Assembly: GCF_900176375.1 (NCBI RefSeq) | Contig: NZ_FWYF01000001.1 | Coordinates: forward strand, 1,312,449 to 1,376,448 | Source: Reichenbachiella faecimaris | GTDB taxonomy: Bacteria; Bacteroidota; Bacteroidia; Cytophagales; Cyclobacteriaceae | DNA: 64,000 nt | Reading direction: 5' to 3' | In this document: in pieces, positions 1 to 64,000 of the stretch | How positions within the stretch are numbered: the stretch's first letter is position 1 | Layout of the letters: the number at the start of each line of letters is the position of its first letter | Position numbers and translations under genes: made by a program | Notes under the pieces: model-generated | The model's database searches: none | Told to the model about the DNA's origin: nothing | What the model saw: only the letters and a program-made list of their open reading frames with translations

Positions 1-2390
1 GGTTGCAAAGTCAATGTTAGCGTTTCCACACCTTCAAATTCAGAATCATCTATGGGCGAAACTGTGATAACTTGAGTGAGGTTGCCAGGACTTAAAGTAA
101 CACTGCCGGATAACGCTGGTGTACTGGTATAATCACTACCTGAAGTGGCTGAGCCAGATATTGTATATCCTACACTGATCGACTGAGCTACATCAGAGAT
201 TGAGATCGTAAATGTTCCGGTATCTCCAGCTTCAGCGGCAGCAGCATCTGTGGCTTCTATGTTTACTGCCGCAGATACATTGATGGTCACTTGATCGGTA
301 TGATTTCCGTCATCTGTAGTAACTGTGATTACCGTCTGCCCCACACCTGTTGCTTCAAAGGCTCCAGTTATTTCATTCAGCGTACCAACCGAAGGATTGC
401 TATTGGTATAAGCTACCGTTTTGTTTGATGCATTCTGGGGAACAAACGTTGGTGTAAGGCTGGTGATTTCACCAATAACCATGTCTAATGGCCCATCAGG
501 CATATCGACTGAAATTACCCCTATGGGTTCGGTGAAAAAGGTGTTGACAACTAAATTTCCAGTCGTAATAATACTGTCTTGTGTTTCCCAGCTTATCCAT
601 TGGGGATTATACAAATCTATTTGTCCACTGGCACTTGCTGCAATACCAGTTCCTCCATCGGTAAAAACTACTGTGTTATGGTCATAGGGATCAAGTCCTG
701 TCCCATCCACTTTTAATGAATGGAATTCTATATTCTGGTAAGGCCCCCCTTCCAATGTGATCGCATGCCTTTGAGAATCGATGATATCGATATCCTCCCA
801 GTATACATTCCAAAGCCCTACAGCACCTGAAAGATATATAGCACCAATCTCTTCATTGAACAGATCATACGTAGTACCATGATTGATGATGGTAATGTTA
901 CTCATTACGGACTGGTTATTCTGGAGGAATTTAAACCCTGGGAAGGTATCTGTAAAACGAATACCAGCACAACCCCGACCGTCTCTAATAAGCACATGAT
1001 TCACGCCATGACCATCTGCACCATGAAATGCAACGCCTCCTGCTCTCCAAACATTTTCTACCGTACTAAATTGCAGTGTGTTGTGCGTACCAGGAATACC
1101 GTGCCCCCAGTTGTCTGAAGACCAAACGGCAAATCCATCGTCACCACTATTTCTTATGTTAGTATGCTCGACAGTACAATGGTTGCTTCCTTCAGCGAAG
1201 TTGACACCATCAGCATAATTGTTTCTAATTCTGGCATTTGTGATCAACAGGTACTCAGTGATATCTTGTGGAGCGCCTTCAACAGCAAAGTCATAATCCG
1301 CGAACCACATGCCCGTTTCGAAATGCTCTACCCATACATCTTTAACTACACTGTTGCTTCCCCATGTTCCAAAAATACCTTTGTATCCTTTATAAGGTTC
1401 GTTCCATCCAGGTATCCTCTCGTTATCCGGACAAAAGCGATCGTTGTTGTTGGTCGTAACATGGACATCAGAAAATTCTAAATTATCCGCACGGGCTTTT
1501 ACACCTCCGGAAAAAGCCAGGTCAGAAGAAAAGAAGAGCTCTGTATGCCAAATACCGGCACCTTGCACCGTGATATTACTGGCGTTTAATCGAAATTGAC
1601 CATCGAGATAATACTTACCAGCGGGTATATACATATTCTTACCCTGTGCGTTGGCATCGGCCAAACACGCATGAAATGCAGCCAGGTCGTCTATTGTATC
1701 ATTTCCATTGGCATTGTATGGCGCATCTGTAACTGAAAGTGAATTTGCCGGAGCACCTTTTACTGGTTCAATTTGCTCGATTTCAATGAAATCAATCCCA
1801 TACTCGAAGCCATTTCCACCAGTCTTTTCCAGTCGAATGCTACTACCAGGAGAAAGTGGTGTGTTCAACTTGAAGTTGATATCATCAAAATACATTCGAA
1901 CTTCAGTGAACCCTGCATTTGGGACATTACCACCTTGAGCCCCTTGGAATTTATTTAGGTAATGAAAAGCCCAATAGGAGTTTAGCGTGATCGTTTGATC
2001 CAAACTGCCATTGACATATACATTCAAATCACCTTGATTGCCTAGGCCACTAGCATTGTCAGGAATGGTAAACCTCAGTGTCACCCCATCGGCGAACTCA
2101 TTCACCGTCCATTGCACGTAATCGCCGTCCGACGACAAAGCCAAATAATGTTGGCCTGATGCCTCGGCGGCTGCCACGTCCGGAAGAAATTCATAATCCG
2201 TTCGAGCTTGTGCTTGCGACTGATTGGTATCATCAGATTCGTACCTGGTGTACGGCATTTGATAAGCTCCTCGTGGGAGCCCATCACCCTGAGCGAAAGT
2301 GTTGTAAGTCATTAATACCAGACTGACTAGTCCGAATATTGAGGTTACACTCCTTCGCCATTTTTGTAAACATTCGTTTTTCATAGTCAT
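1..2390 (-). CDS. Secreted GH87-type beta-helix alpha-1,3-glucanase/mycodextranase, 3' end beyond the window
   Basis: The reading frame is open from the left edge to an ATG at 2390; a second in-frame ATG lies at 2384, and an in-frame stop just upstream excludes a longer start. The product has a signal peptide, a CBM6/35-like beta-sandwich (about residues 35-205), a right-handed beta-helix (about 215-560), a BIG2-like domain (about 610-690) and a Calx-beta-like repeat running off the edge. In the helix, YADGVNF puts an Asp at residue 394 and SGDDG puts Asp at 417 and 418. This 23/24-residue spacing matches, as I recall it, the three catalytic Asp of GH87 alpha-1,3-glucanases. Inference: an endo-enzyme opening an alpha-1,3-glucan or nigeran outside the cell. 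A general pectate-lyase-fold enzyme is the alternative. It is separated from the GH97 gene by a terminator, so it may have its own promoter. Confidence 0.72.
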   Translation of the reverse strand, partial: MTMKNECLQKWRRSVTSIFGLVSLVLMTYNTFAQGDGLPRGAYQMPYTRYESDDTNQSQAQARTDYEFLPDVAAAEASGQHYLALSSDGDYVQWTVNEFADGVTLRFTIPDNASGLGNQGDLNVYVNGSLDQTITLNSYWAFHYLNKFQGAQGGNVPNAGFTEVRMYFDDINFKLNTPLSPGSSIRLEKTGGNGFEYGIDFIEIEQIEPVKGAPANSLSVTDAPYNANGNDTIDDLAAFHACLADANAQGKNMYIPAGKYYLDGQFRLNASNITVQGAGIWHTELFFSSDLAFSGGVKARADNLEFSDVHVTTNNNDRFCPDNERIPGWNEPYKGYKGIFGTWGSNSVVKDVWVEHFETGMWFADYDFAVEGAPQDITEYLLITNARIRNNYADGVNFAEGSNHCTVEHTNIRNSGDDGFAVWSSDNWGHGIPGTHNTLQFSTVENVWRAGGVAFHGADGHGVNHVLIRDGRGCAGIRFTDTFPGFKFLQNNQSVMSNITIINHGTTYDLFNEEIGAIYLSGAVGLWNVYWEDIDIIDSQRHAITLEGGPYQNIEFHSLKVDGTGLDPYDHNTVVFTDGGTGIAASASGQIDLYNPQWISWETQDSIITTGNLVVNTFFTEPIGVISVDMPDGPLDMVIGEITSLTPTFVPQNASNKTVAYTNSNPSVGTLNEITGAFEATGVGQTVITVTTDDGNHTDQVTINVSAAVNIEATDAAAAEAGDTGTFTISISDVAQSISVGYTISGSATSGSDYTSTPALSGSVTLSPGNLTQVITVSPIDDSEFEGVETLTLTLQ

Positions 2391-2470
2391 GTTTTGTTAA
2401 AATGATAAGAATACTTTGATGCTCCTGCATCAAAGGTGTGGGGAGTGTGGGGGTTGGTCATTGGGGCTTG

Positions 2471-2512
2471 AAAAAAAAGAGGGGACAAAAATCTATAAAA
2501 ATTATCCCCTCT
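2471..2512 (-). terminator. Intrinsic terminator after the GH97 gene
   Basis: Arms AGAGGGGA (2478-2485) and TCCCCTCT (2505-2512) form an 8-bp perfect stem. On the minus strand the stem is followed by an uninterrupted run of eight T. It ends the SusC-SusD-GH71/99-GH97 transcript before the GH87 gene. Confidence 0.65.
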
Positions 2513-2591
2513 CACAACAAAACCCATTCACATAAGAATCACTCTTGAACAAAGCTGGCCGTCTTCATTCAACAAATTTATTAGCACCTTG

Positions 2592-4688
2592 TCAAAAAGA
2601 TGCCACATGCTTGCCATTGGCGAGCTGTGGACTGGCGATTTTTAATCTAACCGCCTGACCGCCACCAGCGGCTAGTTTCATATTCAAATTACTGGTATTA
2701 TCTACCAAAAAACTATCAATCTTTACTGTCATGGGGTTAGTCTCGTAATGAGCATTATCTCCATCTGCATATATCTGTGCCAGGTACTTCTCTCCGGCCT
2801 TCAGAAAATCCAGATTAATATTCAGTTCTCTCTCATTCTCATCAGTGACTGCCCCGACAAACCAATCTTCACTTCCTCTTGCTTTTCTAGCAATGGCCAC
2901 ATAATCGCCAATCTTACCATCCAAAAGCTTGCTATCCTCCCAATCGGTGACTACGTCTTGGACAAACTGAAAGGCAGGATTGTTCATATAGTGCTCAGGT
3001 AGATCCGCAGCCATCTGTACCGGACTATAGATCGTCACATACAATGCCAGCTGATTAGCCAGCGTACTGTGCGTGCTATTTCCCTTTCTGTAAGCATCCA
3101 AATCTGTTTGGAATATACCAGGGGTATAGTCCAAAGGCCCAGCGAGCAACATCGTAAACGGCAGCACTGTGGTATGTTCTGGAGGATTTCCTGTACTCCA
3201 GGCATTATACTCCATACCCCGAACGGCCTCCCTGCTCAGCATATTGGGATAGGTCCTTCTGATGCCTGTAGGTTTGATCGGTTCATGAGCGACTATACAC
3301 ACCTTGTTTTGGGCTGCCAGCTCCACAACTCTTCGATAGTGATTGATCATCCATTGGCCATGATGATTTTGTCCTTCGGGCTTTACGTAGCCCACATATC
3401 CTGTTTTCACCGAATGGATGCCGTTGTCCTGCAGCATACCATAAGCATCCGACATTTGCTTTTCATAAGCCAGTGCGTCACCACTTGTTTCATGATGTCC
3501 AATGATATTTACTCCTTTTTTTTGGGCATAAGCAGCCAGCCAGGGAAGATTGAAGTCTGGATATGACTCTGTGAAACTAAAATTTGGCTTGGTAGTCCAG
3601 ACGTCCCAACCTGGATTCCAACCTTCTACCAATACGCCTCCAAATCCATTATCAGCAGCAAAATCAATATATTTTGCCGTATTTTCAGTCGTTGCCCCAT
3701 GATTTGGTCCGGCTTCCCAAGTAGATTTATTCAGGTGCATTTCCCACCAAATACCGATGTATTTCATGGGCTGAATCCAAGACACGTCGCTCAATTTGTT
3801 TGGTTCATTCAGGTTAAGAATCAAATCGGATTCTACCAGTCCTGCCAATCGATTACTCACCTGAATCGTTCTCCATGGAGTGACCATTGGCACTTTGGTT
3901 TTTACTTTTACACCATCAGGCCAAGGGACTAGACCTGCAGTCAGCCCGTTCGGATTTCCCTGGGTCAAAACCATGGACGCATAATTTGTCAAATTGGCCT
4001 CGTGAATACTGAAATAAAAACCCTCAGTGCTCTCGAAAGTAGCTGGTGTATGTATGAGCGTGGAAACAGAATTCAGTTTTTTATTTTCATAAAGTCTTTC
4101 ATAACTATTATAGCCATTTTCCCAAGAATCCACAGTTGTATCACAAGGTTGATACCATACAGAATGATCAGCTGTAAAATTGAACGCTGTGAGTTCATTC
4201 ATAATTCTTACACTATCAATGGCGTCCTGTTCAGGTATGGCATATCGAAAGCCCAAACCATCATCAAATACCCTAAAAAAAAGTGTGAAATATCTCTTAT
4301 CTCCCTCCTCTTCGACTAACGAAACTTCAAGTTGCGTATAGGCATTTCTCACCACCCTTCTTTCTCCCCACACTGTTTCCCATTCGTCATCTACAGATGA
4401 TCTCTTGATCTCTCTAATCTGTAAATGATCTGCCAGAGGTTTCATTTTCTGAAACTCAAAACCAAGTCTAGACGGGCTTACGATTTTTTGTTCAGCTAAA
4501 TTCAGTGCGTAATGAGGCACACCGTTTTCCAATGAAAACAGCAGTTCGAGTTGTCCGTCAGGTGAACGCACAATTTCCTGATGATTCATAGCCTGTTCTT
4601 GATTGTCACAAGCCGTAAATCCAATAATCAAACCTACAAGTAAGAGTAGTTTCGTGCTTCCTGATGTTTTTATTCCTATGATATTCAT
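2592..4688 (-). CDS. GH97 family alpha-glucosidase lipoprotein (SusB-like, inverting type)
   Basis: 698 residues, the usual GH97 length. The N-terminus ends in a lipobox (GFTAC, Cys about 27), so it is probably membrane-anchored. The family has an N-terminal beta-sandwich, a central (beta/alpha)8 barrel and a short C-terminal sandwich. Motifs seen: GHHETSG (Glu400), VAHEP (Glu469) and VRGMEY (Glu493), which correspond to the glutamates of inverting, SusB-type members; the position where retaining members carry a nucleophilic Asp reads VKTGYVG. Expected role: removing glucose from alpha-linked oligosaccharides produced by the neighbouring endo-enzymes. The start codon overlaps the stop of the upstream gene (TAATG), so the two are translationally coupled. 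Confidence 0.9.
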   Translation of the reverse strand: MNIIGIKTSGSTKLLLLVGLIIGFTACDNQEQAMNHQEIVRSPDGQLELLFSLENGVPHYALNLAEQKIVSPSRLGFEFQKMKPLADHLQIREIKRSSVDDEWETVWGERRVVRNAYTQLEVSLVEEEGDKRYFTLFFRVFDDGLGFRYAIPEQDAIDSVRIMNELTAFNFTADHSVWYQPCDTTVDSWENGYNSYERLYENKKLNSVSTLIHTPATFESTEGFYFSIHEANLTNYASMVLTQGNPNGLTAGLVPWPDGVKVKTKVPMVTPWRTIQVSNRLAGLVESDLILNLNEPNKLSDVSWIQPMKYIGIWWEMHLNKSTWEAGPNHGATTENTAKYIDFAADNGFGGVLVEGWNPGWDVWTTKPNFSFTESYPDFNLPWLAAYAQKKGVNIIGHHETSGDALAYEKQMSDAYGMLQDNGIHSVKTGYVGYVKPEGQNHHGQWMINHYRRVVELAAQNKVCIVAHEPIKPTGIRRTYPNMLSREAVRGMEYNAWSTGNPPEHTTVLPFTMLLAGPLDYTPGIFQTDLDAYRKGNSTHSTLANQLALYVTIYSPVQMAADLPEHYMNNPAFQFVQDVVTDWEDSKLLDGKIGDYVAIARKARGSEDWFVGAVTDENERELNINLDFLKAGEKYLAQIYADGDNAHYETNPMTVKIDSFLVDNTSNLNMKLAAGGGQAVRLKIASPQLANGKHVASF

Positions 4689-5908
4689 TACTTGTAATTC
4701 GATATAAGTTTTTCTGCCTCATCTACTTTTAAGGCAACCAAATAGTAAAATGCTTGTTTTAAATCGTCGAGAGCCTCTTTATCCGAACTGTAAGCGGGGT
4801 TTTTGCTAAGCAAATACCAGTCATAGATGAGTTGCAACTCTTCTACGCCGTAGGCTACTCCTGTATATTTTTGTATTTTTTCTAAGAACTGAAACTCAAA
4901 TTCCAATGTCGGTTCTATGCAAGTGCCCTCCCCGAAATCGTTCCAGGTGATCAGTTGCAAAAAATCCAGTTTATCACTGTTTTGTGTTGCCAAATCCAGT
5001 GTTTCTTCCAGCGTTTGAGCAGAAACTTCTAATTCCCAGCCAATCTGATCTCCCCAGCCACCTTCTACATAATAATCGTTGAAACCGGGATAGGCACCCC
5101 CGCCCCTGATCTCTAATGCAGTAGTAGAATTATAAAAATTGGTCAAACCGCTCACGCCATCTCGGTACACCCATGCATACTCTCCTGCGGCATTTTCCTC
5201 ACCCACCTTGCCTGTATTATACCATAGTGGTAGAAACAATTCATTGGCTGAGGACGCCCCTAAAATCTCAGTCCAAGTAGTAGAAGCTTGAAATGTAATC
5301 GGACCAAAAAGTAGTGTCAATGGTCGATTATCAAATTCGATGTATTGTTTATGGTTGTAATAGTTTGAATTGAGATAGGTCACATTGATCTTGGTGTCTT
5401 CTTTGCTTTCGGCAAATCGATCTTCCATGACCACTGCAAACTCCATTCCGGTGGATTCAGTGTGATCTATAATGGCATTTGAGCTTTCGAGTAAAGAATG
5501 AATATCGCTGTTCGTTCCCTCAACCCCATACCAATTAATCAATACTCCATCTACTCCTGCATATTTCATCAAAAGCATGTGATAATTGATCACATCTGGG
5601 TCTCGCGAGTCGTAGGGTCCAATCAGCGGATAATAGTGTGATGCAATCTGCCTTTTATCGTCATCGCCTATCACATTGGGGTCTTTAGTAGACATCTTCC
5701 AATGGATGCCCCAACCTTCAGAAAAATCTCCAGGTGCTTCAAACCAGGGCATGTAGTGCAAATAAACGGGCATCTTGTTACTCTTGGAAACAGACTTGGC
5801 AGACAACTCTTCTATACCACCAGACGGCAACACCAGTTCGGGACTGTTATCTTCTTTGCAGGATGATAGTATCAATAACGTGAGCCCTAATTGTAAAATA
5901 TGATTCAT
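4688..5908 (-). CDS. Glycoside hydrolase family 71/99-like lipoprotein
   Basis: 406 residues with a lipobox (ILSSC, Cys 17). Motifs typical of the GH71/GH99-like barrel are visible: PVYLHYMPWF (about 48-57), GWGIHWKM, AGVDGVLINWYG and, near the C-terminus, LITWNDFGEGTCIEPT with acidic residues in the active-site region. GH71 members are alpha-1,3-glucanases and GH99 members endo-alpha-mannosidases; the sequence alone does not decide. The neighbouring GH87 and GH97 enzymes favour an alpha-glucan substrate (inference). Its stop codon shares bases with the GH97 start. A 236-base gap separates it from SusD. Confidence 0.78.
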   Translation of the reverse strand: MNHILQLGLTLLILSSCKEDNSPELVLPSGGIEELSAKSVSKSNKMPVYLHYMPWFEAPGDFSEGWGIHWKMSTKDPNVIGDDDKRQIASHYYPLIGPYDSRDPDVINYHMLLMKYAGVDGVLINWYGVEGTNSDIHSLLESSNAIIDHTESTGMEFAVVMEDRFAESKEDTKINVTYLNSNYYNHKQYIEFDNRPLTLLFGPITFQASTTWTEILGASSANELFLPLWYNTGKVGEENAAGEYAWVYRDGVSGLTNFYNSTTALEIRGGGAYPGFNDYYVEGGWGDQIGWELEVSAQTLEETLDLATQNSDKLDFLQLITWNDFGEGTCIEPTLEFEFQFLEKIQKYTGVAYGVEELQLIYDWYLLSKNPAYSSDKEALDDLKQAFYYLVALKVDEAEKLISNYK

Positions 5909-5937
5909 TTTTATATAATTTTTTTAAAGCCAGAGTA

Positions 5938-5963
5938 TCAGATTTTTGAATGTTAATCTGATG
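5938..5963 (-). other. Stem-loop in the SusD to GH71/99 gap
   Basis: ATCAGATT (5938-5945) and AATCTGAT (5956-5963) form an 8-bp perfect stem with a 10-base loop. No T-run follows on the minus strand, so it is not a standard terminator. It could stabilise or process the mRNA between the abundant SusCD part and the enzyme part of the operon. The rest of the 5909-6144 gap shows no gene. Confidence 0.35.
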
Positions 5964-6144
5964 ATCAGGCAGAGACATAATTGTCAAAAATGCTAGACAC
6001 TCTGGTGTAATAGCCCCCACGACTATTACTTCTTTAATATGTACCTGAGCACATCAATCAAACTCTATATTTCTATTCATACCAACCCAAGCGTCTGGCT
6101 TAAATTTGCCCGACATTCGGTTGAACATTTTTATTAAATCTCTC

Positions 6145-7752
6145 CTAATTGTAACCTGGGTTTTGTTCCAGTTTATCATTGGCTGACAATGCAGTGACAG
6201 GAATAGGATAAACATTTCTAAAATCTCCACTTGCTTCTTTGGCCCACCAAGTACCACTGGTGAACTTGCCAAACCGAATTAAGTCGGTACGTCTATGGCC
6301 TTCCCAGTACAATTCGTAACCTCTTTCGGCCAAAATTTCACTTCCATCCGAGCTGATAGAGCTGATATTATTCGCCCCTCTTTGGGTTTTCACCTGATTG
6401 ATTAAAGTCAGGGCTGCACCATCGCTTCCTTTACGCCAAAGGGCTTCAGCTTTCATCAGTATCACATCGGCATATCGCAGCAGCGCCACATCGTTGTCCA
6501 TCCACTGGGGAATAGCTGCGTCCTGATCGGGTGCCCATTTCACTACTCTCACCCCATCCGCTTCTTTTGCCTTAGTTATGTCATCCAAATCAGGATTGAA
6601 AATCAGCGGATTGCCAATTCTATCTTCTAGGTCTACGCCATCGCTGTCCACCTGCTGTCCATACAAGAATCCCAAATGCAATCCCGTTGCGTCCAGATAA
6701 CGATCATCTTGGAATCGAGTATCTGTGGTCTGAATACCGTTGCTGTTATTCCCATCCGTATCCCAGGCATAGAAGAACTCTGGCGGTACGCACATACCAT
6801 TCCATGGTTGGCCATTGTTTACTGATTGATTGTAATGTAAGCTCATAAATGTATGCGCCTGTGAATCGAACCCTCTACCCACTTCTCCACTATTGAGTAG
6901 CGCCAAGATGGTTTCCGAGCTATTGTCGTTGTTGTTTTCGAAGAGATCGAAATAGTCGGCACCAAGGCTATATTGACCTGAGTTGATTACTGCATCGCAA
7001 TTGGCAATTACTTGATCCATATCAGCATCTGTAACCGACCGACCTTCATAAATGGCGCGATTCAGATATACCTTGGCCAACAAAGCCTGAGCTGTTTGTT
7101 TCACCGCTTTGCCCACCTCTACACCATCTTCTTTGCCAAACATATCCGGAATAGATTCTTCCAATTCATTGATAATATAATTTGTGCCATCTACACGATT
7201 CATCACATCTGGAAAAAGCTGATCATTCAAAAATGGAAGAACACCAAACATATCTATGTATTGCCACATATAGTAGGCTCGCATCGTCCTGACCTCCGCC
7301 AAATAGGGCTTCAGGTCTTCTCGGAAATTGATATCGTCTGCCGACATATTGACCAAATTGGTAAATACCTCATAGCATCTTGCTACCCCCTGAGAAATAT
7401 CGTTCCATCCATTGGCAACGATAGAATTTTCTGCGGTCCAGGTATGCTGGTGCATCGCAATCCAGATGCCGTTATCGTACCAATCGGTCCCTCTGGTGGG
7501 AGTCACCATTTCATCAGTTGAAGATTCAGTTAACGCATATATATTTCGCTCACCATTCCATTGATACAATGGTGTATAAATCGGTTCTATAAAACCAGTT
7601 GTTAAAGTAGGGTCTTCTCTTAGTGCCTCAGCGGATTCAGCCAGGTATTCATTCCCTTTAGTAAAATTTATAATTTTAGGTTCTAAATCGGTACATGAAA
7701 ACAGCGCTACCATAGCCAAAACTGTCGCTATATTTTTATTTGTTCTTATCAT
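6145..7752 (-). CDS. SusD/RagB-family surface glycan-binding lipoprotein
   Basis: 535 residues with a lipobox (ALFSC, Cys 20). The helical TPR-like layout of SusD is clear: an N-terminal stretch with NEYLAESAEALREDP, a central region rich in YMWQYIDMFG and AKVYLNRAIY, and the characteristic C-terminus with ALLRYADVILMKAEALWR, RGYELYWEGHRRTDLIRFG and a terminal NPGYN. SusD proteins sit on the outer surface as a lid over SusC and bind the oligosaccharide to be imported. It follows SusC by 16 bases and is surely cotranscribed with it. Confidence 0.95.
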   Translation of the reverse strand: MIRTNKNIATVLAMVALFSCTDLEPKIINFTKGNEYLAESAEALREDPTLTTGFIEPIYTPLYQWNGERNIYALTESSTDEMVTPTRGTDWYDNGIWIAMHQHTWTAENSIVANGWNDISQGVARCYEVFTNLVNMSADDINFREDLKPYLAEVRTMRAYYMWQYIDMFGVLPFLNDQLFPDVMNRVDGTNYIINELEESIPDMFGKEDGVEVGKAVKQTAQALLAKVYLNRAIYEGRSVTDADMDQVIANCDAVINSGQYSLGADYFDLFENNNDNSSETILALLNSGEVGRGFDSQAHTFMSLHYNQSVNNGQPWNGMCVPPEFFYAWDTDGNNSNGIQTTDTRFQDDRYLDATGLHLGFLYGQQVDSDGVDLEDRIGNPLIFNPDLDDITKAKEADGVRVVKWAPDQDAAIPQWMDNDVALLRYADVILMKAEALWRKGSDGAALTLINQVKTQRGANNISSISSDGSEILAERGYELYWEGHRRTDLIRFGKFTSGTWWAKEASGDFRNVYPIPVTALSANDKLEQNPGYN

Positions 7753-7768
7753 AGTTGTAGGCGTCTAA

Positions 7769-10741
7769 TTAAAAATTAACACTAAACCCAATCAACAAAG
7801 TCGTTGGTCGTGGATAGGAGGTGTAGTCTATACCTGCCGAAGGAATACCTTCCAGTGCCTTATTGGTATTAACCTCAGGGTCGTATCCGCTGTAGTCTGT
7901 GATTACAAATAGATTTTGTCCTGTCACATATACTCTCGGGCTATTCATCCAGGTAATTTTCTCGTTAGGGATATTCCATCCGAAGGTGACATTGGATAAC
8001 CGAATGAAAGAGGCGTCTTCCAAATATTTAGTAGACGGCGTACCTGCATCGCTCAGACTCCTTGGTGCATTCAGCTCATCATAAGTGATGTTTTTGGCCT
8101 GACCCAGCGAAGATTTATTGAACAAGGCATTGGCGGTATTGTTGTAAACCAAGTTTCCTTTTTTGGCATCAATAAAAATGCTAAAATCAAAAGCCTTGTA
8201 CTTTACCGCATTGTTGATGCTAAAGTCAAAATCTGAATACGGGTTACCTACATAAGCCAATTCTCCATCGTTGGCGTAGATGGAAATCCCTTCACTGTCA
8301 TAGCCTAAAAACTCTCTCAATTTAAAAGTTTGAGAAGGGTAGCCGTTTTCGAGTACCTGAACTGGTGTTGCAGTTAATCCAGGTCCATTGAGCTGCCCGG
8401 TTAAAATATTGTCAGCCGTAAAATCTTCCATTATATTGTCGATCATGGTAAAATTGACCGTGGTGGACCAATCCCATGCTGAGCTTTTCAACCAATTGAC
8501 AGAGACCGAAGCTTCTATTCCTTTGTTGATCAGTACCGCGTCAATGTTTTGCCAACCAAATGGTACAATAGTAGGATCTGGCAGAGGCGTGTAGTATAGC
8601 AGATCTGTTGTTTTTCTATTGAAATAATCTAGTGTCCCTGAAATCCTATCTCCCCAAAGGCCAAAATCTAGTCCCACATTGATCTGTCTAGTGGACTCCC
8701 ACTGAATCTCTCCGTTCTTGACTTGTTTGATTATAACCCCTCCAGTCGTATTATCTTTCTCATAGATCAAATCATAGATATAATCAGGAATCTCTTGGTT
8801 ACCCGTTTCTCCATAACCAACTCTTAACTTCAGATTATTAATTACTCCATTGCCAGCCAAAAAACCTTCTTCTGACATTCTCCAACCCAACGCTGCTGAT
8901 GGAAAATACCCATAGCGATTATCTGGACCAAATCTTGATGAACCGTCCATCCTAATTGAAGCAGTTGCCAAATATTTGTCTTTATAGTTGTAGTTCGCTC
9001 GTCCATAAAAAGATTGTAACTCGCTCAAAGTTCCACCAGAATACACACTTGGTATGATACTACCGTCAGTAGAACCAATATTATCTGTGGGAAGGGTAGC
9101 AGAAGTAACAAAACCCTGTGCCACCATGCTATGCCAGGAAGTTTCGAAATACTGATAGGAATAACCACCCATGATGGAAAATTGATGATCGCCTATTATT
9201 TTATCATATTGAAGATAGTCTTCCATTAGGTAGTTGATAGACTCATTGTGTCTAATCTCTCCATAGCCTTTCAACATAAAAAGCAGTTCCTTGTCAAAGT
9301 TGATCGCTCGATCTGAGGTAGTTTTATCTACTCCCAGATTGACATGGAAATTAAGCCCTTCAATAATTTTGAAATCGGTAGTGATGTTTCCCAATACGCG
9401 ATCGGTTTTGGTTCGATCATTGATGAGGTCAATCATAGCCGTAGGGTTTCTCTCGGTGTCAGAAAACTGATAGTAGGAGCCGTCGTTATTTTTTACGGGC
9501 CATGTCGGATTAGCAGTCAGGGCGTTGTAAATCACATCTCCACCAAACCCACCGCCATCTCCAATGGGTGCATTGCGATCCTTTATGTTTGAGACAGTCA
9601 GATTTAAACCTACATTTAATCGATCCTCAATTAATGTTTGATTCAAGTTGATTCTGGCCGAAATCCTCTTCATAGATGAAGACTCAATGATCCCTTGCTG
9701 ATCCATGTACCCAACAGATGCTCGATAGTTGCCGGCTTGTGATCCCCCTGATATGGAGACTCCGTGATTTTGAGAAATGGCTGGTCTGAATATCTGATCC
9801 TGCCAGTCTGTGCTCGCCCCATAGTCGTGCTCCAAATAACTCAAATTGCCTGTCTGAGCGGCCAATTGTGTCCTTGCACTTCTCCAATCTTTTGCAGAAA
9901 GAACGTCTATTTTCTTTCTTACTTGTGAAAGGCTGGCGTACCCAGAATAATTAATTGATGCACTTCCTGCTTTTCCTCTTTTAGTAGTAATCATAACTAC
10001 ACCGTTTGCTCCACGTGATCCGTAAATCGCTGTGGCCGAAGCATCCTTCAAAATGTCAATGCTTTCAATATCATTTGGGTTTAAAAAGTTCAGCGGATTT
10101 TTGGCCTGGGTTCCGCCTAAGTCCCCAGCTGTAGTGCCCGCAGGAGACACATCCGCTCCAGAAAGGGGCACTCCATCCACTACATATAATGGATCATTGC
10201 TACTTCTGATCGAACCATTACCTCTGATTTTCACAGATATAGCAGCTCCTGGCGCTCCGCTCGATTGTGTGATTTGCACTCCAGTAGCTCGTCCTTGGAT
10301 CATTTCTAGTGGATTGGACACCACGCCCTTATTGAAACTTTCCTCTCCTAAGGCAGTCATGGCTCCCGTAATATCCTTTTTTTGCTGAGTGCCATAGCCT
10401 ATAACTACAATTTCTTCCAATTGCTCGATATCTTCTTCCATAGCTAAGTTGATCACTGTGCGACTGCCTATTTCTATGGTTTGAGATTTATAACCCAGCG
10501 AACTGAAAACCAATATATTTTGTCCTTCTATTAGGGACAGGGAATACTTTCCTTCAAAATCAGTTACTGTGCCAGATGTAGTCCCTTCTACCAGGATACT
10601 TACTCCGGGGAGTGTTTCACCTTGTTCACCTGTTACTTGTCCCGATACGCTTTTTTCTTGTGCCTGAGCACTAAAAAAAACCAACATCAGAAGAGCCACT
10701 AGGAGAAGTTCATTTAGCGTAAACTTGTCTCTCATGTACAT
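7769..10741 (-). CDS. SusC/RagA-family TonB-linked outer membrane transporter
   Basis: 990 residues. A signal peptide (cleavage near AQAQ, about residue 28) is followed by a carboxypeptidase-regulatory-like Ig domain (about 30-110), a plug domain (EIVVIGYGTQQKKDITGA, about 111-235, with the SusC signature DILKDASATAIYGSRGANG) and a beta-barrel ending in the C-terminal aromatic signature GFSVNF. It imports oligosaccharides through the outer membrane with TonB energy and pairs with the SusD just downstream. A second ATG six bases in (10735) is an equally good start. The PKD lipoprotein lies 73 bases upstream with a strong hairpin between. Confidence 0.96.
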   Translation of the reverse strand: MYMRDKFTLNELLLVALLMLVFFSAQAQEKSVSGQVTGEQGETLPGVSILVEGTTSGTVTDFEGKYSLSLIEGQNILVFSSLGYKSQTIEIGSRTVINLAMEEDIEQLEEIVVIGYGTQQKKDITGAMTALGEESFNKGVVSNPLEMIQGRATGVQITQSSGAPGAAISVKIRGNGSIRSSNDPLYVVDGVPLSGADVSPAGTTAGDLGGTQAKNPLNFLNPNDIESIDILKDASATAIYGSRGANGVVMITTKRGKAGSASINYSGYASLSQVRKKIDVLSAKDWRSARTQLAAQTGNLSYLEHDYGASTDWQDQIFRPAISQNHGVSISGGSQAGNYRASVGYMDQQGIIESSSMKRISARINLNQTLIEDRLNVGLNLTVSNIKDRNAPIGDGGGFGGDVIYNALTANPTWPVKNNDGSYYQFSDTERNPTAMIDLINDRTKTDRVLGNITTDFKIIEGLNFHVNLGVDKTTSDRAINFDKELLFMLKGYGEIRHNESINYLMEDYLQYDKIIGDHQFSIMGGYSYQYFETSWHSMVAQGFVTSATLPTDNIGSTDGSIIPSVYSGGTLSELQSFYGRANYNYKDKYLATASIRMDGSSRFGPDNRYGYFPSAALGWRMSEEGFLAGNGVINNLKLRVGYGETGNQEIPDYIYDLIYEKDNTTGGVIIKQVKNGEIQWESTRQINVGLDFGLWGDRISGTLDYFNRKTTDLLYYTPLPDPTIVPFGWQNIDAVLINKGIEASVSVNWLKSSAWDWSTTVNFTMIDNIMEDFTADNILTGQLNGPGLTATPVQVLENGYPSQTFKLREFLGYDSEGISIYANDGELAYVGNPYSDFDFSINNAVKYKAFDFSIFIDAKKGNLVYNNTANALFNKSSLGQAKNITYDELNAPRSLSDAGTPSTKYLEDASFIRLSNVTFGWNIPNEKITWMNSPRVYVTGQNLFVITDYSGYDPEVNTNKALEGIPSAGIDYTSYPRPTTLLIGFSVNF

Positions 10742-10777
10742 GCTTGTTTAAAAAGTCAAATAGTTTTTTTCGGAAAT

Positions 10778-10806
10778 CCACACTTACCCTTGGTGGGTAA
10801 GTGTGG
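10778..10806 (-). other. 12-bp perfect intercistronic hairpin before SusC
   Basis: CCACACTTACCC and GGGTAAGTGTGG pair perfectly around a 5-base loop. No T-run follows on either strand, so it is unlikely to be a simple terminator. In the operon mRNA it would sit between the PKD lipoprotein and SusC, a position suited to setting different transcript levels by processing or 3' protection. Confidence 0.5.
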
Positions 10807-10814
10807 AAAGTACC

Positions 10815-11789
10815 TTACTCAGATTTTGGAACAAGTACCACTTTGTACCATCTATCAGATGTATTTGGATCAATCTCATTATCGATTGCATCACCGCCCC
10901 ATCCCCAAGAGATAAGTTCTACTTTATCTTCAGCAATAGAAAGGATGCCATAGTTATGTTCGTCATGCACGTCATAATCAGAGAACTCAACCCCTGAAGT
11001 ATAATGACCGATATAACCTCCAGCTCCTGCAGTAGCGAGAGTGTAGGTAAAGATAGTATCCTCACCAGACCATGTCTCTAGCTCAAAAGTAAAACTACCG
11101 TCTCTCCAAGCAGTTACATCATTTTCCATTCTTGTAATCAAATCTTCTCCATCGGCAGTACAGCCCTCGCCACTGACTTCGTCGAAGACCTTCCATTCCT
11201 TCCAAAGCGATCCATTGGTCTCTCTAGTAAATGCTCCCTCGGAAGTAAATGTGAATTCGTTATCGAACAGACAGGACCTACCCTCTACCTGATCAGCGAG
11301 ATTGCCCCACCAAAGCTCAACGGCAGTATCTTCAAGTGAAAGACCATCATACCATACCCCAGCTGGGTTGCCGAAGCTTACGGCATTTTTTTGTGGAGCC
11401 AAAACCCAAGTCTTGCTGCTTCCACCAGTTAAGAGGGTCATAGGATCCTGACCAACTTCTTCTATAACAATCGTTTCTTCGGCTGTTTTATCTTCTACTG
11501 AATTACTGGCCGTCAGTACTACGGTGTATTCACCGGCTTCAGCATAGGTGTGAGAAGGGCTCTCTTCAGATGAAGACTCGCCATCACCAAAATCCCAACT
11601 GTAATCATCTGCGTTAAGCGTTTCATTGGTAAAGGCAACGTCATAATCCTCAATGGCATAACTGAATGACGCAATGATGGGTTCGGGAGTTTCCGTTCCG
11701 TCGCCATTGTCATCGTCACTACAACTCACTACAGTAAAGGCTAAAAGCATTAGCGCCACTGCATAACCTGGTAATTGTTTTAAATTCAT
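10815..11789 (-). CDS. PKD-domain lipoprotein, probable surface glycan-binding protein of the PUL
   Basis: 324 residues. Lipobox TVVSC (Cys 23) is followed by an acidic linker, a PKD domain (about 38-110; YSWDFGDGESSSEESPSHTY is the hallmark) and a C-terminal beta-rich region (about 115-324) rich in Trp, with SGGSSKTWVLAPQ, LWWGNLADQVEG and WGWGGDAID. The C-terminal region resembles the binding modules of PKD lipoproteins that accompany SusCD pairs, but I do not know its fold. Inference: it holds the polysaccharide at the surface. It is the first gene of the operon, divergent from the hybrid regulator, so it should be the most directly controlled. Confidence 0.75.
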   Translation of the reverse strand: MNLKQLPGYAVALMLLAFTVVSCSDDDNGDGTETPEPIIASFSYAIEDYDVAFTNETLNADDYSWDFGDGESSSEESPSHTYAEAGEYTVVLTASNSVEDKTAEETIVIEEVGQDPMTLLTGGSSKTWVLAPQKNAVSFGNPAGVWYDGLSLEDTAVELWWGNLADQVEGRSCLFDNEFTFTSEGAFTRETNGSLWKEWKVFDEVSGEGCTADGEDLITRMENDVTAWRDGSFTFELETWSGEDTIFTYTLATAGAGGYIGHYTSGVEFSDYDVHDEHNYGILSIAEDKVELISWGWGGDAIDNEIDPNTSDRWYKVVLVPKSE

Positions 11790-12096
11790 AATAATAGATG
11801 TTTAGTTATATAATTTTTGTTTTGGTATTCGATCGGTGACGGGAGTGAGTTAATCACCCGACCGAAATGCTGAAACAATGTTATGATTTGCGAAAGCTGA
11901 AGAGGTGGAAATACGTGATCAATAAGTGGAATTTTGGGACAATCCTGTCAGTACACATCAAAATAGGCCTTTAAAGACAGGTATTTGTTTGCGCCTTGAT
12001 AGCTCAAATTTTAATATGACACTTACTTTTTGTATGTTTATTGAAGTTTAGTCCTATTACCTAACCAACCAAATAGGCAAGTAACCGGCAACATAC
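11790..12096. promoter_or_regulatory. Divergent control region of the PUL
   Basis: 307 bases between the PKD lipoprotein (leftward) and the hybrid regulator (rightward), with no gene. The clearest structure is an imperfect inverted repeat at 11833-11865, with TCGGTGACGGGAGTGA facing TCACCCGACCGA around a GTTAA loop and small bulges. Its place just upstream of the leftward operon makes it a candidate operator for the regulator (inference). The rightward half is AT-rich, with a TACTTTTTG stretch near 12023 that may be part of the regulator's promoter. Confidence 0.45.
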
Positions 12097-15000
12097 ATGA
12101 GAAAAATTGGCTCCCGCTCGAAGGTTGGCATTGCATGGCCAACACTCTTATTGTTCTTATGCTACTTGAATACAGAAGCTCAGATCAGTAGGTTTTCGCA
12201 TATCGGCGTATCAGAAGGTCTAAGTCATGGCTGGGCCAAATGCATAGAGAAAGATAATCAGGGTTATCTATGGGTTGGGACGGTCAACGGGCTCAATCGT
12301 TATGACGGGAATGAATTCAAGGTATTTAAGAATATCAAAAACTCCCCCAATACAATTAGTGACAATTTTATTCAGGCGATAGAATCAGATCAGCAGGGCA
12401 ACATGTGGATTGGCACCTATAGCGGTGGACTCAATCGTTACGATCCACTGACGGAAACCTTCGTCTCCTACAGAAATGCCCCAAAAAAGCTCAACAGTAT
12501 CAGTGATGATCGCATACATGCCATCACTCAAGATTCGAAAGGAAGATTATGGGTAGGCACTGCCCGAGGTCTCGACCTATACGATTATGAAAATGACCAT
12601 TTCAATCCATATTATATGCTTGTCAAGGACAGGCCGAAATTTATTCGTGGTATTGTAGCCTGCATATACGAAGATCGGGATGACAATATATGGGTAGGTA
12701 CTGACAGTGGCCTTTATAAAATCGATGCCGAAACCGGACGTTTTGTTGGTTTCTCTCATAACCCTAGCGATCGCTCCAGCCTTAGTCATCCTTATGTCAC
12801 TTCCATTTATCAGGATGCTGCTTCAAACATCTGGGTAGGAACCTGGGGTGGAAGTGTCAATCTTTTTCATCCTGAGCAGGAAACATTTACGCGGATTGAA
12901 GAGGAAACCCTAAACCACACCAAACTTAGCCACAACAGTGTACTCTGCATGACTGGAGATCGAGATGGACATCTATTCATTGGTACAGAAGGTGGGGGGC
13001 TCAATGTACTTAATATTGTTGACCACAGTCTGGCAGTTTATCTTCCACGTGTGGGGGAGTTAAATGGGATTAACAGTAACTCGATACATTCCATCTACTC
13101 TGATGCCGAATCCGGGATAACCTGGATTGGATCCTATGGAGGTGGTTTGAATTTTTTCAGTAGATGGAACAAACCTTTTGCGCATTTCAAACAGGATCAG
13201 GATGAATTGAACAACAATAGCATTTTGTCCATTGCAGAGGCATCAGATGGCTTGATCTATGTAGGTACCGATGGCGGTGGGATCAACATAGTCAATCCCA
13301 AAACCAAACAAGTTGAGCAACTCACACATGATAATCTGGACGAAGGAAGCCTAATGAGCAATGCTGTATTGGCCTTAGAATTTGATGATGAACAAAACTT
13401 ATGGGTGGGCACATTTGATGGTGGATTAGATTATTTACCCAAAGGGGCCAATCGATTCCAGCATTTTATTCCCGATCCTGAAGACCCCAACAGCATAAGC
13501 GACTCAGACGTCAGCTCCATTTGTATTGCAAAAAATGGAATAGTCTGGGCGGGTACTATGAATGGAGGCATTAGTCAATACAATCCTATCACACGTACAT
13601 TTAATAATTTCAAGCATGTGCCAGGTAATGCAGCCAGTCTTACTGATAATTTCATTTCTCATATTTTTGAAGGGGCGAATGGCAAATTCTATATTCAGAA
13701 TGGAAAAACTTTGGATGTGTTTGACTCCGAGACTTCTACCTTTTCCCGACTGGACAAATCCTTCGGGATGATCTTAAATACGCCCATTGCCTCATTGGAA
13801 GACAGCCGTGGTAATATTTGGGTAGGTACACGTGAGGGGTTATTCTTTTTTGACCTGAAGTCCATCAAATACAAAGAGTTTAACAAAACTAGTGGACTCC
13901 CTAATAATAGTATAACCGGAATACTGGAGGATCAATTCAGAAACTTATGGGTAAGTACAATGGGCGGATTGGTCAAAATGGAAGCAGCAGTGCAACATCA
14001 GGATACTGTTCGGATGCATACCTATACTAAAGAAGATGGTCTACAGGGCAATGATTTCAAAGACATGGCCTGTCATAAGGGTAAGGGTTCGATGCTTTAT
14101 TTTGGTGGTCAAAACGGTTTCAACTTCTTTTATCCCGAAAAAATCCATCTGAATCCGGTTGTTCCTCAGGTACTATTTACTGGTTTTAGATTATTCAACA
14201 ATAAGGTGGAATTTGGAGAATCAGAAATTTTAAAAAAGCCCCTCAACCAAACTCAAGTAATCCATCTGGACTATAAGCACAACGTATTCTCGTTTGAGTT
14301 TTCTGCACTCAATTACTGGCAACCGCAGAAAAATCAATATGCCTATATCATGAGAGGGTTCGAAAAAAACTGGAATCATGTAGGCAACCAGAACAGCGCC
14401 ACTTATACCAATCTAGACCCTGGGCACTATACCTTCAAAGTGAAAGCAGCCAACAATGATGGCATTTGGAACGAAACGGGAGAATCCATTGAGGTGATCA
14501 TATCTCCTCCCTGGTGGAAAACTACCTGGTTTAGGTTTGCCACTATTTTCCTTCTTGCATTCACTATTGTTGCTTTCATCCGTATTCGACTTTATCAACT
14601 CAAGCAGCGTCAGAAAGAACTGACTAAGGAGGTTGAAGCAAGAACTATCGAAATACGATCCATCAATGAATTGCTGAAAAGCAGAAATGAAGAGATCGGA
14701 ATAAAGAACGACAGGCTCACTGACAACAACAAGAAATTAATCGACCAAAATGGCGAACTCGAAAGACAGGCTATTAAAATTCAATCCCTCTTAGGGGAAA
14801 TACAGGAACTCAATGAGCTAAAACTACGCTTCTTTACGAATATTTCTCATGAGTTAAGAACACCCCTTACGCTGATCATAGGCCCTCTAGAAAAACTCAT
14901 TTCGACCTATGAGAATAAGAACCGATCTCAGAAAGAATTTGGTGTGATGCATCGCAACGCCCTTAAGCTACTTAGACTCATCAACCAGTTACTTGATTTT

Positions 15001-16437
15001 AGAAAAATAGAATCGGGCAACATACAGCTTCAAGCGCAGAAAAATGACATCATTAGCTGTATTCAGGAAGTGTTTGACACTTTTAAGTTCATGGCTGAAA
15101 GAAAAAGAATCAAATACAGATTTGAGTCCGAATACCAACATTATGACCTGTGGTTTGATCAGGAAAAAATGGAAAAAATTCTTACCAACCTGCTTTCAAA
15201 TGCTTTCAAGTATACCTCAGAAGGGCATGTTCTGGTAAAGCTAGCCATGAGCGAAGATGAAAAGGCTATGATATTATCGATTTCAGATACAGGAAGAGGC
15301 ATTCCAGCTGATCAACTGCCTAAAGTTTTCGACCTCTACTATCAGGCCAATAATGCTTCGAATCTAAATCAGGCAGGTTCAGGTATTGGACTGGCACTCA
15401 TCAAACAGTATATTGACCTACACCACGGCAAAATAGAACTGACCAGCCAAATTGATCAAGGATCTTGTTTTAGAGCCCATTTCCCAATTGGAAGCGGACA
15501 TTTGGATGCTTCTGAAATTGTGACCGCAGATGTCGAAGATAGGATCATGATACAGTCTTCAATCCCTGAAACCGAATCATATTCGGAAGAACGTGAGGTT
15601 CCGTTTGATCAGCTATCCGATATACCACTGGGTGAAAAACCCATGCTACTGATTGTAGAAGACAATGCAGACATCAGAGACTATATTAGAAACTCGATGG
15701 ATCAGGACTTTCAGGTTTCAGAAGCTTCTAATGGTGTCATGGGATTGGAGAAAGCATTGGAAATCACTCCTGACCTGATCATCAGTGATGTGATGATGCC
15801 TGAGATGAATGGGTTTATGATGTGTCAGAAACTAAAAGAGGACGAACAAACCAATCACATCCCTATTGTGCTGTTAACTGCCTATTCTGGTGAAGAAAAA
15901 CAGTGGGAAGGCTTCAAATCCGGAGCTGACGACTATATAACCAAACCATTTAACATCAAAATCCTCCAGCAAAAGCTGAAAAATATAACGCATACGCGCG
16001 AGCAACTGATCCAGAAATTCAATCAATCGACCTCTTTGGATATTCAAAATCTATCACCAAAGGAAACAGATCAAAAATTCCTTAAAAAGGCTATAGATGT
16101 CATTAATGAAAATCTGGATGATGCCAACCTAAGTGTGGATGATTTTAGTGACCATTTTAATATGAGCCGACGCAATTTGCTTAGAAAGCTTAAAGCGATT
16201 ACTGGCTTATCGGTTAGCGAGTTTATAAAAAGTATCCGTCTTAAAAAGAGCATATCCTACATCAATACCAGCGATATGAATATTTCCGAAATCGCTTATG
16301 CCGTTGGGTTTAGTGATCCCAAATACTTCAGCAAATGTTTTAAAAGTCAATTTGGTAAATCACCCAAAGAATACAAAGAACCGGATAATTTCAGCTCCAG
16401 TTCTGGTTATCTAAAGACTACCAAGCTGGTCGATTGA
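12097..16437 (+). CDS. Hybrid two-component system regulator (HTCS) of the PUL
   Basis: 1446 residues. Signal peptide (about 1-29); a periplasmic sensor of repeated two-component-regulator propeller blades (about 40-690; recurring NLWVGT, SIYQDA and GGGLN strings); a Y_Y_Y domain (about 730-800); one membrane segment (about 810-830); HisKA with FFTNISHELRTPL (His918); HATPase with NLLSNAFKYT and DTGRGIP (about 1020-1130); a receiver with LIISDVMMPEMNG (Asp1231); and an AraC-type DNA-binding domain (about 1340-1430; ISEIAYAVGFSDPKYFSKCFK). It is predicted to sense a signature oligosaccharide in the periplasm and activate the divergent SusCD operon. Family knowledge is firm; the exact ligand is inferred from the enzymes. 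Confidence 0.95.
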   Translation: MRKIGSRSKVGIAWPTLLLFLCYLNTEAQISRFSHIGVSEGLSHGWAKCIEKDNQGYLWVGTVNGLNRYDGNEFKVFKNIKNSPNTISDNFIQAIESDQQGNMWIGTYSGGLNRYDPLTETFVSYRNAPKKLNSISDDRIHAITQDSKGRLWVGTARGLDLYDYENDHFNPYYMLVKDRPKFIRGIVACIYEDRDDNIWVGTDSGLYKIDAETGRFVGFSHNPSDRSSLSHPYVTSIYQDAASNIWVGTWGGSVNLFHPEQETFTRIEEETLNHTKLSHNSVLCMTGDRDGHLFIGTEGGGLNVLNIVDHSLAVYLPRVGELNGINSNSIHSIYSDAESGITWIGSYGGGLNFFSRWNKPFAHFKQDQDELNNNSILSIAEASDGLIYVGTDGGGINIVNPKTKQVEQLTHDNLDEGSLMSNAVLALEFDDEQNLWVGTFDGGLDYLPKGANRFQHFIPDPEDPNSISDSDVSSICIAKNGIVWAGTMNGGISQYNPITRTFNNFKHVPGNAASLTDNFISHIFEGANGKFYIQNGKTLDVFDSETSTFSRLDKSFGMILNTPIASLEDSRGNIWVGTREGLFFFDLKSIKYKEFNKTSGLPNNSITGILEDQFRNLWVSTMGGLVKMEAAVQHQDTVRMHTYTKEDGLQGNDFKDMACHKGKGSMLYFGGQNGFNFFYPEKIHLNPVVPQVLFTGFRLFNNKVEFGESEILKKPLNQTQVIHLDYKHNVFSFEFSALNYWQPQKNQYAYIMRGFEKNWNHVGNQNSATYTNLDPGHYTFKVKAANNDGIWNETGESIEVIISPPWWKTTWFRFATIFLLAFTIVAFIRIRLYQLKQRQKELTKEVEARTIEIRSINELLKSRNEEIGIKNDRLTDNNKKLIDQNGELERQAIKIQSLLGEIQELNELKLRFFTNISHELRTPLTLIIGPLEKLISTYENKNRSQKEFGVMHRNALKLLRLINQLLDFRKIESGNIQLQAQKNDIISCIQEVFDTFKFMAERKRIKYRFESEYQHYDLWFDQEKMEKILTNLLSNAFKYTSEGHVLVKLAMSEDEKAMILSISDTGRGIPADQLPKVFDLYYQANNASNLNQAGSGIGLALIKQYIDLHHGKIELTSQIDQGSCFRAHFPIGSGHLDASEIVTADVEDRIMIQSSIPETESYSEEREVPFDQLSDIPLGEKPMLLIVEDNADIRDYIRNSMDQDFQVSEASNGVMGLEKALEITPDLIISDVMMPEMNGFMMCQKLKEDEQTNHIPIVLLTAYSGEEKQWEGFKSGADDYITKPFNIKILQQKLKNITHTREQLIQKFNQSTSLDIQNLSPKETDQKFLKKAIDVINENLDDANLSVDDFSDHFNMSRRNLLRKLKAITGLSVSEFIKSIRLKKSISYINTSDMNISEIAYAVGFSDPKYFSKCFKSQFGKSPKEYKEPDNFSSSSGYLKTTKLVD

Positions 16438-16607
16438 TGACCCTCTAAAATAGCCCTTGGTTCCAGAGGAAAAGCCTCACGAGATTGACAATCTCTAAAC
16501 CTTTTTGGTTGTGAAATCAACCTCAAGAGCAATCCATGTAAAGGCTCAGCATTCCCCTTCATGTTGAAGTTTAGGACTGACCTCATTCTGAAGAACGGTT
16601 TTGTTTC

Positions 16608-16643
16608 TTAGTAAGAAAAAGATGAATTCATCTTTCCTACTAA
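16608..16643 (+). terminator. Palindromic hairpin, probable terminator of the hybrid regulator
   Basis: The core AAAGATGAATTCATCTTT (16618-16635) is an 18-base perfect palindrome, and TTAGTA/TACTAA extend it outward with a 2-base bulge. TTTAAAAA follows on the plus strand. The T-tail is short, so termination strength is uncertain. Confidence 0.4.
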
Positions 16644-16659
16644 TTTAAAAAGCAAAGAA

Positions 16660-16684
16660 CCTGACAACTTACCCAATTGTCAGG
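16660..16684 (-). terminator. Hairpin downstream of the nitrogen operon
   Basis: CCTGACAA (16660-16667) and TTGTCAGG (16677-16684) form an 8-bp perfect stem with a 9-base loop. On the minus strand a T-rich stretch (TTCTTTGCTTTTT) follows, so it may end the glnA-glsA-amt-GPAAKN transcript. Confidence 0.45.
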
Positions 16685-16760
16685 CCTTACCTAAAACTAA
16701 ACTCTGTTACAAGTTGAGGGCAGGATTTGCACATGTCACCTACCCTCAATTTCTACCTAG

Positions 16761-17063
16761 TTAATTATTGTTTCTAGTTCTCTCTGGTCTTAAATTTTTG
16801 GCTGCTGGCCCCTTTAGATCTGCCCTATTACTCCTTAAAATTGGAGTCGCTTCGCTCTCTGCTTCCCAGACTTTTACGTTTTTCGCAGCTGGCCCTTTTT
16901 TTAGTCTATTCAGTTTTAAAGAGACCACTACTACGTGCTCATTGGTGTTTTCCCAAGGCTTAGAATTTTTGGCTGCTGGCCCCATGAGCCAACTCTTTTG
17001 AGCCATTGTATTCGCTGTAAATAATACACTAAGTATGAGTGTTAAAAAAATGTACTTCTTCAT
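16761..17063 (-). CDS. Small secreted protein with three GPAAKN repeats
   Basis: 100 residues from the ATG at 17063, chosen because it starts directly with a signal peptide (cleavage after MAQ, residue 22); an upstream ATG at 17093 would add ten charged residues. The mature part carries GPAAKN at residues 28-33, 57-62 and 85-90, a period of 28-29. The first two copies are followed by a KPWE/KVWE element, and copies two and three are preceded by a Lys. I recognise no family. Twenty bases of the coding sequence are identical between copies one and three. It starts 53 bases after the amt stop with no terminator between, so it is probably the last gene of the nitrogen operon. Function unknown; a precursor of small peptides or a repeat ligand are possibilities only. 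Confidence 0.7.
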   Translation of the reverse strand: MKKYIFLTLILSVLFTANTMAQKSWLMGPAAKNSKPWENTNEHVVVVSLKLNRLKKGPAAKNVKVWEAESEATPILRSNRADLKGPAAKNLRPERTRNNN

Positions 17064-17116
17064 AATTCTTTTATTTTGGATTCTTGTTTTCAAAAATTCT
17101 TAAATTTTAATATCGG

Positions 17117-18322
17117 TCAGGAAAAGCTTTTTTCGTTGTGATATGCCACGTCTATCCCTTTGATTTCGACTTCCGCCTCTACTCTTACTCCTCTGGTGAG
17201 AAGTTTGGTAAATCTGTAAACAACATAAGTACCAAGCAGGGAAAAGAATATGGTAGCCAATACAGCCAAGAGCTGCGCCACAAACTGGTATGGGTTGCCA
17301 TAAAATAAACCTGCTTCGCCATTGATCATGGGATTGGCGAAAAGCCCTGTGGCGAGAGATCCCCAAATCCCAACAACGCCGTGAATACCGAACACATCTA
17401 GTGTATCGTCATATTTCAAAGCTTTTTTCAAGTGAACTACACTATAATATCCAATCAACCCAGAAACAAGACCAATAATCAAAGCACCATCCACGCCCAC
17501 ATATCCTGCAGCAGGCGTAATGCCCACCAGACCTGATATAGCACCAGTGGCTAACCCAATGATTGACGGTTTTCCTTTTTGCTGCCATTCGATTGCCATC
17601 CAAGCGATTCCACCTAGACAAGCAGCCACATTAGTTACCAATAAAGCATTGGCTGCTACTCCATCTGCGGCCAGCTGACTGCCAGCATTGAAACCAAACC
17701 ATCCGAACCAAAGCAATGCCGATCCGAGAATATTGAGTTTTGCAGAAGATGGATCCTCCGCAGTCTGTTGCTTTCTTTTTCCTAATAAAAGAGCCAAAAG
17801 CAAGCCAGCTATTCCTGCATTCACATGTATAACCGTGCCTCCCGCAAAATCTAGTTCACCAAGACTACTTAGGAACCCATCTCCCCAGATCATCCGGGTC
17901 AGTGGTGCATATACACATAACACCCAAAGAGTGGAAAAGATAAGCCAACTGCTGAATTTGAATCGGCCAACTATGGATCCACATATAATTGCCACTGCGA
18001 TCGCTGCGAATACGCCTTGAAAAGCTACAAAAACTAGCTCTGGAATCGTCCCTACCAAATCTGAAGGTGATATATTTTTCAGAAATGCAACTTCCAACGA
18101 GCCAAAAACTGGATGTCCATTAGGGCCAAAAGCAATACTATAACCCGCCACTACCCAAGCGAGTGTGGCCAAACAAAAAGCCACATAGCTCATTCCTACC
18201 GTATTGATAGTATTTTTCTTATTTGATAATCCTCCATAAAATAACGCCAAACCTGCTGGCGTCATAAGCATGACAAGTGCCGTGGAGATGAGCACCCATG
18301 CGGTATTTCCTGTATCCATCAT
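17117..18322 (-). CDS. amt: Ammonium transporter (Amt/MEP/Rh family)
   Basis: 401 residues and about eleven membrane segments, the family's usual size. Family marks: N-terminal TAWVLISTALVMLMTPAGLA, followed by FYGGL; the two pore histidines in VIHVNAGIAGL (about residue 165) and FGIHGVVGIWG (about 310); and LWFGWFGFNAGS. It conducts ammonia/ammonium across the inner membrane. It lacks the extra N-terminal signal segment of some Amt proteins. It starts 4 bases after the glutaminase stop, so it is cotranscribed with it. No GlnK-type PII gene adjoins it, unlike many amt operons. Confidence 0.95.
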   Translation of the reverse strand: MMDTGNTAWVLISTALVMLMTPAGLALFYGGLSNKKNTINTVGMSYVAFCLATLAWVVAGYSIAFGPNGHPVFGSLEVAFLKNISPSDLVGTIPELVFVAFQGVFAAIAVAIICGSIVGRFKFSSWLIFSTLWVLCVYAPLTRMIWGDGFLSSLGELDFAGGTVIHVNAGIAGLLLALLLGKRKQQTAEDPSSAKLNILGSALLWFGWFGFNAGSQLAADGVAANALLVTNVAACLGGIAWMAIEWQQKGKPSIIGLATGAISGLVGITPAAGYVGVDGALIIGLVSGLIGYYSVVHLKKALKYDDTLDVFGIHGVVGIWGSLATGLFANPMINGEAGLFYGNPYQFVAQLLAVLATIFFSLLGTYVVYRFTKLLTRGVRVEAEVEIKGIDVAYHNEKSFS

Positions 18323-18326
18323 GATA

Positions 18327-19913
18327 TTAATTTTCTAGTATTGGCGTATGGGCTATCCTGCTCTTGTGTGCTTTGATAGCCTTATCCAATAGGATTTCTA
18401 TTTCTTTGTTTTTAAATCTTTTTGCATCATCAAGAGGTGTATTTCCCCATCGATCCTTGGGAGTCAAATGAATCTTCTTTTTAATCAGATATTTGACTAC
18501 TTCCATCTGCCCTTCACAAGCTGCCAAATGCAAGGGTGTGCGTCCATCATAATCTGCCACATCAGGGCTCACCCCTTCGGCTTCCAATCGGAATATTTCA
18601 TCCATATCCCCATGACTAGCAGACCAGATCAATTCCATTACTTTTGAAGCAATCAGTTCATTCTCTCTTTTTCGCGGATTTACTTTAGCCGAATGGCCAG
18701 TCAAGGAATCGTATTGATGAAAGCTAAAATGTTCAACCAAACGCTCACAAAACTCCACGCCCCGTACGCTGTTTCCTACTTCGTCCAGCCTAGGCGACCA
18801 GATGCTGATACCCATTAGGTTTGGAATGACCAACATCAAAGCCCCTGACACACCACTTTTAGCTGGCAGGCCAATTTTAAAGGCGAATTCGCCAGAGAAA
18901 TCATACATCCCACAGCTGAGCATGAGTGATAGACAATTTTGAACCGTTGAGGACTGAAAAATGGTATCTCCTGTCAATGGGTTTGTTCCGGCGTTGGCCA
19001 ATGTGGCCGCCGCAACTGACAGATCGTAAGCATTAGACTCTATAGAACAACACTGAAAGTAGAATTCTAAGGTCTCAGTCAAGTTTGTATTTTCGGGAAA
19101 AGCATTTTTTTCCCTCATGAAATACGCCAAAGCAAAATTCCTATCTGCCGTTTGTCGTTCTGAGAGATATACAGAATTATTAAAACTAACATCTTTGCCT
19201 CCACATAGGGCTTTCCATGTTTTGCTCACCTTATCAAAGCGGTCTGCTATATTATTCTTGCGATCAATCAAAGAGCAGCTCATCATTGCACCAGCATTTA
19301 TCATAGGATTATGCGGAAGGCCTCTTGAATTCAGTGCCAATTCATTGAATGACTGACCGCTGGGCTCTCGACCTACATGATTGTGCACTACATCTGCACC
19401 TAGCTCCTCTAGTGCTAGGCAATAATTGATTGGCTTACAAGAGGATTGCAAACAATAATTCACACCTGAATCACCAATAGAAAATCGCTGGCCGTCTACT
19501 GTGCAAACGGAAATAGCAAATTGATCTGGATTTACGCGTGCTAATTGAGGAATGTAATCAGCTACTTTTCCAGATTTGTTCTTCAGTGTTTTAAGGTAAA
19601 TCGTTCTGATCTGCTCACAGAATGACTCAAAATCAGGAATTACTGCATTCTCTGTCAATGATTTTTTGACCAGCGCGTTTTGCTTCAAAATTTCATTGAA
19701 CTCGGTTTGAGATATTCCGGTAATTCCCTTACCATTCTTATGTAATTTGAAGTCATTCAGCAGCTCCTTGATCCTTGGGTCGTCAGATAAAATGCCTGTG
19801 CGAGCCAGCTGATCTAAGAATTTGTCGTGTTCAATCGACTTCTTCTTACCTTGATCCAATATATTGAATAGAGAATCTGCCTCATTATTTATAATCTGAG
19901 TGGTTGTTATCAT
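18327..19913 (-). CDS. glsA: Glutaminase with N-terminal EF-hand-like region and C-terminal ankyrin repeats
   Basis: 528 residues from the ATG at 19913 (MITTTQ). The frame stays open further upstream into the glutamine synthetase gene, but that part is the neighbour's coding sequence in another frame. Domains: a helical EF-hand-like region (about 15-85); a glutaminase domain (about 115-405) of the serine beta-lactamase-like fold with Ser157-Ser-Cys-Lys160 (the S-x-x-K pair), NPMINAGAM and LPAKSGVSGALM; then ankyrin repeats (about 445-510; DGRTPLHLAACEGQMEVVKYL). This layout is that of animal GLS enzymes, longer than the roughly 310-residue bacterial GlsA. It converts glutamine to glutamate and ammonia in the cytoplasm. 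Lying between glutamine synthetase and the ammonium channel, it would work against the synthetase unless regulated. Confidence 0.92.
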   Translation of the reverse strand: MITTTQIINNEADSLFNILDQGKKKSIEHDKFLDQLARTGILSDDPRIKELLNDFKLHKNGKGITGISQTEFNEILKQNALVKKSLTENAVIPDFESFCEQIRTIYLKTLKNKSGKVADYIPQLARVNPDQFAISVCTVDGQRFSIGDSGVNYCLQSSCKPINYCLALEELGADVVHNHVGREPSGQSFNELALNSRGLPHNPMINAGAMMSCSLIDRKNNIADRFDKVSKTWKALCGGKDVSFNNSVYLSERQTADRNFALAYFMREKNAFPENTNLTETLEFYFQCCSIESNAYDLSVAAATLANAGTNPLTGDTIFQSSTVQNCLSLMLSCGMYDFSGEFAFKIGLPAKSGVSGALMLVIPNLMGISIWSPRLDEVGNSVRGVEFCERLVEHFSFHQYDSLTGHSAKVNPRKRENELIASKVMELIWSASHGDMDEIFRLEAEGVSPDVADYDGRTPLHLAACEGQMEVVKYLIKKKIHLTPKDRWGNTPLDDAKRFKNKEIEILLDKAIKAHKSRIAHTPILEN

Positions 19914-19945
19914 AGCAATTGATTTAGTTTTAAAAAGAGAAAGAA

Positions 19946-19967
19946 GGGGGTAATTTTCATTACCCCC
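19946..19967 (-). terminator. Hairpin between glutamine synthetase and glutaminase
   Basis: GGGGGTAA (19946-19953) and TTACCCCC (19960-19967) form an 8-bp perfect stem with a 6-base loop. On the minus strand TTCTTTCTCTTTTT follows. It is probably a partial terminator that makes glutaminase and amt less expressed than glutamine synthetase. Confidence 0.55.
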
Positions 19968-19993
19968 ACTTAGCTGATTGATCAGACCTTCGT

Positions 19994-21001
19994 CTAAACC
20001 ATAACCTCTTCTGGAACCGTATTCAATATTTTCGCTGTAACTCGATAAGGACATGCATTGGACGCTGGACGTCTGTCTTCCAGATAGCCTACCCATCCAT
20101 CTTCTACCGTTGAGATTGGAATACGAATGGATGCTCCTCTATCACTTACACCATATGAAAAACGGTCGATAGACTGCGTTTCATGAAGACCTGTAAGTCT
20201 TTCGTTGTTCATAGAGCCATATTCAGCGATATGATCCGCATGAGAAGCTTCCAAACTGTCCAAAATCATTTTAAAGTATTCTTCTCCTCCTGTGGTTCTC
20301 ATGATTTCGTTAGAAAAGTTCGTATGCATACCCGAACCATTCCAATCACCCTTTACAGGCTTAGGATGCAATTCGATTTTCACGTCATACTTTTCAGCTA
20401 CTCTAAAAAGCAAGAAACGCGCTAGCCATAAATCATCTGAAGCACTTTTTGCTCCTTTGCCCAATAACTGGAATTCCCATTGTCCCAGCATTACCTCTGC
20501 ATTCACACCAGTGATGCTGAGTCCACAGTTTAGACACAAATTCAGGTGTTCTTCTACAAAGTCCCTTGCCACTACATTCTCGCTACCAATTCCACAGTAG
20601 TATTTGCCCTGTGGCTCTGGATACCCATCCTCAGGAAAACCTAGAGGCATTCCGTTGTGCATAATGACATACTCTTGCTCAAAGCCAAACCAGAAATCTT
20701 TGACATCCTGATAGGTTGCTCTCTTGTTACTTTTGTGCGGTGTTCCGTCAGGATTTAACACTTCACACATGACTAGATAACCATTGATGCGTGCTGGATC
20801 TTTCCATACTTTTACAGGTTTCAATACGCAATCTGAAGAACTTCCTTCTGCTTGTTTGGTCGAACTTCCGTCGTAAGACCAAAGTGATAGATTGTCTACA
20901 GACGGTACTTCGTCTGAGACCACGATTTTTGTTTTACTTCTGATGTTGGCTTCTGGTTCATAACCATCTAGCCAGATGTACTCACACTTATAGATTTCCA
21001 T
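19994..21001 (-). CDS. glnII: Glutamine synthetase, type II (eukaryote-like)
   Basis: 335 residues, the size of type II enzymes rather than the roughly 470 of type I or 730 of type III. Marks: YIWLDG near the start, LWSYDGSSTKQAEG (ATP/glutamate region), FGFEQEYVI (metal-binding Glu), INGVNAEVM-type region (SITGVNAEVMLGQWEFQ), HPKPVKGDWNGSGMHTNFS, and DRGASIRIP near the C-terminus. It makes glutamine from glutamate, ammonia and ATP in the cytoplasm. It heads the nitrogen unit and its upstream region carries the 21-base-spaced promoter motif with a TACTTTTG -7 box. Confidence 0.94.
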   Translation of the reverse strand: MEIYKCEYIWLDGYEPEANIRSKTKIVVSDEVPSVDNLSLWSYDGSSTKQAEGSSSDCVLKPVKVWKDPARINGYLVMCEVLNPDGTPHKSNKRATYQDVKDFWFGFEQEYVIMHNGMPLGFPEDGYPEPQGKYYCGIGSENVVARDFVEEHLNLCLNCGLSITGVNAEVMLGQWEFQLLGKGAKSASDDLWLARFLLFRVAEKYDVKIELHPKPVKGDWNGSGMHTNFSNEIMRTTGGEEYFKMILDSLEASHADHIAEYGSMNNERLTGLHETQSIDRFSYGVSDRGASIRIPISTVEDGWVGYLEDRRPASNACPYRVTAKILNTVPEEVMV

Positions 21002-21113
21002 TTTTGAATTGTTTTGTTTGCAAATAGTTTTCTCAAGAAAGCGCTGTTTATTTCTTTGTCAAGTTGTACTATTCGATATTATTTTTGGATAATTAGTTGT
21101 TGTGATCCGAATG

Positions 21114-21223
21114 CAAAAGTATATGAGGGTACTTACGTGTTGTTAGCACAAATCCGGCAAATAAGATCAAATTCCCGACACCCTGGCCTGTTACAATTCC
21201 GTCGCGCTAACACTATTCCGACA
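21114..21223 (-). promoter_or_regulatory. 21-base-repeat promoter of the glutamine synthetase operon (site a)
   Basis: Read on the minus strand: boxes centred on the G at 21220, 21201, 21177 and 21156 (GTCGGAAT, GACGGAAT, GTCGGGAAT, GCCGGAT), then TACTTTTG at 21121-21114. The two proximal boxes are 21 bases apart and the last box is 35 bases from the -7 box. Four boxes instead of two suggests cooperative or graded control. It shares the extended sequence GCCGGATTTGTGCTA with sites b1 and b2. Confidence 0.65.
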
Positions 21224-21285
21224 AGAAATAGTCCAATTAATTGACAGAATCGTCCAGTAAGCTGTCTACTTCGACGAGTGATATT

Positions 21286-21325
21286 TTAAAAAAAGAAGGG
21301 TGCGACCCATACCAGCCACACCCTT
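21286..21325 (-). terminator. Intrinsic terminator of the adhesin gene
   Basis: AAGGGTG (21296-21302) and CACCCTT (21319-21325) pair, and on the minus strand CTTTTTTTAAAA follows. It lies 47 bases after the adhesin stop codon. Confidence 0.6.
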
Positions 21326-21371
21326 ACACTTCTAAGCGATTTTAGAAGCTTTCTAATCAGCATCTTTATAC

Positions 21372-24300
21372 TTAATGTTTGATAATCTGCTCTGCAGACA
21401 AGCCTTTTTCATTTCGAATCATTAATAGATAGGTTCCCGGATTTAGATCGTTTAAATCAAATTCCAGATCATTGCCTACAGATTCATTAGTTACTCTTAC
21501 GCCCTTAAGGTCGATCAGATAGGCCTTTACCTTTTCTGTGGTTTTTACGTGCAAAACACTGCGCGTAGGGTTTGGGAAAATTTCCCAATCATCCTGCATT
21601 GGTTCAATACCTAAAACTGTTTCTTCTCCTTCTTCCTCGTCTTCGTCTTCCTCGTCTTCCTTGTCTTCTTCTTCGTCGTCTGCAACTTGGCTTACGGAAA
21701 CGAGCCAGTCCTGAGTGGTCCCATCTTCTGCTGTGACGGTGTAAGTCACCTGATTGGTAAAGTCAACGACAGCATTACTTACTGGAGAGCTAGTAGCTCC
21801 AGCTGATAAGGTGACCGTAGGAGATAATGCTGAAAGGTTCGCTGCTGAACCCACTTCGATAGCAATGCTAAGCGCATCTGCATCAATACTTGCCACGCCC
21901 GTTTGCTCAGTCAAAACAAAACCAATAACGTCAGTGGCATTACTCAGAACTACCTCATCTACATCTGTCAAATTGATTTCGACGCTCGTACTTGCTGTTT
22001 TGACCGGATTCAAATTATCGCTTACCACCACAGTAAGTTCAAACTTCGACTTCGTTTCAAAATCCAATGCGGATGAAGTGTTAACCTCTATCTCTCCATT
22101 GTTATTGATTCGGAAGGCATTGCCTGTGTTTCCCGCCGTGATCATATAGGATAGAGTTTGAAAAGTATCTTCATCTGTACTGGTAATGATCGCTGCTATA
22201 GTACCTGCCACTGCATTTTCATCCAAGGCATTGATATCAACATTAGAAATGACTGGTTCAAATTCATTGACATCGTTGATTGAAATCGTCACCGTTTCTA
22301 CTGTTTGCAGAGATCCTATCCCTTCATCAGTAATTCTTACCTCAAGCACAATCTCCTGAACACTCTCATAGTCTAGGCTAAACGACCCACCAGCAGCACC
22401 AGCTGCCCTAAAAAGCACCTGAGATGACGCTAAACTTAACTCCCCCGTCTCAAAGTCCAGGGAAAGAAATCCCTCCTCGCCGACAGACAAAATTTCAAAA
22501 GAACCGATACCATCTGAATCGTCAGAACTCAAAATAGCGATTACGGTACCCTCTGGAGAATTTTCATCTATTGCAAATTCCTTAGCAAGCAAGCTTGGGA
22601 ATTGATTGACAAATACGAAGATCTCTGCTGTGACAATCTTTGATAAGCTTCCATCGCTCACCTCTATTCCCAATTCGTACTTGGGTGTACTTTCTACATT
22701 GATTAGGCTGGCGTCTGCTACAGTGCCTACGCCAGTATTCGCATCCACAGCAAATACACCATTAGCATTTCCTGATATAATCGTAAAAGTCAGCTCATCA
22801 TTTTCTGGATCGGTGGCAAGCAGTGTGCCCAACACATAGCCATTTTGCACAAAGGCACTCATACTCAAACTCATATCCTGAGCTATTGGCGCTTCGTTGA
22901 CATTGGTCAGATTGATCGTAATAGATTCTTCTACAGACAAACTGCCCTGACTATCATCGGTTGCTTGCACGATGAGCCCAAAAGACGATTGTGTTTCAAA
23001 GTCCAATGCACTTTCATCAATAACCTGAATCTGTCCATCCGTTCTTATGGAGAATATACTCGCACCATTGCCCCCTACAATAGAGAAGCTAATATCATCC
23101 CCATCGCTGTCGGAAGCATCTACTATACCTACTTCCGTACCATTGGCTGCATTTTCATCTATTGTGAATATAGCCGATATAATCTGTGGAGCCGCATTTT
23201 TGAATACTCTCATCGGAACATCTGTATCTCCCGTAAGCTCGGGCGTACCATCATCTGTCACCGCTACTACCAGGGTGATATTTGTGTCATTGTCCAGTGC
23301 CTCCAATGCCACGCTGTTGACCACTGTGATTTCTCCAGAAGCGGCATCTATGTTAAAAATACCATCGTCATTTCCCGCAGTGATCGCAAAAGTATGTGTC
23401 TGCCCAGCGTCTTGATCCTGAAAAGTCATGGTTCTAATAACAGAGCCATTTGGCAGGAAACCACTGATATTGATATCAAGTGGGATGCTCAATACTGGTG
23501 CTTCATTCATGTCATTGAGCGTGATGGTAACAATAGCCGTACTGGCTAAGGGTAAATTTGCATCGTCATCTTGCACCTTCACCTGGAGCTCGAAAACCGA
23601 CTGTTCTTCAAAATTTAATACTGTTTCATCATTCACGGTGATTTGGCCAGAACCACTTATAGCAAAGGCATTGTTAACATTGCCATCTACAATAGAGAAA
23701 ATGATCCCGTCATCGTCGCTGGCTATAACTTGCATTGCTACTGTGTCATTAATTGTGTTTTCGTCTAGTGAAGTACTCTGGTTAGCAATGACCGGAAACT
23801 CATTGTCTATGATATCTATGGTGACTGTACCTGTAGACGTGAGTGACCCAGGCCCCTGATCTGCGGCCTGCACGGTAAGTTCAAAACTGGTAGTCGCTGA
23901 TGATTGAAGTGCAGACTCATCTGTCACAGTAATCAGTCCAGTATTTTCATCTATAGTAAAGATACCCTCATCATTTCCCGATACAATACTCAACAACTGA
24001 TCGTGATCTTCTTCATCATCAACAGAAACGCGCTCTACTTCACTGCCGTTGAGCGCAAAGCGACTCAATGAAACTGTGGTAGAACTAACACCGGCTGCGG
24101 TGTTAGGCCCGTCCTTGATGAGGATAGTGAATGTACCTTCGCTGTTTATTTCATTCCAGAGCTGTAGGTAGTAATCCGTATTCGGTTCTACCACCATACT
24201 GAAGGTGCCATCAGATTCACAAATACTGATACCTTCCCCTCCACATTCATCATACGCTTCAATTTGCATGTAAGAAGCTGCCTCCAATGGCCCTGTAGCA

Positions 24301-26045
24301 TCTGTATCTATTAACTCCAGAGTTATGGACACCTCTACATTAGATCCAGAATTGAATTGATACCAAACGTCATTGATATTGGCATAAGGATCACAATCAT
24401 TATAATCTGTAAAGATCGTGGCGTTGGCATTCGTACCCGAAGAGGGAGTACCTTCTACTTCCGCAAAGACGGTCAGCTGCTCAGCTTCATTACAGTTGTC
24501 GTTGGCAGGAGGCGGAATGGTAGGCTGACTGCTCACTGTCATATCAAACTCACCACTATCACTATCATATCCATCTACCAAAACATAATATTCATGCCCC
24601 TCTAGAGAATTGAATTTCACGGTGGATCGATTGCCTGAGCATTCATCATCATCATCATTACCTGCTAAACAATCTAATCCTGTTGAACAAGACCCAGCAT
24701 ACACACTGATGCTGGTATCAAAGTCGGCAAAATCACATGTGCTTAGCTTAATTGTTTCTCCATTACCTACTATTCGATACCAGACCCCTACTGAAGCACC
24801 CTGTTCATCAGTTTCGTCCACAAAATTAGATCCACAAGCAGGGGCCACAGCAGCATCGTTAGTCGCAAATGTTGTATTGCCAGATACGGTCTGTCCTACA
24901 GCTACTGTGATAGCCTCTGAGCAAAAGTCATTACACAGTTCACCTGCACCTTCAATGATCCAATTAAAAAGTGTTTCCAACTTATTAATTGCGTCTCCTG
25001 CACCACAATAAATTAATCCATCTGCGCCTAGTACGATATCACTTTGCACTTCCTGGTTAGACCACCCAATGAGGGTATTAGAGAAATTGTCACGAGATAT
25101 TGCGGCTCCATCAAAAACTGCCAACATATTCCCCACTGAAGTGACATCCAAATTTCCCAAGTTTTGGTTGAAAGAAATAGCATCCTGAAACATCCCCCTC
25201 ATATTGGTGGCAGATTCAAGTTCCCAGCTTGAAATATCTATATTAAAAGCATTGGCACGCTGAAACATGAACGACAAATTCTGAACATTCCTTACATCCC
25301 AATCACTAATATCTTGATTAAAAGCATCAGCATCTACGAACATGCCCTGCATATTCTCTACCAAACCTACTTCCCAGTCACTGATGTCCTGATTAAAAGT
25401 GCTGGCACGAATAAACATATCTCTCATATTGGTAGCTGAAACTACTTTCCACTCGCTTATGTCACTATTGAAACGGGTAGCGTCTGCAAATAATCCCTGC
25501 ATGTTCTTGACATGGCTCACATCCCAGTGGTTCAAGTCATCATTGAAAAACTCCGCCCCTCCAAACATGACTTCCATAGTCTCTATCTGACTAAGATCAG
25601 GTGCGTCCGTAGCACTAAATCCCGTTCCGGGCCAGTCAGAAAAACTTCTGTTCATACTGAGCCACACAATATCCCCCCATTGCACTACATCTAGAAGTTG
25701 TGCTTTGGTATAGCCAAAAAAGCGAGGAAACTTACCACTGATCTGAAGTCGGTACCTGCCAGGTGTAGGTATTGAAATAACCAAGTCATCTCCCTCTGTC
25801 GTAAAATGGGAACCATCGTCTATCACATTGATGATCACCTGACCAGACTCATCTATTTGATCAAAGGAATATTGAAAATCATACGTGTCGTCAAAGCTTT
25901 CAGTGTCATTACACGGAAGTTTAAAATCATCCGTAGAAGAAAACTCCCACGTGGTGATGAATGGCTCAGTCTGTGCCTGCACCATAAATGGTCGGATAGA
26001 CAATCCAAATAATATGCATGCGAGTAATCGGAGTTGCTTTGTCAT
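21372..26045 (-). CDS. Giant T9SS-secreted adhesin: BspA-like (DUF285) repeats plus cadherin repeats
   Basis: 1557 residues. Signal peptide (about 1-25); six or so BspA/DUF285 repeats (about 150-325) of the form NMxxMFxxAxxFNQDISxWxV; two PPC-like beta domains (about 375-650) with conserved Cys; six to seven cadherin-type repeats (about 660-1350; recurring FTIDENTG, LDFETxSxFELTVQ and VTISINDVNE); a DUF5018-like domain (about 1370-1450); a strongly acidic linker (about 1455-1478); and a type A T9SS sorting domain (WEIFPNPTRSVLHVKTTE to the end). Likely displayed on or released from the cell surface for adhesion; cadherin repeats usually bind calcium. Three copies of the 21-base promoter motif lie in the 813 bases upstream. 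Confidence 0.85.
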   Translation of the reverse strand: MTKQLRLLACILFGLSIRPFMVQAQTEPFITTWEFSSTDDFKLPCNDTESFDDTYDFQYSFDQIDESGQVIINVIDDGSHFTTEGDDLVISIPTPGRYRLQISGKFPRFFGYTKAQLLDVVQWGDIVWLSMNRSFSDWPGTGFSATDAPDLSQIETMEVMFGGAEFFNDDLNHWDVSHVKNMQGLFADATRFNSDISEWKVVSATNMRDMFIRASTFNQDISDWEVGLVENMQGMFVDADAFNQDISDWDVRNVQNLSFMFQRANAFNIDISSWELESATNMRGMFQDAISFNQNLGNLDVTSVGNMLAVFDGAAISRDNFSNTLIGWSNQEVQSDIVLGADGLIYCGAGDAINKLETLFNWIIEGAGELCNDFCSEAITVAVGQTVSGNTTFATNDAAVAPACGSNFVDETDEQGASVGVWYRIVGNGETIKLSTCDFADFDTSISVYAGSCSTGLDCLAGNDDDDECSGNRSTVKFNSLEGHEYYVLVDGYDSDSGEFDMTVSSQPTIPPPANDNCNEAEQLTVFAEVEGTPSSGTNANATIFTDYNDCDPYANINDVWYQFNSGSNVEVSITLELIDTDATGPLEAASYMQIEAYDECGGEGISICESDGTFSMVVEPNTDYYLQLWNEINSEGTFTILIKDGPNTAAGVSSTTVSLSRFALNGSEVERVSVDDEEDHDQLLSIVSGNDEGIFTIDENTGLITVTDESALQSSATTSFELTVQAADQGPGSLTSTGTVTIDIIDNEFPVIANQSTSLDENTINDTVAMQVIASDDDGIIFSIVDGNVNNAFAISGSGQITVNDETVLNFEEQSVFELQVKVQDDDANLPLASTAIVTITLNDMNEAPVLSIPLDINISGFLPNGSVIRTMTFQDQDAGQTHTFAITAGNDDGIFNIDAASGEITVVNSVALEALDNDTNITLVVAVTDDGTPELTGDTDVPMRVFKNAAPQIISAIFTIDENAANGTEVGIVDASDSDGDDISFSIVGGNGASIFSIRTDGQIQVIDESALDFETQSSFGLIVQATDDSQGSLSVEESITINLTNVNEAPIAQDMSLSMSAFVQNGYVLGTLLATDPENDELTFTIISGNANGVFAVDANTGVGTVADASLINVESTPKYELGIEVSDGSLSKIVTAEIFVFVNQFPSLLAKEFAIDENSPEGTVIAILSSDDSDGIGSFEILSVGEEGFLSLDFETGELSLASSQVLFRAAGAAGGSFSLDYESVQEIVLEVRITDEGIGSLQTVETVTISINDVNEFEPVISNVDINALDENAVAGTIAAIITSTDEDTFQTLSYMITAGNTGNAFRINNNGEIEVNTSSALDFETKSKFELTVVVSDNLNPVKTASTSVEINLTDVDEVVLSNATDVIGFVLTEQTGVASIDADALSIAIEVGSAANLSALSPTVTLSAGATSSPVSNAVVDFTNQVTYTVTAEDGTTQDWLVSVSQVADDEEEDKEDEEDEDEEEGEETVLGIEPMQDDWEIFPNPTRSVLHVKTTEKVKAYLIDLKGVRVTNESVGNDLEFDLNDLNPGTYLLMIRNEKGLSAEQIIKH

Positions 26046-26105
26046 AATTCTTAGTGATTAAATAGCTCTATTTATTTTTATAATTATTTCAATAATTAAT
26101 AGAAG

Positions 26106-26172
26106 CAAAATTAGATTTCTTGTCTATCGAGCAACTAGCACAAATCCGGCAAATACCATAAAGATTCCGACA
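26106..26172 (-). promoter_or_regulatory. 21-base-repeat promoter of the adhesin gene (site b1)
   Basis: Boxes TGTCGGAAT (G at 26169) and GCCGGAT (G at 26148) are 21 bases apart; the -7 box TAATTTTG (26113-26106) is 35 bases past the proximal box. The adhesin ATG follows after about 55 bases of AT-rich leader. Confidence 0.65.
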
Positions 26173-26411
26173 GACAGAATCACATGAAGAATCTGATGGT
26201 ATTTTTCTAACAAAATTGAATTGACTATCAGGAATGGGTATCTAGAGAGCCTCTAGCCCTGATTACTAAGAGCGATAAATTGCTGCTCTTCGTCATGAGC
26301 TTTCTGAATGATCAGAAAACTCATGAGAAGAATGATATGAACGGTGCTTTTCATATCAGCTATAAAAAAGGTGTATACAGATTGATTAAAAAGGATATTC
26401 GTGATCCTAAA

Positions 26412-26479
26412 CAAAAAGGAAGCGACCGAACCGCTGAACTGAGTGCCTGTCCGGTCGCTAGCTACTTTGCTATGTTAAT
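26412..26479 (-). ncRNA. Putative short RNA or attenuated leader driven by site b2
   Basis: About 67 bases from the predicted start to a terminator. The terminator pairs AGCGACCG (26421-26428) with CGGTCGCT (26452-26459), followed on the minus strand by TCCTTTTTG. No start codon with a usable frame lies inside. Boundaries are estimates from the -7 box and the T-run. Confidence 0.4.
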
Positions 26480-26484
26480 CATTA

Positions 26485-26550
26485 CAAATGTAGATAGCAG
26501 GACATCCTAGCACTAGCACAAATCCGGCGTATCTCATAACATTCCCGACA
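26485..26550 (-). promoter_or_regulatory. 21-base-repeat promoter (site b2)
   Basis: Boxes TGTCGGGAAT (G at 26547) and GCCGGAT (G at 26526), 21 bases apart; the -7 box TACATTTG (26492-26485) lies 34 bases past the proximal box. The next coding gene is more than 400 bases away, with a terminator in between. Confidence 0.6.
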
Positions 26551-26595
26551 GGGATTTGGTGAATCGAAAACAAATAATACTGACGGTACAACAGT

Positions 26596-26626
26596 AAAAA
26601 AGGCAACTGGAAAACCAGTCGCCTTT
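26596..26626 (-). terminator. Strong intrinsic terminator in the adhesin upstream region
   Basis: AAAGGCAACTGG (26599-26610) pairs with CCAGTCGCCTTT (26615-26626), with one mismatch, around an AAAA loop. On the minus strand the stem runs into TTTTTT. It probably stops read-through from the metalloprotease gene and from site b3. Confidence 0.65.
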
Positions 26627-26700
26627 AACCCCTCATTATACTACCAACTCTAGAGTGAGTTGGCAACCTTAACTCTAACCTAATTTCTTTGGGCGATTAT

Positions 26701-26776
26701 GAAAAGAAGACTAGAATACCATTTCTTACATGATTTCCAGCCGTCTTTGTTGTTGTGAATAGTCTTTTATATTATA
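26701..26776 (-). ncRNA. Putative short RNA driven by site b3
   Basis: From the predicted start about six bases after the TAGCTTTG box to a hairpin AAGACTA/TAGTCTT (26707-26713 with 26760-26766) followed by CTTTTC. The hairpin is weaker than at b2, so the transcript may instead run on about 180 bases to the terminator at 26596-26626. No open reading frame fits either length. Confidence 0.3.
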
Positions 26777-26781
26777 TAACA

Positions 26782-26848
26782 CAAAGCTAAAAATGACCTT
26801 ACCTCTTCACTAGTACTTTTCCGGTAAAACCAAGCACATTTCCGACAG
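26782..26848 (-). promoter_or_regulatory. 21-base-repeat promoter (site b3)
   Basis: Boxes TGTCGGAAAT (G at 26844) and ACCGGAA (G at 26823), 21 bases apart; the -7 box TAGCTTTG (26789-26782) lies 34 bases past the proximal box. It begins only about ten bases after the metalloprotease stop codon. Confidence 0.55.
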
Positions 26849-26858
26849 GCACAGATTG

Positions 26859-29372
26859 TTAATTCTCTTTTCTGATCTTTTGAAAAATGATACCTTGTGA
26901 TCCTTCAATGACAAGTACATAAATACCTGGCTTTACTGTTTGTAAATTCATTTTCAAATGGTTTCCTTTCTGCATTGGTATGACCTGATGTCCGCCAAGA
27001 TTCACCAATTGAACCTCCACATTTTCTGTAGTCTTTATATGTAAAAAATCATGTGCTGGATTAGGAAAAATGCTCCATTTTTTGTTTGGCTCATCAAATC
27101 CTAATATTTCATCATTTTGTTCATCAGTATCTCCTTCTTCTTCCGTGCAGGCCGTTGAATCCGCTCCATCATCATTTATGATCCAATTGTATTCGTTGGT
27201 CAGTATCGCTCTGCCATTGTCAGCATCATTGCAATAGCTGAGACCTTCAGCACCCAATTCTACTTCGCTCTGAACCTCCTGCTCTGACCAATTCATTAAT
27301 ATTTGACCGTAGTTCTGTATGGACAAACCAGACCCATTAAGCATGGCTTTCATATTGGTAGCAGATGTCACATCCCAACTAGCTAGGTTTTGATCAAATG
27401 AGCTTGCATTTTCGAACATACCCTGAAAATTGGTTATTGACGAAGTTTCCCATTCCGAAATATCCTGATTGAAAGACTCGGCTCTTTGAAACATAAAGGC
27501 CATGTTTTCCACTTTATCCACCTTCCATGAACTTATATCCGCATTGAAAGCTGTAGCCCCAATGAACATTCCATTTACGGTAGTGACCGAACTAACATTC
27601 CAGGTGCCTATGTTTTGATTGAAAGAACTGGCTCCATTAAATGTACCTGACATTTTTGTTACCTGACTAACGTCCCAGCTACTGATGTCTTGATTAAAAG
27701 TGTTGGCTCTTTTGAACATATTTCTCATTTCGCGTACCCGACTTACATCCCAGCTGCTAATGTTTCCATTAAATGATGTTGCACCTTCAAATACTTCATT
27801 CATTCGAATGACTTTACCAACGTTCCATTCACTAATATCTTCATCAAAGTTTGGCGCATCCCTAAACATTCCACTCATGTTGGTAACCAAACGTGTAATG
27901 GGCACATCACTTGCGGTAAATCCTGTACCTTGCCATTCAGAAAACATTCCTGTCATCTCTATCCAAAATACATGCCCCCAATGGGTAAGGTCAATTAACT
28001 TATCAACAGGATAACCTTCTTTCAGATGTGGGAAGTCTCCCAAAATTTTCAGCTCATATTCGCCAGCAGTACTCAGAGTGGTTGAAAAATCACCATCTAC
28101 TGAAGTATGTGTATCTGCCTCTAGGGTATCTCCGGCCAAAACCCAGGCATACTCAAAATCATAATCGTAGCCAGTATTTAATGGGAGCGTAATGGTCTCT
28201 CCTGCTTCTACTTGCCAAACTGTAGTAAATGGGCTGAGTATTTGAGCACTAACCGTCCAGTCCTGACTTTCTCCCCTCGAATTAGTGACTGTGTAGGTTA
28301 CTGGCCCACTAAAATCCAAAGTGACTTCGCTTTCTGGAGAAATCTGAGATTCGGGAGCCACATGAATCACAGGCTGAAGCGAACTAAGATCTGTTCCCTT
28401 TTCCATCAAAATCAAAACTGTTTGGCTCTCCACATCAATGATGGCTGGCTCTGTTTGTTTTGATAGTTCAAAACCTATAATACTTAAATCGGTCGATAAA
28501 TAACTCCGACGATTGGCATAAATGGCACTAATCAAACTATACTGCCCGTCTGTAAAGCTATCTGTACAATCTGCACGCATGTAACTCATGATATTATTGG
28601 TATGTGGAGCAAATGCATCTCCATTTTCGTCAGTGGCCGTTCCGGTATACTCGCAGCTGGGATTAACGTTGTTTTGTAAGGACTCCCGATCTGCAGGTGT
28701 GTCACATAGTTGATCCCCTGCCCCTTCGCAATTGGGCGGGAGTGTGCCATTCGATGATCCACCCGGCCGCACAACTAACTCATCGCCCGAACCATTTTCG
28801 AAAGTATGTCTAATACTAAAATAATGAGCCAATTCATGTGAGAATACCTTGTCCACCCCCATACATGAATTCTTCATTAAAATCATATCTTCTGCACCAG
28901 GAGCAGTACTATGCCCACAAAGCGCTTGTCCAAATCGGGTTAAAGTGTTCACCATGTAGACATTGATGGTCTGTGGCCTATGGAAGTTTTCATAAATGGG
29001 GGTCCGTTCCGTACCCACATCAAGATTGTAAAACGTATTTGAGTCTATATATACAAATTCGCTTACAAAAAAAGACAGCCCTGCATTACTATAGAGGTCG
29101 TTGACTTCTTGGATTCCAGAATTTACTTTTTGCTCGCTTACGCCACCTGTACCGTCGCTTTTCCTAACAATAATTACTGTGACGGCCAGACTTATTGGTT
29201 CGTCGGTTTTAATCCTGGCATTAGGATTTGAGTTTACTTGTTTCGCAAGGCGATTATATACCTCTTGTTCCTCAGGTGTAAGCGCCGGTGAGTAACATCC
29301 ATATTCCTGTGCGTGAACTTTGAATATTAGCAAACAAAATAAAAAGCTCACAATTATCAGTTTATTAATCAT
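26859..29372 (-). CDS. T9SS-secreted M43 (pappalysin-like) metalloprotease with BspA-like repeats
   Basis: 837 residues. Signal peptide (cleavage near HAQ, about 22); M43 peptidase domain (about 60-295) with zinc motif HELAHYFSIRH (His179, Glu180, His183, His189) and a Met-turn NNIMSYM about 90 residues on; DUF5018-like domain (about 300-380); a beta region; eight or so BspA/DUF285 repeats (about 490-690); and a type A T9SS sorting domain (WSIFPNPAHDFLHIKTTE to the end). Family members usually have Gly where Ser186 stands. Expected to cut proteins outside the cell. It shares three module types with the downstream adhesin gene but in another order, which suggests module shuffling between neighbours. 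Confidence 0.88.
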   Translation of the reverse strand: MINKLIIVSFLFCLLIFKVHAQEYGCYSPALTPEEQEVYNRLAKQVNSNPNARIKTDEPISLAVTVIIVRKSDGTGGVSEQKVNSGIQEVNDLYSNAGLSFFVSEFVYIDSNTFYNLDVGTERTPIYENFHRPQTINVYMVNTLTRFGQALCGHSTAPGAEDMILMKNSCMGVDKVFSHELAHYFSIRHTFENGSGDELVVRPGGSSNGTLPPNCEGAGDQLCDTPADRESLQNNVNPSCEYTGTATDENGDAFAPHTNNIMSYMRADCTDSFTDGQYSLISAIYANRRSYLSTDLSIIGFELSKQTEPAIIDVESQTVLILMEKGTDLSSLQPVIHVAPESQISPESEVTLDFSGPVTYTVTNSRGESQDWTVSAQILSPFTTVWQVEAGETITLPLNTGYDYDFEYAWVLAGDTLEADTHTSVDGDFSTTLSTAGEYELKILGDFPHLKEGYPVDKLIDLTHWGHVFWIEMTGMFSEWQGTGFTASDVPITRLVTNMSGMFRDAPNFDEDISEWNVGKVIRMNEVFEGATSFNGNISSWDVSRVREMRNMFKRANTFNQDISSWDVSQVTKMSGTFNGASSFNQNIGTWNVSSVTTVNGMFIGATAFNADISSWKVDKVENMAFMFQRAESFNQDISEWETSSITNFQGMFENASSFDQNLASWDVTSATNMKAMLNGSGLSIQNYGQILMNWSEQEVQSEVELGAEGLSYCNDADNGRAILTNEYNWIINDDGADSTACTEEEGDTDEQNDEILGFDEPNKKWSIFPNPAHDFLHIKTTENVEVQLVNLGGHQVIPMQKGNHLKMNLQTVKPGIYVLVIEGSQGIIFQKIRKEN

Positions 29373-29414
29373 GTCGATGTTGGTCTAAGTTGAAAGCTGG
29401 AAAGGCTTATTATG

Positions 29415-29479
29415 AAAAAACGACTGGTATACCCTCTGCTAGAGTAACCAATCGTTCTATCCATTGTTATGATTATTGC
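29415..29479 (-). ncRNA. Putative short RNA or attenuated leader of the metalloprotease gene
   Basis: About 65 bases from the predicted start of site c to a hairpin pairing AACGACTGGT (29419-29428) with ACCAATCGTT (29447-29456), one mismatch, with TTTTTTC directly after on the minus strand. The metalloprotease start lies 43 bases further on, so this could be a leader attenuator rather than an independent RNA. Confidence 0.42.
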
Positions 29480-29484
29480 TTTCA

Positions 29485-29572
29485 CAAAAGTATTCTGACC
29501 TTCTCTTTTTGACTATCATAAAACCGACGAATACTGCTATTGTTCCGACTAAAACATGTAAAAATCCGACAT
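29485..29572 (-). promoter_or_regulatory. 21-base-repeat promoter of the metalloprotease gene (site c)
   Basis: Three boxes with exact 21-base spacing: GTCGGAT (G at 29568), GTCGGAA (29547) and GTCGGTT (29526). The -7 box TACTTTTG (29492-29485) is 34 bases past the last one. Confidence 0.65.
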
Positions 29573-29596
29573 TGGAGGATTGCTGTCAATTCCATA

Positions 29597-29634
29597 AAAC
29601 AAAGAATGAGCATTGATCAACTCAATGCTCATTC
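29597..29634 (-). terminator. Intrinsic terminator of the COG4315 lipoprotein gene
   Basis: GAATGAGCATTG (29604-29615) and CAATGCTCATTC (29623-29634) form a 12-bp perfect stem with a 7-base loop, followed on the minus strand by TTTGTTTTATGG. Confidence 0.7.
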
Positions 29635-29669
29635 GCACTATTTACTTGAACCGAATATTGCTACTCTGT

Positions 29670-30527
29670 CTATTCAGCTGCAGCAATATTTTTATTTACG
29701 ATAGGCCAAACGCCTGGGCTAGGCACACTTACTCCTTTTGTATCCCCTCTTTCAGTGTCTTGGCCGTAGTAGTACAAAGGCCATCCTTTATAAGTCACTT
29801 GACTCTCTCCAAATACATCGATTGTACCAAAATCAGCCATATCAATAGATGATACGACAGCATCCAGTTCTTTAGTATATACTGGCCATACGCCATCATT
29901 AGAAAAGTCGCTGGCTGTAAAGTTGTTGGTGTCTTTAGAATCGCTAGCGAAAGTGTAAATGGTTCGTCCTTGTGAATTCACAAAATAAGCGGTTGAGCCG
30001 TCTCCTTCTGCATAGTCAGAGGTGTAGTTTTTACCGTCATTACCCACAAGCTGAGCATTGGCATACATGATAGTATAATTGGGCTTAGCCACAAACCATA
30101 CGCCACCAATTGCCTCACCAGATGTGTTGTTAGCTGCTTCCAATTCTCCATCGCCAGCAGGGGCATAGTAATAAAGCGGCCAGCCCTTGTATGTGGTCTG
30201 CTTAGCACCATTGGCATGAGTAATTACTCCAAAATCAGCGCTTTCTAATCCTGAACTTATTTCCGCTTCCTTTGCATAAAAAATAGGCCAGCTATCCAAA
30301 CACCCTTCTGTACAATTGCTACTTCCAGCTACATCTTTAGCAAAAACATATAGCGTAACCCCATTCGCATCCGTAAGGACGTCACCTAAAGTGGCGTCGT
30401 TGTATAACTTGATCATCGAGTTGGCTTCTACTGAAGGCTCATCATTTTCATCGTCTCCACACGCTGAGAAGGTAATTAATGCTGCCAACAGCAGCATGGC
30501 ATTCATGTGGTTAAATAGATTTTTCAT
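29670..30527 (-). CDS. COG4315 / Lipoprotein_15 repeat lipoprotein
   Basis: 285 residues. Lipobox TFSAC (Cys 23), an acidic linker, then two long halves each holding paired secreted-repeat units of the PF03640 type: DANGVTLYVFAKD with CTEGCLDSWP, KGWPLYYY, then SQGRTIYTFASD with NDGVWPVY and again KGWPLYYY. The family is widespread, usually outside the membrane, and of unproved function; it often lies near redox or haem genes. It is the last gene of the envelope operon here, 127 bases after DUF5777. Confidence 0.82.
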   Translation of the reverse strand: MKNLFNHMNAMLLLAALITFSACGDDENDEPSVEANSMIKLYNDATLGDVLTDANGVTLYVFAKDVAGSSNCTEGCLDSWPIFYAKEAEISSGLESADFGVITHANGAKQTTYKGWPLYYYAPAGDGELEAANNTSGEAIGGVWFVAKPNYTIMYANAQLVGNDGKNYTSDYAEGDGSTAYFVNSQGRTIYTFASDSKDTNNFTASDFSNDGVWPVYTKELDAVVSSIDMADFGTIDVFGESQVTYKGWPLYYYGQDTERGDTKGVSVPSPGVWPIVNKNIAAAE

Positions 30528-30654
30528 TGATTTTTAATTTTAAAATGGTTGTTATTGATTTATTTCATCGACTTGTGTTTGAATTAGACATAGCATACCC
30601 CTTGTGAGTATGAAATCACCTCGTCTACATCAAGTCTTAGAAAGCGCGTTTTTT

Positions 30655-31527
30655 TTAATTCACCTGAAAGGTTCTTGAGATGTTGAATCCAAAATGGATC
30701 TCTCCATCAAAGAAATCATTGGTTGTTTCAGTGATAAATCCTTTGGGCACCATAGCGGTGGCATTTGTAAACTGAAGCTGGAATACGTGGCCTCCAGTTT
30801 CAATATCAAACCCAATGGCTATGGCATTTGTAGTTCCTTCATTCAACTGCTGAAATTGATAGTAATATTCTCCACACAGCGCTACGCGCTGAGACAATTT
30901 GATCCGACCACCTACACCTAAGGCAAAAATATCATTATTCAGCTCTCCCTCTTGGATCAGGTTTCTATGTACCCATGAGGGCATCAACTGCAGCGAGATG
31001 CCATTACCAAACTTGCGAGCGATCAGCAGTTGATTGGTATTAGCCAGTTTGTCTTGAAAGCTCAAGTCTTGATCTGGAGATTTTAAGGTTCGGATCGCAG
31101 CAGCGCTTAACCAGGTCACAGATAGTGGCATGGTCTTGCTGCCAGTCGACTGCCTAAGCAAACGATACTTCACAAAACCGTCATAGGTTTTTTCGAAAGA
31201 ACTACGTCCTAAGCCAAAGTATAGTCGATCAGTTACAGCATATTCTAACCCAATACGAATAGACGCTTGATCTAGCCCGAACAGCTCATAAGTACCGCCG
31301 TCGATGGTGCCGAAGCGGTGAGAGATCATGAAATCCATAACTCCCTTTTTTCTGGTTTCAATAGAATGACCGTTGATCACACGGGTCCCTTTGAAAGTCG
31401 CTTCGATCCATGTCGTCTCATCTGCTTGTTCTTCTTCCAAACTAGCCAACAAATCATCTTGCGCAGCAAGAGTCATAGAAAAGACAAGAAATGAAAGTGT
31501 TATCACTAATGGTCTCATAGTCGTCAT
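30655..31527 (-). CDS. DUF5777 family outer-membrane beta-barrel protein
   Basis: 290 residues with a signal peptide (cleavage after LAAQ, about 23). The mature chain is rich in alternating beta strands ending in aromatic residues, with the family-like start WIEATFKGTRVINGHSIET and MDFMISHRFGTIDGG and a C-terminal strand FGFNISRTFQVN. An outer-membrane barrel is likely. Its start overlaps the end of the YceI-like gene by four bases (ATGA), so they are coupled. In other Bacteroidota DUF5777 is often found with YceI and cytochrome-type genes, as here; its role is unknown. Confidence 0.8.
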   Translation of the reverse strand: MTTMRPLVITLSFLVFSMTLAAQDDLLASLEEEQADETTWIEATFKGTRVINGHSIETRKKGVMDFMISHRFGTIDGGTYELFGLDQASIRIGLEYAVTDRLYFGLGRSSFEKTYDGFVKYRLLRQSTGSKTMPLSVTWLSAAAIRTLKSPDQDLSFQDKLANTNQLLIARKFGNGISLQLMPSWVHRNLIQEGELNNDIFALGVGGRIKLSQRVALCGEYYYQFQQLNEGTTNAIAIGFDIETGGHVFQLQFTNATAMVPKGFITETTNDFFDGEIHFGFNISRTFQVN

Positions 31528-32069
31528 TTTTTGAAATTAAAGGCTGCCTTAACCTCAACCACCTCTGCAATATTTTTGATCACCAGCTTTGGTATGTCAA
31601 TGTCATGATCTGCGATTGAAATAGAAAATTCCGTAGCGGCCTTTAGCGATGAAGGGAAAATTTCAAATTTCACTACAGTAGTCAAAGGTTTGCTCACGCC
31701 ATGGATTTCCATTTCTCCCTCGGCCTCAGCTTCAAAAGTTCCTTCTTTTGAAAAGTTTAGATTGGCGAAATTCTTTATCACTCCTTTGAAAGTTGCCTTT
31801 GGGAATTGCTCAGATTCCAGATAGTTCTCATTAAAGTGCTCTTCCATCAAACTCTTATCAAAGTGAAATTTCTTCATGAACATTGAAACAGCCAATGTTC
31901 CTTTTTGAAGGTCTATTGCCCCAAGTACTTCTTTGTTGACAGCTTCGATGTCTTCCATGGGTGCCTCTGAGAAAAAAGAAGCCACGCCTTCCCTGTCTAT
32001 AAGGGGTTGAGCCATAGTTTGTACACCCGTTACAACCACGATCAATAGTGTCAAAATTCCATTCTTCAT
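31524..32069 (-). CDS. YceI-like periplasmic lipid-binding-fold protein
   Basis: 181 residues with a signal peptide (cleavage after MAQ, about 21). The mature chain matches the YceI layout: LAVSMFMKKFHFDKSLMEEH, ESEQFPKATFKGVI, then GEMEIHGVSKPLTTVV and a final strand pair. YceI proteins form an extended lipocalin-like barrel that holds a long isoprenoid or fatty ligand. Placed between the SprB-cytochrome c lipoprotein and DUF5777, it probably works with them in envelope redox or quinone-like ligand handling (inference). Confidence 0.87.
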   Translation of the reverse strand: MKNGILTLLIVVVTGVQTMAQPLIDREGVASFFSEAPMEDIEAVNKEVLGAIDLQKGTLAVSMFMKKFHFDKSLMEEHFNENYLESEQFPKATFKGVIKNFANLNFSKEGTFEAEAEGEMEIHGVSKPLTTVVKFEIFPSSLKAATEFSISIADHDIDIPKLVIKNIAEVVEVKAAFNFKK

Positions 32070-32142
32070 GTTTTTAGATTTTTAGTTAGAGTCCCTTTCC
32101 AATTCTGAAGCCAGACAGGGATTAAATAATTAGTATGATTGA

Positions 32143-32925
32143 TTAGTTAGAAAGCGCTCCATCATTGACCCAGCAGGCAATAGCATCAATTTCACTTTGA
32201 GGAAGCGAGCCACTCGGAGGCATAGTTCCAGCACTCGTTCTGGCCATAATACGACTGGCCTTGTTGCTTATCTCTTCAAAAGAACCAAAGCTTGGAGATG
32301 CACTCGAACCATGACAGCTCGTACATCTATTTTTAATAATTCCTTCTACAGTACTAAATTTCACTCCAGACGTCAGTTTCACACTGGTTGTGATTTCGCA
32401 TCCTTCCTGATCTTCAATACTTATATTATGCGTACCTCCCGCAAGTCCAGAAAAGGTATTGCTGTTCTGTGTATTTCCTCCGTCAATACTATAGAGATAG
32501 GGTTCTGTTCCTCCAGAAGCGGTGATTTCTACTGTGCCTTGTGAGGTCTGACAGCCTGCGTCTGTTGTCAAAATATTATCAAGATTGACGCCGTCCGAAT
32601 TCAACACTTCTACTGTTATTTCATCAGAGCAGCCATTCACATCAGTAACCTGCACTGTATAGCTTCCAGCGCCTATATTTTCGAATAAACCTTCTGCACT
32701 TGCGCCTGCTTCTGATGAGAAAGTATATGGAGACTCTCCACCAGAAACGCCAAGGCTAAATGCACCATTGGCTGTACCACAGGCTGTCTCGCTTGTTTCT
32801 AACAGTTCGACCTGAACGGGTGAAATAGAACAATCAAATGTTGACTCCATTTGATCCCAGGCACAAGATGAAATACCTAACAGGAGCAAACAACTGGTCG
32901 CTCTCCATGCAGCTTTTATATTCAT
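32143..32925 (-). CDS. Lipoprotein fusing SprB-type repeats to a cytochrome c domain
   Basis: 260 residues from the ATG at 32925, chosen because the lipoprotein signal (LGISSC, Cys 21) follows directly; an upstream ATG at 32958 with a GAGG element would add 11 residues. After the lipobox come two SprB-type beta repeats (about 30-105 and 110-180; GGESPYTFSSEAG, GSYTVQVTDVNGC, GGTEPYLYSIDGG) and a small c-type haem domain (about 185-260) with CTSCH as haem-binding motif and a Met in GTMPPSG as likely axial ligand. It is expected at the outer membrane or periplasm, carrying electrons or sensing a redox state. It heads the operon and has promoter site d upstream. Confidence 0.82.
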   Translation of the reverse strand: MNIKAAWRATSCLLLLGISSCAWDQMESTFDCSISPVQVELLETSETACGTANGAFSLGVSGGESPYTFSSEAGASAEGLFENIGAGSYTVQVTDVNGCSDEITVEVLNSDGVNLDNILTTDAGCQTSQGTVEITASGGTEPYLYSIDGGNTQNSNTFSGLAGGTHNISIEDQEGCEITTSVKLTSGVKFSTVEGIIKNRCTSCHGSSASPSFGSFEEISNKASRIMARTSAGTMPPSGSLPQSEIDAIACWVNDGALSN

Positions 32926-32995
32926 AACAGAAATTATTTCGGCAATCCAGCTGACCATTCAATTCCTCTGGATTTGATACTCAAATTTATTTCTG

Positions 32996-33105
32996 CAAAG
33001 CTGAAGGGTAACCCATCAGTACACTGGCACATTTCCGTCGAATACCATAACATTTCCGACATGGCGCAATAACAAAACCGACAAGGTTATAACAATTCCG
33101 ACATT
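32996..33105 (-). promoter_or_regulatory. 21-base-repeat promoter of the envelope operon (site d)
   Basis: Four boxes read on the minus strand: GTCGGAAT (G at 33100), GTCGGTT (33080), GTCGGAAAT (33058) and GACGGAAAT (33037), spaced 20, 22 and 21 bases. A CAGCTTTG box (33003-32996), one change from TAnnTTTG, lies 34 bases past the last one; a perfect TAAATTTG at 32989-32982 is at the wrong distance. The site also abuts the 3' end of the hydrolase-AraC gene. Confidence 0.6.
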
Positions 33106-33118
33106 AGCATTCAAAAGA

Positions 33119-34780
33119 CTACTGAAGCAGGTCAGTAGGACTTAAGCTAAACTCCTTTTTAAATGACTTAGAAAAATAAGATGGGCTGGAGAATCCAGTT
33201 TGAAAGGCAACTTCTGAAATATTAAGTTGTTGATTGAGAATCAGCTCTTTTGCTCTATGTAGCCTCACTGAAGAGATCAACTGATTTGGGGATTTGTTGG
33301 TGATAGCTTTCAGCTTGCGCTGCAACTGCCGTTCGCTAATTCCCAACTCTTTGCAAAGGGTGTCTACGCCAAAAGATTCATTACTCAAATGCTCCTCTAT
33401 GCTTTGCAATACGTTTTCGAGCAATGAAGAATTTTGAGGCCATGTACTCTTCTGAATAGGAACAATATCTTCGTCATCGTCAAAATAATTCTTGACGCTA
33501 TATAACGACAATGACTCATCAAAAAAAGAAGCGTATATACCCGGGTGGGGATTCAGCGTCAAACCTGCTCCCGATAGCAAATGTTTAACCGTTTGTGTAA
33601 TTAGAATTTCGTTGGGCTGAATTTGTTTAATGATAGAGTCTACAAAATCCTCTGTCTGTTCACCAATGGATTGAGAATCTCCCAATGAGCATTCTTTGAT
33701 ATGGACACCAGCGGCCAGCTGAACATCGGATTTCCGTAAAGCATTCGCTAAATCCAAACTGCAATGAACAGCTTTGCTTGGCCCTGTGAAAGTAGCGATA
33801 AACCTTTGGGCATTGTACTGAATGAATCTGCCTTTGTATTGATTGATATACCGATCTAGGGTCTGTTTGACCTGATTTTCTTTGTTGTCCGAAGAAATAA
33901 TGCGCGCTGCCAGAATAGTGACTAATTGTCTTTCTCTGCTGTCATTTGGCTCTATTTCGGTAATAAAGGATTTCATTTCTCTTAGAACTTCCTGTGTATT
34001 GCCCACCCAAAACAGATGATCATCACCATCAAACTCAACGAATTTTGCGCCTTTGATTCGCTCGGCTATGAATTTGCCTTCATCGATTTTAACATCTATA
34101 TCATTGGTGCGCTGCATCATGAGCGTGGGTACATCTATAGAACCTAAAATATCTATGATATCTACCTCAGTGTTCATTTTTGTGAGAACCATGGCAGCAC
34201 TAGGGCTAGCTCCCGAACGGAAGTAATTCGCCAGCCAATCCATAAACTCTTCGTCATCAGCTTTTGAAGGCGCCAGCGATTCCAAATTCATATCCCCACT
34301 CCCCCAGCTGTTTTCGATCATGTCATACACCTTCTGCCTTTCCTCATCAGTAGGTGCCCATGGGTAATTGGCATCATAGCGGCGTTTAGCAAAAACACCA
34401 AATGTGATCAAAGAGACTGTTCTTTTGGGATAGGTGGCGGCAAACAAAGCGGATACAGATCCTCCTTCCGAATGACCAAACAAGATGGCTTTTTCCGAAC
34501 CTACCGCATCCATCACTGCCCGGATATCATCCATTCTTTCTTCGAGCGTAGACAGCTCTACCACTCTATCAGAAAGGCCAGTGCCTCGTTTATCAAATAG
34601 AATGACACGGGCAATTTTACCTAATTCTTCAAAGAAATGCACCAGCTCTGGACAAGCCCACATCCAGTCAATATTCGACACCCATCCAGGGATATATACC
34701 AAATCAACTGGGCCAGAGCCAAAGATTTGATAGGCAATATTGATACGTCCACTTTTGGTGTATTGTGTAGCAGGTTTCAT
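33119..34780 (-). CDS. Three-part regulator: alpha/beta hydrolase, degenerate class III cyclase-like domain, AraC HTH
   Basis: 553 residues, no signal peptide. The first part (about 1-270) is an alpha/beta hydrolase with nucleophile motif GHSEGG (Ser104), FDKRGTGLSD and a GDDHLFWVG His region. The middle (about 280-420) follows the class III nucleotide cyclase fold as found next to such hydrolases in other bacteria, but the metal-binding Asp positions read LAARI and YNAQRF, so it should be inactive and may sense a ligand. The last part (about 455-553) is an AraC DNA-binding domain (ISEVAFQTGFSSPSYFSKSFKKEF). The gene ends beside promoter site d and is a leading candidate to bind the 21-base repeats, since AraC proteins often use direct half-sites 21 bases apart (inference). 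Confidence 0.85.
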   Translation of the reverse strand: MKPATQYTKSGRINIAYQIFGSGPVDLVYIPGWVSNIDWMWACPELVHFFEELGKIARVILFDKRGTGLSDRVVELSTLEERMDDIRAVMDAVGSEKAILFGHSEGGSVSALFAATYPKRTVSLITFGVFAKRRYDANYPWAPTDEERQKVYDMIENSWGSGDMNLESLAPSKADDEEFMDWLANYFRSGASPSAAMVLTKMNTEVDIIDILGSIDVPTLMMQRTNDIDVKIDEGKFIAERIKGAKFVEFDGDDHLFWVGNTQEVLREMKSFITEIEPNDSRERQLVTILAARIISSDNKENQVKQTLDRYINQYKGRFIQYNAQRFIATFTGPSKAVHCSLDLANALRKSDVQLAAGVHIKECSLGDSQSIGEQTEDFVDSIIKQIQPNEILITQTVKHLLSGAGLTLNPHPGIYASFFDESLSLYSVKNYFDDDEDIVPIQKSTWPQNSSLLENVLQSIEEHLSNESFGVDTLCKELGISERQLQRKLKAITNKSPNQLISSVRLHRAKELILNQQLNISEVAFQTGFSSPSYFSKSFKKEFSLSPTDLLQ

Positions 34781-34960
34781 GAATACAATTGAGTTTGATG
34801 AATAATTATTTATTCAACGCAGTTTTCAACCGTTTTTTCTCATGCTTTGAATTAGGAATGACATGTAAATATCGATTATCATAGCACAGCAAAAATAAAA
34901 CTAAGTCTAGCAATTACACAGCAGTCTAGGGTAAACGGAATATTTATTGAGTCAACGCCT

Positions 34961-35677
34961 TTAGAAGACTGTCAAACGATTCATGAACGACCGTTTATAG
35001 ACTTTGCCTATTGGCAAGGGGCTTCCATTTACAAAAACCACATTGTTTTCAATGCGATCAATTTTTCTCAAATTTACCAAGAAGGTTTTGTGAATTCTCC
35101 CATACCCTTGATCAGTAAGAATATCTTCTATGCTCTTAAGCGTTTGCGAAACCACATACTTATCTTCCTTGGTATAAAAGACGGAATAGTTATCTGACGC
35201 CTCCACATAAAAGACCTCATTGAAGTTGAGTGGGACAATTGAGTTACTTTTTCTTATGAAAAGATTAAGCTGTTGGGCTTTTGGTTCACTGACTGGAGTA
35301 ATTTTGGTTTTAGCCAATGCCATATCTACAGCCACTTCAATATCAGCATCCTTGAACGGTTTCACGACATATCCAGATGGTTCGGCATTCTTAGCACGTG
35401 TTACAGTGTTTTTGTCATATAGTGATGAAATGAAAATAAAAGGTGTAGCTACTTTCTGTCGAATCAATTGTGCCAATTGGATTCCGTCCTTTTTTCCCTT
35501 GATTTTAATATCTAGTAGGATTAAATCCACTTCCTGTTGATCAAGTATGCTCAATGCCTGATCGGCTGTATTGCAAATATCCACCACCTCATGACCCATC
35601 TGCTCTAGGCAAATGGCAATATCATCAGCAATGATGGGTTCGTCCTCTACTACTAATATTTGTATCTTATTGCTCAT
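34961..35677 (-). CDS. LytTR-family response regulator
   Basis: 238 residues: receiver domain (about 5-120) with VVEDEP, phospho-acceptor Asp56 in LLDIKIKG and the conserved Lys in VVKPF; then a LytTR DNA-binding domain (about 140-236; FYVEASDNYSVFYTKE, YGRIHKTFLVNLRKIDRI). Such regulators bind direct repeats of about nine bases roughly 21 bases apart. The gene starts 3 bases after the kinase stop, so the pair forms one two-component system. It is the second candidate for the repeat-containing promoters downstream. Confidence 0.93.
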   Translation of the reverse strand: MSNKIQILVVEDEPIIADDIAICLEQMGHEVVDICNTADQALSILDQQEVDLILLDIKIKGKKDGIQLAQLIRQKVATPFIFISSLYDKNTVTRAKNAEPSGYVVKPFKDADIEVAVDMALAKTKITPVSEPKAQQLNLFIRKSNSIVPLNFNEVFYVEASDNYSVFYTKEDKYVVSQTLKSIEDILTDQGYGRIHKTFLVNLRKIDRIENNVVFVNGSPLPIGKVYKRSFMNRLTVF

Positions 35678-35680
35678 CTG

Positions 35681-37582
35681 TTAGAAAGTTAATAGGAAAC
35701 GGGTTCCTTTCTCATGCTGAATGGAAATATTACCATTCAAGCCTTTGGAAATGGATCGAACAATCCGATAGCCGTAAGATTTGAGCAGGTCGTCAGGTGA
35801 TGCAATACCAACACCATTATCAGAGACTTCCAGTTCATGAACATTGTTCTTCTTGCGTAGCGAAAGACACACTGCTCCAATTTTATTTTCAGGAAAGGCG
35901 TGCTTCAATGCGTTCGAAATCAACTCATTAATGATCAATCCGATCTGAATGGTAGTATCAATGGTGAGTTCAACGTTTTCAATTTTGCTCGACAATTTCA
36001 CACGATCTTCTGAAATATCGTAGGATTTAAATAAGGTATTGGCCAGCTCTTCTAAATATTCTTTTACATTGATGTTTGAAAGATTGTCAGACTGGTAAAG
36101 TTTCTCATGAACAATCGCCATCGACTGCACTCTGTTTCGGCCTTCCAGCACGGCTTTTTTAGCCAATTCATCATTCAAATATTTTGATTGAACATTCAAA
36201 AGACTACTTACCACTTGTAGATTGTTCTTTACTCTATGGTGAATTTCCCGAAGCAATACTTCTCTTTCATCCAGTGCCTCAGCCAATTTGTTTTTGGCCT
36301 TTTGACTTAATATATAATACCTAAAAATCACAATAACAGCTATAATCGCCAGCATGAGCCCTATTATAGTGGCATACTGGATCAGATGCTGTTGTTTGAG
36401 TTTCGCATGGATAGAAACCAACTCAGATTGCTTTTGAAATTCCAAAGAATCGCGTTCCTGTTCAAAGGCAAAATTCAGTTCCATTCGAGTGAGTTGTTCC
36501 GTCAGGTCTTCATTGAACATTTGGTCTTTGATCTTATCACTGATTTCAAGAAATTCAAGTGCTTTAGAAGTATTACCTATTGATTGGTAAAGCACATAAA
36601 GCTCATGCGCAGACTTTTGCATCTTTTCCTTGAGCTCATGCCGCTCGGCTATCAGGTAGCTCTCTAGCATTTCACGCTCGGCTTGTTGAAACAACTTCTT
36701 CTCCGCATGTATTATCCCAATTTCTAAAGAAGCCAGACTTATTAAGACTGGGTTGTCGCAATCTTTAGCTTCCGTATAGACCAATTCTAGATACTTCAGT
36801 GCTTTTTCCTTCTGATTCTGCATCAGGTAAGCGCGACCAAGATTAGAGGCAGGTGTCAGGCTTTGGCACTTCTCACCTATTGATGAAAATATGTCATAGG
36901 CCTTTTTACAAAAAATCAATGCCTCCCCATAATTTTCTTGCCCCAAATAAATAGTCCCAATATTGGATAAAGCTGCCGCTTGCCCATCCAGGTCGGAAAT
37001 AGATTTCTGAATATCCAGAGTTTGATTAAAATAATTGAGCGAAAGGTCATAATTTTTCTGATCCAAATAAATTAGCCCAATATTACCAAGTGTATATGCA
37101 GCCCTTGCACTATCACCTTTATCCAGCCTAAGTTTCAAGGCTCGCTGATAGGCTTTGAGTGCAGCCGTGTAATTACCCTTCTTGTAATAGGTAGCACCCA
37201 GATTGTTTAATGTCCCAGCTATCAGTAATGAATCTTTGGTGCCACTCTTCGCTTCTATAGACTTTTCATAGTAAACCAAAGCACTATCCAATTCGCTTCT
37301 GATGCTATAGTAAGTGGCCAAATGGTGAAAAGCGTGACTACGGCCTTTGGTGTACTTGATTTCAGAAGCGAGTTTATTGGCCAGTTCGGCGAGCACTCGT
37401 GTGGAATCGTCTTTTGAATAGTAATAAGTTTGAGCCAAACGATTTAGAGCATCTACCTCAGTAGTGTCTTTCTCTTGCAAAGAAATGAGGTGACGTAAGC
37501 TATCCGAATTTTGAGATTTTGCAGGCACAGCAATGACCAACCATACGATCAAAAAAAACCAAATGGAGATACTTATGTTCAT
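35681..37582 (-). CDS. TPR-repeat sensor histidine kinase (HisKA_2 type)
   Basis: 633 residues. Signal peptide (about 1-23), tetratricopeptide repeats in the periplasm (about 40-350; AGTLNNLGATYYKKGNYTAA and similar units), a coiled coil, one membrane segment (about 395-420), HisKA_2 with EIHHRVKNNLQVV (His448/449) and a HATPase domain (about 530-633; NELISNALKHAFPE and DNGVGI). It is the typical partner of LytTR regulators in this phylum. The signal is unknown; TPR sensors generally act through protein contacts. Confidence 0.93.
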   Translation of the reverse strand: MNISISIWFFLIVWLVIAVPAKSQNSDSLRHLISLQEKDTTEVDALNRLAQTYYYSKDDSTRVLAELANKLASEIKYTKGRSHAFHHLATYYSIRSELDSALVYYEKSIEAKSGTKDSLLIAGTLNNLGATYYKKGNYTAALKAYQRALKLRLDKGDSARAAYTLGNIGLIYLDQKNYDLSLNYFNQTLDIQKSISDLDGQAAALSNIGTIYLGQENYGEALIFCKKAYDIFSSIGEKCQSLTPASNLGRAYLMQNQKEKALKYLELVYTEAKDCDNPVLISLASLEIGIIHAEKKLFQQAEREMLESYLIAERHELKEKMQKSAHELYVLYQSIGNTSKALEFLEISDKIKDQMFNEDLTEQLTRMELNFAFEQERDSLEFQKQSELVSIHAKLKQQHLIQYATIIGLMLAIIAVIVIFRYYILSQKAKNKLAEALDEREVLLREIHHRVKNNLQVVSSLLNVQSKYLNDELAKKAVLEGRNRVQSMAIVHEKLYQSDNLSNINVKEYLEELANTLFKSYDISEDRVKLSSKIENVELTIDTTIQIGLIINELISNALKHAFPENKIGAVCLSLRKKNNVHELEVSDNGVGIASPDDLLKSYGYRIVRSISKGLNGNISIQHEKGTRFLLTF

Positions 37583-37745
37583 TTCTCTTCAAGCAGCATT
37601 TAAACCAAAAAGTTGAAAATTAAGTACATGGTACTTTACCATAACCTTCCAACTTATTCTCACAATATTCATTATTTTTTCAATGACAAGACTTAGAATC
37701 ATTCAAAATTTACATGATAAATGAGTTTCAATAATTTCAAAGCAT

Positions 37746-37778
37746 AAAAAAAGCCCCAACGTTACTCAAGTCAAGGCT
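37746..37778 (-). terminator. Intrinsic terminator of the mscS gene
   Basis: AGCC/GGCT arms extended by G-U pairs give about nine pairs, and on the minus strand seven T follow. It lies about 25 bases after the MscS stop codon. Confidence 0.6.
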
Positions 37779-37804
37779 CCTTGCTCACCATCTGTTCTTC
37801 AACA

Positions 37805-38752
37805 TTAGCCAGTCATTTCTTGTGAATCTTTTGATTGACCATTTTTCATAACCTTCCTGGTATCTGTGTGGAAATTCATTTCTGTCAAGGTCTTTCCTCC
37901 TTTGATACCAAAATCCATCGTGCGAATTGGGAATGGGATGGTAATTCCATTTTTATCGAATGCCTCTTTCACGGCTATAATTGCATCACTTCTGGCCTTT
38001 AGAAATCCAGGTTCGTCTGGGTAGTGCACCCAGATCATAAGAATAAAGTTGATCGAGCTGTCTCCGAATTCTTTGTAATGCAAGTTTACTTCTCGACCCG
38101 ATAGCAAATAAGGCAATTCAGAAACTGCATCAATGGCAATTTTCTTTACTTCCCTGAGATCTTCGGCATAGGAGACACCTACTTCCATATCTATTCTTCG
38201 ATCAGAAGTTTTGGTATAGTTGGTCACAGGCGTTTGGAATACATCTCTGTTTGGAATGATCACATGCAAACCTTGAAAGGTTCTAAGCATGGTCACTCTG
38301 AGATCTATTTTCTCTACCATGCCGATAAAGGATTTGGTCTCGATAATATCTCCAACCTGAATAGGCTTTCTGAAAGCTAAGAGCACCCCTGAAATGAAAT
38401 TGGCAGCAATATCCTGAAAAGCAAAACCTAGTGCCAAGCCAATGATACCCGCACCTGCCAGCAACGAAGCAACTGTTTGTTCCAAATGCAAGACATTGAG
38501 CGCGACGATAAGACCTACGCCCAACGCAACCAGATAAACCAAAGCGGCAAACAGGCTAGTGATCGCCTCTTTTGCAGCAAATTTTCGCATCAAACGTCCC
38601 ACTGCCATTCTAAACATTCTGGCAGCTATATAGGCTACTATGAGTACAAAAAGAGCCACTACCATATTAGGCAACATGGCGGTGAGCGCTTCTAGCCAGC
38701 CTGAAAGTTTGCCGCTTAAAATTTCTATCGCCTTATTCAAATTGAATTCCAT
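37805..38752 (-). CDS. mscS: Small-conductance mechanosensitive channel (MscS family)
   Basis: 315 residues with three membrane segments (about 25-45, 65-90, 95-130). The pore-lining third segment and gate region LLAGAGIIGLALGFAFQDI, NFISGVLLAF, KPIQVGDII are characteristic, followed by the beta-domain (VEKIDLRVTMLRTFQG, IIPNRDVFQTPVTNYT). The size is close to E. coli MscS (286). It releases solutes when membrane tension rises on hypo-osmotic shock. It belongs to the stress cluster; the gene before it ends in its own terminator, so mscS may have a separate start. Confidence 0.94.
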   Translation of the reverse strand: MEFNLNKAIEILSGKLSGWLEALTAMLPNMVVALFVLIVAYIAARMFRMAVGRLMRKFAAKEAITSLFAALVYLVALGVGLIVALNVLHLEQTVASLLAGAGIIGLALGFAFQDIAANFISGVLLAFRKPIQVGDIIETKSFIGMVEKIDLRVTMLRTFQGLHVIIPNRDVFQTPVTNYTKTSDRRIDMEVGVSYAEDLREVKKIAIDAVSELPYLLSGREVNLHYKEFGDSSINFILMIWVHYPDEPGFLKARSDAIIAVKEAFDKNGITIPFPIRTMDFGIKGGKTLTEMNFHTDTRKVMKNGQSKDSQEMTG

Positions 38753-38780
38753 TATTTTCGTGATTGGGTAAACTGAAAGG

Positions 38781-38820
38781 AAAAAAGTGAAAACAAGCCC
38801 TTATTAAGACTTGCTTTCAC
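38781..38820 (-). terminator. Intrinsic terminator of the Dps-YtxH unit
   Basis: GTGAAAACAAG (38787-38797) pairs with CTTGCTTTCAC (38810-38820) with one G-U pair. On the minus strand TTTTTTCC follows. Confidence 0.7.
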
Positions 38821-38835
38821 CCACTATTTCTTCAC

Positions 38836-39096
38836 TCAGCGTACTGCTTTATCTGCTACTTGATCCAAAATTTCTTTGCCCTGCGCAGCCTTTTCTTTGA
38901 TGGTCTTGTTGAGCATGCTTTTTGCCTCCGACAACTTTTGAGTAGCCGCCTTTTCTAAAGCATCTTTATATTCTTTTGATTCGTCCACCAATTTATCTCT
39001 TGATTCTTTTCCACTTCTTGGTGCTGTCAAATATCCTGCAGCTATCCCTGCTCCTGCTCCAATAATGAATGTTGATATCATTTTTAATGCTTTCAT
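38836..39096 (-). CDS. YtxH-domain small stress protein
   Basis: 86 residues. One N-terminal glycine-rich membrane segment (GAGAGIAAGYLTAP, about 7-26) with the YtxH signature APRSGKESRDKL, then a charged amphipathic helix. The family is general-stress induced in other bacteria and of unknown mechanism. It lies 70 bases after dps with a hairpin between and is probably cotranscribed with it. Confidence 0.85.
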   Translation of the reverse strand: MKALKMISTFIIGAGAGIAAGYLTAPRSGKESRDKLVDESKEYKDALEKAATQKLSEAKSMLNKTIKEKAAQGKEILDQVADKAVR

Positions 39097-39117
39097 GTTT
39101 ATCTATTTTTAGTGAGT

Positions 39118-39138
39118 GGCCTCAATACCTTTGAGGCC
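39118..39138 (-). other. Intercistronic hairpin between dps and ytxH
   Basis: GGCCTCAA and TTGAGGCC form an 8-bp perfect stem around TACCT. There is no T-run on the minus strand, so it probably modulates rather than ends transcription. Confidence 0.4.
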
Positions 39139-39166
39139 TTTAAATTGAATTTCTTAATAGGATCTA

Positions 39167-39682
39167 TCATCCCTGATGGGTGAATGCTGTCAGCATCCAG
39201 TGGTCTTTCTCCACTTGCTTCACAAAACCTTTCATCATTTCCTCCGTGCCACTGTCGCCATTTTCGATTGCTACTTCGATCGTAGCAAATAAATGCTCCA
39301 ATAGTATGTGATAGTCCTTGATGATTTCTTTGACCATTTCCAGGCCTGTCAGATCTGTCCCTGACTCCTTGATATTTGAGGTTTCGAGAAACTCTCTCAA
39401 TGAACTGAGTGGCATCTGGCCAAAAATTCGGATTCTTTCTGCAATTTCATCTACCACCTCACTGACTGTTTTGTACTGCTCCTCGAATTTTTCATGGATG
39501 TCGAAAAAATCACGTCCTCTTACATTCCAATGGAAGTTTCTCAGTTTCTGATAATGTACGGCATAATTAGCCAGCAGCCTGTTCATCGCGTCGACTAACT
39601 CTGCCGTTTCGAGCTTGGTGTAGCCTAGTGAGGCAAATGATTTCTTTTTCGGTTTTTGTATATCTAGTAGGCTATTATCCAT
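39167..39682 (-). CDS. dps: Dps family ferritin-like DNA-protection protein
   Basis: 171 residues, four-helix bundle. The ferroxidase-site motif of Dps is seen: NFHWNVRGRDFFDIHEKFEEQY (split here as NFHWNVRG then FFDIHEKFEEQY) with two His, Asp and Glu in the usual spacing, and DEIAERIRIFG after it. The N-terminal tail has KPKKK, suitable for DNA contact. Dps dodecamers store iron and protect DNA from peroxide in starved cells. A GG-N10-GC element 40 bases upstream could be a sigma-54 site. Confidence 0.92.
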   Translation of the reverse strand: MDNSLLDIQKPKKKSFASLGYTKLETAELVDAMNRLLANYAVHYQKLRNFHWNVRGRDFFDIHEKFEEQYKTVSEVVDEIAERIRIFGQMPLSSLREFLETSNIKESGTDLTGLEMVKEIIKDYHILLEHLFATIEVAIENGDSGTEEMMKGFVKQVEKDHWMLTAFTHQG

Positions 39683-39719
39683 AATCTTCTGTTTTTATTA
39701 AATCGTTTTATCAGAAGAG

Positions 39720-39737
39720 TTGCGAATAACATACCAA
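39720..39737 (-). promoter_or_regulatory. Possible sigma-54 promoter of dps
   Basis: On the minus strand TTGG, ten bases, then GC (TTGGTATGTTATTCGCA) gives the exact GG/GC spacing of sigma-54 promoters, 40 bases before the ATG. The match to the -24/-12 consensus is partial. An NtrC-type activator is encoded 1.7 kb away. Confidence 0.35.
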
Positions 39738-39826
39738 GGCTTAAAATGGCTTTTAAGCTGCCAATCGGGAGAGAAAATCATAAATGTCGTGGATATTAAC
39801 TTACATGTGGGAAACTAATTCCCCAA

Positions 39827-41278
39827 TCACAAAGGAAAGCTTATCGTAAAGGTGGTGCCTTTACCTACCTCACTTTCTGCCCGTATATTTCCTTTATGAC
39901 TTCGAATGATATTTTGAACGGTAGTGAGTCCCAATCCGGTCCCTTCAGTCTTTCCTGTAAAGAAAGGCTCAAATAATTTACTCAAATCCTCCTTATTCAA
40001 CCCCTTGCCATTATCAGATACATGTACCACCACTCGGTCTCCTTCCAGTGCGGTAGAGACTTTTAGCTGGCCTTGATCAGGTTTCATTGCTTCTATCGCA
40101 TTGATAAATAAATTGAGTAGGGCTATATTCATCTGATCTGCATCTAGTGCAATTTCTGGCAGGTCTTGTCCCAGATTTTCGTGGAACTCCATATTCTGAA
40201 GGTTCAGACGATCCCTGACTAAACCAATTGATTGATTCACCACGTCATTGAGCGGCTGCCTCACAAGCTTTAAGTCTTTGGGTTTGGAGGAATTGAGCAA
40301 GTCAGTAATGAGCTGACCAATCCGGTCTGAGTTTCTTTTGATTATACTGAAGTAGAGATTTGCATCCTCAATTTCATCCGTCACTTCATCTCTGAGCTGG
40401 TCTAGTGCTAGTGTAAGGTTGGTCAATGGATTACGCACTTCGTGAGCGATGGTACGCGCAATTTTTCCTGTCATGGAAAGCTTTTCCGCCTGAACAAGCT
40501 CTTTATCTGCTTGCCTTCTTTTGGTCATGTCTCGGATCACGCCTATGTAACTCTTCTCTTTGCTCTCAGGGTCTATTAGCAATACACAATTGACAATACA
40601 AATCTTTTTGTAACCTGCTGCATCGTGCATTTCCACCTCATATTCCTCTACCCGCTTTTGATCTGTTAAGGTCTTTTTAAAATCTCGATATGCTATTGAA
40701 TCCAAAATCAAGTCCCTGAGCGTGAGATCCATCAGCTGATCTAATGAATATCTGAATAGATGTTGTAGAGAATTGTTTGCATCTAAAAAGCGAAATCGGG
40801 CGTCTGCTTGAAAAATAGCGTCTATAGACTCGTCAAACAGTTTTTGATATTTTTTCTCTCTAGCCTCTACTTCCAAAATCGCTTCTTTCAAATCAGATAC
40901 ATCCTGAAAGGTGACTGTGACACCATCTCCCATTTTGACTATAGCAATTTTGTACCACTTGTCAGTATTGTTGCCAGCGTAGTGCTGTTCAAAAGTCATC
41001 AACTGCCCAGTTTCAACTACAGTCTTGTAACTTTCGAATAAACCATCGGATTTGTTATGAGGCAGGATGTCGAGCAGTTTATGCTCAAGCAAATCATCCG
41101 AATCAAATCCGAGAATTTCCTCTGCTACATCATTGACAAATTGCCACTCAAAATTGATGATTTTTTTGTCTTGGCCTCGTATAGCCTTCAAGGTCATGAT
41201 ACCATTAAAGGCACTATCCAAAATACTTTTCAGCAATCTCTCTACAGTACCTTCATTCAATCCTTCGATTTGTTCCAA
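39827..41278 (-). CDS. PAS-domain sensor histidine kinase
   Basis: 483 residues, soluble. Two PAS domains (about 12-130 and 145-260; FQDVSDLKEAI and SYIGVIRDMTKRRQ mark their ends), HisKA with KIARTIAHEVRNPLTNL (His279) and HATPase (about 370-483; NLFINAIEAM, DNGKGL, GTGLGLTTVQNI). This NtrB-like kinase probably phosphorylates the NtrC-type regulator encoded 73 bases upstream. The signal is cytoplasmic and unknown (redox or a small ligand through PAS). Confidence 0.92.
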   Translation of the reverse strand: MEQIEGLNEGTVERLLKSILDSAFNGIMTLKAIRGQDKKIINFEWQFVNDVAEEILGFDSDDLLEHKLLDILPHNKSDGLFESYKTVVETGQLMTFEQHYAGNNTDKWYKIAIVKMGDGVTVTFQDVSDLKEAILEVEAREKKYQKLFDESIDAIFQADARFRFLDANNSLQHLFRYSLDQLMDLTLRDLILDSIAYRDFKKTLTDQKRVEEYEVEMHDAAGYKKICIVNCVLLIDPESKEKSYIGVIRDMTKRRQADKELVQAEKLSMTGKIARTIAHEVRNPLTNLTLALDQLRDEVTDEIEDANLYFSIIKRNSDRIGQLITDLLNSSKPKDLKLVRQPLNDVVNQSIGLVRDRLNLQNMEFHENLGQDLPEIALDADQMNIALLNLFINAIEAMKPDQGQLKVSTALEGDRVVVHVSDNGKGLNKEDLSKLFEPFFTGKTEGTGLGLTTVQNIIRSHKGNIRAESEVGKGTTFTISFPL

Positions 41279-41351
41279 TTCTCTCTAAGTTAGATTTCTA
41301 TGGGAATAAGTTCAACCTCTGTAGTAATTTAAGGCATACCCAGTCAATTAT

Positions 41352-42743
41352 TTATGCCTCAATATCGTAAGCTCTCATTTTATTGTACAGTGTTTTTCTA
41401 TCCACGCCCAATAATTCAGCAGTCTTACTTTTATTTTTATTAGTCTTTTCTAGCACAAGCAATATGGCCTGCTTTTCTGCCTGCTCAGTTACAGCCTTCA
41501 AACTTGATGGAATGCTATCATTAAATATCATATCCATGTTTTCGTCATGAACAGATGGCGTGAGAATTTCCTGAGGTAAGCAGTCTGCTCCAATCCTATC
41601 GCTCGTACAGAGCAACACCCCCCTTTTGATTACATTTTTTAGTTCTCGCAAATTGCCCGGCCAGCTATAGGTTCTGAACGTTTGAACTACATCTTGCGAG
41701 AAGCCTTTTACTTCTTTGTTTAATTGCTGATTGGCTAATGAGAGAAAGTGTTGTGCAAACACTTCAATATCATCTGGCCGCTCTCTCAAAGCGGAAAGTT
41801 CTATTTTGAATTCATTCAAACGGAAGTAAATATCCTCACGAAATTGACCTGACTTCACTTTTTCTCTGAGGTTTTCATTGGTGGCCACCAAGACACGTAC
41901 ATCTACAGCTTTCTCTTCAGCCCCTCCTACTTTTCTTACTACTCGTTCTTGTAGTACACGCAACATGTTGAGCTGATTTTCATAACTCAAGTTTCCAATT
42001 TCGTCAAGAAAGAGGGTTCCTCCATTGGCTCGTTCGAAACAGCCTTTCTTGTCTTGTATGGCACCTGTGAAGGCTCCTTTGACATGTCCAAATAACTCAC
42101 TGGCCGCCAACTCCTTGGGTAAGGCACCACAGTCCACTGCCACAAAAGGTTTTTGATCTCTGTGGCTTCGCTCGTGTATAGCTTTGGCTACATATTCCTT
42201 TCCAGTTCCAGTTTCTCCTTCTATCACTACGGACATATCAGTAGCTGCTATCAGGTCAATGTGCTTCATCACAGCTTGCGCCTGATGGCTGGTACCTGAA
42301 ATATAATCAGTGGGAGAAACAGTCGATTTTTTGGTTTCTTTATTAGAAGGTTTTTGTCTTGTAGGAGTGTTTGTTTGTTCTTGTTTGGCGTGGAGTGCCT
42401 GCTCTACAGTCACAAGAATCTCATCTGGATAAAGTGGTTTTGTGACATAGTCATAAGCCCCTTTTTTTAAAGCATCCACTGCTATCCTAACGTCCGAATA
42501 ACCAGTAATAATGATAACCTGAATATCCGTACGGATGATTTTGATTTTCTGAAGAATTTCTAACCCTGTATAATCTGGCAATTTGAAATCACAAATCACC
42601 AAATCTACCTCATTGGCCTTGAGCCATTTGATGGCATCTTCACCGTTGGGTTGGCTGTATGCTTCATAACCTTTTTTGGTGAAATACTTTTTGAGCAAAA
42701 GACAAATATCTGGCTCATCATCAACTATGAGGATTCTTTTCAT
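41352..42743 (-). CDS. NtrC-family sigma-54-dependent response regulator
   Basis: 463 residues: receiver (about 3-118; Asp52 in [10 protein letters not shown]), AAA+ domain (about 150-375) with Walker A GETGTGKE, the sigma-54 contact loop GAFTGA (223-228) and Walker [12 protein letters not shown], and a Fis-type helix-turn-helix at the C-terminus ([20 protein letters not shown]). It activates sigma-54 promoters when phosphorylated. It lies between a receiver-only protein (9 bases upstream) and the PAS kinase, one signalling operon. Confidence 0.95.
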
Positions 42744-42752
42744 ATATGTTTT

Positions 42753-43115
42753 CTATTGGACCTCTAGCCCTTGAATAGCTTCAATAATTTGGCTTTTAGT
42801 AAATGGTTTTTTAATAAAGGTATGTACTTTTTCTTGTGCTACCCTTTCCATCTCATACACTCCATCATGTGCGCTAATCACAATCACGCGAGCATTGGGA
42901 GACTGCGCACGTATCAGCGGAATCAAATCAAATCCCGTTCCATCAGGAAGGTTCAAATCCAGCAAATAGGCCTGATATTCTCCATCCTGAACTTTGTCCT
43001 TGGCTGCAGCAATCCGATTGACATGCTCGGCCTGCAAACCTTCCTTTGTTAAGATTCTGGATACCATCAATCCTATATCGTCTTCATCATCTACAATGAG
43101 GGCCTTCCTGAGCAT
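42753..43115 (-). CDS. Single-domain response regulator
   Basis: 120 residues, one receiver domain only: acidic pocket IVDDEDD, Asp53 in LLDLNLPDGTG, Thr/Ser region VIVISAHD and Lys in FIKKPF. With no output domain it may tune the PAS kinase/NtrC pair with which it is cotranscribed, as a phosphate sink or relay. Confidence 0.92.
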   Translation of the reverse strand: MLRKALIVDDEDDIGLMVSRILTKEGLQAEHVNRIAAAKDKVQDGEYQAYLLDLNLPDGTGFDLIPLIRAQSPNARVIVISAHDGVYEMERVAQEKVHTFIKKPFTKSQIIEAIQGLEVQ

Positions 43116-43170
43116 CTAGAATCCTTTTTTTAATGTGTGTAATATATTTCAAGTTAATTCAAAACCATCT

Positions 43171-43189
43171 ATGCAGCAAAAATGCCCTA
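43171..43189 (-). promoter_or_regulatory. Possible sigma-54 promoter of the signalling operon
   Basis: On the minus strand GGGCAT, then a GC exactly ten bases after the GG (CTGCA), 58 bases before the receiver ATG. It matches four of six -24 and four of five -12 positions by my count. It would allow autoregulation by the NtrC-type protein. Confidence 0.35.
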
Positions 43190-43205
43190 GCATTCTAATG
43201 ACCAT

Positions 43206-43667
43206 TTAGAGTGAAAAAATGGACAGATAAATCGCTTTGGTTTCTTCCAACTCATTAATAAAATCATAAGTTTCGGACAACTGACTCGTAAATAGCTCTG
43301 TCATAAAATCGTCGTAAATAGCATCTTGAGACAACTCTTTATAAGCGCTCAATAAATTCTTTTCTCTTGCAATGCAGTTGTCAAGAATATCCTTTTCCCA
43401 ACCTTGAAGTAATAGGTGATCCATCTTTATTTCCAATTTTTCCCAATCTGGACGAATCGTATCTGACACTTCGTACATCAGTTCCTCCATTTTCACGTCG
43501 AACTGATTGACTATGCTCATCATGAATTTGACTTTGTTGTCTGCCAAGGTCGCTAGTTGGTCTTTAACTGGTTGATCTGTCACACGAATTGATGTCTTTC
43601 TATACAGAATTTCAGCGAGTTTCAATTCGCTAATCAATTGCTTTATCTTAATATTTAACTTTTTCAT
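43206..43667 (-). CDS. Helical protein, possibly ferritin-like (DUF2383 type)
   Basis: 153 residues without signal peptide or membrane segment. It is predicted to be nearly all helical, with four long amphipathic helices (about 3-25, 30-60, 75-108, 112-150) as in ferritin-like DUF2383 stress proteins, but I cannot see a full metal-binding set. It follows aconitase by 25 bases and is probably cotranscribed. Confidence 0.55.
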   Translation of the reverse strand: MKKLNIKIKQLISELKLAEILYRKTSIRVTDQPVKDQLATLADNKVKFMMSIVNQFDVKMEELMYEVSDTIRPDWEKLEIKMDHLLLQGWEKDILDNCIAREKNLLSAYKELSQDAIYDDFMTELFTSQLSETYDFINELEETKAIYLSIFSL

Positions 43668-43692
43668 TTGTCTTTCAGTTTTGTATTGATTC

Positions 43693-45678
43693 TTATGCTC
43701 CTGCCAGTGCCTTCGTCTTGACGCCTTTAAGCTTGGAGCGATCAGCTCGTTCTTTCAAATCATTGATCATTCCACCAGCTAATAGCACTCGTACTTGTCT
43801 TTCACTTAATCGGGTTTTGACTTGAATCTCCCTGTTGATTGTAATATTTTTAATCAATATTGGCTTATCCGTCTGAATAGCTTCTCTCAGATTCGTACAA
43901 AGAAGTACGTCATTCTCGTCTATATCATGGTAATCAGAAGAATCCTCAAATTCGAATGGTATGATTCCAAAATTGATCAGATTTTGCCATCCAATTCTGG
44001 CGTAACTCTTTGCAATTACTGCTTTCTGTCCAAGATACTTCGGCACCAAAGCAGCGTGCTCACGAGATGAACCCTGAGCATAATTTTCACCAGCGATTAC
44101 AATATGGCCTTCTCTTCTCAATTTGGCTCTTTTGTAAAAATCTTTCGACAAGGCCTGATAAGCGTATTTGCTAATTGCAGGGATGTTACTCCTTAGAGGC
44201 AAGACCTCTGCTCCAGCTTTTAGAATTTCATCTGTGGAAATGTTATCTCCCATTTTCAGTAAAACAGGAAGCTGAAACTCAGGTTCCAAACGTCCGAATT
44301 TCGGAATAGGCTTAATGTTTGGTCCCATTTCAAGATCCATTTTACTATCATTTTTTTTAGGAGGAAAAATGACTGTCAGTCCAGATTTCACCACTTTAGG
44401 CTCTTTGAATTTTGGGCAGTCGAATTTCAATGAACGCGGATCTGTGATTTTTCCCGTGATCGCACTAGCGGCAGCTGTTTCTGGACTACATAGATAGACT
44501 TGATCATCTTTGGTTCCCGACCGTCCTGGAAAATTTCTAGGCATCGTCCTCAAGCTGATCTTGCCACTAGCTGGTGCTTGCCCCATACCAATACATCCCA
44601 TACATCCTGTTTGGTGAAATCTCGCTCCCGACCCCATCAAATCACCCATAGCACCATCAATGGTTAAAGTTTGAATGGTTTGTCTCGAAGACGGGTTAAT
44701 ATCCAAAGAAATATTTGCAGGAACTTGTCTGTCTTTGACGATCTGTGATACCATCCAGAAGTCTCGATAGCCAGGGTTGGCTGATGAACCCACTACCACC
44801 TGTGATATTGCCTTCCCAGCCACTTCACTTACTGGCACTACATTTCCTGGGCTACTCGGACAAGCAATCATAGGCTCTACCTTTGATAAATCAATATGAT
44901 CAGTGAGATCATAAGTGGCGCCTTCGTCTGCTTTTAGTTCGACCCAATCCTTGGCTCTACCCTGTTGGGATAGAAATTCTTTTGTTCTTTCGTCTGATGG
45001 AAATACTGTCGAGGTTGCCCCCATTTCCGTTCCCATATTGGCAATGACGTGACGATCCCATGTACTCAGATTTTTTAATCCCTCACCATAATATTCTATA
45101 ATATAGCCTTTGGCTCCCTTGACGTCGTATCGACTTAGCATCTCTAACACCACATCCTTGGCACTGACCCAATCAGATAATTTCCCAGTCACTTCTACAC
45201 CCAGTACTTTTGGCATTCGTACATAATAAGGTTCTCCGGCCGCTGCCATAGCCACGTCCAAACCTCCAGTTCCAATCGCCAACATCCCCAAGCCTCCACC
45301 TGCGCAAGAGTGACTATCAGAACCTAACAAACTTTTGCCTGGTACGCCAAACTGCTCCATGTGAACCACATGACTGATACCATTGCCTGCACGACTATAA
45401 TAATAACCCATTTTCTGAGCGGCCACCTGCAGAAAAGCATGGTCATCTGCATTTTTGAAATCAGTTTGAAGCAAGTTGTGATCAACATATTGCACTGCTT
45501 TTTCTGCCCTTACTTCAGTCAGGCCCATGGCCTGTAATTCCAGCATCACCAATGTACCGGTCGCATCTTGCTGCAATACATGATCTATATGAAGACCAAT
45601 TTCAGTGCCTGGCGTCATCGCCCCGGTAACCAAATGTGATTTGATCAATTGCTCTGTGATATTCATAGGTTCTTTCAT
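43693..45678 (-). CDS. Aconitate hydratase (short, Aquifex-type lineage)
   Basis: 661 residues, shorter than the roughly 750-890 of mitochondrial-type or AcnA/AcnB enzymes and like the 640-660 residue type. The three iron-sulphur ligands are visible: Cys273 (IACPSSPGN) and Cys359/Cys362 (TGCMGCIG). SDSHSCAGGGLGMLAIGTGG and the swivelling-domain motif NYAQGSSREHAALVP are present. It interconverts citrate and isocitrate. The setting among stress and signalling genes, not with other TCA genes, suggests a special role, for example when iron is short or oxidants are present (inference). Confidence 0.9.
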   Translation of the reverse strand: MKEPMNITEQLIKSHLVTGAMTPGTEIGLHIDHVLQQDATGTLVMLELQAMGLTEVRAEKAVQYVDHNLLQTDFKNADDHAFLQVAAQKMGYYYSRAGNGISHVVHMEQFGVPGKSLLGSDSHSCAGGGLGMLAIGTGGLDVAMAAAGEPYYVRMPKVLGVEVTGKLSDWVSAKDVVLEMLSRYDVKGAKGYIIEYYGEGLKNLSTWDRHVIANMGTEMGATSTVFPSDERTKEFLSQQGRAKDWVELKADEGATYDLTDHIDLSKVEPMIACPSSPGNVVPVSEVAGKAISQVVVGSSANPGYRDFWMVSQIVKDRQVPANISLDINPSSRQTIQTLTIDGAMGDLMGSGARFHQTGCMGCIGMGQAPASGKISLRTMPRNFPGRSGTKDDQVYLCSPETAAASAITGKITDPRSLKFDCPKFKEPKVVKSGLTVIFPPKKNDSKMDLEMGPNIKPIPKFGRLEPEFQLPVLLKMGDNISTDEILKAGAEVLPLRSNIPAISKYAYQALSKDFYKRAKLRREGHIVIAGENYAQGSSREHAALVPKYLGQKAVIAKSYARIGWQNLINFGIIPFEFEDSSDYHDIDENDVLLCTNLREAIQTDKPILIKNITINREIQVKTRLSERQVRVLLAGGMINDLKERADRSKLKGVKTKALAGA

Positions 45679-45714
45679 TACTTCTAATTTTTTATGATAG
45701 AAATGGATAAAGAA

Positions 45715-45740
45715 ATGACCAAGTCAAATGACCTGGTCAT
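45715..45740 (-). terminator. Weak hairpin between the coiled-coil lipoprotein and aconitase genes
   Basis: ATGACCA (45715-45721) and TGGTCAT (45734-45740) pair; only TCTTT follows on the minus strand. Partial termination is possible. Confidence 0.35.
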
Positions 45741-45762
45741 TGTCTACTCTACAAAAAGGGAA

Positions 45763-46203
45763 TTAATTGTTAAATAATTCTTCAGCTTCTAAAGTGAGGC
45801 TATCAATTTTGGCCTGATAAGTAATCAAAACATCTTCAGACTCATCTTTCACTTCTTCCCAATTTTCCACGGAGGTCTCAGACATTTCGGCCAGTTCATC
45901 TGCCATTTTTTGTCTTTGAGCTCCAAGCTTATCCAAAGTCGCAGTAATGTCATCTTTAACATCATCCGAGGCTCCTTCCAGCCTTTCTTCCAAACCAGCA
46001 ATTTTCTTATCTACTGCTTTGATGACCTCATTGTATTCTGTTTTCAACTCTTCTTTAGCTTTAAGAGCTTCTTCCTTTACCTCTTCCATGGTCTCCGCTG
46101 CTTCTGTTTTCTTAGAATTCGTAGAGCAACTGGCTAGGATGATAAGGAAAGCCAATGAGATAAAATGCAGGTTGTTATTTCTATTATTAAAGTTCATATT
46201 CAT
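45763..46203 (-). CDS. Coiled-coil lipoprotein, hypothetical
   Basis: 146 residues. Lipobox IILASC (Cys 26), then an acidic, Lys/Glu/Ala-rich chain predicted to be one long coiled coil (about 35-145), with almost no aromatic residues. It recalls small Lpp-like or apolipoprotein-like envelope stress proteins but no family is certain. It lies between uspA and aconitase in the leftward stress cluster. Confidence 0.7.
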   Translation of the reverse strand: MNMNFNNRNNNLHFISLAFLIILASCSTNSKKTEAAETMEEVKEEALKAKEELKTEYNEVIKAVDKKIAGLEERLEGASDDVKDDITATLDKLGAQRQKMADELAEMSETSVENWEEVKDESEDVLITYQAKIDSLTLEAEELFNN

Positions 46204-46388
46204 GTCGTATTTAGTGCTTGCTATTAATGAGGATTTTCCTCTTTCAAATGATAATTGCTTAATCAGTCGCTAAAACCATTCCTCTATTTTAATCTTGCTT
46301 TGAGGAGCTTAATCACAAAATTTCCATTAGTTGAAGAGTATTAATTTCAACAGTCAGAATGATTGTGGGGATAATTTTCCACACCGGA

Positions 46389-47243
46389 TTAAACCTGTTC
46401 TACCAATACGGGAACATCTGTCTCCTTAATTACTTTTTCGGCCAAACTTCCCTCAAAGAAGGTCCAGAAGTTAGATTTTTGATAAGTCTTCATTAGAATC
46501 AGTCCCGGGTGGATTTGATCTACTATATTCAGTATTCCATTGACTTCAGCTTTGTTGGAAACAATATGAATTCTATAATTTCTTAATCCGATTGATTTGA
46601 CCAAAGCTGTCATTTTTGGAAGAGTATCAGCCTCGTTGAGTAGCTGTGTGGTATCTACATTCACAAAATGTATAGTAGCTCCATGATTTTCCAGTAGTCT
46701 ACACATGTCGTACAATCGGCCTGGTAGTTCAGTACTCAAGTCAGTTGCAATCAGTACATTGTTCAAGTTGATGTCTGCATAATTCGAAATCGCAAGTACA
46801 GGAATACCTGATTTACGAATCATTTTTTCTGTATTGTTACCTGAAAATTTCTCAAGCAGATTGTTATCCCTAGAAGTACCAGAAATAATCAAATCAATCT
46901 CAATATCATCTAGCAAATCATTCATTCCAGAATTGAGCGTATCACTCACAATATAAATTCGTCCTCTGAGCCCTTCACTCAAATACAAATCCATTTCAGT
47001 TTTAATCTTTTTCAGCACATGAGACTTTTCTCTCTCCATCTGTTGCTCTTGCACAGCCGAATTCACTATCATGGAAGCATCTCCAGGATAAACAGGAGTC
47101 ACTACTGGATGATAGGGCAAGAAATGCACAACATGCACCTGACTCTTAAATTTTGTTGCAAACTGATTGGCGGCCTTCAAACCAGCCACTGATTCTTCTG
47201 TAAAATCTATTGGAACTAATAAGTTCTTTATGTTTTTCATCAT
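46389..47243 (-). CDS. Tandem universal stress protein (UspA family)
   Basis: 284 residues, two Usp domains (about 3-150 and 155-284). Marks: LLVPIDFTEESVAGLKAA at the start, LIISGTSRDNNLLEKFSGN and NTEKMIRKSGIPVLAI closing the first domain, VLIATDLST opening the second, and EKVIKETDVPVLV at the end. The nucleotide-binding glycines are only partly kept. It lies at the start of the stress cluster. Confidence 0.9.
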   Translation of the reverse strand: MMKNIKNLLVPIDFTEESVAGLKAANQFATKFKSQVHVVHFLPYHPVVTPVYPGDASMIVNSAVQEQQMEREKSHVLKKIKTEMDLYLSEGLRGRIYIVSDTLNSGMNDLLDDIEIDLIISGTSRDNNLLEKFSGNNTEKMIRKSGIPVLAISNYADINLNNVLIATDLSTELPGRLYDMCRLLENHGATIHFVNVDTTQLLNEADTLPKMTALVKSIGLRNYRIHIVSNKAEVNGILNIVDQIHPGLILMKTYQKSNFWTFFEGSLAEKVIKETDVPVLVEQV

Positions 47244-47497
47244 AGTGTCTTTTTATTTTGGATGATCCCAGTGGTGGGTATCAAATTTTGTATTGAAAAA
47301 ATCAATCCAACTAAAAAACCACTCTGAAGGATATCTTTCGAGGCATTCCATAAAATCAAGTGTTCCATTCACGACTCAATTGAGGAAAATGCTCCACAGC
47401 CAGCCCAGTTCATCGTTTGTCACTAGATAGCCGCTATCCGTCCGTCAGCACTTATTTGGGACTTGGAAAGTCCTTACTTTAGTAGTCAAATTATTCG

Positions 47498-47911
47498 TTG
47501 AAGATGAAAAATATAGTTCGCGCTTTAATTCCATTCGTACTTTTGACTTTATGCACTGGCTTTAGAAGTGATGATAGATTAAAATTTTATTGGGGCGAAA
47601 GAGAGATCGTGTACACATCTGGCGTGAGTCTGACAGAAATCAATCAACCCAACAATGCCAATAAATTGCGATTTGTTATTCGCGAAGATTTGATCCAAGA
47701 GATTGACCCACAAAACACTCAAATAGAAATCGATCTTGTGCGTGGAAGGTCCAGTGTATATAATTATCGATTCAGCAATATACAATCCCATACCACTTTG
47801 AAAATCGAAAAGATATATTCCTCCTTGCGTATGGGAGATACAATTCTAATCCAATTCAAAGGTGTAGAAGGTGTTTTGCCACAAATCATTGGGATCAAAA
47901 TCAAAGATTAA
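47498..47911 (+). CDS. Secreted hypothetical protein
   Basis: 137 residues with a signal peptide (about 1-22) and a single beta-sandwich-like mature part without Cys or known motif. I do not recognise a family. It precedes the twin ABC ATPase by 12 bases. A TACTTTAG stretch about 25 bases upstream may be the -7 box. Confidence 0.65.
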   Translation: MKMKNIVRALIPFVLLTLCTGFRSDDRLKFYWGEREIVYTSGVSLTEINQPNNANKLRFVIREDLIQEIDPQNTQIEIDLVRGRSSVYNYRFSNIQSHTTLKIEKIYSSLRMGDTILIQFKGVEGVLPQIIGIKIKD

Positions 47912-47923
47912 GGAGAATTTTCC

Positions 47924-49213
47924 GTGATCCGTGCATATTTGCGTCAGACAAATGTCTACTTTACTATGCAGCAAATCAATCACCTCTGGAACATAAAACT
48001 TTCGAAAGCGCCTGAACGTCAGCCTTTGATGAATGGGCTGCTTGACAAGAAATACTGTGATGCTTTCAGGTGGCTCGAAGGAATTCATGTTCGCATCATT
48101 TCTCCCAAAACCATTCTTAAATTCATTGATGAGGAACTGATCCATGACAATGAGGCCATCCTTAAGCAAAATGGCCAGACCCTGAACTCCATGTCCTCAG
48201 GAGAGCGAAAACAGGCTTTTCTTAAGTACACGTTGAATCAAAAACCAGAAGCACTCATACTTGATCACCTGCTGGACAATCTAGATACCATGGCAAGGAA
48301 AAGAATTGCTGATTTACTAGAAACGCAATCACATCTCTCTGGCATTATAAATATCTATTCTCGTGATGATGATCGTCTGCCATTTTTGACGGAGGAGTTC
48401 ACTTATGAAAGTCAAGAACTAAAAAAAGAAAGTTTAGTTGAGCCAGTTAAAGTTCAAACCAAAACTGAGATTCAATATCCACTACCCAATCCATTGCATG
48501 AGGTATCGATTTTTGACAATCCACTGGTTTCTTTCAATCAGGTGAGCGTCTCATACCTCGATAAATGCATTCTAAAAAATATCAGCTGGGTCATCAACAA
48601 AGGACAGTTTTGGCACCTCTATGGGCCCAATGGCAGTGGTAAGACTACCCTACTTACCATGATCACTGGCGACAACCCAAAGGCTTATGGCCAAGACATC
48701 AAACTATTTGGCAAGCAAAAAGGAAGTGGTGAAACCATCTGGGGCATCAAACAAAAGGTAGGATACTTTACTACCAATATGACCTTTCAGTTTAAAAGAA
48801 GGCAAACTGTTCGCGATATGATTATTTCTGGATTTTTTGACTCCGTGGGACTCTATCACATACCCTCTGACCAGCAAATCAAACTAGCTCATGAGTGGTT
48901 AGATTTCATTGGTCTTGCACATTTAGCTGACCATCCATTCATCGACCTATCCATGTGCCATCAGCGCATGATCATGATTGCAAGAGCCATGGTAAAGCAT
49001 CCACCCCTGCTCATCTTAGACGAAGCTTCTGTAGATCTGGATGATGAAAGTGCATCACTTATGACTGGCCTAATCAATCGTATTGCTCAGGAAGGGGAAA
49101 CCACAATCATTTATGTATCTCATAGAATGGAGCCAGGATTGAACCCTACTCACAGTTTTGAGTTGGTGGTGGGAGATGGCGGGTCTGAGGGAGTCAGTAG
49201 CAGCCTGCACTAA
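47924..49213 (+). CDS. Twin ABC ATPase with complementary degenerate halves (ModF/PhrA-like)
   Basis: 429 residues, no membrane segments. The second half (about 195-415) has a perfect Walker A (GPNGSGKTT, Lys240) and Walker B (LILDEAS, Asp366-Glu367) but its signature reads LSMCHQ (342-347) instead of LSGGQ. The first half (about 1-165) lacks any Walker A but keeps a good signature (SSGE, 91-94) and a Walker B whose catalytic Glu is His115 (LILDH). One intact composite site could thus form from the Walker A of the second half and the signature of the first. The closest known layout is the ModF/PhrA soluble ATPase group; no permease adjoins. The ATG at 47924 (or an internal Met) is the start; no upstream sequence encodes the missing Walker A in frame that I can see. 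Confidence 0.75.
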   Translation: MIRAYLRQTNVYFTMQQINHLWNIKLSKAPERQPLMNGLLDKKYCDAFRWLEGIHVRIISPKTILKFIDEELIHDNEAILKQNGQTLNSMSSGERKQAFLKYTLNQKPEALILDHLLDNLDTMARKRIADLLETQSHLSGIINIYSRDDDRLPFLTEEFTYESQELKKESLVEPVKVQTKTEIQYPLPNPLHEVSIFDNPLVSFNQVSVSYLDKCILKNISWVINKGQFWHLYGPNGSGKTTLLTMITGDNPKAYGQDIKLFGKQKGSGETIWGIKQKVGYFTTNMTFQFKRRQTVRDMIISGFFDSVGLYHIPSDQQIKLAHEWLDFIGLAHLADHPFIDLSMCHQRMIMIARAMVKHPPLLILDEASVDLDDESASLMTGLINRIAQEGETTIIYVSHRMEPGLNPTHSFELVVGDGGSEGVSSSLH

Positions 49214-49300
49214 CATCGTCATTCTCTGATGCAACAAGAGGGAGCATTCGGGGCATCCGTTTAGAATGAGCTGCAGCAACGACTGAAAAAATTGAGTATG

Positions 49301-49418
49301 ACTCAAAAGTCAAATCATCCGTCATCACGAGTGGAACGAAGTGATCTTATTGTTCGAATACGTATCTATTCATAAGATTGCTTCACGATGTTCGCAATGG
49401 CGAACAACTTTTGAGACA
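49301..49418. repeat. REP-like imperfect inverted repeat, left of the AraC gene
   Basis: Outer arms GACTCAAAAGT and ACTTTTGAGAC (10 of 11), then inner arms CGTCATCACGAG... facing ...CGCAATGGCG with the GATCTT/AAGATT ends. The pattern (CGTCAT, GAACGAAG, AATCTT) is that of small palindromic repeats dispersed in many genomes of this phylum. No gene lies inside. Confidence 0.55.
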
Positions 49419-49459
49419 TACCAATGAGGATTTCTTCGTGGTGACTATCTTTACCCGCG

Positions 49460-50323
49460 ATGAAAGGCATACCCGTTTATAGTATTGAAAAATTTAAAGC
49501 AGGTGGGGAGAAACCCTACCAGGTTGAAGTATTTGATGCCAATCGCCACTTTGAAGTGGAGTATCCACATTGTCACGATTTTTTCGAGGTGTTATTTCTT
49601 ACTCAGGGATCTGGCGTGCATATCATTGACAATAACAGCTATGAGATCAAGCCACCTTGCATTTTCTTTTTGAGCCCGGGGCAAGCACACAAACTAGAAC
49701 TCTCAGAAGACGTGTCTGGCTATATCTTCCTTTTCACAGGCGAATTCTATCTGCTTGATAAAAGCAATCAAAATAAGCTTTTGGAATATCCTTTCTTCTT
49801 TAATGTAAAACAAGACAATCCGCCTCTATTGATTAAAAACAAAACAGAACAGGCGTTTTTAGAGTCCTTATTCAAAAAAGGATGCGAGGAAATGAACAAA
49901 ACCGACCAGGGCAGTTATGAATTATCACATGCGTTATTGGAGTTGATCCTTTGCAGTTGTGAACGACTCTATCCACCTGAGTATTTAGAGGGTGTCAAAC
50001 AAAAGGGACACGTCTTGGTCAAACGCTTTCGTGAACTGATCGAGGAAAAATACCATCAAAATTTAAGTATCAAGGACTACGCAAACCTGCTGAATGTTAG
50101 TGAAAATCATTTGACCCACTTAGTCAAAGAACGCACCTCAAAAACATCAAAAGAGCTCATTCGAGAGAAGCAAATTATAGAAATCAAACGATTGTTGAAG
50201 TATTCGGACTACTCTATCACACAAATAGCGGATCACCTCAATTTCAAGGATCAGTCATATTTCACCAAATTTTTCAAAAAATCTGAAGGTATCACACCAT
50301 TAGACTACAGAGAGAATCGTTGA
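49460..50323 (+). CDS. AraC family transcriptional regulator with cupin sensor
   Basis: 287 residues: a cupin-like N-terminal sensor (about 15-110; HCHDFFEVLFLTQGSGVHII and FFLSPGQAHKLELSE) and an AraC DNA-binding domain (about 185-287; SIKDYANLLNVSENHLTHLVKE and ITQIADHLNFKDQSYFTKFFKK, each under the usual length). It is framed by two inverted repeat elements, so it has no obvious operon partner; targets are unknown. Confidence 0.9.
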   Translation: MKGIPVYSIEKFKAGGEKPYQVEVFDANRHFEVEYPHCHDFFEVLFLTQGSGVHIIDNNSYEIKPPCIFFLSPGQAHKLELSEDVSGYIFLFTGEFYLLDKSNQNKLLEYPFFFNVKQDNPPLLIKNKTEQAFLESLFKKGCEEMNKTDQGSYELSHALLELILCSCERLYPPEYLEGVKQKGHVLVKRFRELIEEKYHQNLSIKDYANLLNVSENHLTHLVKERTSKTSKELIREKQIIEIKRLLKYSDYSITQIADHLNFKDQSYFTKFFKKSEGITPLDYRENR

Positions 50324-50491
50324 AAATTACCTAAACTTTTCATTTTTTCACCACAATAATTGGCGCAAGGCCCGCCATCTTTGTAAAGTGAGAATTGCCT
50401 CTTGATTAAGAGCATCAGAGTTCTCTGCGAGTAACTCTTATGGGATTGAAGCAACACTGATAGGAATATCGAGAATTGACAATCAAAATTC

Positions 50492-50563
50492 TTTGTCATT
50501 TCGAGCCTATGGTGAGAAATCTTATCGAGCTTAATAAGATTTCTCCTCTGTTGAAATGACAAA
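50492..50563. repeat. 72-base inverted repeat element upstream of ilvC
   Basis: Perfect outer arms TTTGTCATTTC/GAAATGACAAA and perfect inner arms GAGAAATCTTAT/ATAAGATTTCTC. The GTCATTTCGA...GAGAAATC pattern is that of dispersed palindromic elements. It ends 33 bases before the ilvC ATG, so it would form a large hairpin in any longer leader. Confidence 0.65.
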
Positions 50564-50595
50564 AGGAAAATAAAGCAATAAAGAATAAAAAAGAT

Positions 50596-52077
50596 ATGGG
50601 AAATTATTTTAACACGTTATCGCTGAGAGAGCAGTTGAATCAACTGGGTGAAGCGGAATTTATGGACGGATCTGAATTTGCAGACGGCGTAGACGCACTC
50701 AAAGGAAAGAAAATCGTGATCGTAGGTGCTGGTGCACAAGGGTTGAACCAGGGATTAAACATGAGGGATTCTGGATTGGACATCTCTTACGCATTGAGAC
50801 AAGTTGCGATCGACGAGAAAAGAGCTTCCTATGTAAACACCACAGAAGCTGGTTTTACAGTAGGTACTTACGACGATCTAATTCCTTCTGCTGATTTGGT
50901 GATCAACTTGACTCCAGACAAACAACATACGGCTGTGGTCAATGCTGTCATGCCTTTGATGAAGAAGGGTGCTACACTATCTTATTCTCACGGATTCAAC
51001 ATCGTGGAAGAAGGCACAATCGTAAGAGAAGATTTAACTGTAATCATGGTAGCTCCTAAGTCTCCAGGTTCTGAAGTAAGACAAGAATATTTGAGAGGAT
51101 TTGGCGTACCTACCCTGGTAGCCGTACATCCAGAAAACGACCCAGAAGGAAAAGGTTGGGCGCAAGCCAAAGCTTATGCTGCTGCTACGGGTGGGCACAG
51201 AGCTGGGTGTTTGAAATCTTCTTTCGTAGCGGAAGTAAAATCTGATTTGATGGGTGAGCAAACCATCCTTTGTGGATTGTTGCAAACTGGATCAATTCTT
51301 TGCTTTGACAAAATGGTGGCTGAAGGCGTTGATGCAGGATGGGCTGCGAAATTCATCCAATACGGATGGGAAGTAATCACTGAATCCTTGAAGCATGGTG
51401 GTGTGTCTGGTATGCTAGACAGACTTTCGAACCCGGCAAAAGTTAAATGCTTCGAGGTTTCAGAAGAATTGAAAGACATTATGAGACCTTTGTTTCAAAA
51501 ACACCAAGACGACATCATGTCTGGAGAATTTTCTTCTACCATGATGAAAGACTGGGCTGAGGATGACAAGAACCTATTGAAGTGGAGAGCAGCTACTGGT
51601 GAGACTGCTTTCGAAAAAACGGCTCCTGCAGATATTGACATCTCCGAGCAAGAGTACTATGACAAAGGCCTGTTGATGGTGGCCATGGTAAGAGCTGGTG
51701 TAGAGTTGGCTTATGAGACTATGACTGAAGCGGGCATCCAAGGTGCATCTGCCTACTACGAGTCTCTTCACGAGACCCCACTAATTGCCAATACTATCGC
51801 GAGAAAAAAATTGTTCGAAATGAACAGAGTAATTTCTGACACGGCTGAGTATGGTTGTTACCTCTTCGATCACGCTTGTAAACCATTATTGGCCGACTTC
51901 ATGAAGTCAGTAGACACCAACATCATTGGCAAAGACTACAATGACGGCATCGACAATGGCGTAGACAATGTGACTTTGATTCAGATCAATGAAGTATTGA
52001 GAAGCCACGACATAGAGTACGTGGGCGGTGAACTCAGAGGCGCTATGACGGCCATGAAGCAGATCGCTTTAGGATAA
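50596..52077 (+). CDS. ilvC: Ketol-acid reductoisomerase, class II (long form)
   Basis: 493 residues, very close to the E. coli enzyme (491) including its start ([12 protein letters not shown]). Rossmann fingerprint [11 protein letters not shown] (about 43-53); Arg68, Arg76 and Ser78 match the NADPH-specific residues of the E. coli protein; the second, duplicated knotted domain is present ([25 protein letters not shown]). It makes dihydroxy-isovalerate and dihydroxy-methylvalerate for valine and isoleucine. No other branched-chain gene is nearby. A very strong terminator follows. Confidence 0.97.
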
Positions 52078-52101
52078 GCTTTCGCTAAAACATTAATATT
52101 A

Positions 52102-52135
52102 AACCCGTCAGGTTTTGAAAACCTGACGGGTTTTT
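52102..52135 (+). terminator. Strong intrinsic terminator of ilvC
   Basis: AACCCGTCAGGTTTT and AAAACCTGACGGGTT pair perfectly (15 bp, tip bases forming the loop) and TTT follows on the plus strand. The gene from the right ends at 52141, so it may serve both strands. Confidence 0.8.
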
Positions 52136-52140
52136 CGTTT

Positions 52141-54585
52141 CTACTCCGACCGCAGCGAATCCACGGGGTTGGCTTTGGCTGTAGAGAAGGTTTGGTAACT
52201 GACAGTAAAAGTGGAAACAACAAGAAGCATCAGCCCAGGAATAACAAACAGGTCGATATTCATGTCAATTTTGAATGCATAGTTGTTAAGCCATTCGCTA
52301 CCCCAATACCAGACAGTAGGGAGTGCCAGTACATTCGCGATAAGTAGCAGGTACAAATATTCTTTCGACAATAGCATCATCAAATGGCCGATTTTCGCTC
52401 CCAGTACTTTCCTAATGCCTATTTCTTTCATTCTCAAGGTGGCTGAGAAAGACACCAAGGCGAACAATCCTAGACAAGCAATGAAGATGGCTAACCCTGA
52501 AAACGCAGCAAAAAGATTGCCGAACTGGAGATCGGCTTGGTATTGGCGATTGAAGGATTCGTCTAGGAAATGATAAGTAAAGGGATCATTTGGGAAATTC
52601 TCTTGATAAGCTGTCTGAACCAGGGCAAGTGTCTCCTGCATGTCTTTAGTTTTCACTTTGGCTGAAAAAACCACATTGTCAAATTGGTGCAACGCGAATA
52701 CCATAGGGTAATGCGCATCTTTTAGCGATTGCCAGTGAACGTCCGCTACCACACCTAAAATGCTTAATGTATCTCCTATACTCACGATCAATTGCTCTCG
52801 CAAAGCTTGCTCCGCAGTCCCTAAATCAAAAGCTCGAACTGCCGCTTCGTTGATAATCAAACCATCTTCATAGGAGGTCATGTGCGATTCATATCCGCCT
52901 CCCGCTACAAATTGTAGATCGTAGGTATTTGCAAAGTGCGAGTCCGTAAAAACCACGTAGCCATTTTTATACGCCTCTCGAGGTGTTCCGAGTTTTCTGA
53001 TTTCTCCAACCCAGCTAAATTTTTGTCCGGGTGTATGGCTCGAACCTGAAACATCAATGATGGAGTGATGAGCGGTCAGCTGATTTCTGAAATTTTTAAA
53101 TTTTGATAATTGAATGTCGCGATCCAATTCGAGCACCACTCGAGGACCATTCACCACCAATACCTCTTCCATGTTCACTCCTAGATCTTGCTTCATCATA
53201 TAGCTAGTCTGACGATGAACTAGGTAAGTTCCAGATACCAACAAAATGGAAATAATGAATTGAAAAACAATCAACCCTTTTCGGAAAGTTGCGCTTCCAG
53301 CTCGGGTATTATTTTTAGACCCCATCAAACCAATCGACTGAAACCCAGCCACCACAAAAGAAGGATACGCCCCAGCCAACAATGCTCCCAGTAGAATCAC
53401 TAAAGCATAAATCACCCAAAACTCAATGGAATAGAATAAACTAAATGATAAGGTATGACCAATAAACTCGTTGAGAACTGGTAGGCATAAATGAGCCAAA
53501 CCTATCGCTACCACAGCGCCTATGAGATTATGCACTAGACTTTCAGTCATAAATTGCATTACCAATTGTCTTTTAAAAGCCCCAATAGATTTTCGTACGC
53601 CTATTTCCTTAACTCTTTTTAGAGATTGAGCAGTGGACAAATTGATATAATTGACCCACGCGATCACCAGTATGAAAATTGCGATTAAGGCATAGAATTG
53701 TATTTGTTGTTTATTCCCGCCATTATGCACCAGTTCGTCGGGAAAATCTGAATACAAGTGTATATCAGATACGGCCTGCAAATGAATCTTCACATGTTCC
53801 TCGTGCGTTAACAACTCCTCACCGATGTGATCCAAAATTATTTGTTCAAATTTGGACTCCACTGATGAAAGATTGGATTTGCCATCCAGTTCAATGTATG
53901 TGGCAAAATTGTACCAATCCCATCCATTACCTTCTCGAAAAGGACGAAAATTGGTCGTGAGAAATTCCATTGGCATTAGAAAGTCGAACTGCAAATGGCT
54001 ATTTGTGGGTAGCGATTTCAATACCGCTGTCACAACAAAAGTTCCACTCAGCGTATTCGCATGAACAACAATTTCTTTACCTATCGGATTTACATCTCCG
54101 AAGTATTTATGTGCTATCTCTTCAGTTATCACGATATGATGAGACTCAGCTAGTGCATTTTTAGCATTGCCGTATTTAAGTGGAAAAGTAAAAACATCAA
54201 AAAATGTAGAGTCTGCATACCAGTAGTTGGCTTCTTGAAAAACCTTCTCTTTGTTCCTTGTAGTAAACACCAAATCTTCAAATGAATCATGAATACGTAC
54301 CGTGTTTCTAATTTCCGGAATAGCATCCAACCCCAACGGACCTAAATTTTCTTGCACGCTGATGCCACGGTCTATGACTTCACCTCCTCTTAAATCCTCT
54401 CGTGTCAATCGATAAACTCTCTCCCCATTCTCATGAAATTCATCAAAACTCATTTCAAAGTGTATGTATTGATAGATGAGCAGGCAAACGCCCATACCTA
54501 CCGCTAGGCCTAGGATGTTGATGATAGAAAAGACTTTGTTGCGTGTGAGGTTGCGAAAGGCTATTTTGAGATAGTGCTTGAACAT
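52141..54585 (-). CDS. MacB/FtsX-type ABC transporter permease
   Basis: 814 residues. N-terminal membrane segment (about 20-42), MacB-like periplasmic core (about 50-250), FtsX-type membrane block (about 285-430), a second periplasmic core (about 450-640) and a last block of three segments (about 690-800). Marks: LKIAFRNLTRNKVFSIINILGL split by family use, RVKEIGVRKSIGA, LRMKEIGIRKVLGA. This duplicated form (8 segments) is the Bacteroidota-typical permease family. No ATPase lies beside it. Possible roles: lipoprotein or peptide export, or envelope signalling. Confidence 0.9.
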   Translation of the reverse strand: MFKHYLKIAFRNLTRNKVFSIINILGLAVGMGVCLLIYQYIHFEMSFDEFHENGERVYRLTREDLRGGEVIDRGISVQENLGPLGLDAIPEIRNTVRIHDSFEDLVFTTRNKEKVFQEANYWYADSTFFDVFTFPLKYGNAKNALAESHHIVITEEIAHKYFGDVNPIGKEIVVHANTLSGTFVVTAVLKSLPTNSHLQFDFLMPMEFLTTNFRPFREGNGWDWYNFATYIELDGKSNLSSVESKFEQIILDHIGEELLTHEEHVKIHLQAVSDIHLYSDFPDELVHNGGNKQQIQFYALIAIFILVIAWVNYINLSTAQSLKRVKEIGVRKSIGAFKRQLVMQFMTESLVHNLIGAVVAIGLAHLCLPVLNEFIGHTLSFSLFYSIEFWVIYALVILLGALLAGAYPSFVVAGFQSIGLMGSKNNTRAGSATFRKGLIVFQFIISILLVSGTYLVHRQTSYMMKQDLGVNMEEVLVVNGPRVVLELDRDIQLSKFKNFRNQLTAHHSIIDVSGSSHTPGQKFSWVGEIRKLGTPREAYKNGYVVFTDSHFANTYDLQFVAGGGYESHMTSYEDGLIINEAAVRAFDLGTAEQALREQLIVSIGDTLSILGVVADVHWQSLKDAHYPMVFALHQFDNVVFSAKVKTKDMQETLALVQTAYQENFPNDPFTYHFLDESFNRQYQADLQFGNLFAAFSGLAIFIACLGLFALVSFSATLRMKEIGIRKVLGAKIGHLMMLLSKEYLYLLLIANVLALPTVWYWGSEWLNNYAFKIDMNIDLFVIPGLMLLVVSTFTVSYQTFSTAKANPVDSLRSE

Positions 54586-54614
54586 GATGCGATTGGTTTT
54601 TGCCTAAAAATAAC

Positions 54615-54645
54615 AAAAAAGGTTCGGGAAATTTCCCGAACCTTT
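54615..54645 (-). terminator. Intrinsic terminator between the two permease genes
   Basis: A 28-base perfect palindrome (AAAGGTTCGGGAAA and its complement) is followed on the minus strand by TTTTTTGTTATTTTT. The two permease genes are therefore mostly separate transcripts. Confidence 0.75.
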
Positions 54646-54669
54646 ACATGTTCATCAATCATATATCTT

Positions 54670-57069
54670 TTACTCATACCGCAGTGCAGTCACTGGATTG
54701 ACTTGAGCAAATTTGAACGTTCTTAAACTGGCAATAGTCAGTGAAATCAGTACAATGATCAAAATAGGAGTAGCGAAAGTTATCACATCCATCGCCTTAT
54801 AGTGGGTAAATATCTGTGCGATAAGTCCGTCTATAAGGTAATATCCAAACGTCACGCCAAGTGAAGAAGAAATCAACAATAACAAAAAGTAATCCTTGTT
54901 GATAAGATATACAATATGACCAATGCTGCTGCCAAGTACCTTTCGAACACCAATTTCTTTTACTCTCTTCATTAGGTTGATAGAAACCAAGGTAAAAAGT
55001 CCCAAACAAGAAAGCACAAAAGCCACAATTCCCAAAAATGCAAATATCATCATGATATTGTCATTGACTTCTTTGGCTTGCCTGAGAAAGTCATCTTGAA
55101 AGAACCCATTAAAGATTTTGGTCTGGATTCTACTATTCCAATCTGACTCCAAGTCATCATATACATTTCTAATTTTATCCACGTTGGTTCTTGCCACCAC
55201 AAAACTATTTGTGCCATCATCTTCGAATCTTAAGCTTTTGAGTGTGATGCCAACGGGCTCTATAGGTGCCCAGAAACCGTACATATAAAAGTTTTTGATG
55301 ACGCCAACTACCGTCAAAGTCGTGGTGTCATTCACGGCTACTCGTTTACCAATAGCGTCAGTCCAACCAAATGCCTCTACTGCCTTTTCGTTAATAATTA
55401 GTGATCCTTCACTATCTGAAGCTTCCAGTTCTTTCGAGAAAGAGCGTCCTGCCACAATTTCAAGTCCCATAACTTCCAGATAACCTATCCCCACATCCAG
55501 CATGTTGGCATCTACTTCTGCATCATCATTTAGTAGGGTCGTTCCATAATTACCCCTTCCAATATGATTTTTCGCACTGGCTACAGCTTCAATATCAGGA
55601 TTGGCCAACATGGAAGTGATTGTCTTTTGATATTCGTTATCATTGAGGACACTCACACCCAGTACTTGCGCTCGATCATATCCCATATCTAATGAATCCT
55701 GATAACGCGCATTTTGAATAAAGGCCACACTGGCAAACATGGCTATAACCGTAAATGTGTACTGACAAGCCAAGAGAACTTTTGTTAGACGACCAGAACC
55801 CCCAATACTCAAAGTACCTCTTAGAATACTCACAGGATCGTATTTGCTTACATAAAGTGATGGGTAAAATCCTGCCAACAAGGTGGTGAATATCAATAAC
55901 CCAACTAGAAAAATATAGAGCACATAGTCTTCAGAAAAACTCATTTCCAAATCCATACCTTCCCACATGGCACTGTAAGCAGGCACTAAGAACTGCGCAA
56001 TCACAAGCGACATAACTATCGCCAGAAAGCAAATCGTAAGGTTTTCAGCTAAAAATTGTAGAATCAATTGCCTTCTGTTGCCTCCTAATACCTTTCGGAC
56101 GCCAATTTCCTTCAGCCTTCTGTTAGATGTAGCTATAGCCGTATTTGTAAAATTGAAACATGCAACTAATAAGATCAACAGTGCCATCAATTGTGGGGTT
56201 AACGTGGCAGCAGCTGGGGCAGCATTTCTAAGATTATCCCAGCGGATTTCTTGTGAAATCTGTGCATGGTTGTTCATTGGGCTCAATACAAACTTGGTAA
56301 TAATAAAGTCTGGTCTAGCCTCATTTTGTATAGAAATGTATTTATCCAATTGTGATTCAATGGCAGCAGCCTGATCTGGATTGTTCAGATATACAAATGT
56401 ATTTTGAGCCATGGCTTCCCAATTGCCTTTTACATTGTCGTCATACATCCTGTATCTGTTTTCGAAGTTCAACAACAGTTCGAAATGAACAGAGGAATTT
56501 TGAGGTGCCTTTTCTACCACTCCGGCAATGGTAAAATTGAAGCTCATGCCCGTATCATCAAATACGGTCAATACTTTTCCAATTGGATCTTCATCACCAT
56601 AGAACTTACTGGCATACTCTTGCGTAACGATGGCATTTTCTAGTTGATGGTAGGCATCCAAATCACCACTGATTAAATCAAAGGTGAAAGACTCTAGAAA
56701 CCCTGGATCCACATAAGTAACACTGGTATTGAACACCTTATCCAATTGCACATCTCTGGCAGTAAATACATGACTTTCATATCTAAAGACACGATCCACC
56801 CCAACGATATCATTCTTGACAGCGTCTGCTATAGGAAAAGGAACTCGTCCATACTCTCTAATATCCCCTTTATCGTCACGTACACTGTGCACCTTGTAGA
56901 TATAGTCGATTTGCGCATGGCATTCATCAAAAGACCAGTTGAACTTGGAATTGATGTACGCTACTATACAGCAGGCCAGTGCCAATCCTAGCCCTATTAT
57001 ATTGATTGAAACAAAAGTTTTGTTTTTGAGCAGGTTACGCAGTGTAACCTTTAGATAATTTTTGAACAT
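54670..57069 (-). CDS. MacB/FtsX-type ABC transporter permease (second copy)
   Basis: 799 residues from the ATG at 57069 (MFKNYLKVTLRNL), chosen because it lines up with the start of the neighbouring paralogue (MFKHYLKIAFRNL); a longer frame to 57114 adds 15 unlike residues. Same duplicated layout: RLKEIGVRKVLGGNRRQL in the first membrane block and RVKEIGVRKVLGSSIGHI in the last. It is a diverged paralogue of the gene 84 bases downstream, from tandem duplication. No cognate ATPase is adjacent. Confidence 0.9.
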   Translation of the reverse strand: MFKNYLKVTLRNLLKNKTFVSINIIGLGLALACCIVAYINSKFNWSFDECHAQIDYIYKVHSVRDDKGDIREYGRVPFPIADAVKNDIVGVDRVFRYESHVFTARDVQLDKVFNTSVTYVDPGFLESFTFDLISGDLDAYHQLENAIVTQEYASKFYGDEDPIGKVLTVFDDTGMSFNFTIAGVVEKAPQNSSVHFELLLNFENRYRMYDDNVKGNWEAMAQNTFVYLNNPDQAAAIESQLDKYISIQNEARPDFIITKFVLSPMNNHAQISQEIRWDNLRNAAPAAATLTPQLMALLILLVACFNFTNTAIATSNRRLKEIGVRKVLGGNRRQLILQFLAENLTICFLAIVMSLVIAQFLVPAYSAMWEGMDLEMSFSEDYVLYIFLVGLLIFTTLLAGFYPSLYVSKYDPVSILRGTLSIGGSGRLTKVLLACQYTFTVIAMFASVAFIQNARYQDSLDMGYDRAQVLGVSVLNDNEYQKTITSMLANPDIEAVASAKNHIGRGNYGTTLLNDDAEVDANMLDVGIGYLEVMGLEIVAGRSFSKELEASDSEGSLIINEKAVEAFGWTDAIGKRVAVNDTTTLTVVGVIKNFYMYGFWAPIEPVGITLKSLRFEDDGTNSFVVARTNVDKIRNVYDDLESDWNSRIQTKIFNGFFQDDFLRQAKEVNDNIMMIFAFLGIVAFVLSCLGLFTLVSINLMKRVKEIGVRKVLGSSIGHIVYLINKDYFLLLLISSSLGVTFGYYLIDGLIAQIFTHYKAMDVITFATPILIIVLISLTIASLRTFKFAQVNPVTALRYE

Positions 57070-57234
57070 GAGCTTTGAGTTTTGACTTTTGGTTTTTTTT
57101 AGGATGAATGTCAATTCAAAAAAGTTGCATTCAACTAAAATTTAGTCAATATTTTTCACTCAAAAAACATGCGACAGCCAGATTACCCGTTCTGGCAGCT
57201 TTAAATACAATTGCTCGGTATCACGGCTATTTTA

Positions 57235-57393
57235 TCAGGAAGCCAATAGCAGTAGTACTGCCGCCACCACCATCAGCCAAAATTTGTAAGCGGCTAAGAA
57301 AGGAATGATGATGAAATTGAGTTGCATGGCTACCATCAGTAGCACGATCACAATAGCAATTAATTTTAAAGTAGACTTAGTACTAGCACTCAT
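57235..57393 (-). CDS. Small two-segment membrane protein
   Basis: 52 residues from the ATG at 57393 (MSASTKSTLKL); the frame continues upstream to 57516 but the extra part looks less coding. Two hydrophobic helices (about 8-28 and 33-51) with no charged residues between. Function unknown. It lies between the second permease and the lipoprotein gene. Confidence 0.45.
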   Translation of the reverse strand: MSASTKSTLKLIAIVIVLLMVAMQLNFIIIPFLAAYKFWLMVVAAVLLLLAS

Positions 57394-57527
57394 ACTGATT
57401 GATTGTTTGAAATTGAGCATCAATGTTAATGACTTTTTCAGAATAATAAAATCTAAGACACCCATACAGTAAATTAAAATTCCCTCCAGCTCAAAGAACA
57501 AGAGGGAATCCGCCAAAAAAATCTAAT

Positions 57528-58532
57528 TTAGTCTACTGTATATCTCACCAATACCTCATTGTCTAGTACGACATTACTACTCCAGATAAACTCAGCGTCA
57601 TCAGCAGGTTTATCGAATATGTCAGTGAAATTTGTATAAGACTCTTTATTATCCACCCCTATTTCATTATTGGTGTAGGTAGTGGCAGATGGCCATTCTG
57701 AGTCATCAAAGCTCTCCTTCATCCAATCACTAGGCAATTCCCAATGTACCCCGTAAAAATCGGATCCATCCTCAGCATCTGCTGTACTACAGCTGCTCGA
57801 CAATCTGGCTTGACCATCCTCTGACAGACAAGACAAGTCCTGCACTGGGGCTATGTAATAGGTTTGTGCTTTCCATGTCGAATTCGTAATGGCTATGGTC
57901 GCAGCTTGTTCATCTTGGAAAAACGCCACCATTCCGCCATCACCTGCATGGTAATCGGTAGCTTGCTTCTCTGAGCCTAGGCCTAGGTTTTCTTCCCAAT
58001 CTACCAGTTTCATAGCCAGTGTAAATGGACGCTCTACACGAAATCTTACAATATGTGAATTGAAATCTGTAAATGGCACGGCATCTTTGCCTACTGGCTC
58101 TCCATTTACATACAACTCAAAATAGTTGTCTGCGAAAATGAATCCAGTAATCACCTCTCCACTCCCATCTATTTCAATAATGTCTGAACCATCCAAAGCT
58201 GCTAAAGCTTCTGAGGCCGAGTTATAGCTGTTACCATAGCTATTAGACAAGTCTGAGGCGAATGGAAAGGAGTCGTCTGTAAAATTGACCTCTGCTGGCA
58301 AAATCCACTCCGTATCATCACTTGCCGTGATGGTACCCGTAGCGGCTATTCTTTGCCCATCAGGAAATAAGTTAGACACCGTGGTAGTTCCCAAGCCTTG
58401 TGTTACACTTCCAGTGCCAGTATAGTCGCCTATTGCCGTGGTTTCATCCATGGTATCCTCTTCTTCTGAGCAACCCGTATTTACTAGATTTAGGCATATA
58501 GCCAAAATCAACAATTTGTTATTCCAATTCAT
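57528..58532 (-). CDS. Surface lipoprotein with beta-sandwich (galactose-binding-like) features
   Basis: 334 residues from the ATG at 58532, chosen for the lipobox LVNTGC (Cys 21) right after a hydrophobic stretch; the frame is open to 58583. The mature part contains FADNYFELYVNGEPVGKD, a string like those in galactose-binding beta-sandwich domains, a Cys pair (DLSCLSEDG, SSSCST) and a Trp/Asp-rich C-terminus. No firm family. It starts 66 bases after the TonB receptor stop and is probably its partner, as SusD is for SusC, though it is not a SusD. Confidence 0.7.
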   Translation of the reverse strand: MNWNNKLLILAICLNLVNTGCSEEEDTMDETTAIGDYTGTGSVTQGLGTTTVSNLFPDGQRIAATGTITASDDTEWILPAEVNFTDDSFPFASDLSNSYGNSYNSASEALAALDGSDIIEIDGSGEVITGFIFADNYFELYVNGEPVGKDAVPFTDFNSHIVRFRVERPFTLAMKLVDWEENLGLGSEKQATDYHAGDGGMVAFFQDEQAATIAITNSTWKAQTYYIAPVQDLSCLSEDGQARLSSSCSTADAEDGSDFYGVHWELPSDWMKESFDDSEWPSATTYTNNEIGVDNKESYTNFTDIFDKPADDAEFIWSSNVVLDNEVLVRYTVD

Positions 58533-58598
58533 AGTAATAAGTATTAGTTGATCCTTAGACGAGCAACAACCCATCAACCCCACTCATTCAGAAAAAAA

Positions 58599-61097
58599 TT
58601 ACCAGGAAATACTCAACTGAAGATTAGGCGAAAATCCAATGCCATATCTATAAGGATTGTCAGGTTTCACACCATTCTGGAATATGTTGATTAGGTTTTC
58701 CTTGTTGTAAAGATTAATGAAAGAAAGGCCAACCACTCCTTTCCATGCTGCTTCTGGTTTGGAAAACTGATAGGTGGCCGACAAATCAAGTTGATGCTGA
58801 ATGGGAAATCTGTCGTCGTATGGCGTATCTATAGTTGTCGGTTGGTCAGGGCCAGGGCCTCGCGGCGTTGGGATTTCTACTGGCATTCCGGACATGAGCC
58901 CCCAGGCTAAGGATAAATTCCATCGATCTCTAGGAATGAGCAACATCAGATTGAGCACGTGTGTCTGATCAAAATATGCATCTTGTATCTCTGAAAAGTC
59001 TGTCTCTGCATGACTTAGTGTATAGCTACCCCACAGATCGAATGCCTGAAACCTTTTTTTCAACAACAAATCCATACCTATCGTGCGGAGTGAACCAGTT
59101 TCCAGAGTTCTTGGATCCACTTGTCTTTCTAGACCATCAGTATCTTTTATATATAGCTCCAAATCAAAAAGCCATCCAGATTTATCAAACAGCCCTCCTA
59201 TCATGTACTGCTTGCCTGTTTGGACGCCATGGTTCGAATCTGCCAGATTCCAAAACTGATTACCTAGTCGGAAATCATCAAAATCATTCAAAAAAGATCT
59301 GAATAAGTATTGACGAGATCTACCTGCCGACGATTTCAAATAGAAGGATTTCGTCAAAAAACATGAAATCATGAAACGTGGGTCAAGAAATAACTCACTC
59401 GTAACGGAAAAATGATCCATGTGCATGCCTCCCTCCAAAATGAACTTTTGGCCTAGGTGCCGTTTTGCACTCATATAAGCAGAATGGGTCAATCCTTCAT
59501 CATCAGTATGTTTATCTTTTGTCATCCCAGTCTCTACTTCAGTCTCATCAAAAATCACATTTTGTTGTGCGAAAGAATACCCAAAGTTGAAATCTGTCTT
59601 TTCACTGACTTTATAATCCATATCTAAACTGACCCGATTATCACTGATGCTATTCTTGGCATTCTTGTTGGAAATTTCATTTCCTGATTGCTCTGAAACA
59701 CTCACCTGTGATAACTCAAAAACAGAATAAGTATGGCTCAAAGAAGTGTTCCATTGATCTGTTAAACTGCTCGTCCACTGTGTTGTCATTCCCCAATTGA
59801 ATAATTTAGAATCTCCCGTTTCCTTCAAGTCCTCATCAGGTGTCAATATGGTAAAACCAAAGTCATCAGAAATTCTGAGTAAGGTCGAAGTGACTTCATT
59901 TTTGCCGTTTGGTTTATAGATCAACTTTCCATTCAAATCATTAAACCTCACATCAAAGCGATCCAGATTATTGTCCTTACCAGTCTGGATAGACCCCACT
60001 CTACTGCCCTGTAAATTCAGTTCCGAGTAGGCTTCCATTTTCGCAGAAGAATATTCGGGATAATTAGTTCGGGCGGATACAAAGAGACTTACTTTGTCTT
60101 TCACAATAGGCGAGTTTATATACCCGCCCGCATAAATAGTATTGGCCAAGGCACCTCCTTTCACTTTCTCTGGAATCTCAGACTTGGTTTGAATATCTAT
60201 CAATCCTCCTACTTTCCCACTCCACTTGGCTGGCAAGCTCCCCCTGTGTACATCAACTTTATCAACCACTGCCTGATTATAAGGAGAAATAGTACCAAAA
60301 TAATGCCCAGTGTGATACAGTGGTATATTGTCAAAGTACATAAGGTTTTGATCATACGTGCTGCCTCTCATCATTAGCGCTCCTGCCTTCCCTGTAGGTG
60401 ATTTAATCCCTGGTATCGTCTTCAATACTTGCAAAATATCGCCATCAGTTTCTCCAGCAATAAGGCCCAGATCTGACATATCTATTTCCATACTCTGCTG
60501 TTCAATATTCGCATTGATACCAGAAATGGTATAGGACATGACCGTCACGTTCTCCAGATAGAGTGTGTCTGGCTCTAGCCATACTTGATTATTCGATTCG
60601 ATTAGGTCTTCAACAGTCATTTTTTGGGCACTATAAAAACGTGAAGAGAGTTCAATCGAGTCAGTGACAAAGGCATTTCTTAATTCAAATTTCACTGGAG
60701 TTGGGTAGAGATATGCATAATCCTTCAACCCTACTTTTGCAAAAACCACGGGAATAGCCTCTCCTGTTTGTCTATCTAAAACTTCAAACGAAACATTTGA
60801 CCTTATAGGGATAATACTATAAAATTCAGACCCTGGATTATCGAATCGTAATGGTGCTGCTTTTGACAATTCGTCTAGACTAGACTTTAAATTTTCAAAA
60901 TCACTCATAGGATCTACCCAAAGATTTTCTAGCAATTTAGGGTTGTAGGAAAATGATACACTGTGAGCTGTCTCCAATTGCTTCAGTGCGTCAATGATTC
61001 GAATTTGAGTTTGCTTTTGTGCAAGAGCCATCTGGTAGAAAGCACAGCATATTACAATGAATAGAATTAGTCTTTTGGCTAATGCGTTGTAAAGCAT
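58599..61097 (-). CDS. TonB-dependent receptor with N-terminal STN domain
   Basis: 832 residues. Signal peptide (cleavage near LAQ, about 27); an STN-like domain (about 28-98; ALKQLETAHSVSFSYNPK) as in receptors that also signal; a carboxypeptidase-like sandwich segment (about 100-185); plug (about 190-310; LQVLKTIPGIKSP, ALMMRGSTYDQNLMYFDNIP and VDVHRGSLPAKWSGKVGG); and a barrel to the end (LQLSISW). No FecI/FecR-type sigma/anti-sigma pair adjoins. It is not a SusC type: no KDASATAIYG motif. Ligand unknown; the divergent hybrid regulator may control it. Confidence 0.9.
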   Translation of the reverse strand: MLYNALAKRLILFIVICCAFYQMALAQKQTQIRIIDALKQLETAHSVSFSYNPKLLENLWVDPMSDFENLKSSLDELSKAAPLRFDNPGSEFYSIIPIRSNVSFEVLDRQTGEAIPVVFAKVGLKDYAYLYPTPVKFELRNAFVTDSIELSSRFYSAQKMTVEDLIESNNQVWLEPDTLYLENVTVMSYTISGINANIEQQSMEIDMSDLGLIAGETDGDILQVLKTIPGIKSPTGKAGALMMRGSTYDQNLMYFDNIPLYHTGHYFGTISPYNQAVVDKVDVHRGSLPAKWSGKVGGLIDIQTKSEIPEKVKGGALANTIYAGGYINSPIVKDKVSLFVSARTNYPEYSSAKMEAYSELNLQGSRVGSIQTGKDNNLDRFDVRFNDLNGKLIYKPNGKNEVTSTLLRISDDFGFTILTPDEDLKETGDSKLFNWGMTTQWTSSLTDQWNTSLSHTYSVFELSQVSVSEQSGNEISNKNAKNSISDNRVSLDMDYKVSEKTDFNFGYSFAQQNVIFDETEVETGMTKDKHTDDEGLTHSAYMSAKRHLGQKFILEGGMHMDHFSVTSELFLDPRFMISCFLTKSFYLKSSAGRSRQYLFRSFLNDFDDFRLGNQFWNLADSNHGVQTGKQYMIGGLFDKSGWLFDLELYIKDTDGLERQVDPRTLETGSLRTIGMDLLLKKRFQAFDLWGSYTLSHAETDFSEIQDAYFDQTHVLNLMLLIPRDRWNLSLAWGLMSGMPVEIPTPRGPGPDQPTTIDTPYDDRFPIQHQLDLSATYQFSKPEAAWKGVVGLSFINLYNKENLINIFQNGVKPDNPYRYGIGFSPNLQLSISW

Positions 61098-61343
61098 AAA
61101 AAAATGAAAAATGTTATCACCCGAAATTCATTCGAGCCATAACCAACTAAATTAAAATTTCTCGCGAGCAAAGATAAACGTTCAATATCAAGTCCGTCAT
61201 CATCAAAGGCTTTTTCGTCAGATCAAATCCTGACTTTTTAATAAAAATTAAATGGGACCTATTGAAGAACAATTTCTCCTATTCATTTTAATTCAAAATA
61301 CATTAAATTCGAAGTTGCATTTGGGAGGAATTTAAAGGTTGAC
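61098..61343. promoter_or_regulatory. Divergent promoter region of the TonB receptor and the TPR hybrid regulator
   Basis: 246 AT-rich bases. GGGAGGAA (61323-61330) and AAAGG lie before the rightward ATG, unusual Shine-Dalgarno-like bases for this phylum. I see no 21-base-repeat boxes here. Confidence 0.35.
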
Positions 61344-64000
61344 ATGAAAAGGTCTCTGATTTTAAATGGGTGGATAGCACTGCTTTGTCTGTGGACAAAT
61401 GCATCATTGGCAGAGACTGTTCAATCCAAGAAGAGTATTGATAGTCTCAAAGATTCTCTCCACATTTCTTCTGGAGTTGAACGGGCCGAAATACTGGCTC
61501 AACTGAGTTGGCAATATCGAAACGTTAATAGCGATTCTGCCTTGTATTTTGGGAAGCAAGCCTATGAGCTATCCAAAAGCTACAACTACGAGAGCGGCAT
61601 TATCAAAAGTCTGAATTTTCAGGGCATTGCCTATCGAAACAAGAGTGATTATTCTAATGCCTTTAAGTTTTTTGTAGAAGCGCTCAAAGCAGCTGAAGAG
61701 GCACAAAACCTTGAGCAGATTGGGTACTCCAATATCAACATTGGGAACATCTACATCTACCAAACCAATTACAATGGCGCATTGGAGTATTTCGAGAAGG
61801 CACTTGCTTCTGCACAAGAGCTCAATGACCAAAGCATGCTTGCCTACATCTATCTAAACCTTGGGCGAACCTATTTGCGAATGGATAAGTATGACAAAGC
61901 AGAACTCAATTACTTAAAAACCAGAGGAATTAGAAAAAACCTGAACGACAACGAAGGGTTGGTTACCATTGCTGTAGATCTGGCAGAGTTGGCGATGAGA
62001 AAAGGCGACCTCAGCAGGTCGCTGGGCTATTTTCATGAATCTATAGATGCCATAAACCAAATAAAAAATAAAGGAGCTCTAGCCTTTAGTTTATACAATA
62101 TCGCTGTCATACATAGGCAGCAGGGCCATTTGGATTCTGCCGAATACTACTCCCAAGAAAGCTTGCAGGTAGCCAAAAGCAATAACTTGAAAAATGACAT
62201 TCGCAAAATTCATGAAAACCTGTCCATCATAGCTGAAGGACGAGGAGACTATGAGAAGGCCCTTTTTTACTTCAAGCTGAATCAAGAAAATGAAGACTCC
62301 ATTTTTAATGAACAAACAACGCGAACCATTGAAAGCTTAAAGTCACAGTACGAAGCAGAAAAGAAAGAAGCGGAAACCATGTTTCTTCGCGAAATTGTGG
62401 AACGCCAACAGACCATCATTATACTGGCAGCTGCAGCCTCTGTGCTCCTTTTGATCATTGCCATTATCATTTATATGCGGGCAGTAGAAAGAAGAAGATT
62501 GAATCGTCAAATTTCTGCTCAAGCTAAAAAGTTGGAAGAGCTAGACTTTGCTAAATCACGATTCTTTGCCAACATTTCCCATGATCTGCGCAGCCCACTC
62601 AGTTTGATTTTGGGTAATTATGAACAAATCAAGCAAGACGATGAGTCTTACCTTACTTCGGACTCCAAACAAAACTTGGAAGTGGCCAATAAAAATGCCC
62701 AGCGCTTACTCTTTCTTACAGATGAAATCAATGAGTTAACCAAGTTAGAGGAAGGTAAAATCAGCTTAAAGCTGAAAGACGTACCTGTAAATTCTTATTT
62801 ATCTGCCTTGGTATCAATGTTTAAATCCTCAGCCGAATTCAAATCAGTGAATTTGACTTATGAGTCTTCCATAACAGATGAAGTCGGCATTTCTATTGAC
62901 CCCAATCAGTTTGAAAAGATTATTTTCAATCTGATTACGAACGCCTTGAAACATACGCATCAGGGAGACTCCGTTATGGTCAAAGTCGAAACCATAAACC
63001 ATGATCTCAAAATATATATCAGAGACACTGGTGAGGGCATTCCTGAAAATAGTCTCCCCTATTTATTTGATAGATACTATCAGTCTCCTACGAACAAATA
63101 TCATGTTTATGAAGGGTTAGGTATTGGTCTTTCTCTGGTCAAGGAACTCATTGATGTTCACGGTGGGAAGATTAGCGTTAAATCCAAGATTGGAGAAGGA
63201 TCTACTTTTACGTTGACAATACCTTTCATGACATTGGAAGACTTGAACCCTGAAGTGCCAGAAACCTCAGAATATATTCAAACCAAAAACAAACTATGGA
63301 GCGAACTCTGGGAGAAAACATACCAGGAAGGGCAAACGGTGAGTCTATCTGCCAATGGTCAAGATAGTAGCAAACCCAAACTACTTCTGGTAGATGACCA
63401 CCCAGAGGTTCGGGAATTTATTGCCAAACTGATCAAACAAGACTACGAGGTAACTGAAGCCGAAAATGGTGTAATGGCACTCAAAATACTCAAAAATCAG
63501 TCTATTGATTTGGTAATCACAGATTTGATGATGCCGTGGATGGATGGATTTGAACTACTGGAAAAAATGCAGGAAAATGAAGATTGGAAGTCAATTCCTG
63601 TTTTGGTAGTTTCTGCCAGAAATACTGCAGATGATCAGTTTCAGGTATTGACCAGAGGCATCAACAACATCCTTCAAAAGCCTTTTGGTAAAAAAGATAT
63701 TTTGCTCAGGATCAAAAATTTACTAAACCAAAAAGAAAAGTGGGCCAAGGAAGGTGGTAATACCATTATTGTCAATGACAGACCTTTGATAAACGATATT
63801 GAAAAAGAATTACTTGAAAAAGTAAAAAAGTTAGTGATTGAACAGATTGACAATCCAGATCTAACCGTACTTGTATTGGCAGATGAAATGGCTGCCAGCG
63901 AAAGAAAGGTCTATAGAATGATTAAAAAATTGACTGACCTCACTCCGCACGAATATATCAAAGAAATCAGATGGCACTATTTGGAGCAATTGATCAAAAA
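61344..64000 (+). CDS. TPR-sensor hybrid histidine kinase / response regulator with AraC output, 3' end beyond the window
   Basis: 886 codons present, open at the right edge. Signal peptide (about 1-23); TPR repeats in the periplasm (about 40-330); one membrane segment (about 352-372); HisKA with FFANISHDLRSPL (His413); HATPase (about 515-625; NLITNALKHTHQ, DTGEGIPE, GLGIGLSLV); receiver with LVITDLMMPWMDG (Asp727); and the start of an AraC domain (LTVLVLADEMAASERKVYRMIKKL) cut at residue 886. Same output logic as the PUL regulator but with a TPR instead of propeller sensor. Divergent from the TonB receptor, which is its most likely target (inference). Confidence 0.93.
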   Translation, partial: MKRSLILNGWIALLCLWTNASLAETVQSKKSIDSLKDSLHISSGVERAEILAQLSWQYRNVNSDSALYFGKQAYELSKSYNYESGIIKSLNFQGIAYRNKSDYSNAFKFFVEALKAAEEAQNLEQIGYSNINIGNIYIYQTNYNGALEYFEKALASAQELNDQSMLAYIYLNLGRTYLRMDKYDKAELNYLKTRGIRKNLNDNEGLVTIAVDLAELAMRKGDLSRSLGYFHESIDAINQIKNKGALAFSLYNIAVIHRQQGHLDSAEYYSQESLQVAKSNNLKNDIRKIHENLSIIAEGRGDYEKALFYFKLNQENEDSIFNEQTTRTIESLKSQYEAEKKEAETMFLREIVERQQTIIILAAAASVLLLIIAIIIYMRAVERRRLNRQISAQAKKLEELDFAKSRFFANISHDLRSPLSLILGNYEQIKQDDESYLTSDSKQNLEVANKNAQRLLFLTDEINELTKLEEGKISLKLKDVPVNSYLSALVSMFKSSAEFKSVNLTYESSITDEVGISIDPNQFEKIIFNLITNALKHTHQGDSVMVKVETINHDLKIYIRDTGEGIPENSLPYLFDRYYQSPTNKYHVYEGLGIGLSLVKELIDVHGGKISVKSKIGEGSTFTLTIPFMTLEDLNPEVPETSEYIQTKNKLWSELWEKTYQEGQTVSLSANGQDSSKPKLLLVDDHPEVREFIAKLIKQDYEVTEAENGVMALKILKNQSIDLVITDLMMPWMDGFELLEKMQENEDWKSIPVLVVSARNTADDQFQVLTRGINNILQKPFGKKDILLRIKNLLNQKEKWAKEGGNTIIVNDRPLINDIEKELLEKVKKLVIEQIDNPDLTVLVLADEMAASERKVYRMIKKLTDLTPHEYIKEIRWHYLEQLIK

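Follow-up and report, generated by a model that had tools for sequence, protein, structure and literature searches.

Six minus-strand promoters between 21.1 and 33.1 kb of the window (the whole 64,000-nt stretch of Reichenbachiella faecimaris DNA that was analysed) carry the same paired control site, TGTCGGAAATGTTATGG followed exactly 21 nt on by GCCGGATTTGTGCTAG, which raises the question of which protein reads this site and which genes it governs. Comparison of genomes makes it very probable that the six sites represent an in-genome regulon of a hydrolase-AraC fusion protein encoded on the minus strand at 33119..34780, which would bind tandem half-sites and activate sigma-A promoters. AraC-type regulons are a known kind of system; what is apparently undescribed is this motif, its fusion regulator and how widely the regulon reaches. 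Neither the motif nor an alpha/beta-hydrolase-AraC fusion nor the operon is mentioned in the part of the literature that was covered. Few regulons have been defined outside polysaccharide-utilisation loci in Bacteroidota, and a single regulon across several orders would here be given its motif, the layout of its promoters and a named regulator, with the controlled genes predictable in each genome.

Paired sites at six promoters of the window

The sequence bears out an earlier, sequence-only reading of the locus in its main observation, namely six pairs of boxes in one orientation at exactly 21-nt spacing, all of them at the coordinates that it gave. This spacing is also the commonest among CCG[AGT]C boxes on the plus strand (6 pairs), and the aligned consensus of the six sites is TGTCGGAAATGTTATGGTATTTGCCGGATTTGTGCTAGTG. 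The proximal box had been described as of the GCCGGA type, which holds for sites a, b and c, whereas d has ACCGGA, e has GTCGGT and f has GACGGA. Likewise, additional upstream boxes had been assigned to a, c and d, but only the assignment to a was correct (21181..21230, with CGG at -25 and -44 from the distal box); such boxes are otherwise confined to e (29551..29578, at -22) and f (33062..33108, at -23 and -43, with 20/22-nt spacing that breaks the reading frame). Beyond every proximal CGG, at 33-34 nt, begins a -7 box of the form [T/C]AnnTTTG, reading from a to f TACTTTTG, TAATTTTG, TACATTTG, TAGCTTTG, TACTTTTG and CAGCTTTG, and five of these match TAnnTTTG exactly while one is CAnnTTTG, as the same reading had noted. 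A scan for sigma-70-type promoters gave no excess.

A profile of 42 columns (R1) was built from the six window boxes only, leaving out the -7 box. Over the 4.7-Mb genome it returned exactly the six sites at E 4.5e-9 to 5e-6, values that are circular for the sites from which R1 was made, and the next best match had E 0.6; the leave-one-out and other-genome tests are free of this circularity. When each site was left out in turn, five of the six ranked first among 127,917 window positions, and the weak site e (29547) ranked third. All six lie within about 12 kb of the AraC-fusion gene, and since the genome holds only these matches, the motif is local and not a general genomic repeat.

Promoter a (21114..21180, -7 box at 21121-21114, R1 E 7.5e-8) is predicted to drive the GlnII-glutaminase-Amt genes (21001 to 17117), and promoter b (26106..26172, -7 box at 26113-26106, E 4.5e-9) a cadherin/DUF285 surface protein (26045-21372). 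Promoter f (32996..33061, E 1e-8), 58 bp past the stop codon of the AraC fusion, is predicted to drive the cytochrome/SprB, YceI, DUF5777 and Lipoprotein_15 genes. Promoters c, d and e are each followed by an intrinsic terminator. Promoter e (29485..29550, E 5e-6), the weakest, meets one at TSS+22..60 and then the M43/DUF285 gene 29372-26859. Promoter c (26485..26550, E 1.5e-8) has no gene directly behind it, and the same applies to promoter d (26782..26847, E 1.3e-6), which lies just beyond the M43 stop codon and has its terminator at 26626-26599. The terminator at TSS+19..58 of promoter c (about 26460-26415) leads us to predict a short RNA, and a search of 20.9-33.3 kb against Rfam returned no family at gathering score.

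Promoter architecture in the wider phylum

The AraC fusion is also encoded in Aquimarina, Kordia, Dokdonia, Christiangramia, Gillisia, Flagellimonas, Maribellus, Flavilitoribacter and others, and the motif again adjoins its gene in Flavobacteriia and other orders. A larger profile (R2), extended to the -7 box and in part trained on genomes of the window's family with the orthologue and site, found a site at E<=0.01 in 33 of 42 AraC-fusion loci from genome contigs, mostly of other orders, and R1 alone recovered 21 of these loci's sites at the same threshold. The sites are nearly always on the strand of the fusion gene and often 40-400 bp beyond its stop codon.

TAnnTTTG stands at exactly +58/+59 from the distal box in 32 of the 36 R1 matches in these fusion loci, a stretch that lies outside the R1 model, and occurs elsewhere fewer than ten times in all the 400-nt windows around those matches together. 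In family neighbourhoods, TAnnTTTG or TAnnTTCG was found at 34 of 55 matches, and the other 21 include weak matches and alternative registers of one and the same array.

In Bacteroidota, TAnnTTTG serves as the -7 element of sigma-A promoters (PMC6847099; PMC9723704), the F. johnsoniae consensus being TAHHTTTG (PMC6847099); at sites d and f, position -10 is G, a base that this consensus avoids. Counting from the G of the -7 box as -5 (PMC6847099) places the half-sites at about -70..-54 and -49..-33. Additional GTCGG boxes form clusters at -21/-22 and -40 to -42. A clear TTTG -33 box is absent from its usual place at the window promoters. The sites thus have the asymmetric half-sites in direct repeat about 21 bp apart, with the proximal one at the -35/-33 region, that are expected of an AraC regulon.

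At araBAD of E. coli, AraC occupies direct-repeat half-sites 21 bp apart (araI1-araI2), the proximal one at -33/-35, with more half-sites upstream. The arrangement described here resembles this in the AraC-type HTH, the 21-bp direct repeats, the proximal overlap with -33/-35 and the upstream half-sites, and differs in having its own half-site sequence, a Bacteroidota sigma-A promoter, and a hydrolase and cyclase-like sensor in place of a cupin.

The proposal that these are activator sites overlapping the -33 region and serving a shared regulon is thus supported, in so far as the sites are intergenic, tied to -7 boxes, rare and local. Since the proximal half-site extends over the -33 region, a protein bound there could also block polymerase, and the fusion might repress, or might switch between the two modes depending on a ligand; we regard this as unlikely, because the fixed -7 spacing and the missing TTTG at the normal -33 position suit an activator. 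Judged from position, the fusion would be an activator.

Co-occurrence of the site with the AraC fusion

Tests of binding had been suggested for two candidates, the AraC fusion and a neighbouring LytTR regulator, and comparative genomics favours the first and speaks against the second. R1 matches (E<=0.01) were present in 30 of 295 family genomes, about 3 being expected by chance, and an orthologue of the fusion (at least 58% over full length) in 37 of 295. The orthologue was found in 27 of the 30 R1-positive genomes versus 10 of the 265 R1-negative ones (Fisher ~1e-26, or 7e-26 without the window's own genome, values that ignore shared ancestry among genomes). Within the window's genus, all 3 species that bear the gene have a site, while R1 detected none in the 5 gene-less species, in which R2 gave one site at E 8.6e-6 and one at E 0.08. 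With R2, for which such genomes formed part of the training set, a site at E<=5e-4 is present in 31 of the 37 genomes that carry the orthologue, and a weaker one near the gene in 3 more; the orthologue is present with no clear site in G112, G133 and G268. The R1 matches in G045 and G272, genomes without the orthologue, have no -7 box and look like chance matches.

Most genomes have 1-5 sites. Some sites are far from the fusion gene or on other contigs and, in two genomes, the fusion gene itself is preceded by a site, as would be expected for a trans-acting regulator; the latter finding also suggests autoregulation.

Co-occurrence is not equal to binding, and another protein, such as the hybrid two-component AraC regulator encoded at 12097-16437 or an unlinked factor, could bind the sites with the fusion merely accompanying them. 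Such a reading would accommodate G013 (a convincing site before an NRPS gene) and G124 (a weaker one), both of which lack the orthologue and encode other AraC-type HTH proteins. However, R1 matched none of 29 control loci that encode other, unrelated AraC HTH proteins, and the hydrolase-AraC gene is the sole window gene adjoining the site in most lineages, making a different regulator distinctly improbable.

The LytTR response regulator (34961-35677), encoded with a HisKA_2/TPR kinase (34961..37582 for the pair, minus strand), adjoins the locus. LytTR proteins, such as AgrA, ComE and VirR, bind near -35 to direct repeats spaced by about 21 nt, a geometry that fits the sites. Close LytTR orthologues (at least 57%) occur in 6 of 295 family genomes, of which 5 are among the 30 with the motif, and in G068 and G154 the gene lies next to the AraC fusion. 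In contrast, 25 of the 30 motif genomes have no close orthologue, and in distant members of the phylum the motif lies next to the AraC fusion with this LytTR gene missing. On co-occurrence, the LytTR protein was rejected as the regulator, and we consider its binding to the sites very improbable.

Finally, that the boxes derive from coding sequence, as remnants or as copies, is barely conceivable. All six pairs can be read in frame as a membrane-like helix (VGNVMVFAGFVLV; 21 nt being 7 codons) ending near a stop codon, but start codon and shared N-terminus are both absent, and the upstream boxes at f, with spacings of 20 and 22 nt, break the frame; for these reasons the reading as a C-terminal membrane helix was rejected. 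Besides, the -7 box keeps a fixed distance in many genomes, and larger ORFs contain no site. Indeed, none of 82 complete sites fell inside an ORF of at least 150 aa, though such ORFs make up 77% of the loci. A motif found equally often within genes and away from -7 boxes, which would have counted against regulation, is therefore not what the genome and its relatives contain.

The candidate regulator

The fusion comprises 553 aa, which domain, structure and orthologue comparisons divide into an alpha/beta-hydrolase (about residues 1-277), a middle domain with degenerate homology to cyclases, and an HTH_18 domain. The latter scored 84 bits with HTH_18 and 61 bits with HTH_AraC and is thus an AraC domain with two HTHs, and its closest solved HTH by sequence is 12aw, from a hybrid two-component protein. 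The fusion is thereby related to the hybrid two-component AraC regulators of Bacteroidota, from which it differs in having neither kinase nor receiver domain, as befits a one-component system. Its HTH recognition segments are nearly invariant among orthologues, and the comparison of HTH residues with lineage variants of the box (CGG versus CGT in Aquimarina) gave no clear covariation.

Conservation is by far the highest in the hydrolase domain, and all 36 orthologues compared have S104, D227, D229 and H255, so that a Ser-Asp-His set is present together with the fold. In the AlphaFold model, which has moderate confidence (mean pLDDT 75), the fold agrees with D14 and KAI2 at Z about 25-26 and rmsd 3.1-3.6 over about 255 residues, and RsbQ is also among the Foldseek matches, a list filled by matches to the hydrolase domain and bearing on that domain, not on the middle one. 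The fusion thus shares fold and invariant Ser-Asp-His with the hydrolase receptors RsbQ, KAI2 and D14; unlike these, its hydrolase is joined to a DNA-binding domain, and ordinary esterases match the fold about as well.

A further relative is LipJ/Rv1900c of Mycobacterium, a lipase-adenylate cyclase fusion. Residues 3-405 match the LipJ model NCBIfam NF058673 at 251 bits, under its 800-bit cut-off and hence outside that family, and the middle region matches 1ybt, the cyclase part of LipJ. Unlike LipJ, the fusion carries an additional C-terminal AraC HTH and lacks the metal-binding aspartates of the cyclase, no conserved D being present around either metal-binding position in the 36 orthologues. 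Since these residues are not kept, the middle domain does not qualify as a class III cyclase and is probably a dead one, which may have been retained for dimerisation or signal relay.

Proposed mode of action

Direct binding, activation, a ligand and a role of the middle domain are what we infer for the fusion from these comparisons. Dimers of the AraC fusion would bind two direct-repeat half-sites of 17 nt, TGTCGGAAATGTnAT and nGnCGGATTTGTnCTAG, with starts 21 nt apart, thereby occupying about -70..-54 and -49..-33. The bound protein would bring sigma-A RNA polymerase to promoters whose TAnnTTTG -7 box is good but which have no clear TTTG at -33, and at some promoters a second pair of upstream half-sites (-21/-22 and -40 to -42) would add a second dimer. 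A small ligand of the hydrolase domain, resembling an ester or a lactone, may set the activity of the fusion, the signal passing through the catalytically dead cyclase-like domain, possibly a dimerisation module.

More tentatively, the fusion could be a phylum-wide one-component system, in which a D14/RsbQ-like receptor for one conserved small molecule switches the AraC domain by binding or hydrolysis; it is quite possible, if still doubtful, that glutamine/ammonium, envelope redox operon, adhesin, contractile injection, curli and peptide-synthetase genes are jointly controlled in this way. The hydrolase residues vary less than those of the DNA-binding domain, in keeping with a single conserved ligand, and the fusion protein offers a direct starting point for a ligand search.

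Target genes

The predicted targets in the window are all on the minus strand. Operon a (17117..21001) encodes a GlnII-type glutamine synthetase, an EF-hand/glutaminase/ankyrin protein and an ammonium transporter, in a linkage conserved in relatives. Targets b (21372..26045), the cadherin/DUF285 surface protein, and e (26859..29372), an M43-like peptidase/DUF285 protein, both carry Por_Secre_tail. Operon f (29670..32958), encoding cytochrome c/SprB, YceI, a DUF5777 barrel and Lipoprotein_15, recurs in relatives, where operons of its type are the commonest target.

Recurrent targets are hence GlnII-glutaminase-Amt, cytochrome/YceI/DUF5777/lipoprotein and adhesins. The connection to nitrogen assimilation that had been read from the window extends well beyond it, GlnII and/or glutaminase with Amt lying behind the fusion and the site in Christiangramia, Gillisia, Aequorivita, Flagellimonas, Maribellus and Flavilitoribacter, and its presence in several distant genera indicates that the link is old. 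That GlnII-glutaminase-Amt is tied to surface and antagonism functions suggests one shared environmental cue. Other first genes downstream of sites encode BspA-type LRR proteins, Pvc16 (of contractile injection systems), CsgE, AMP-binding/NRPS proteins, beta/gamma-crystallin, a cytolysin-like protein, an amidase and small secreted proteins with GPxAKNRK repeats.

On the minus strand of the window, three promoters with paired boxes spaced by 21 nt (c, 26485..26550; d, 26782..26847; e, 29485..29550) are followed by intrinsic terminators (within 26785-26415 for c and d, 29480-29425 for e) that precede any ORF, with the terminators located at TSS+19..58 (c), TSS+150..176 (d) and TSS+22..60 (e), and short RNAs or attenuated leaders are therefore the predicted products of these promoters. 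The gene encoding the AraC fusion, the proposed regulator, is likewise preceded by similar terminators in genomes G028 and G100.

At other loci, the site is followed by genes for a family of small secreted proteins, ~100-120 aa long and built with repeats of a (T/Q)GPxAKNRKPW-like unit (L049:8517-8825, L168:9829-10161, L163:3881-4207, L154:11830-12138, and L191:9899-10240), often with the GlnII-glutaminase-Amt operon downstream; the members tested matched no family in Pfam or NCBIfam. A complete site with -7 box also lies upstream of an NRPS gene (G013:C3:32118-32184; loci L068 and L130), although that genome does not encode the AraC fusion. The motif copies of L056 and L076 (G200, G161) have an altered -7 box and share the stretch GTGCGACCCAACCAGCGGGTTT within ~40 nt after the motif.

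The fusion also has hydrolase-cyclase relatives (G046:C148, G080:C71, G080:C148, and G086:C275), with 32-54% identity to it, that match only its first 416-431 residues and apparently lack the AraC domain.

In the window, the glutaminase (18327-20096) joins EF-hand_14 and ankyrin domains to the enzyme, resembling in domain arrangement the animal kidney-type glutaminases. The stretch 2592-16437 encodes a SusC-like receptor, a hybrid two-component regulator and a protein with PKD domain, and is probably a polysaccharide-utilisation locus.
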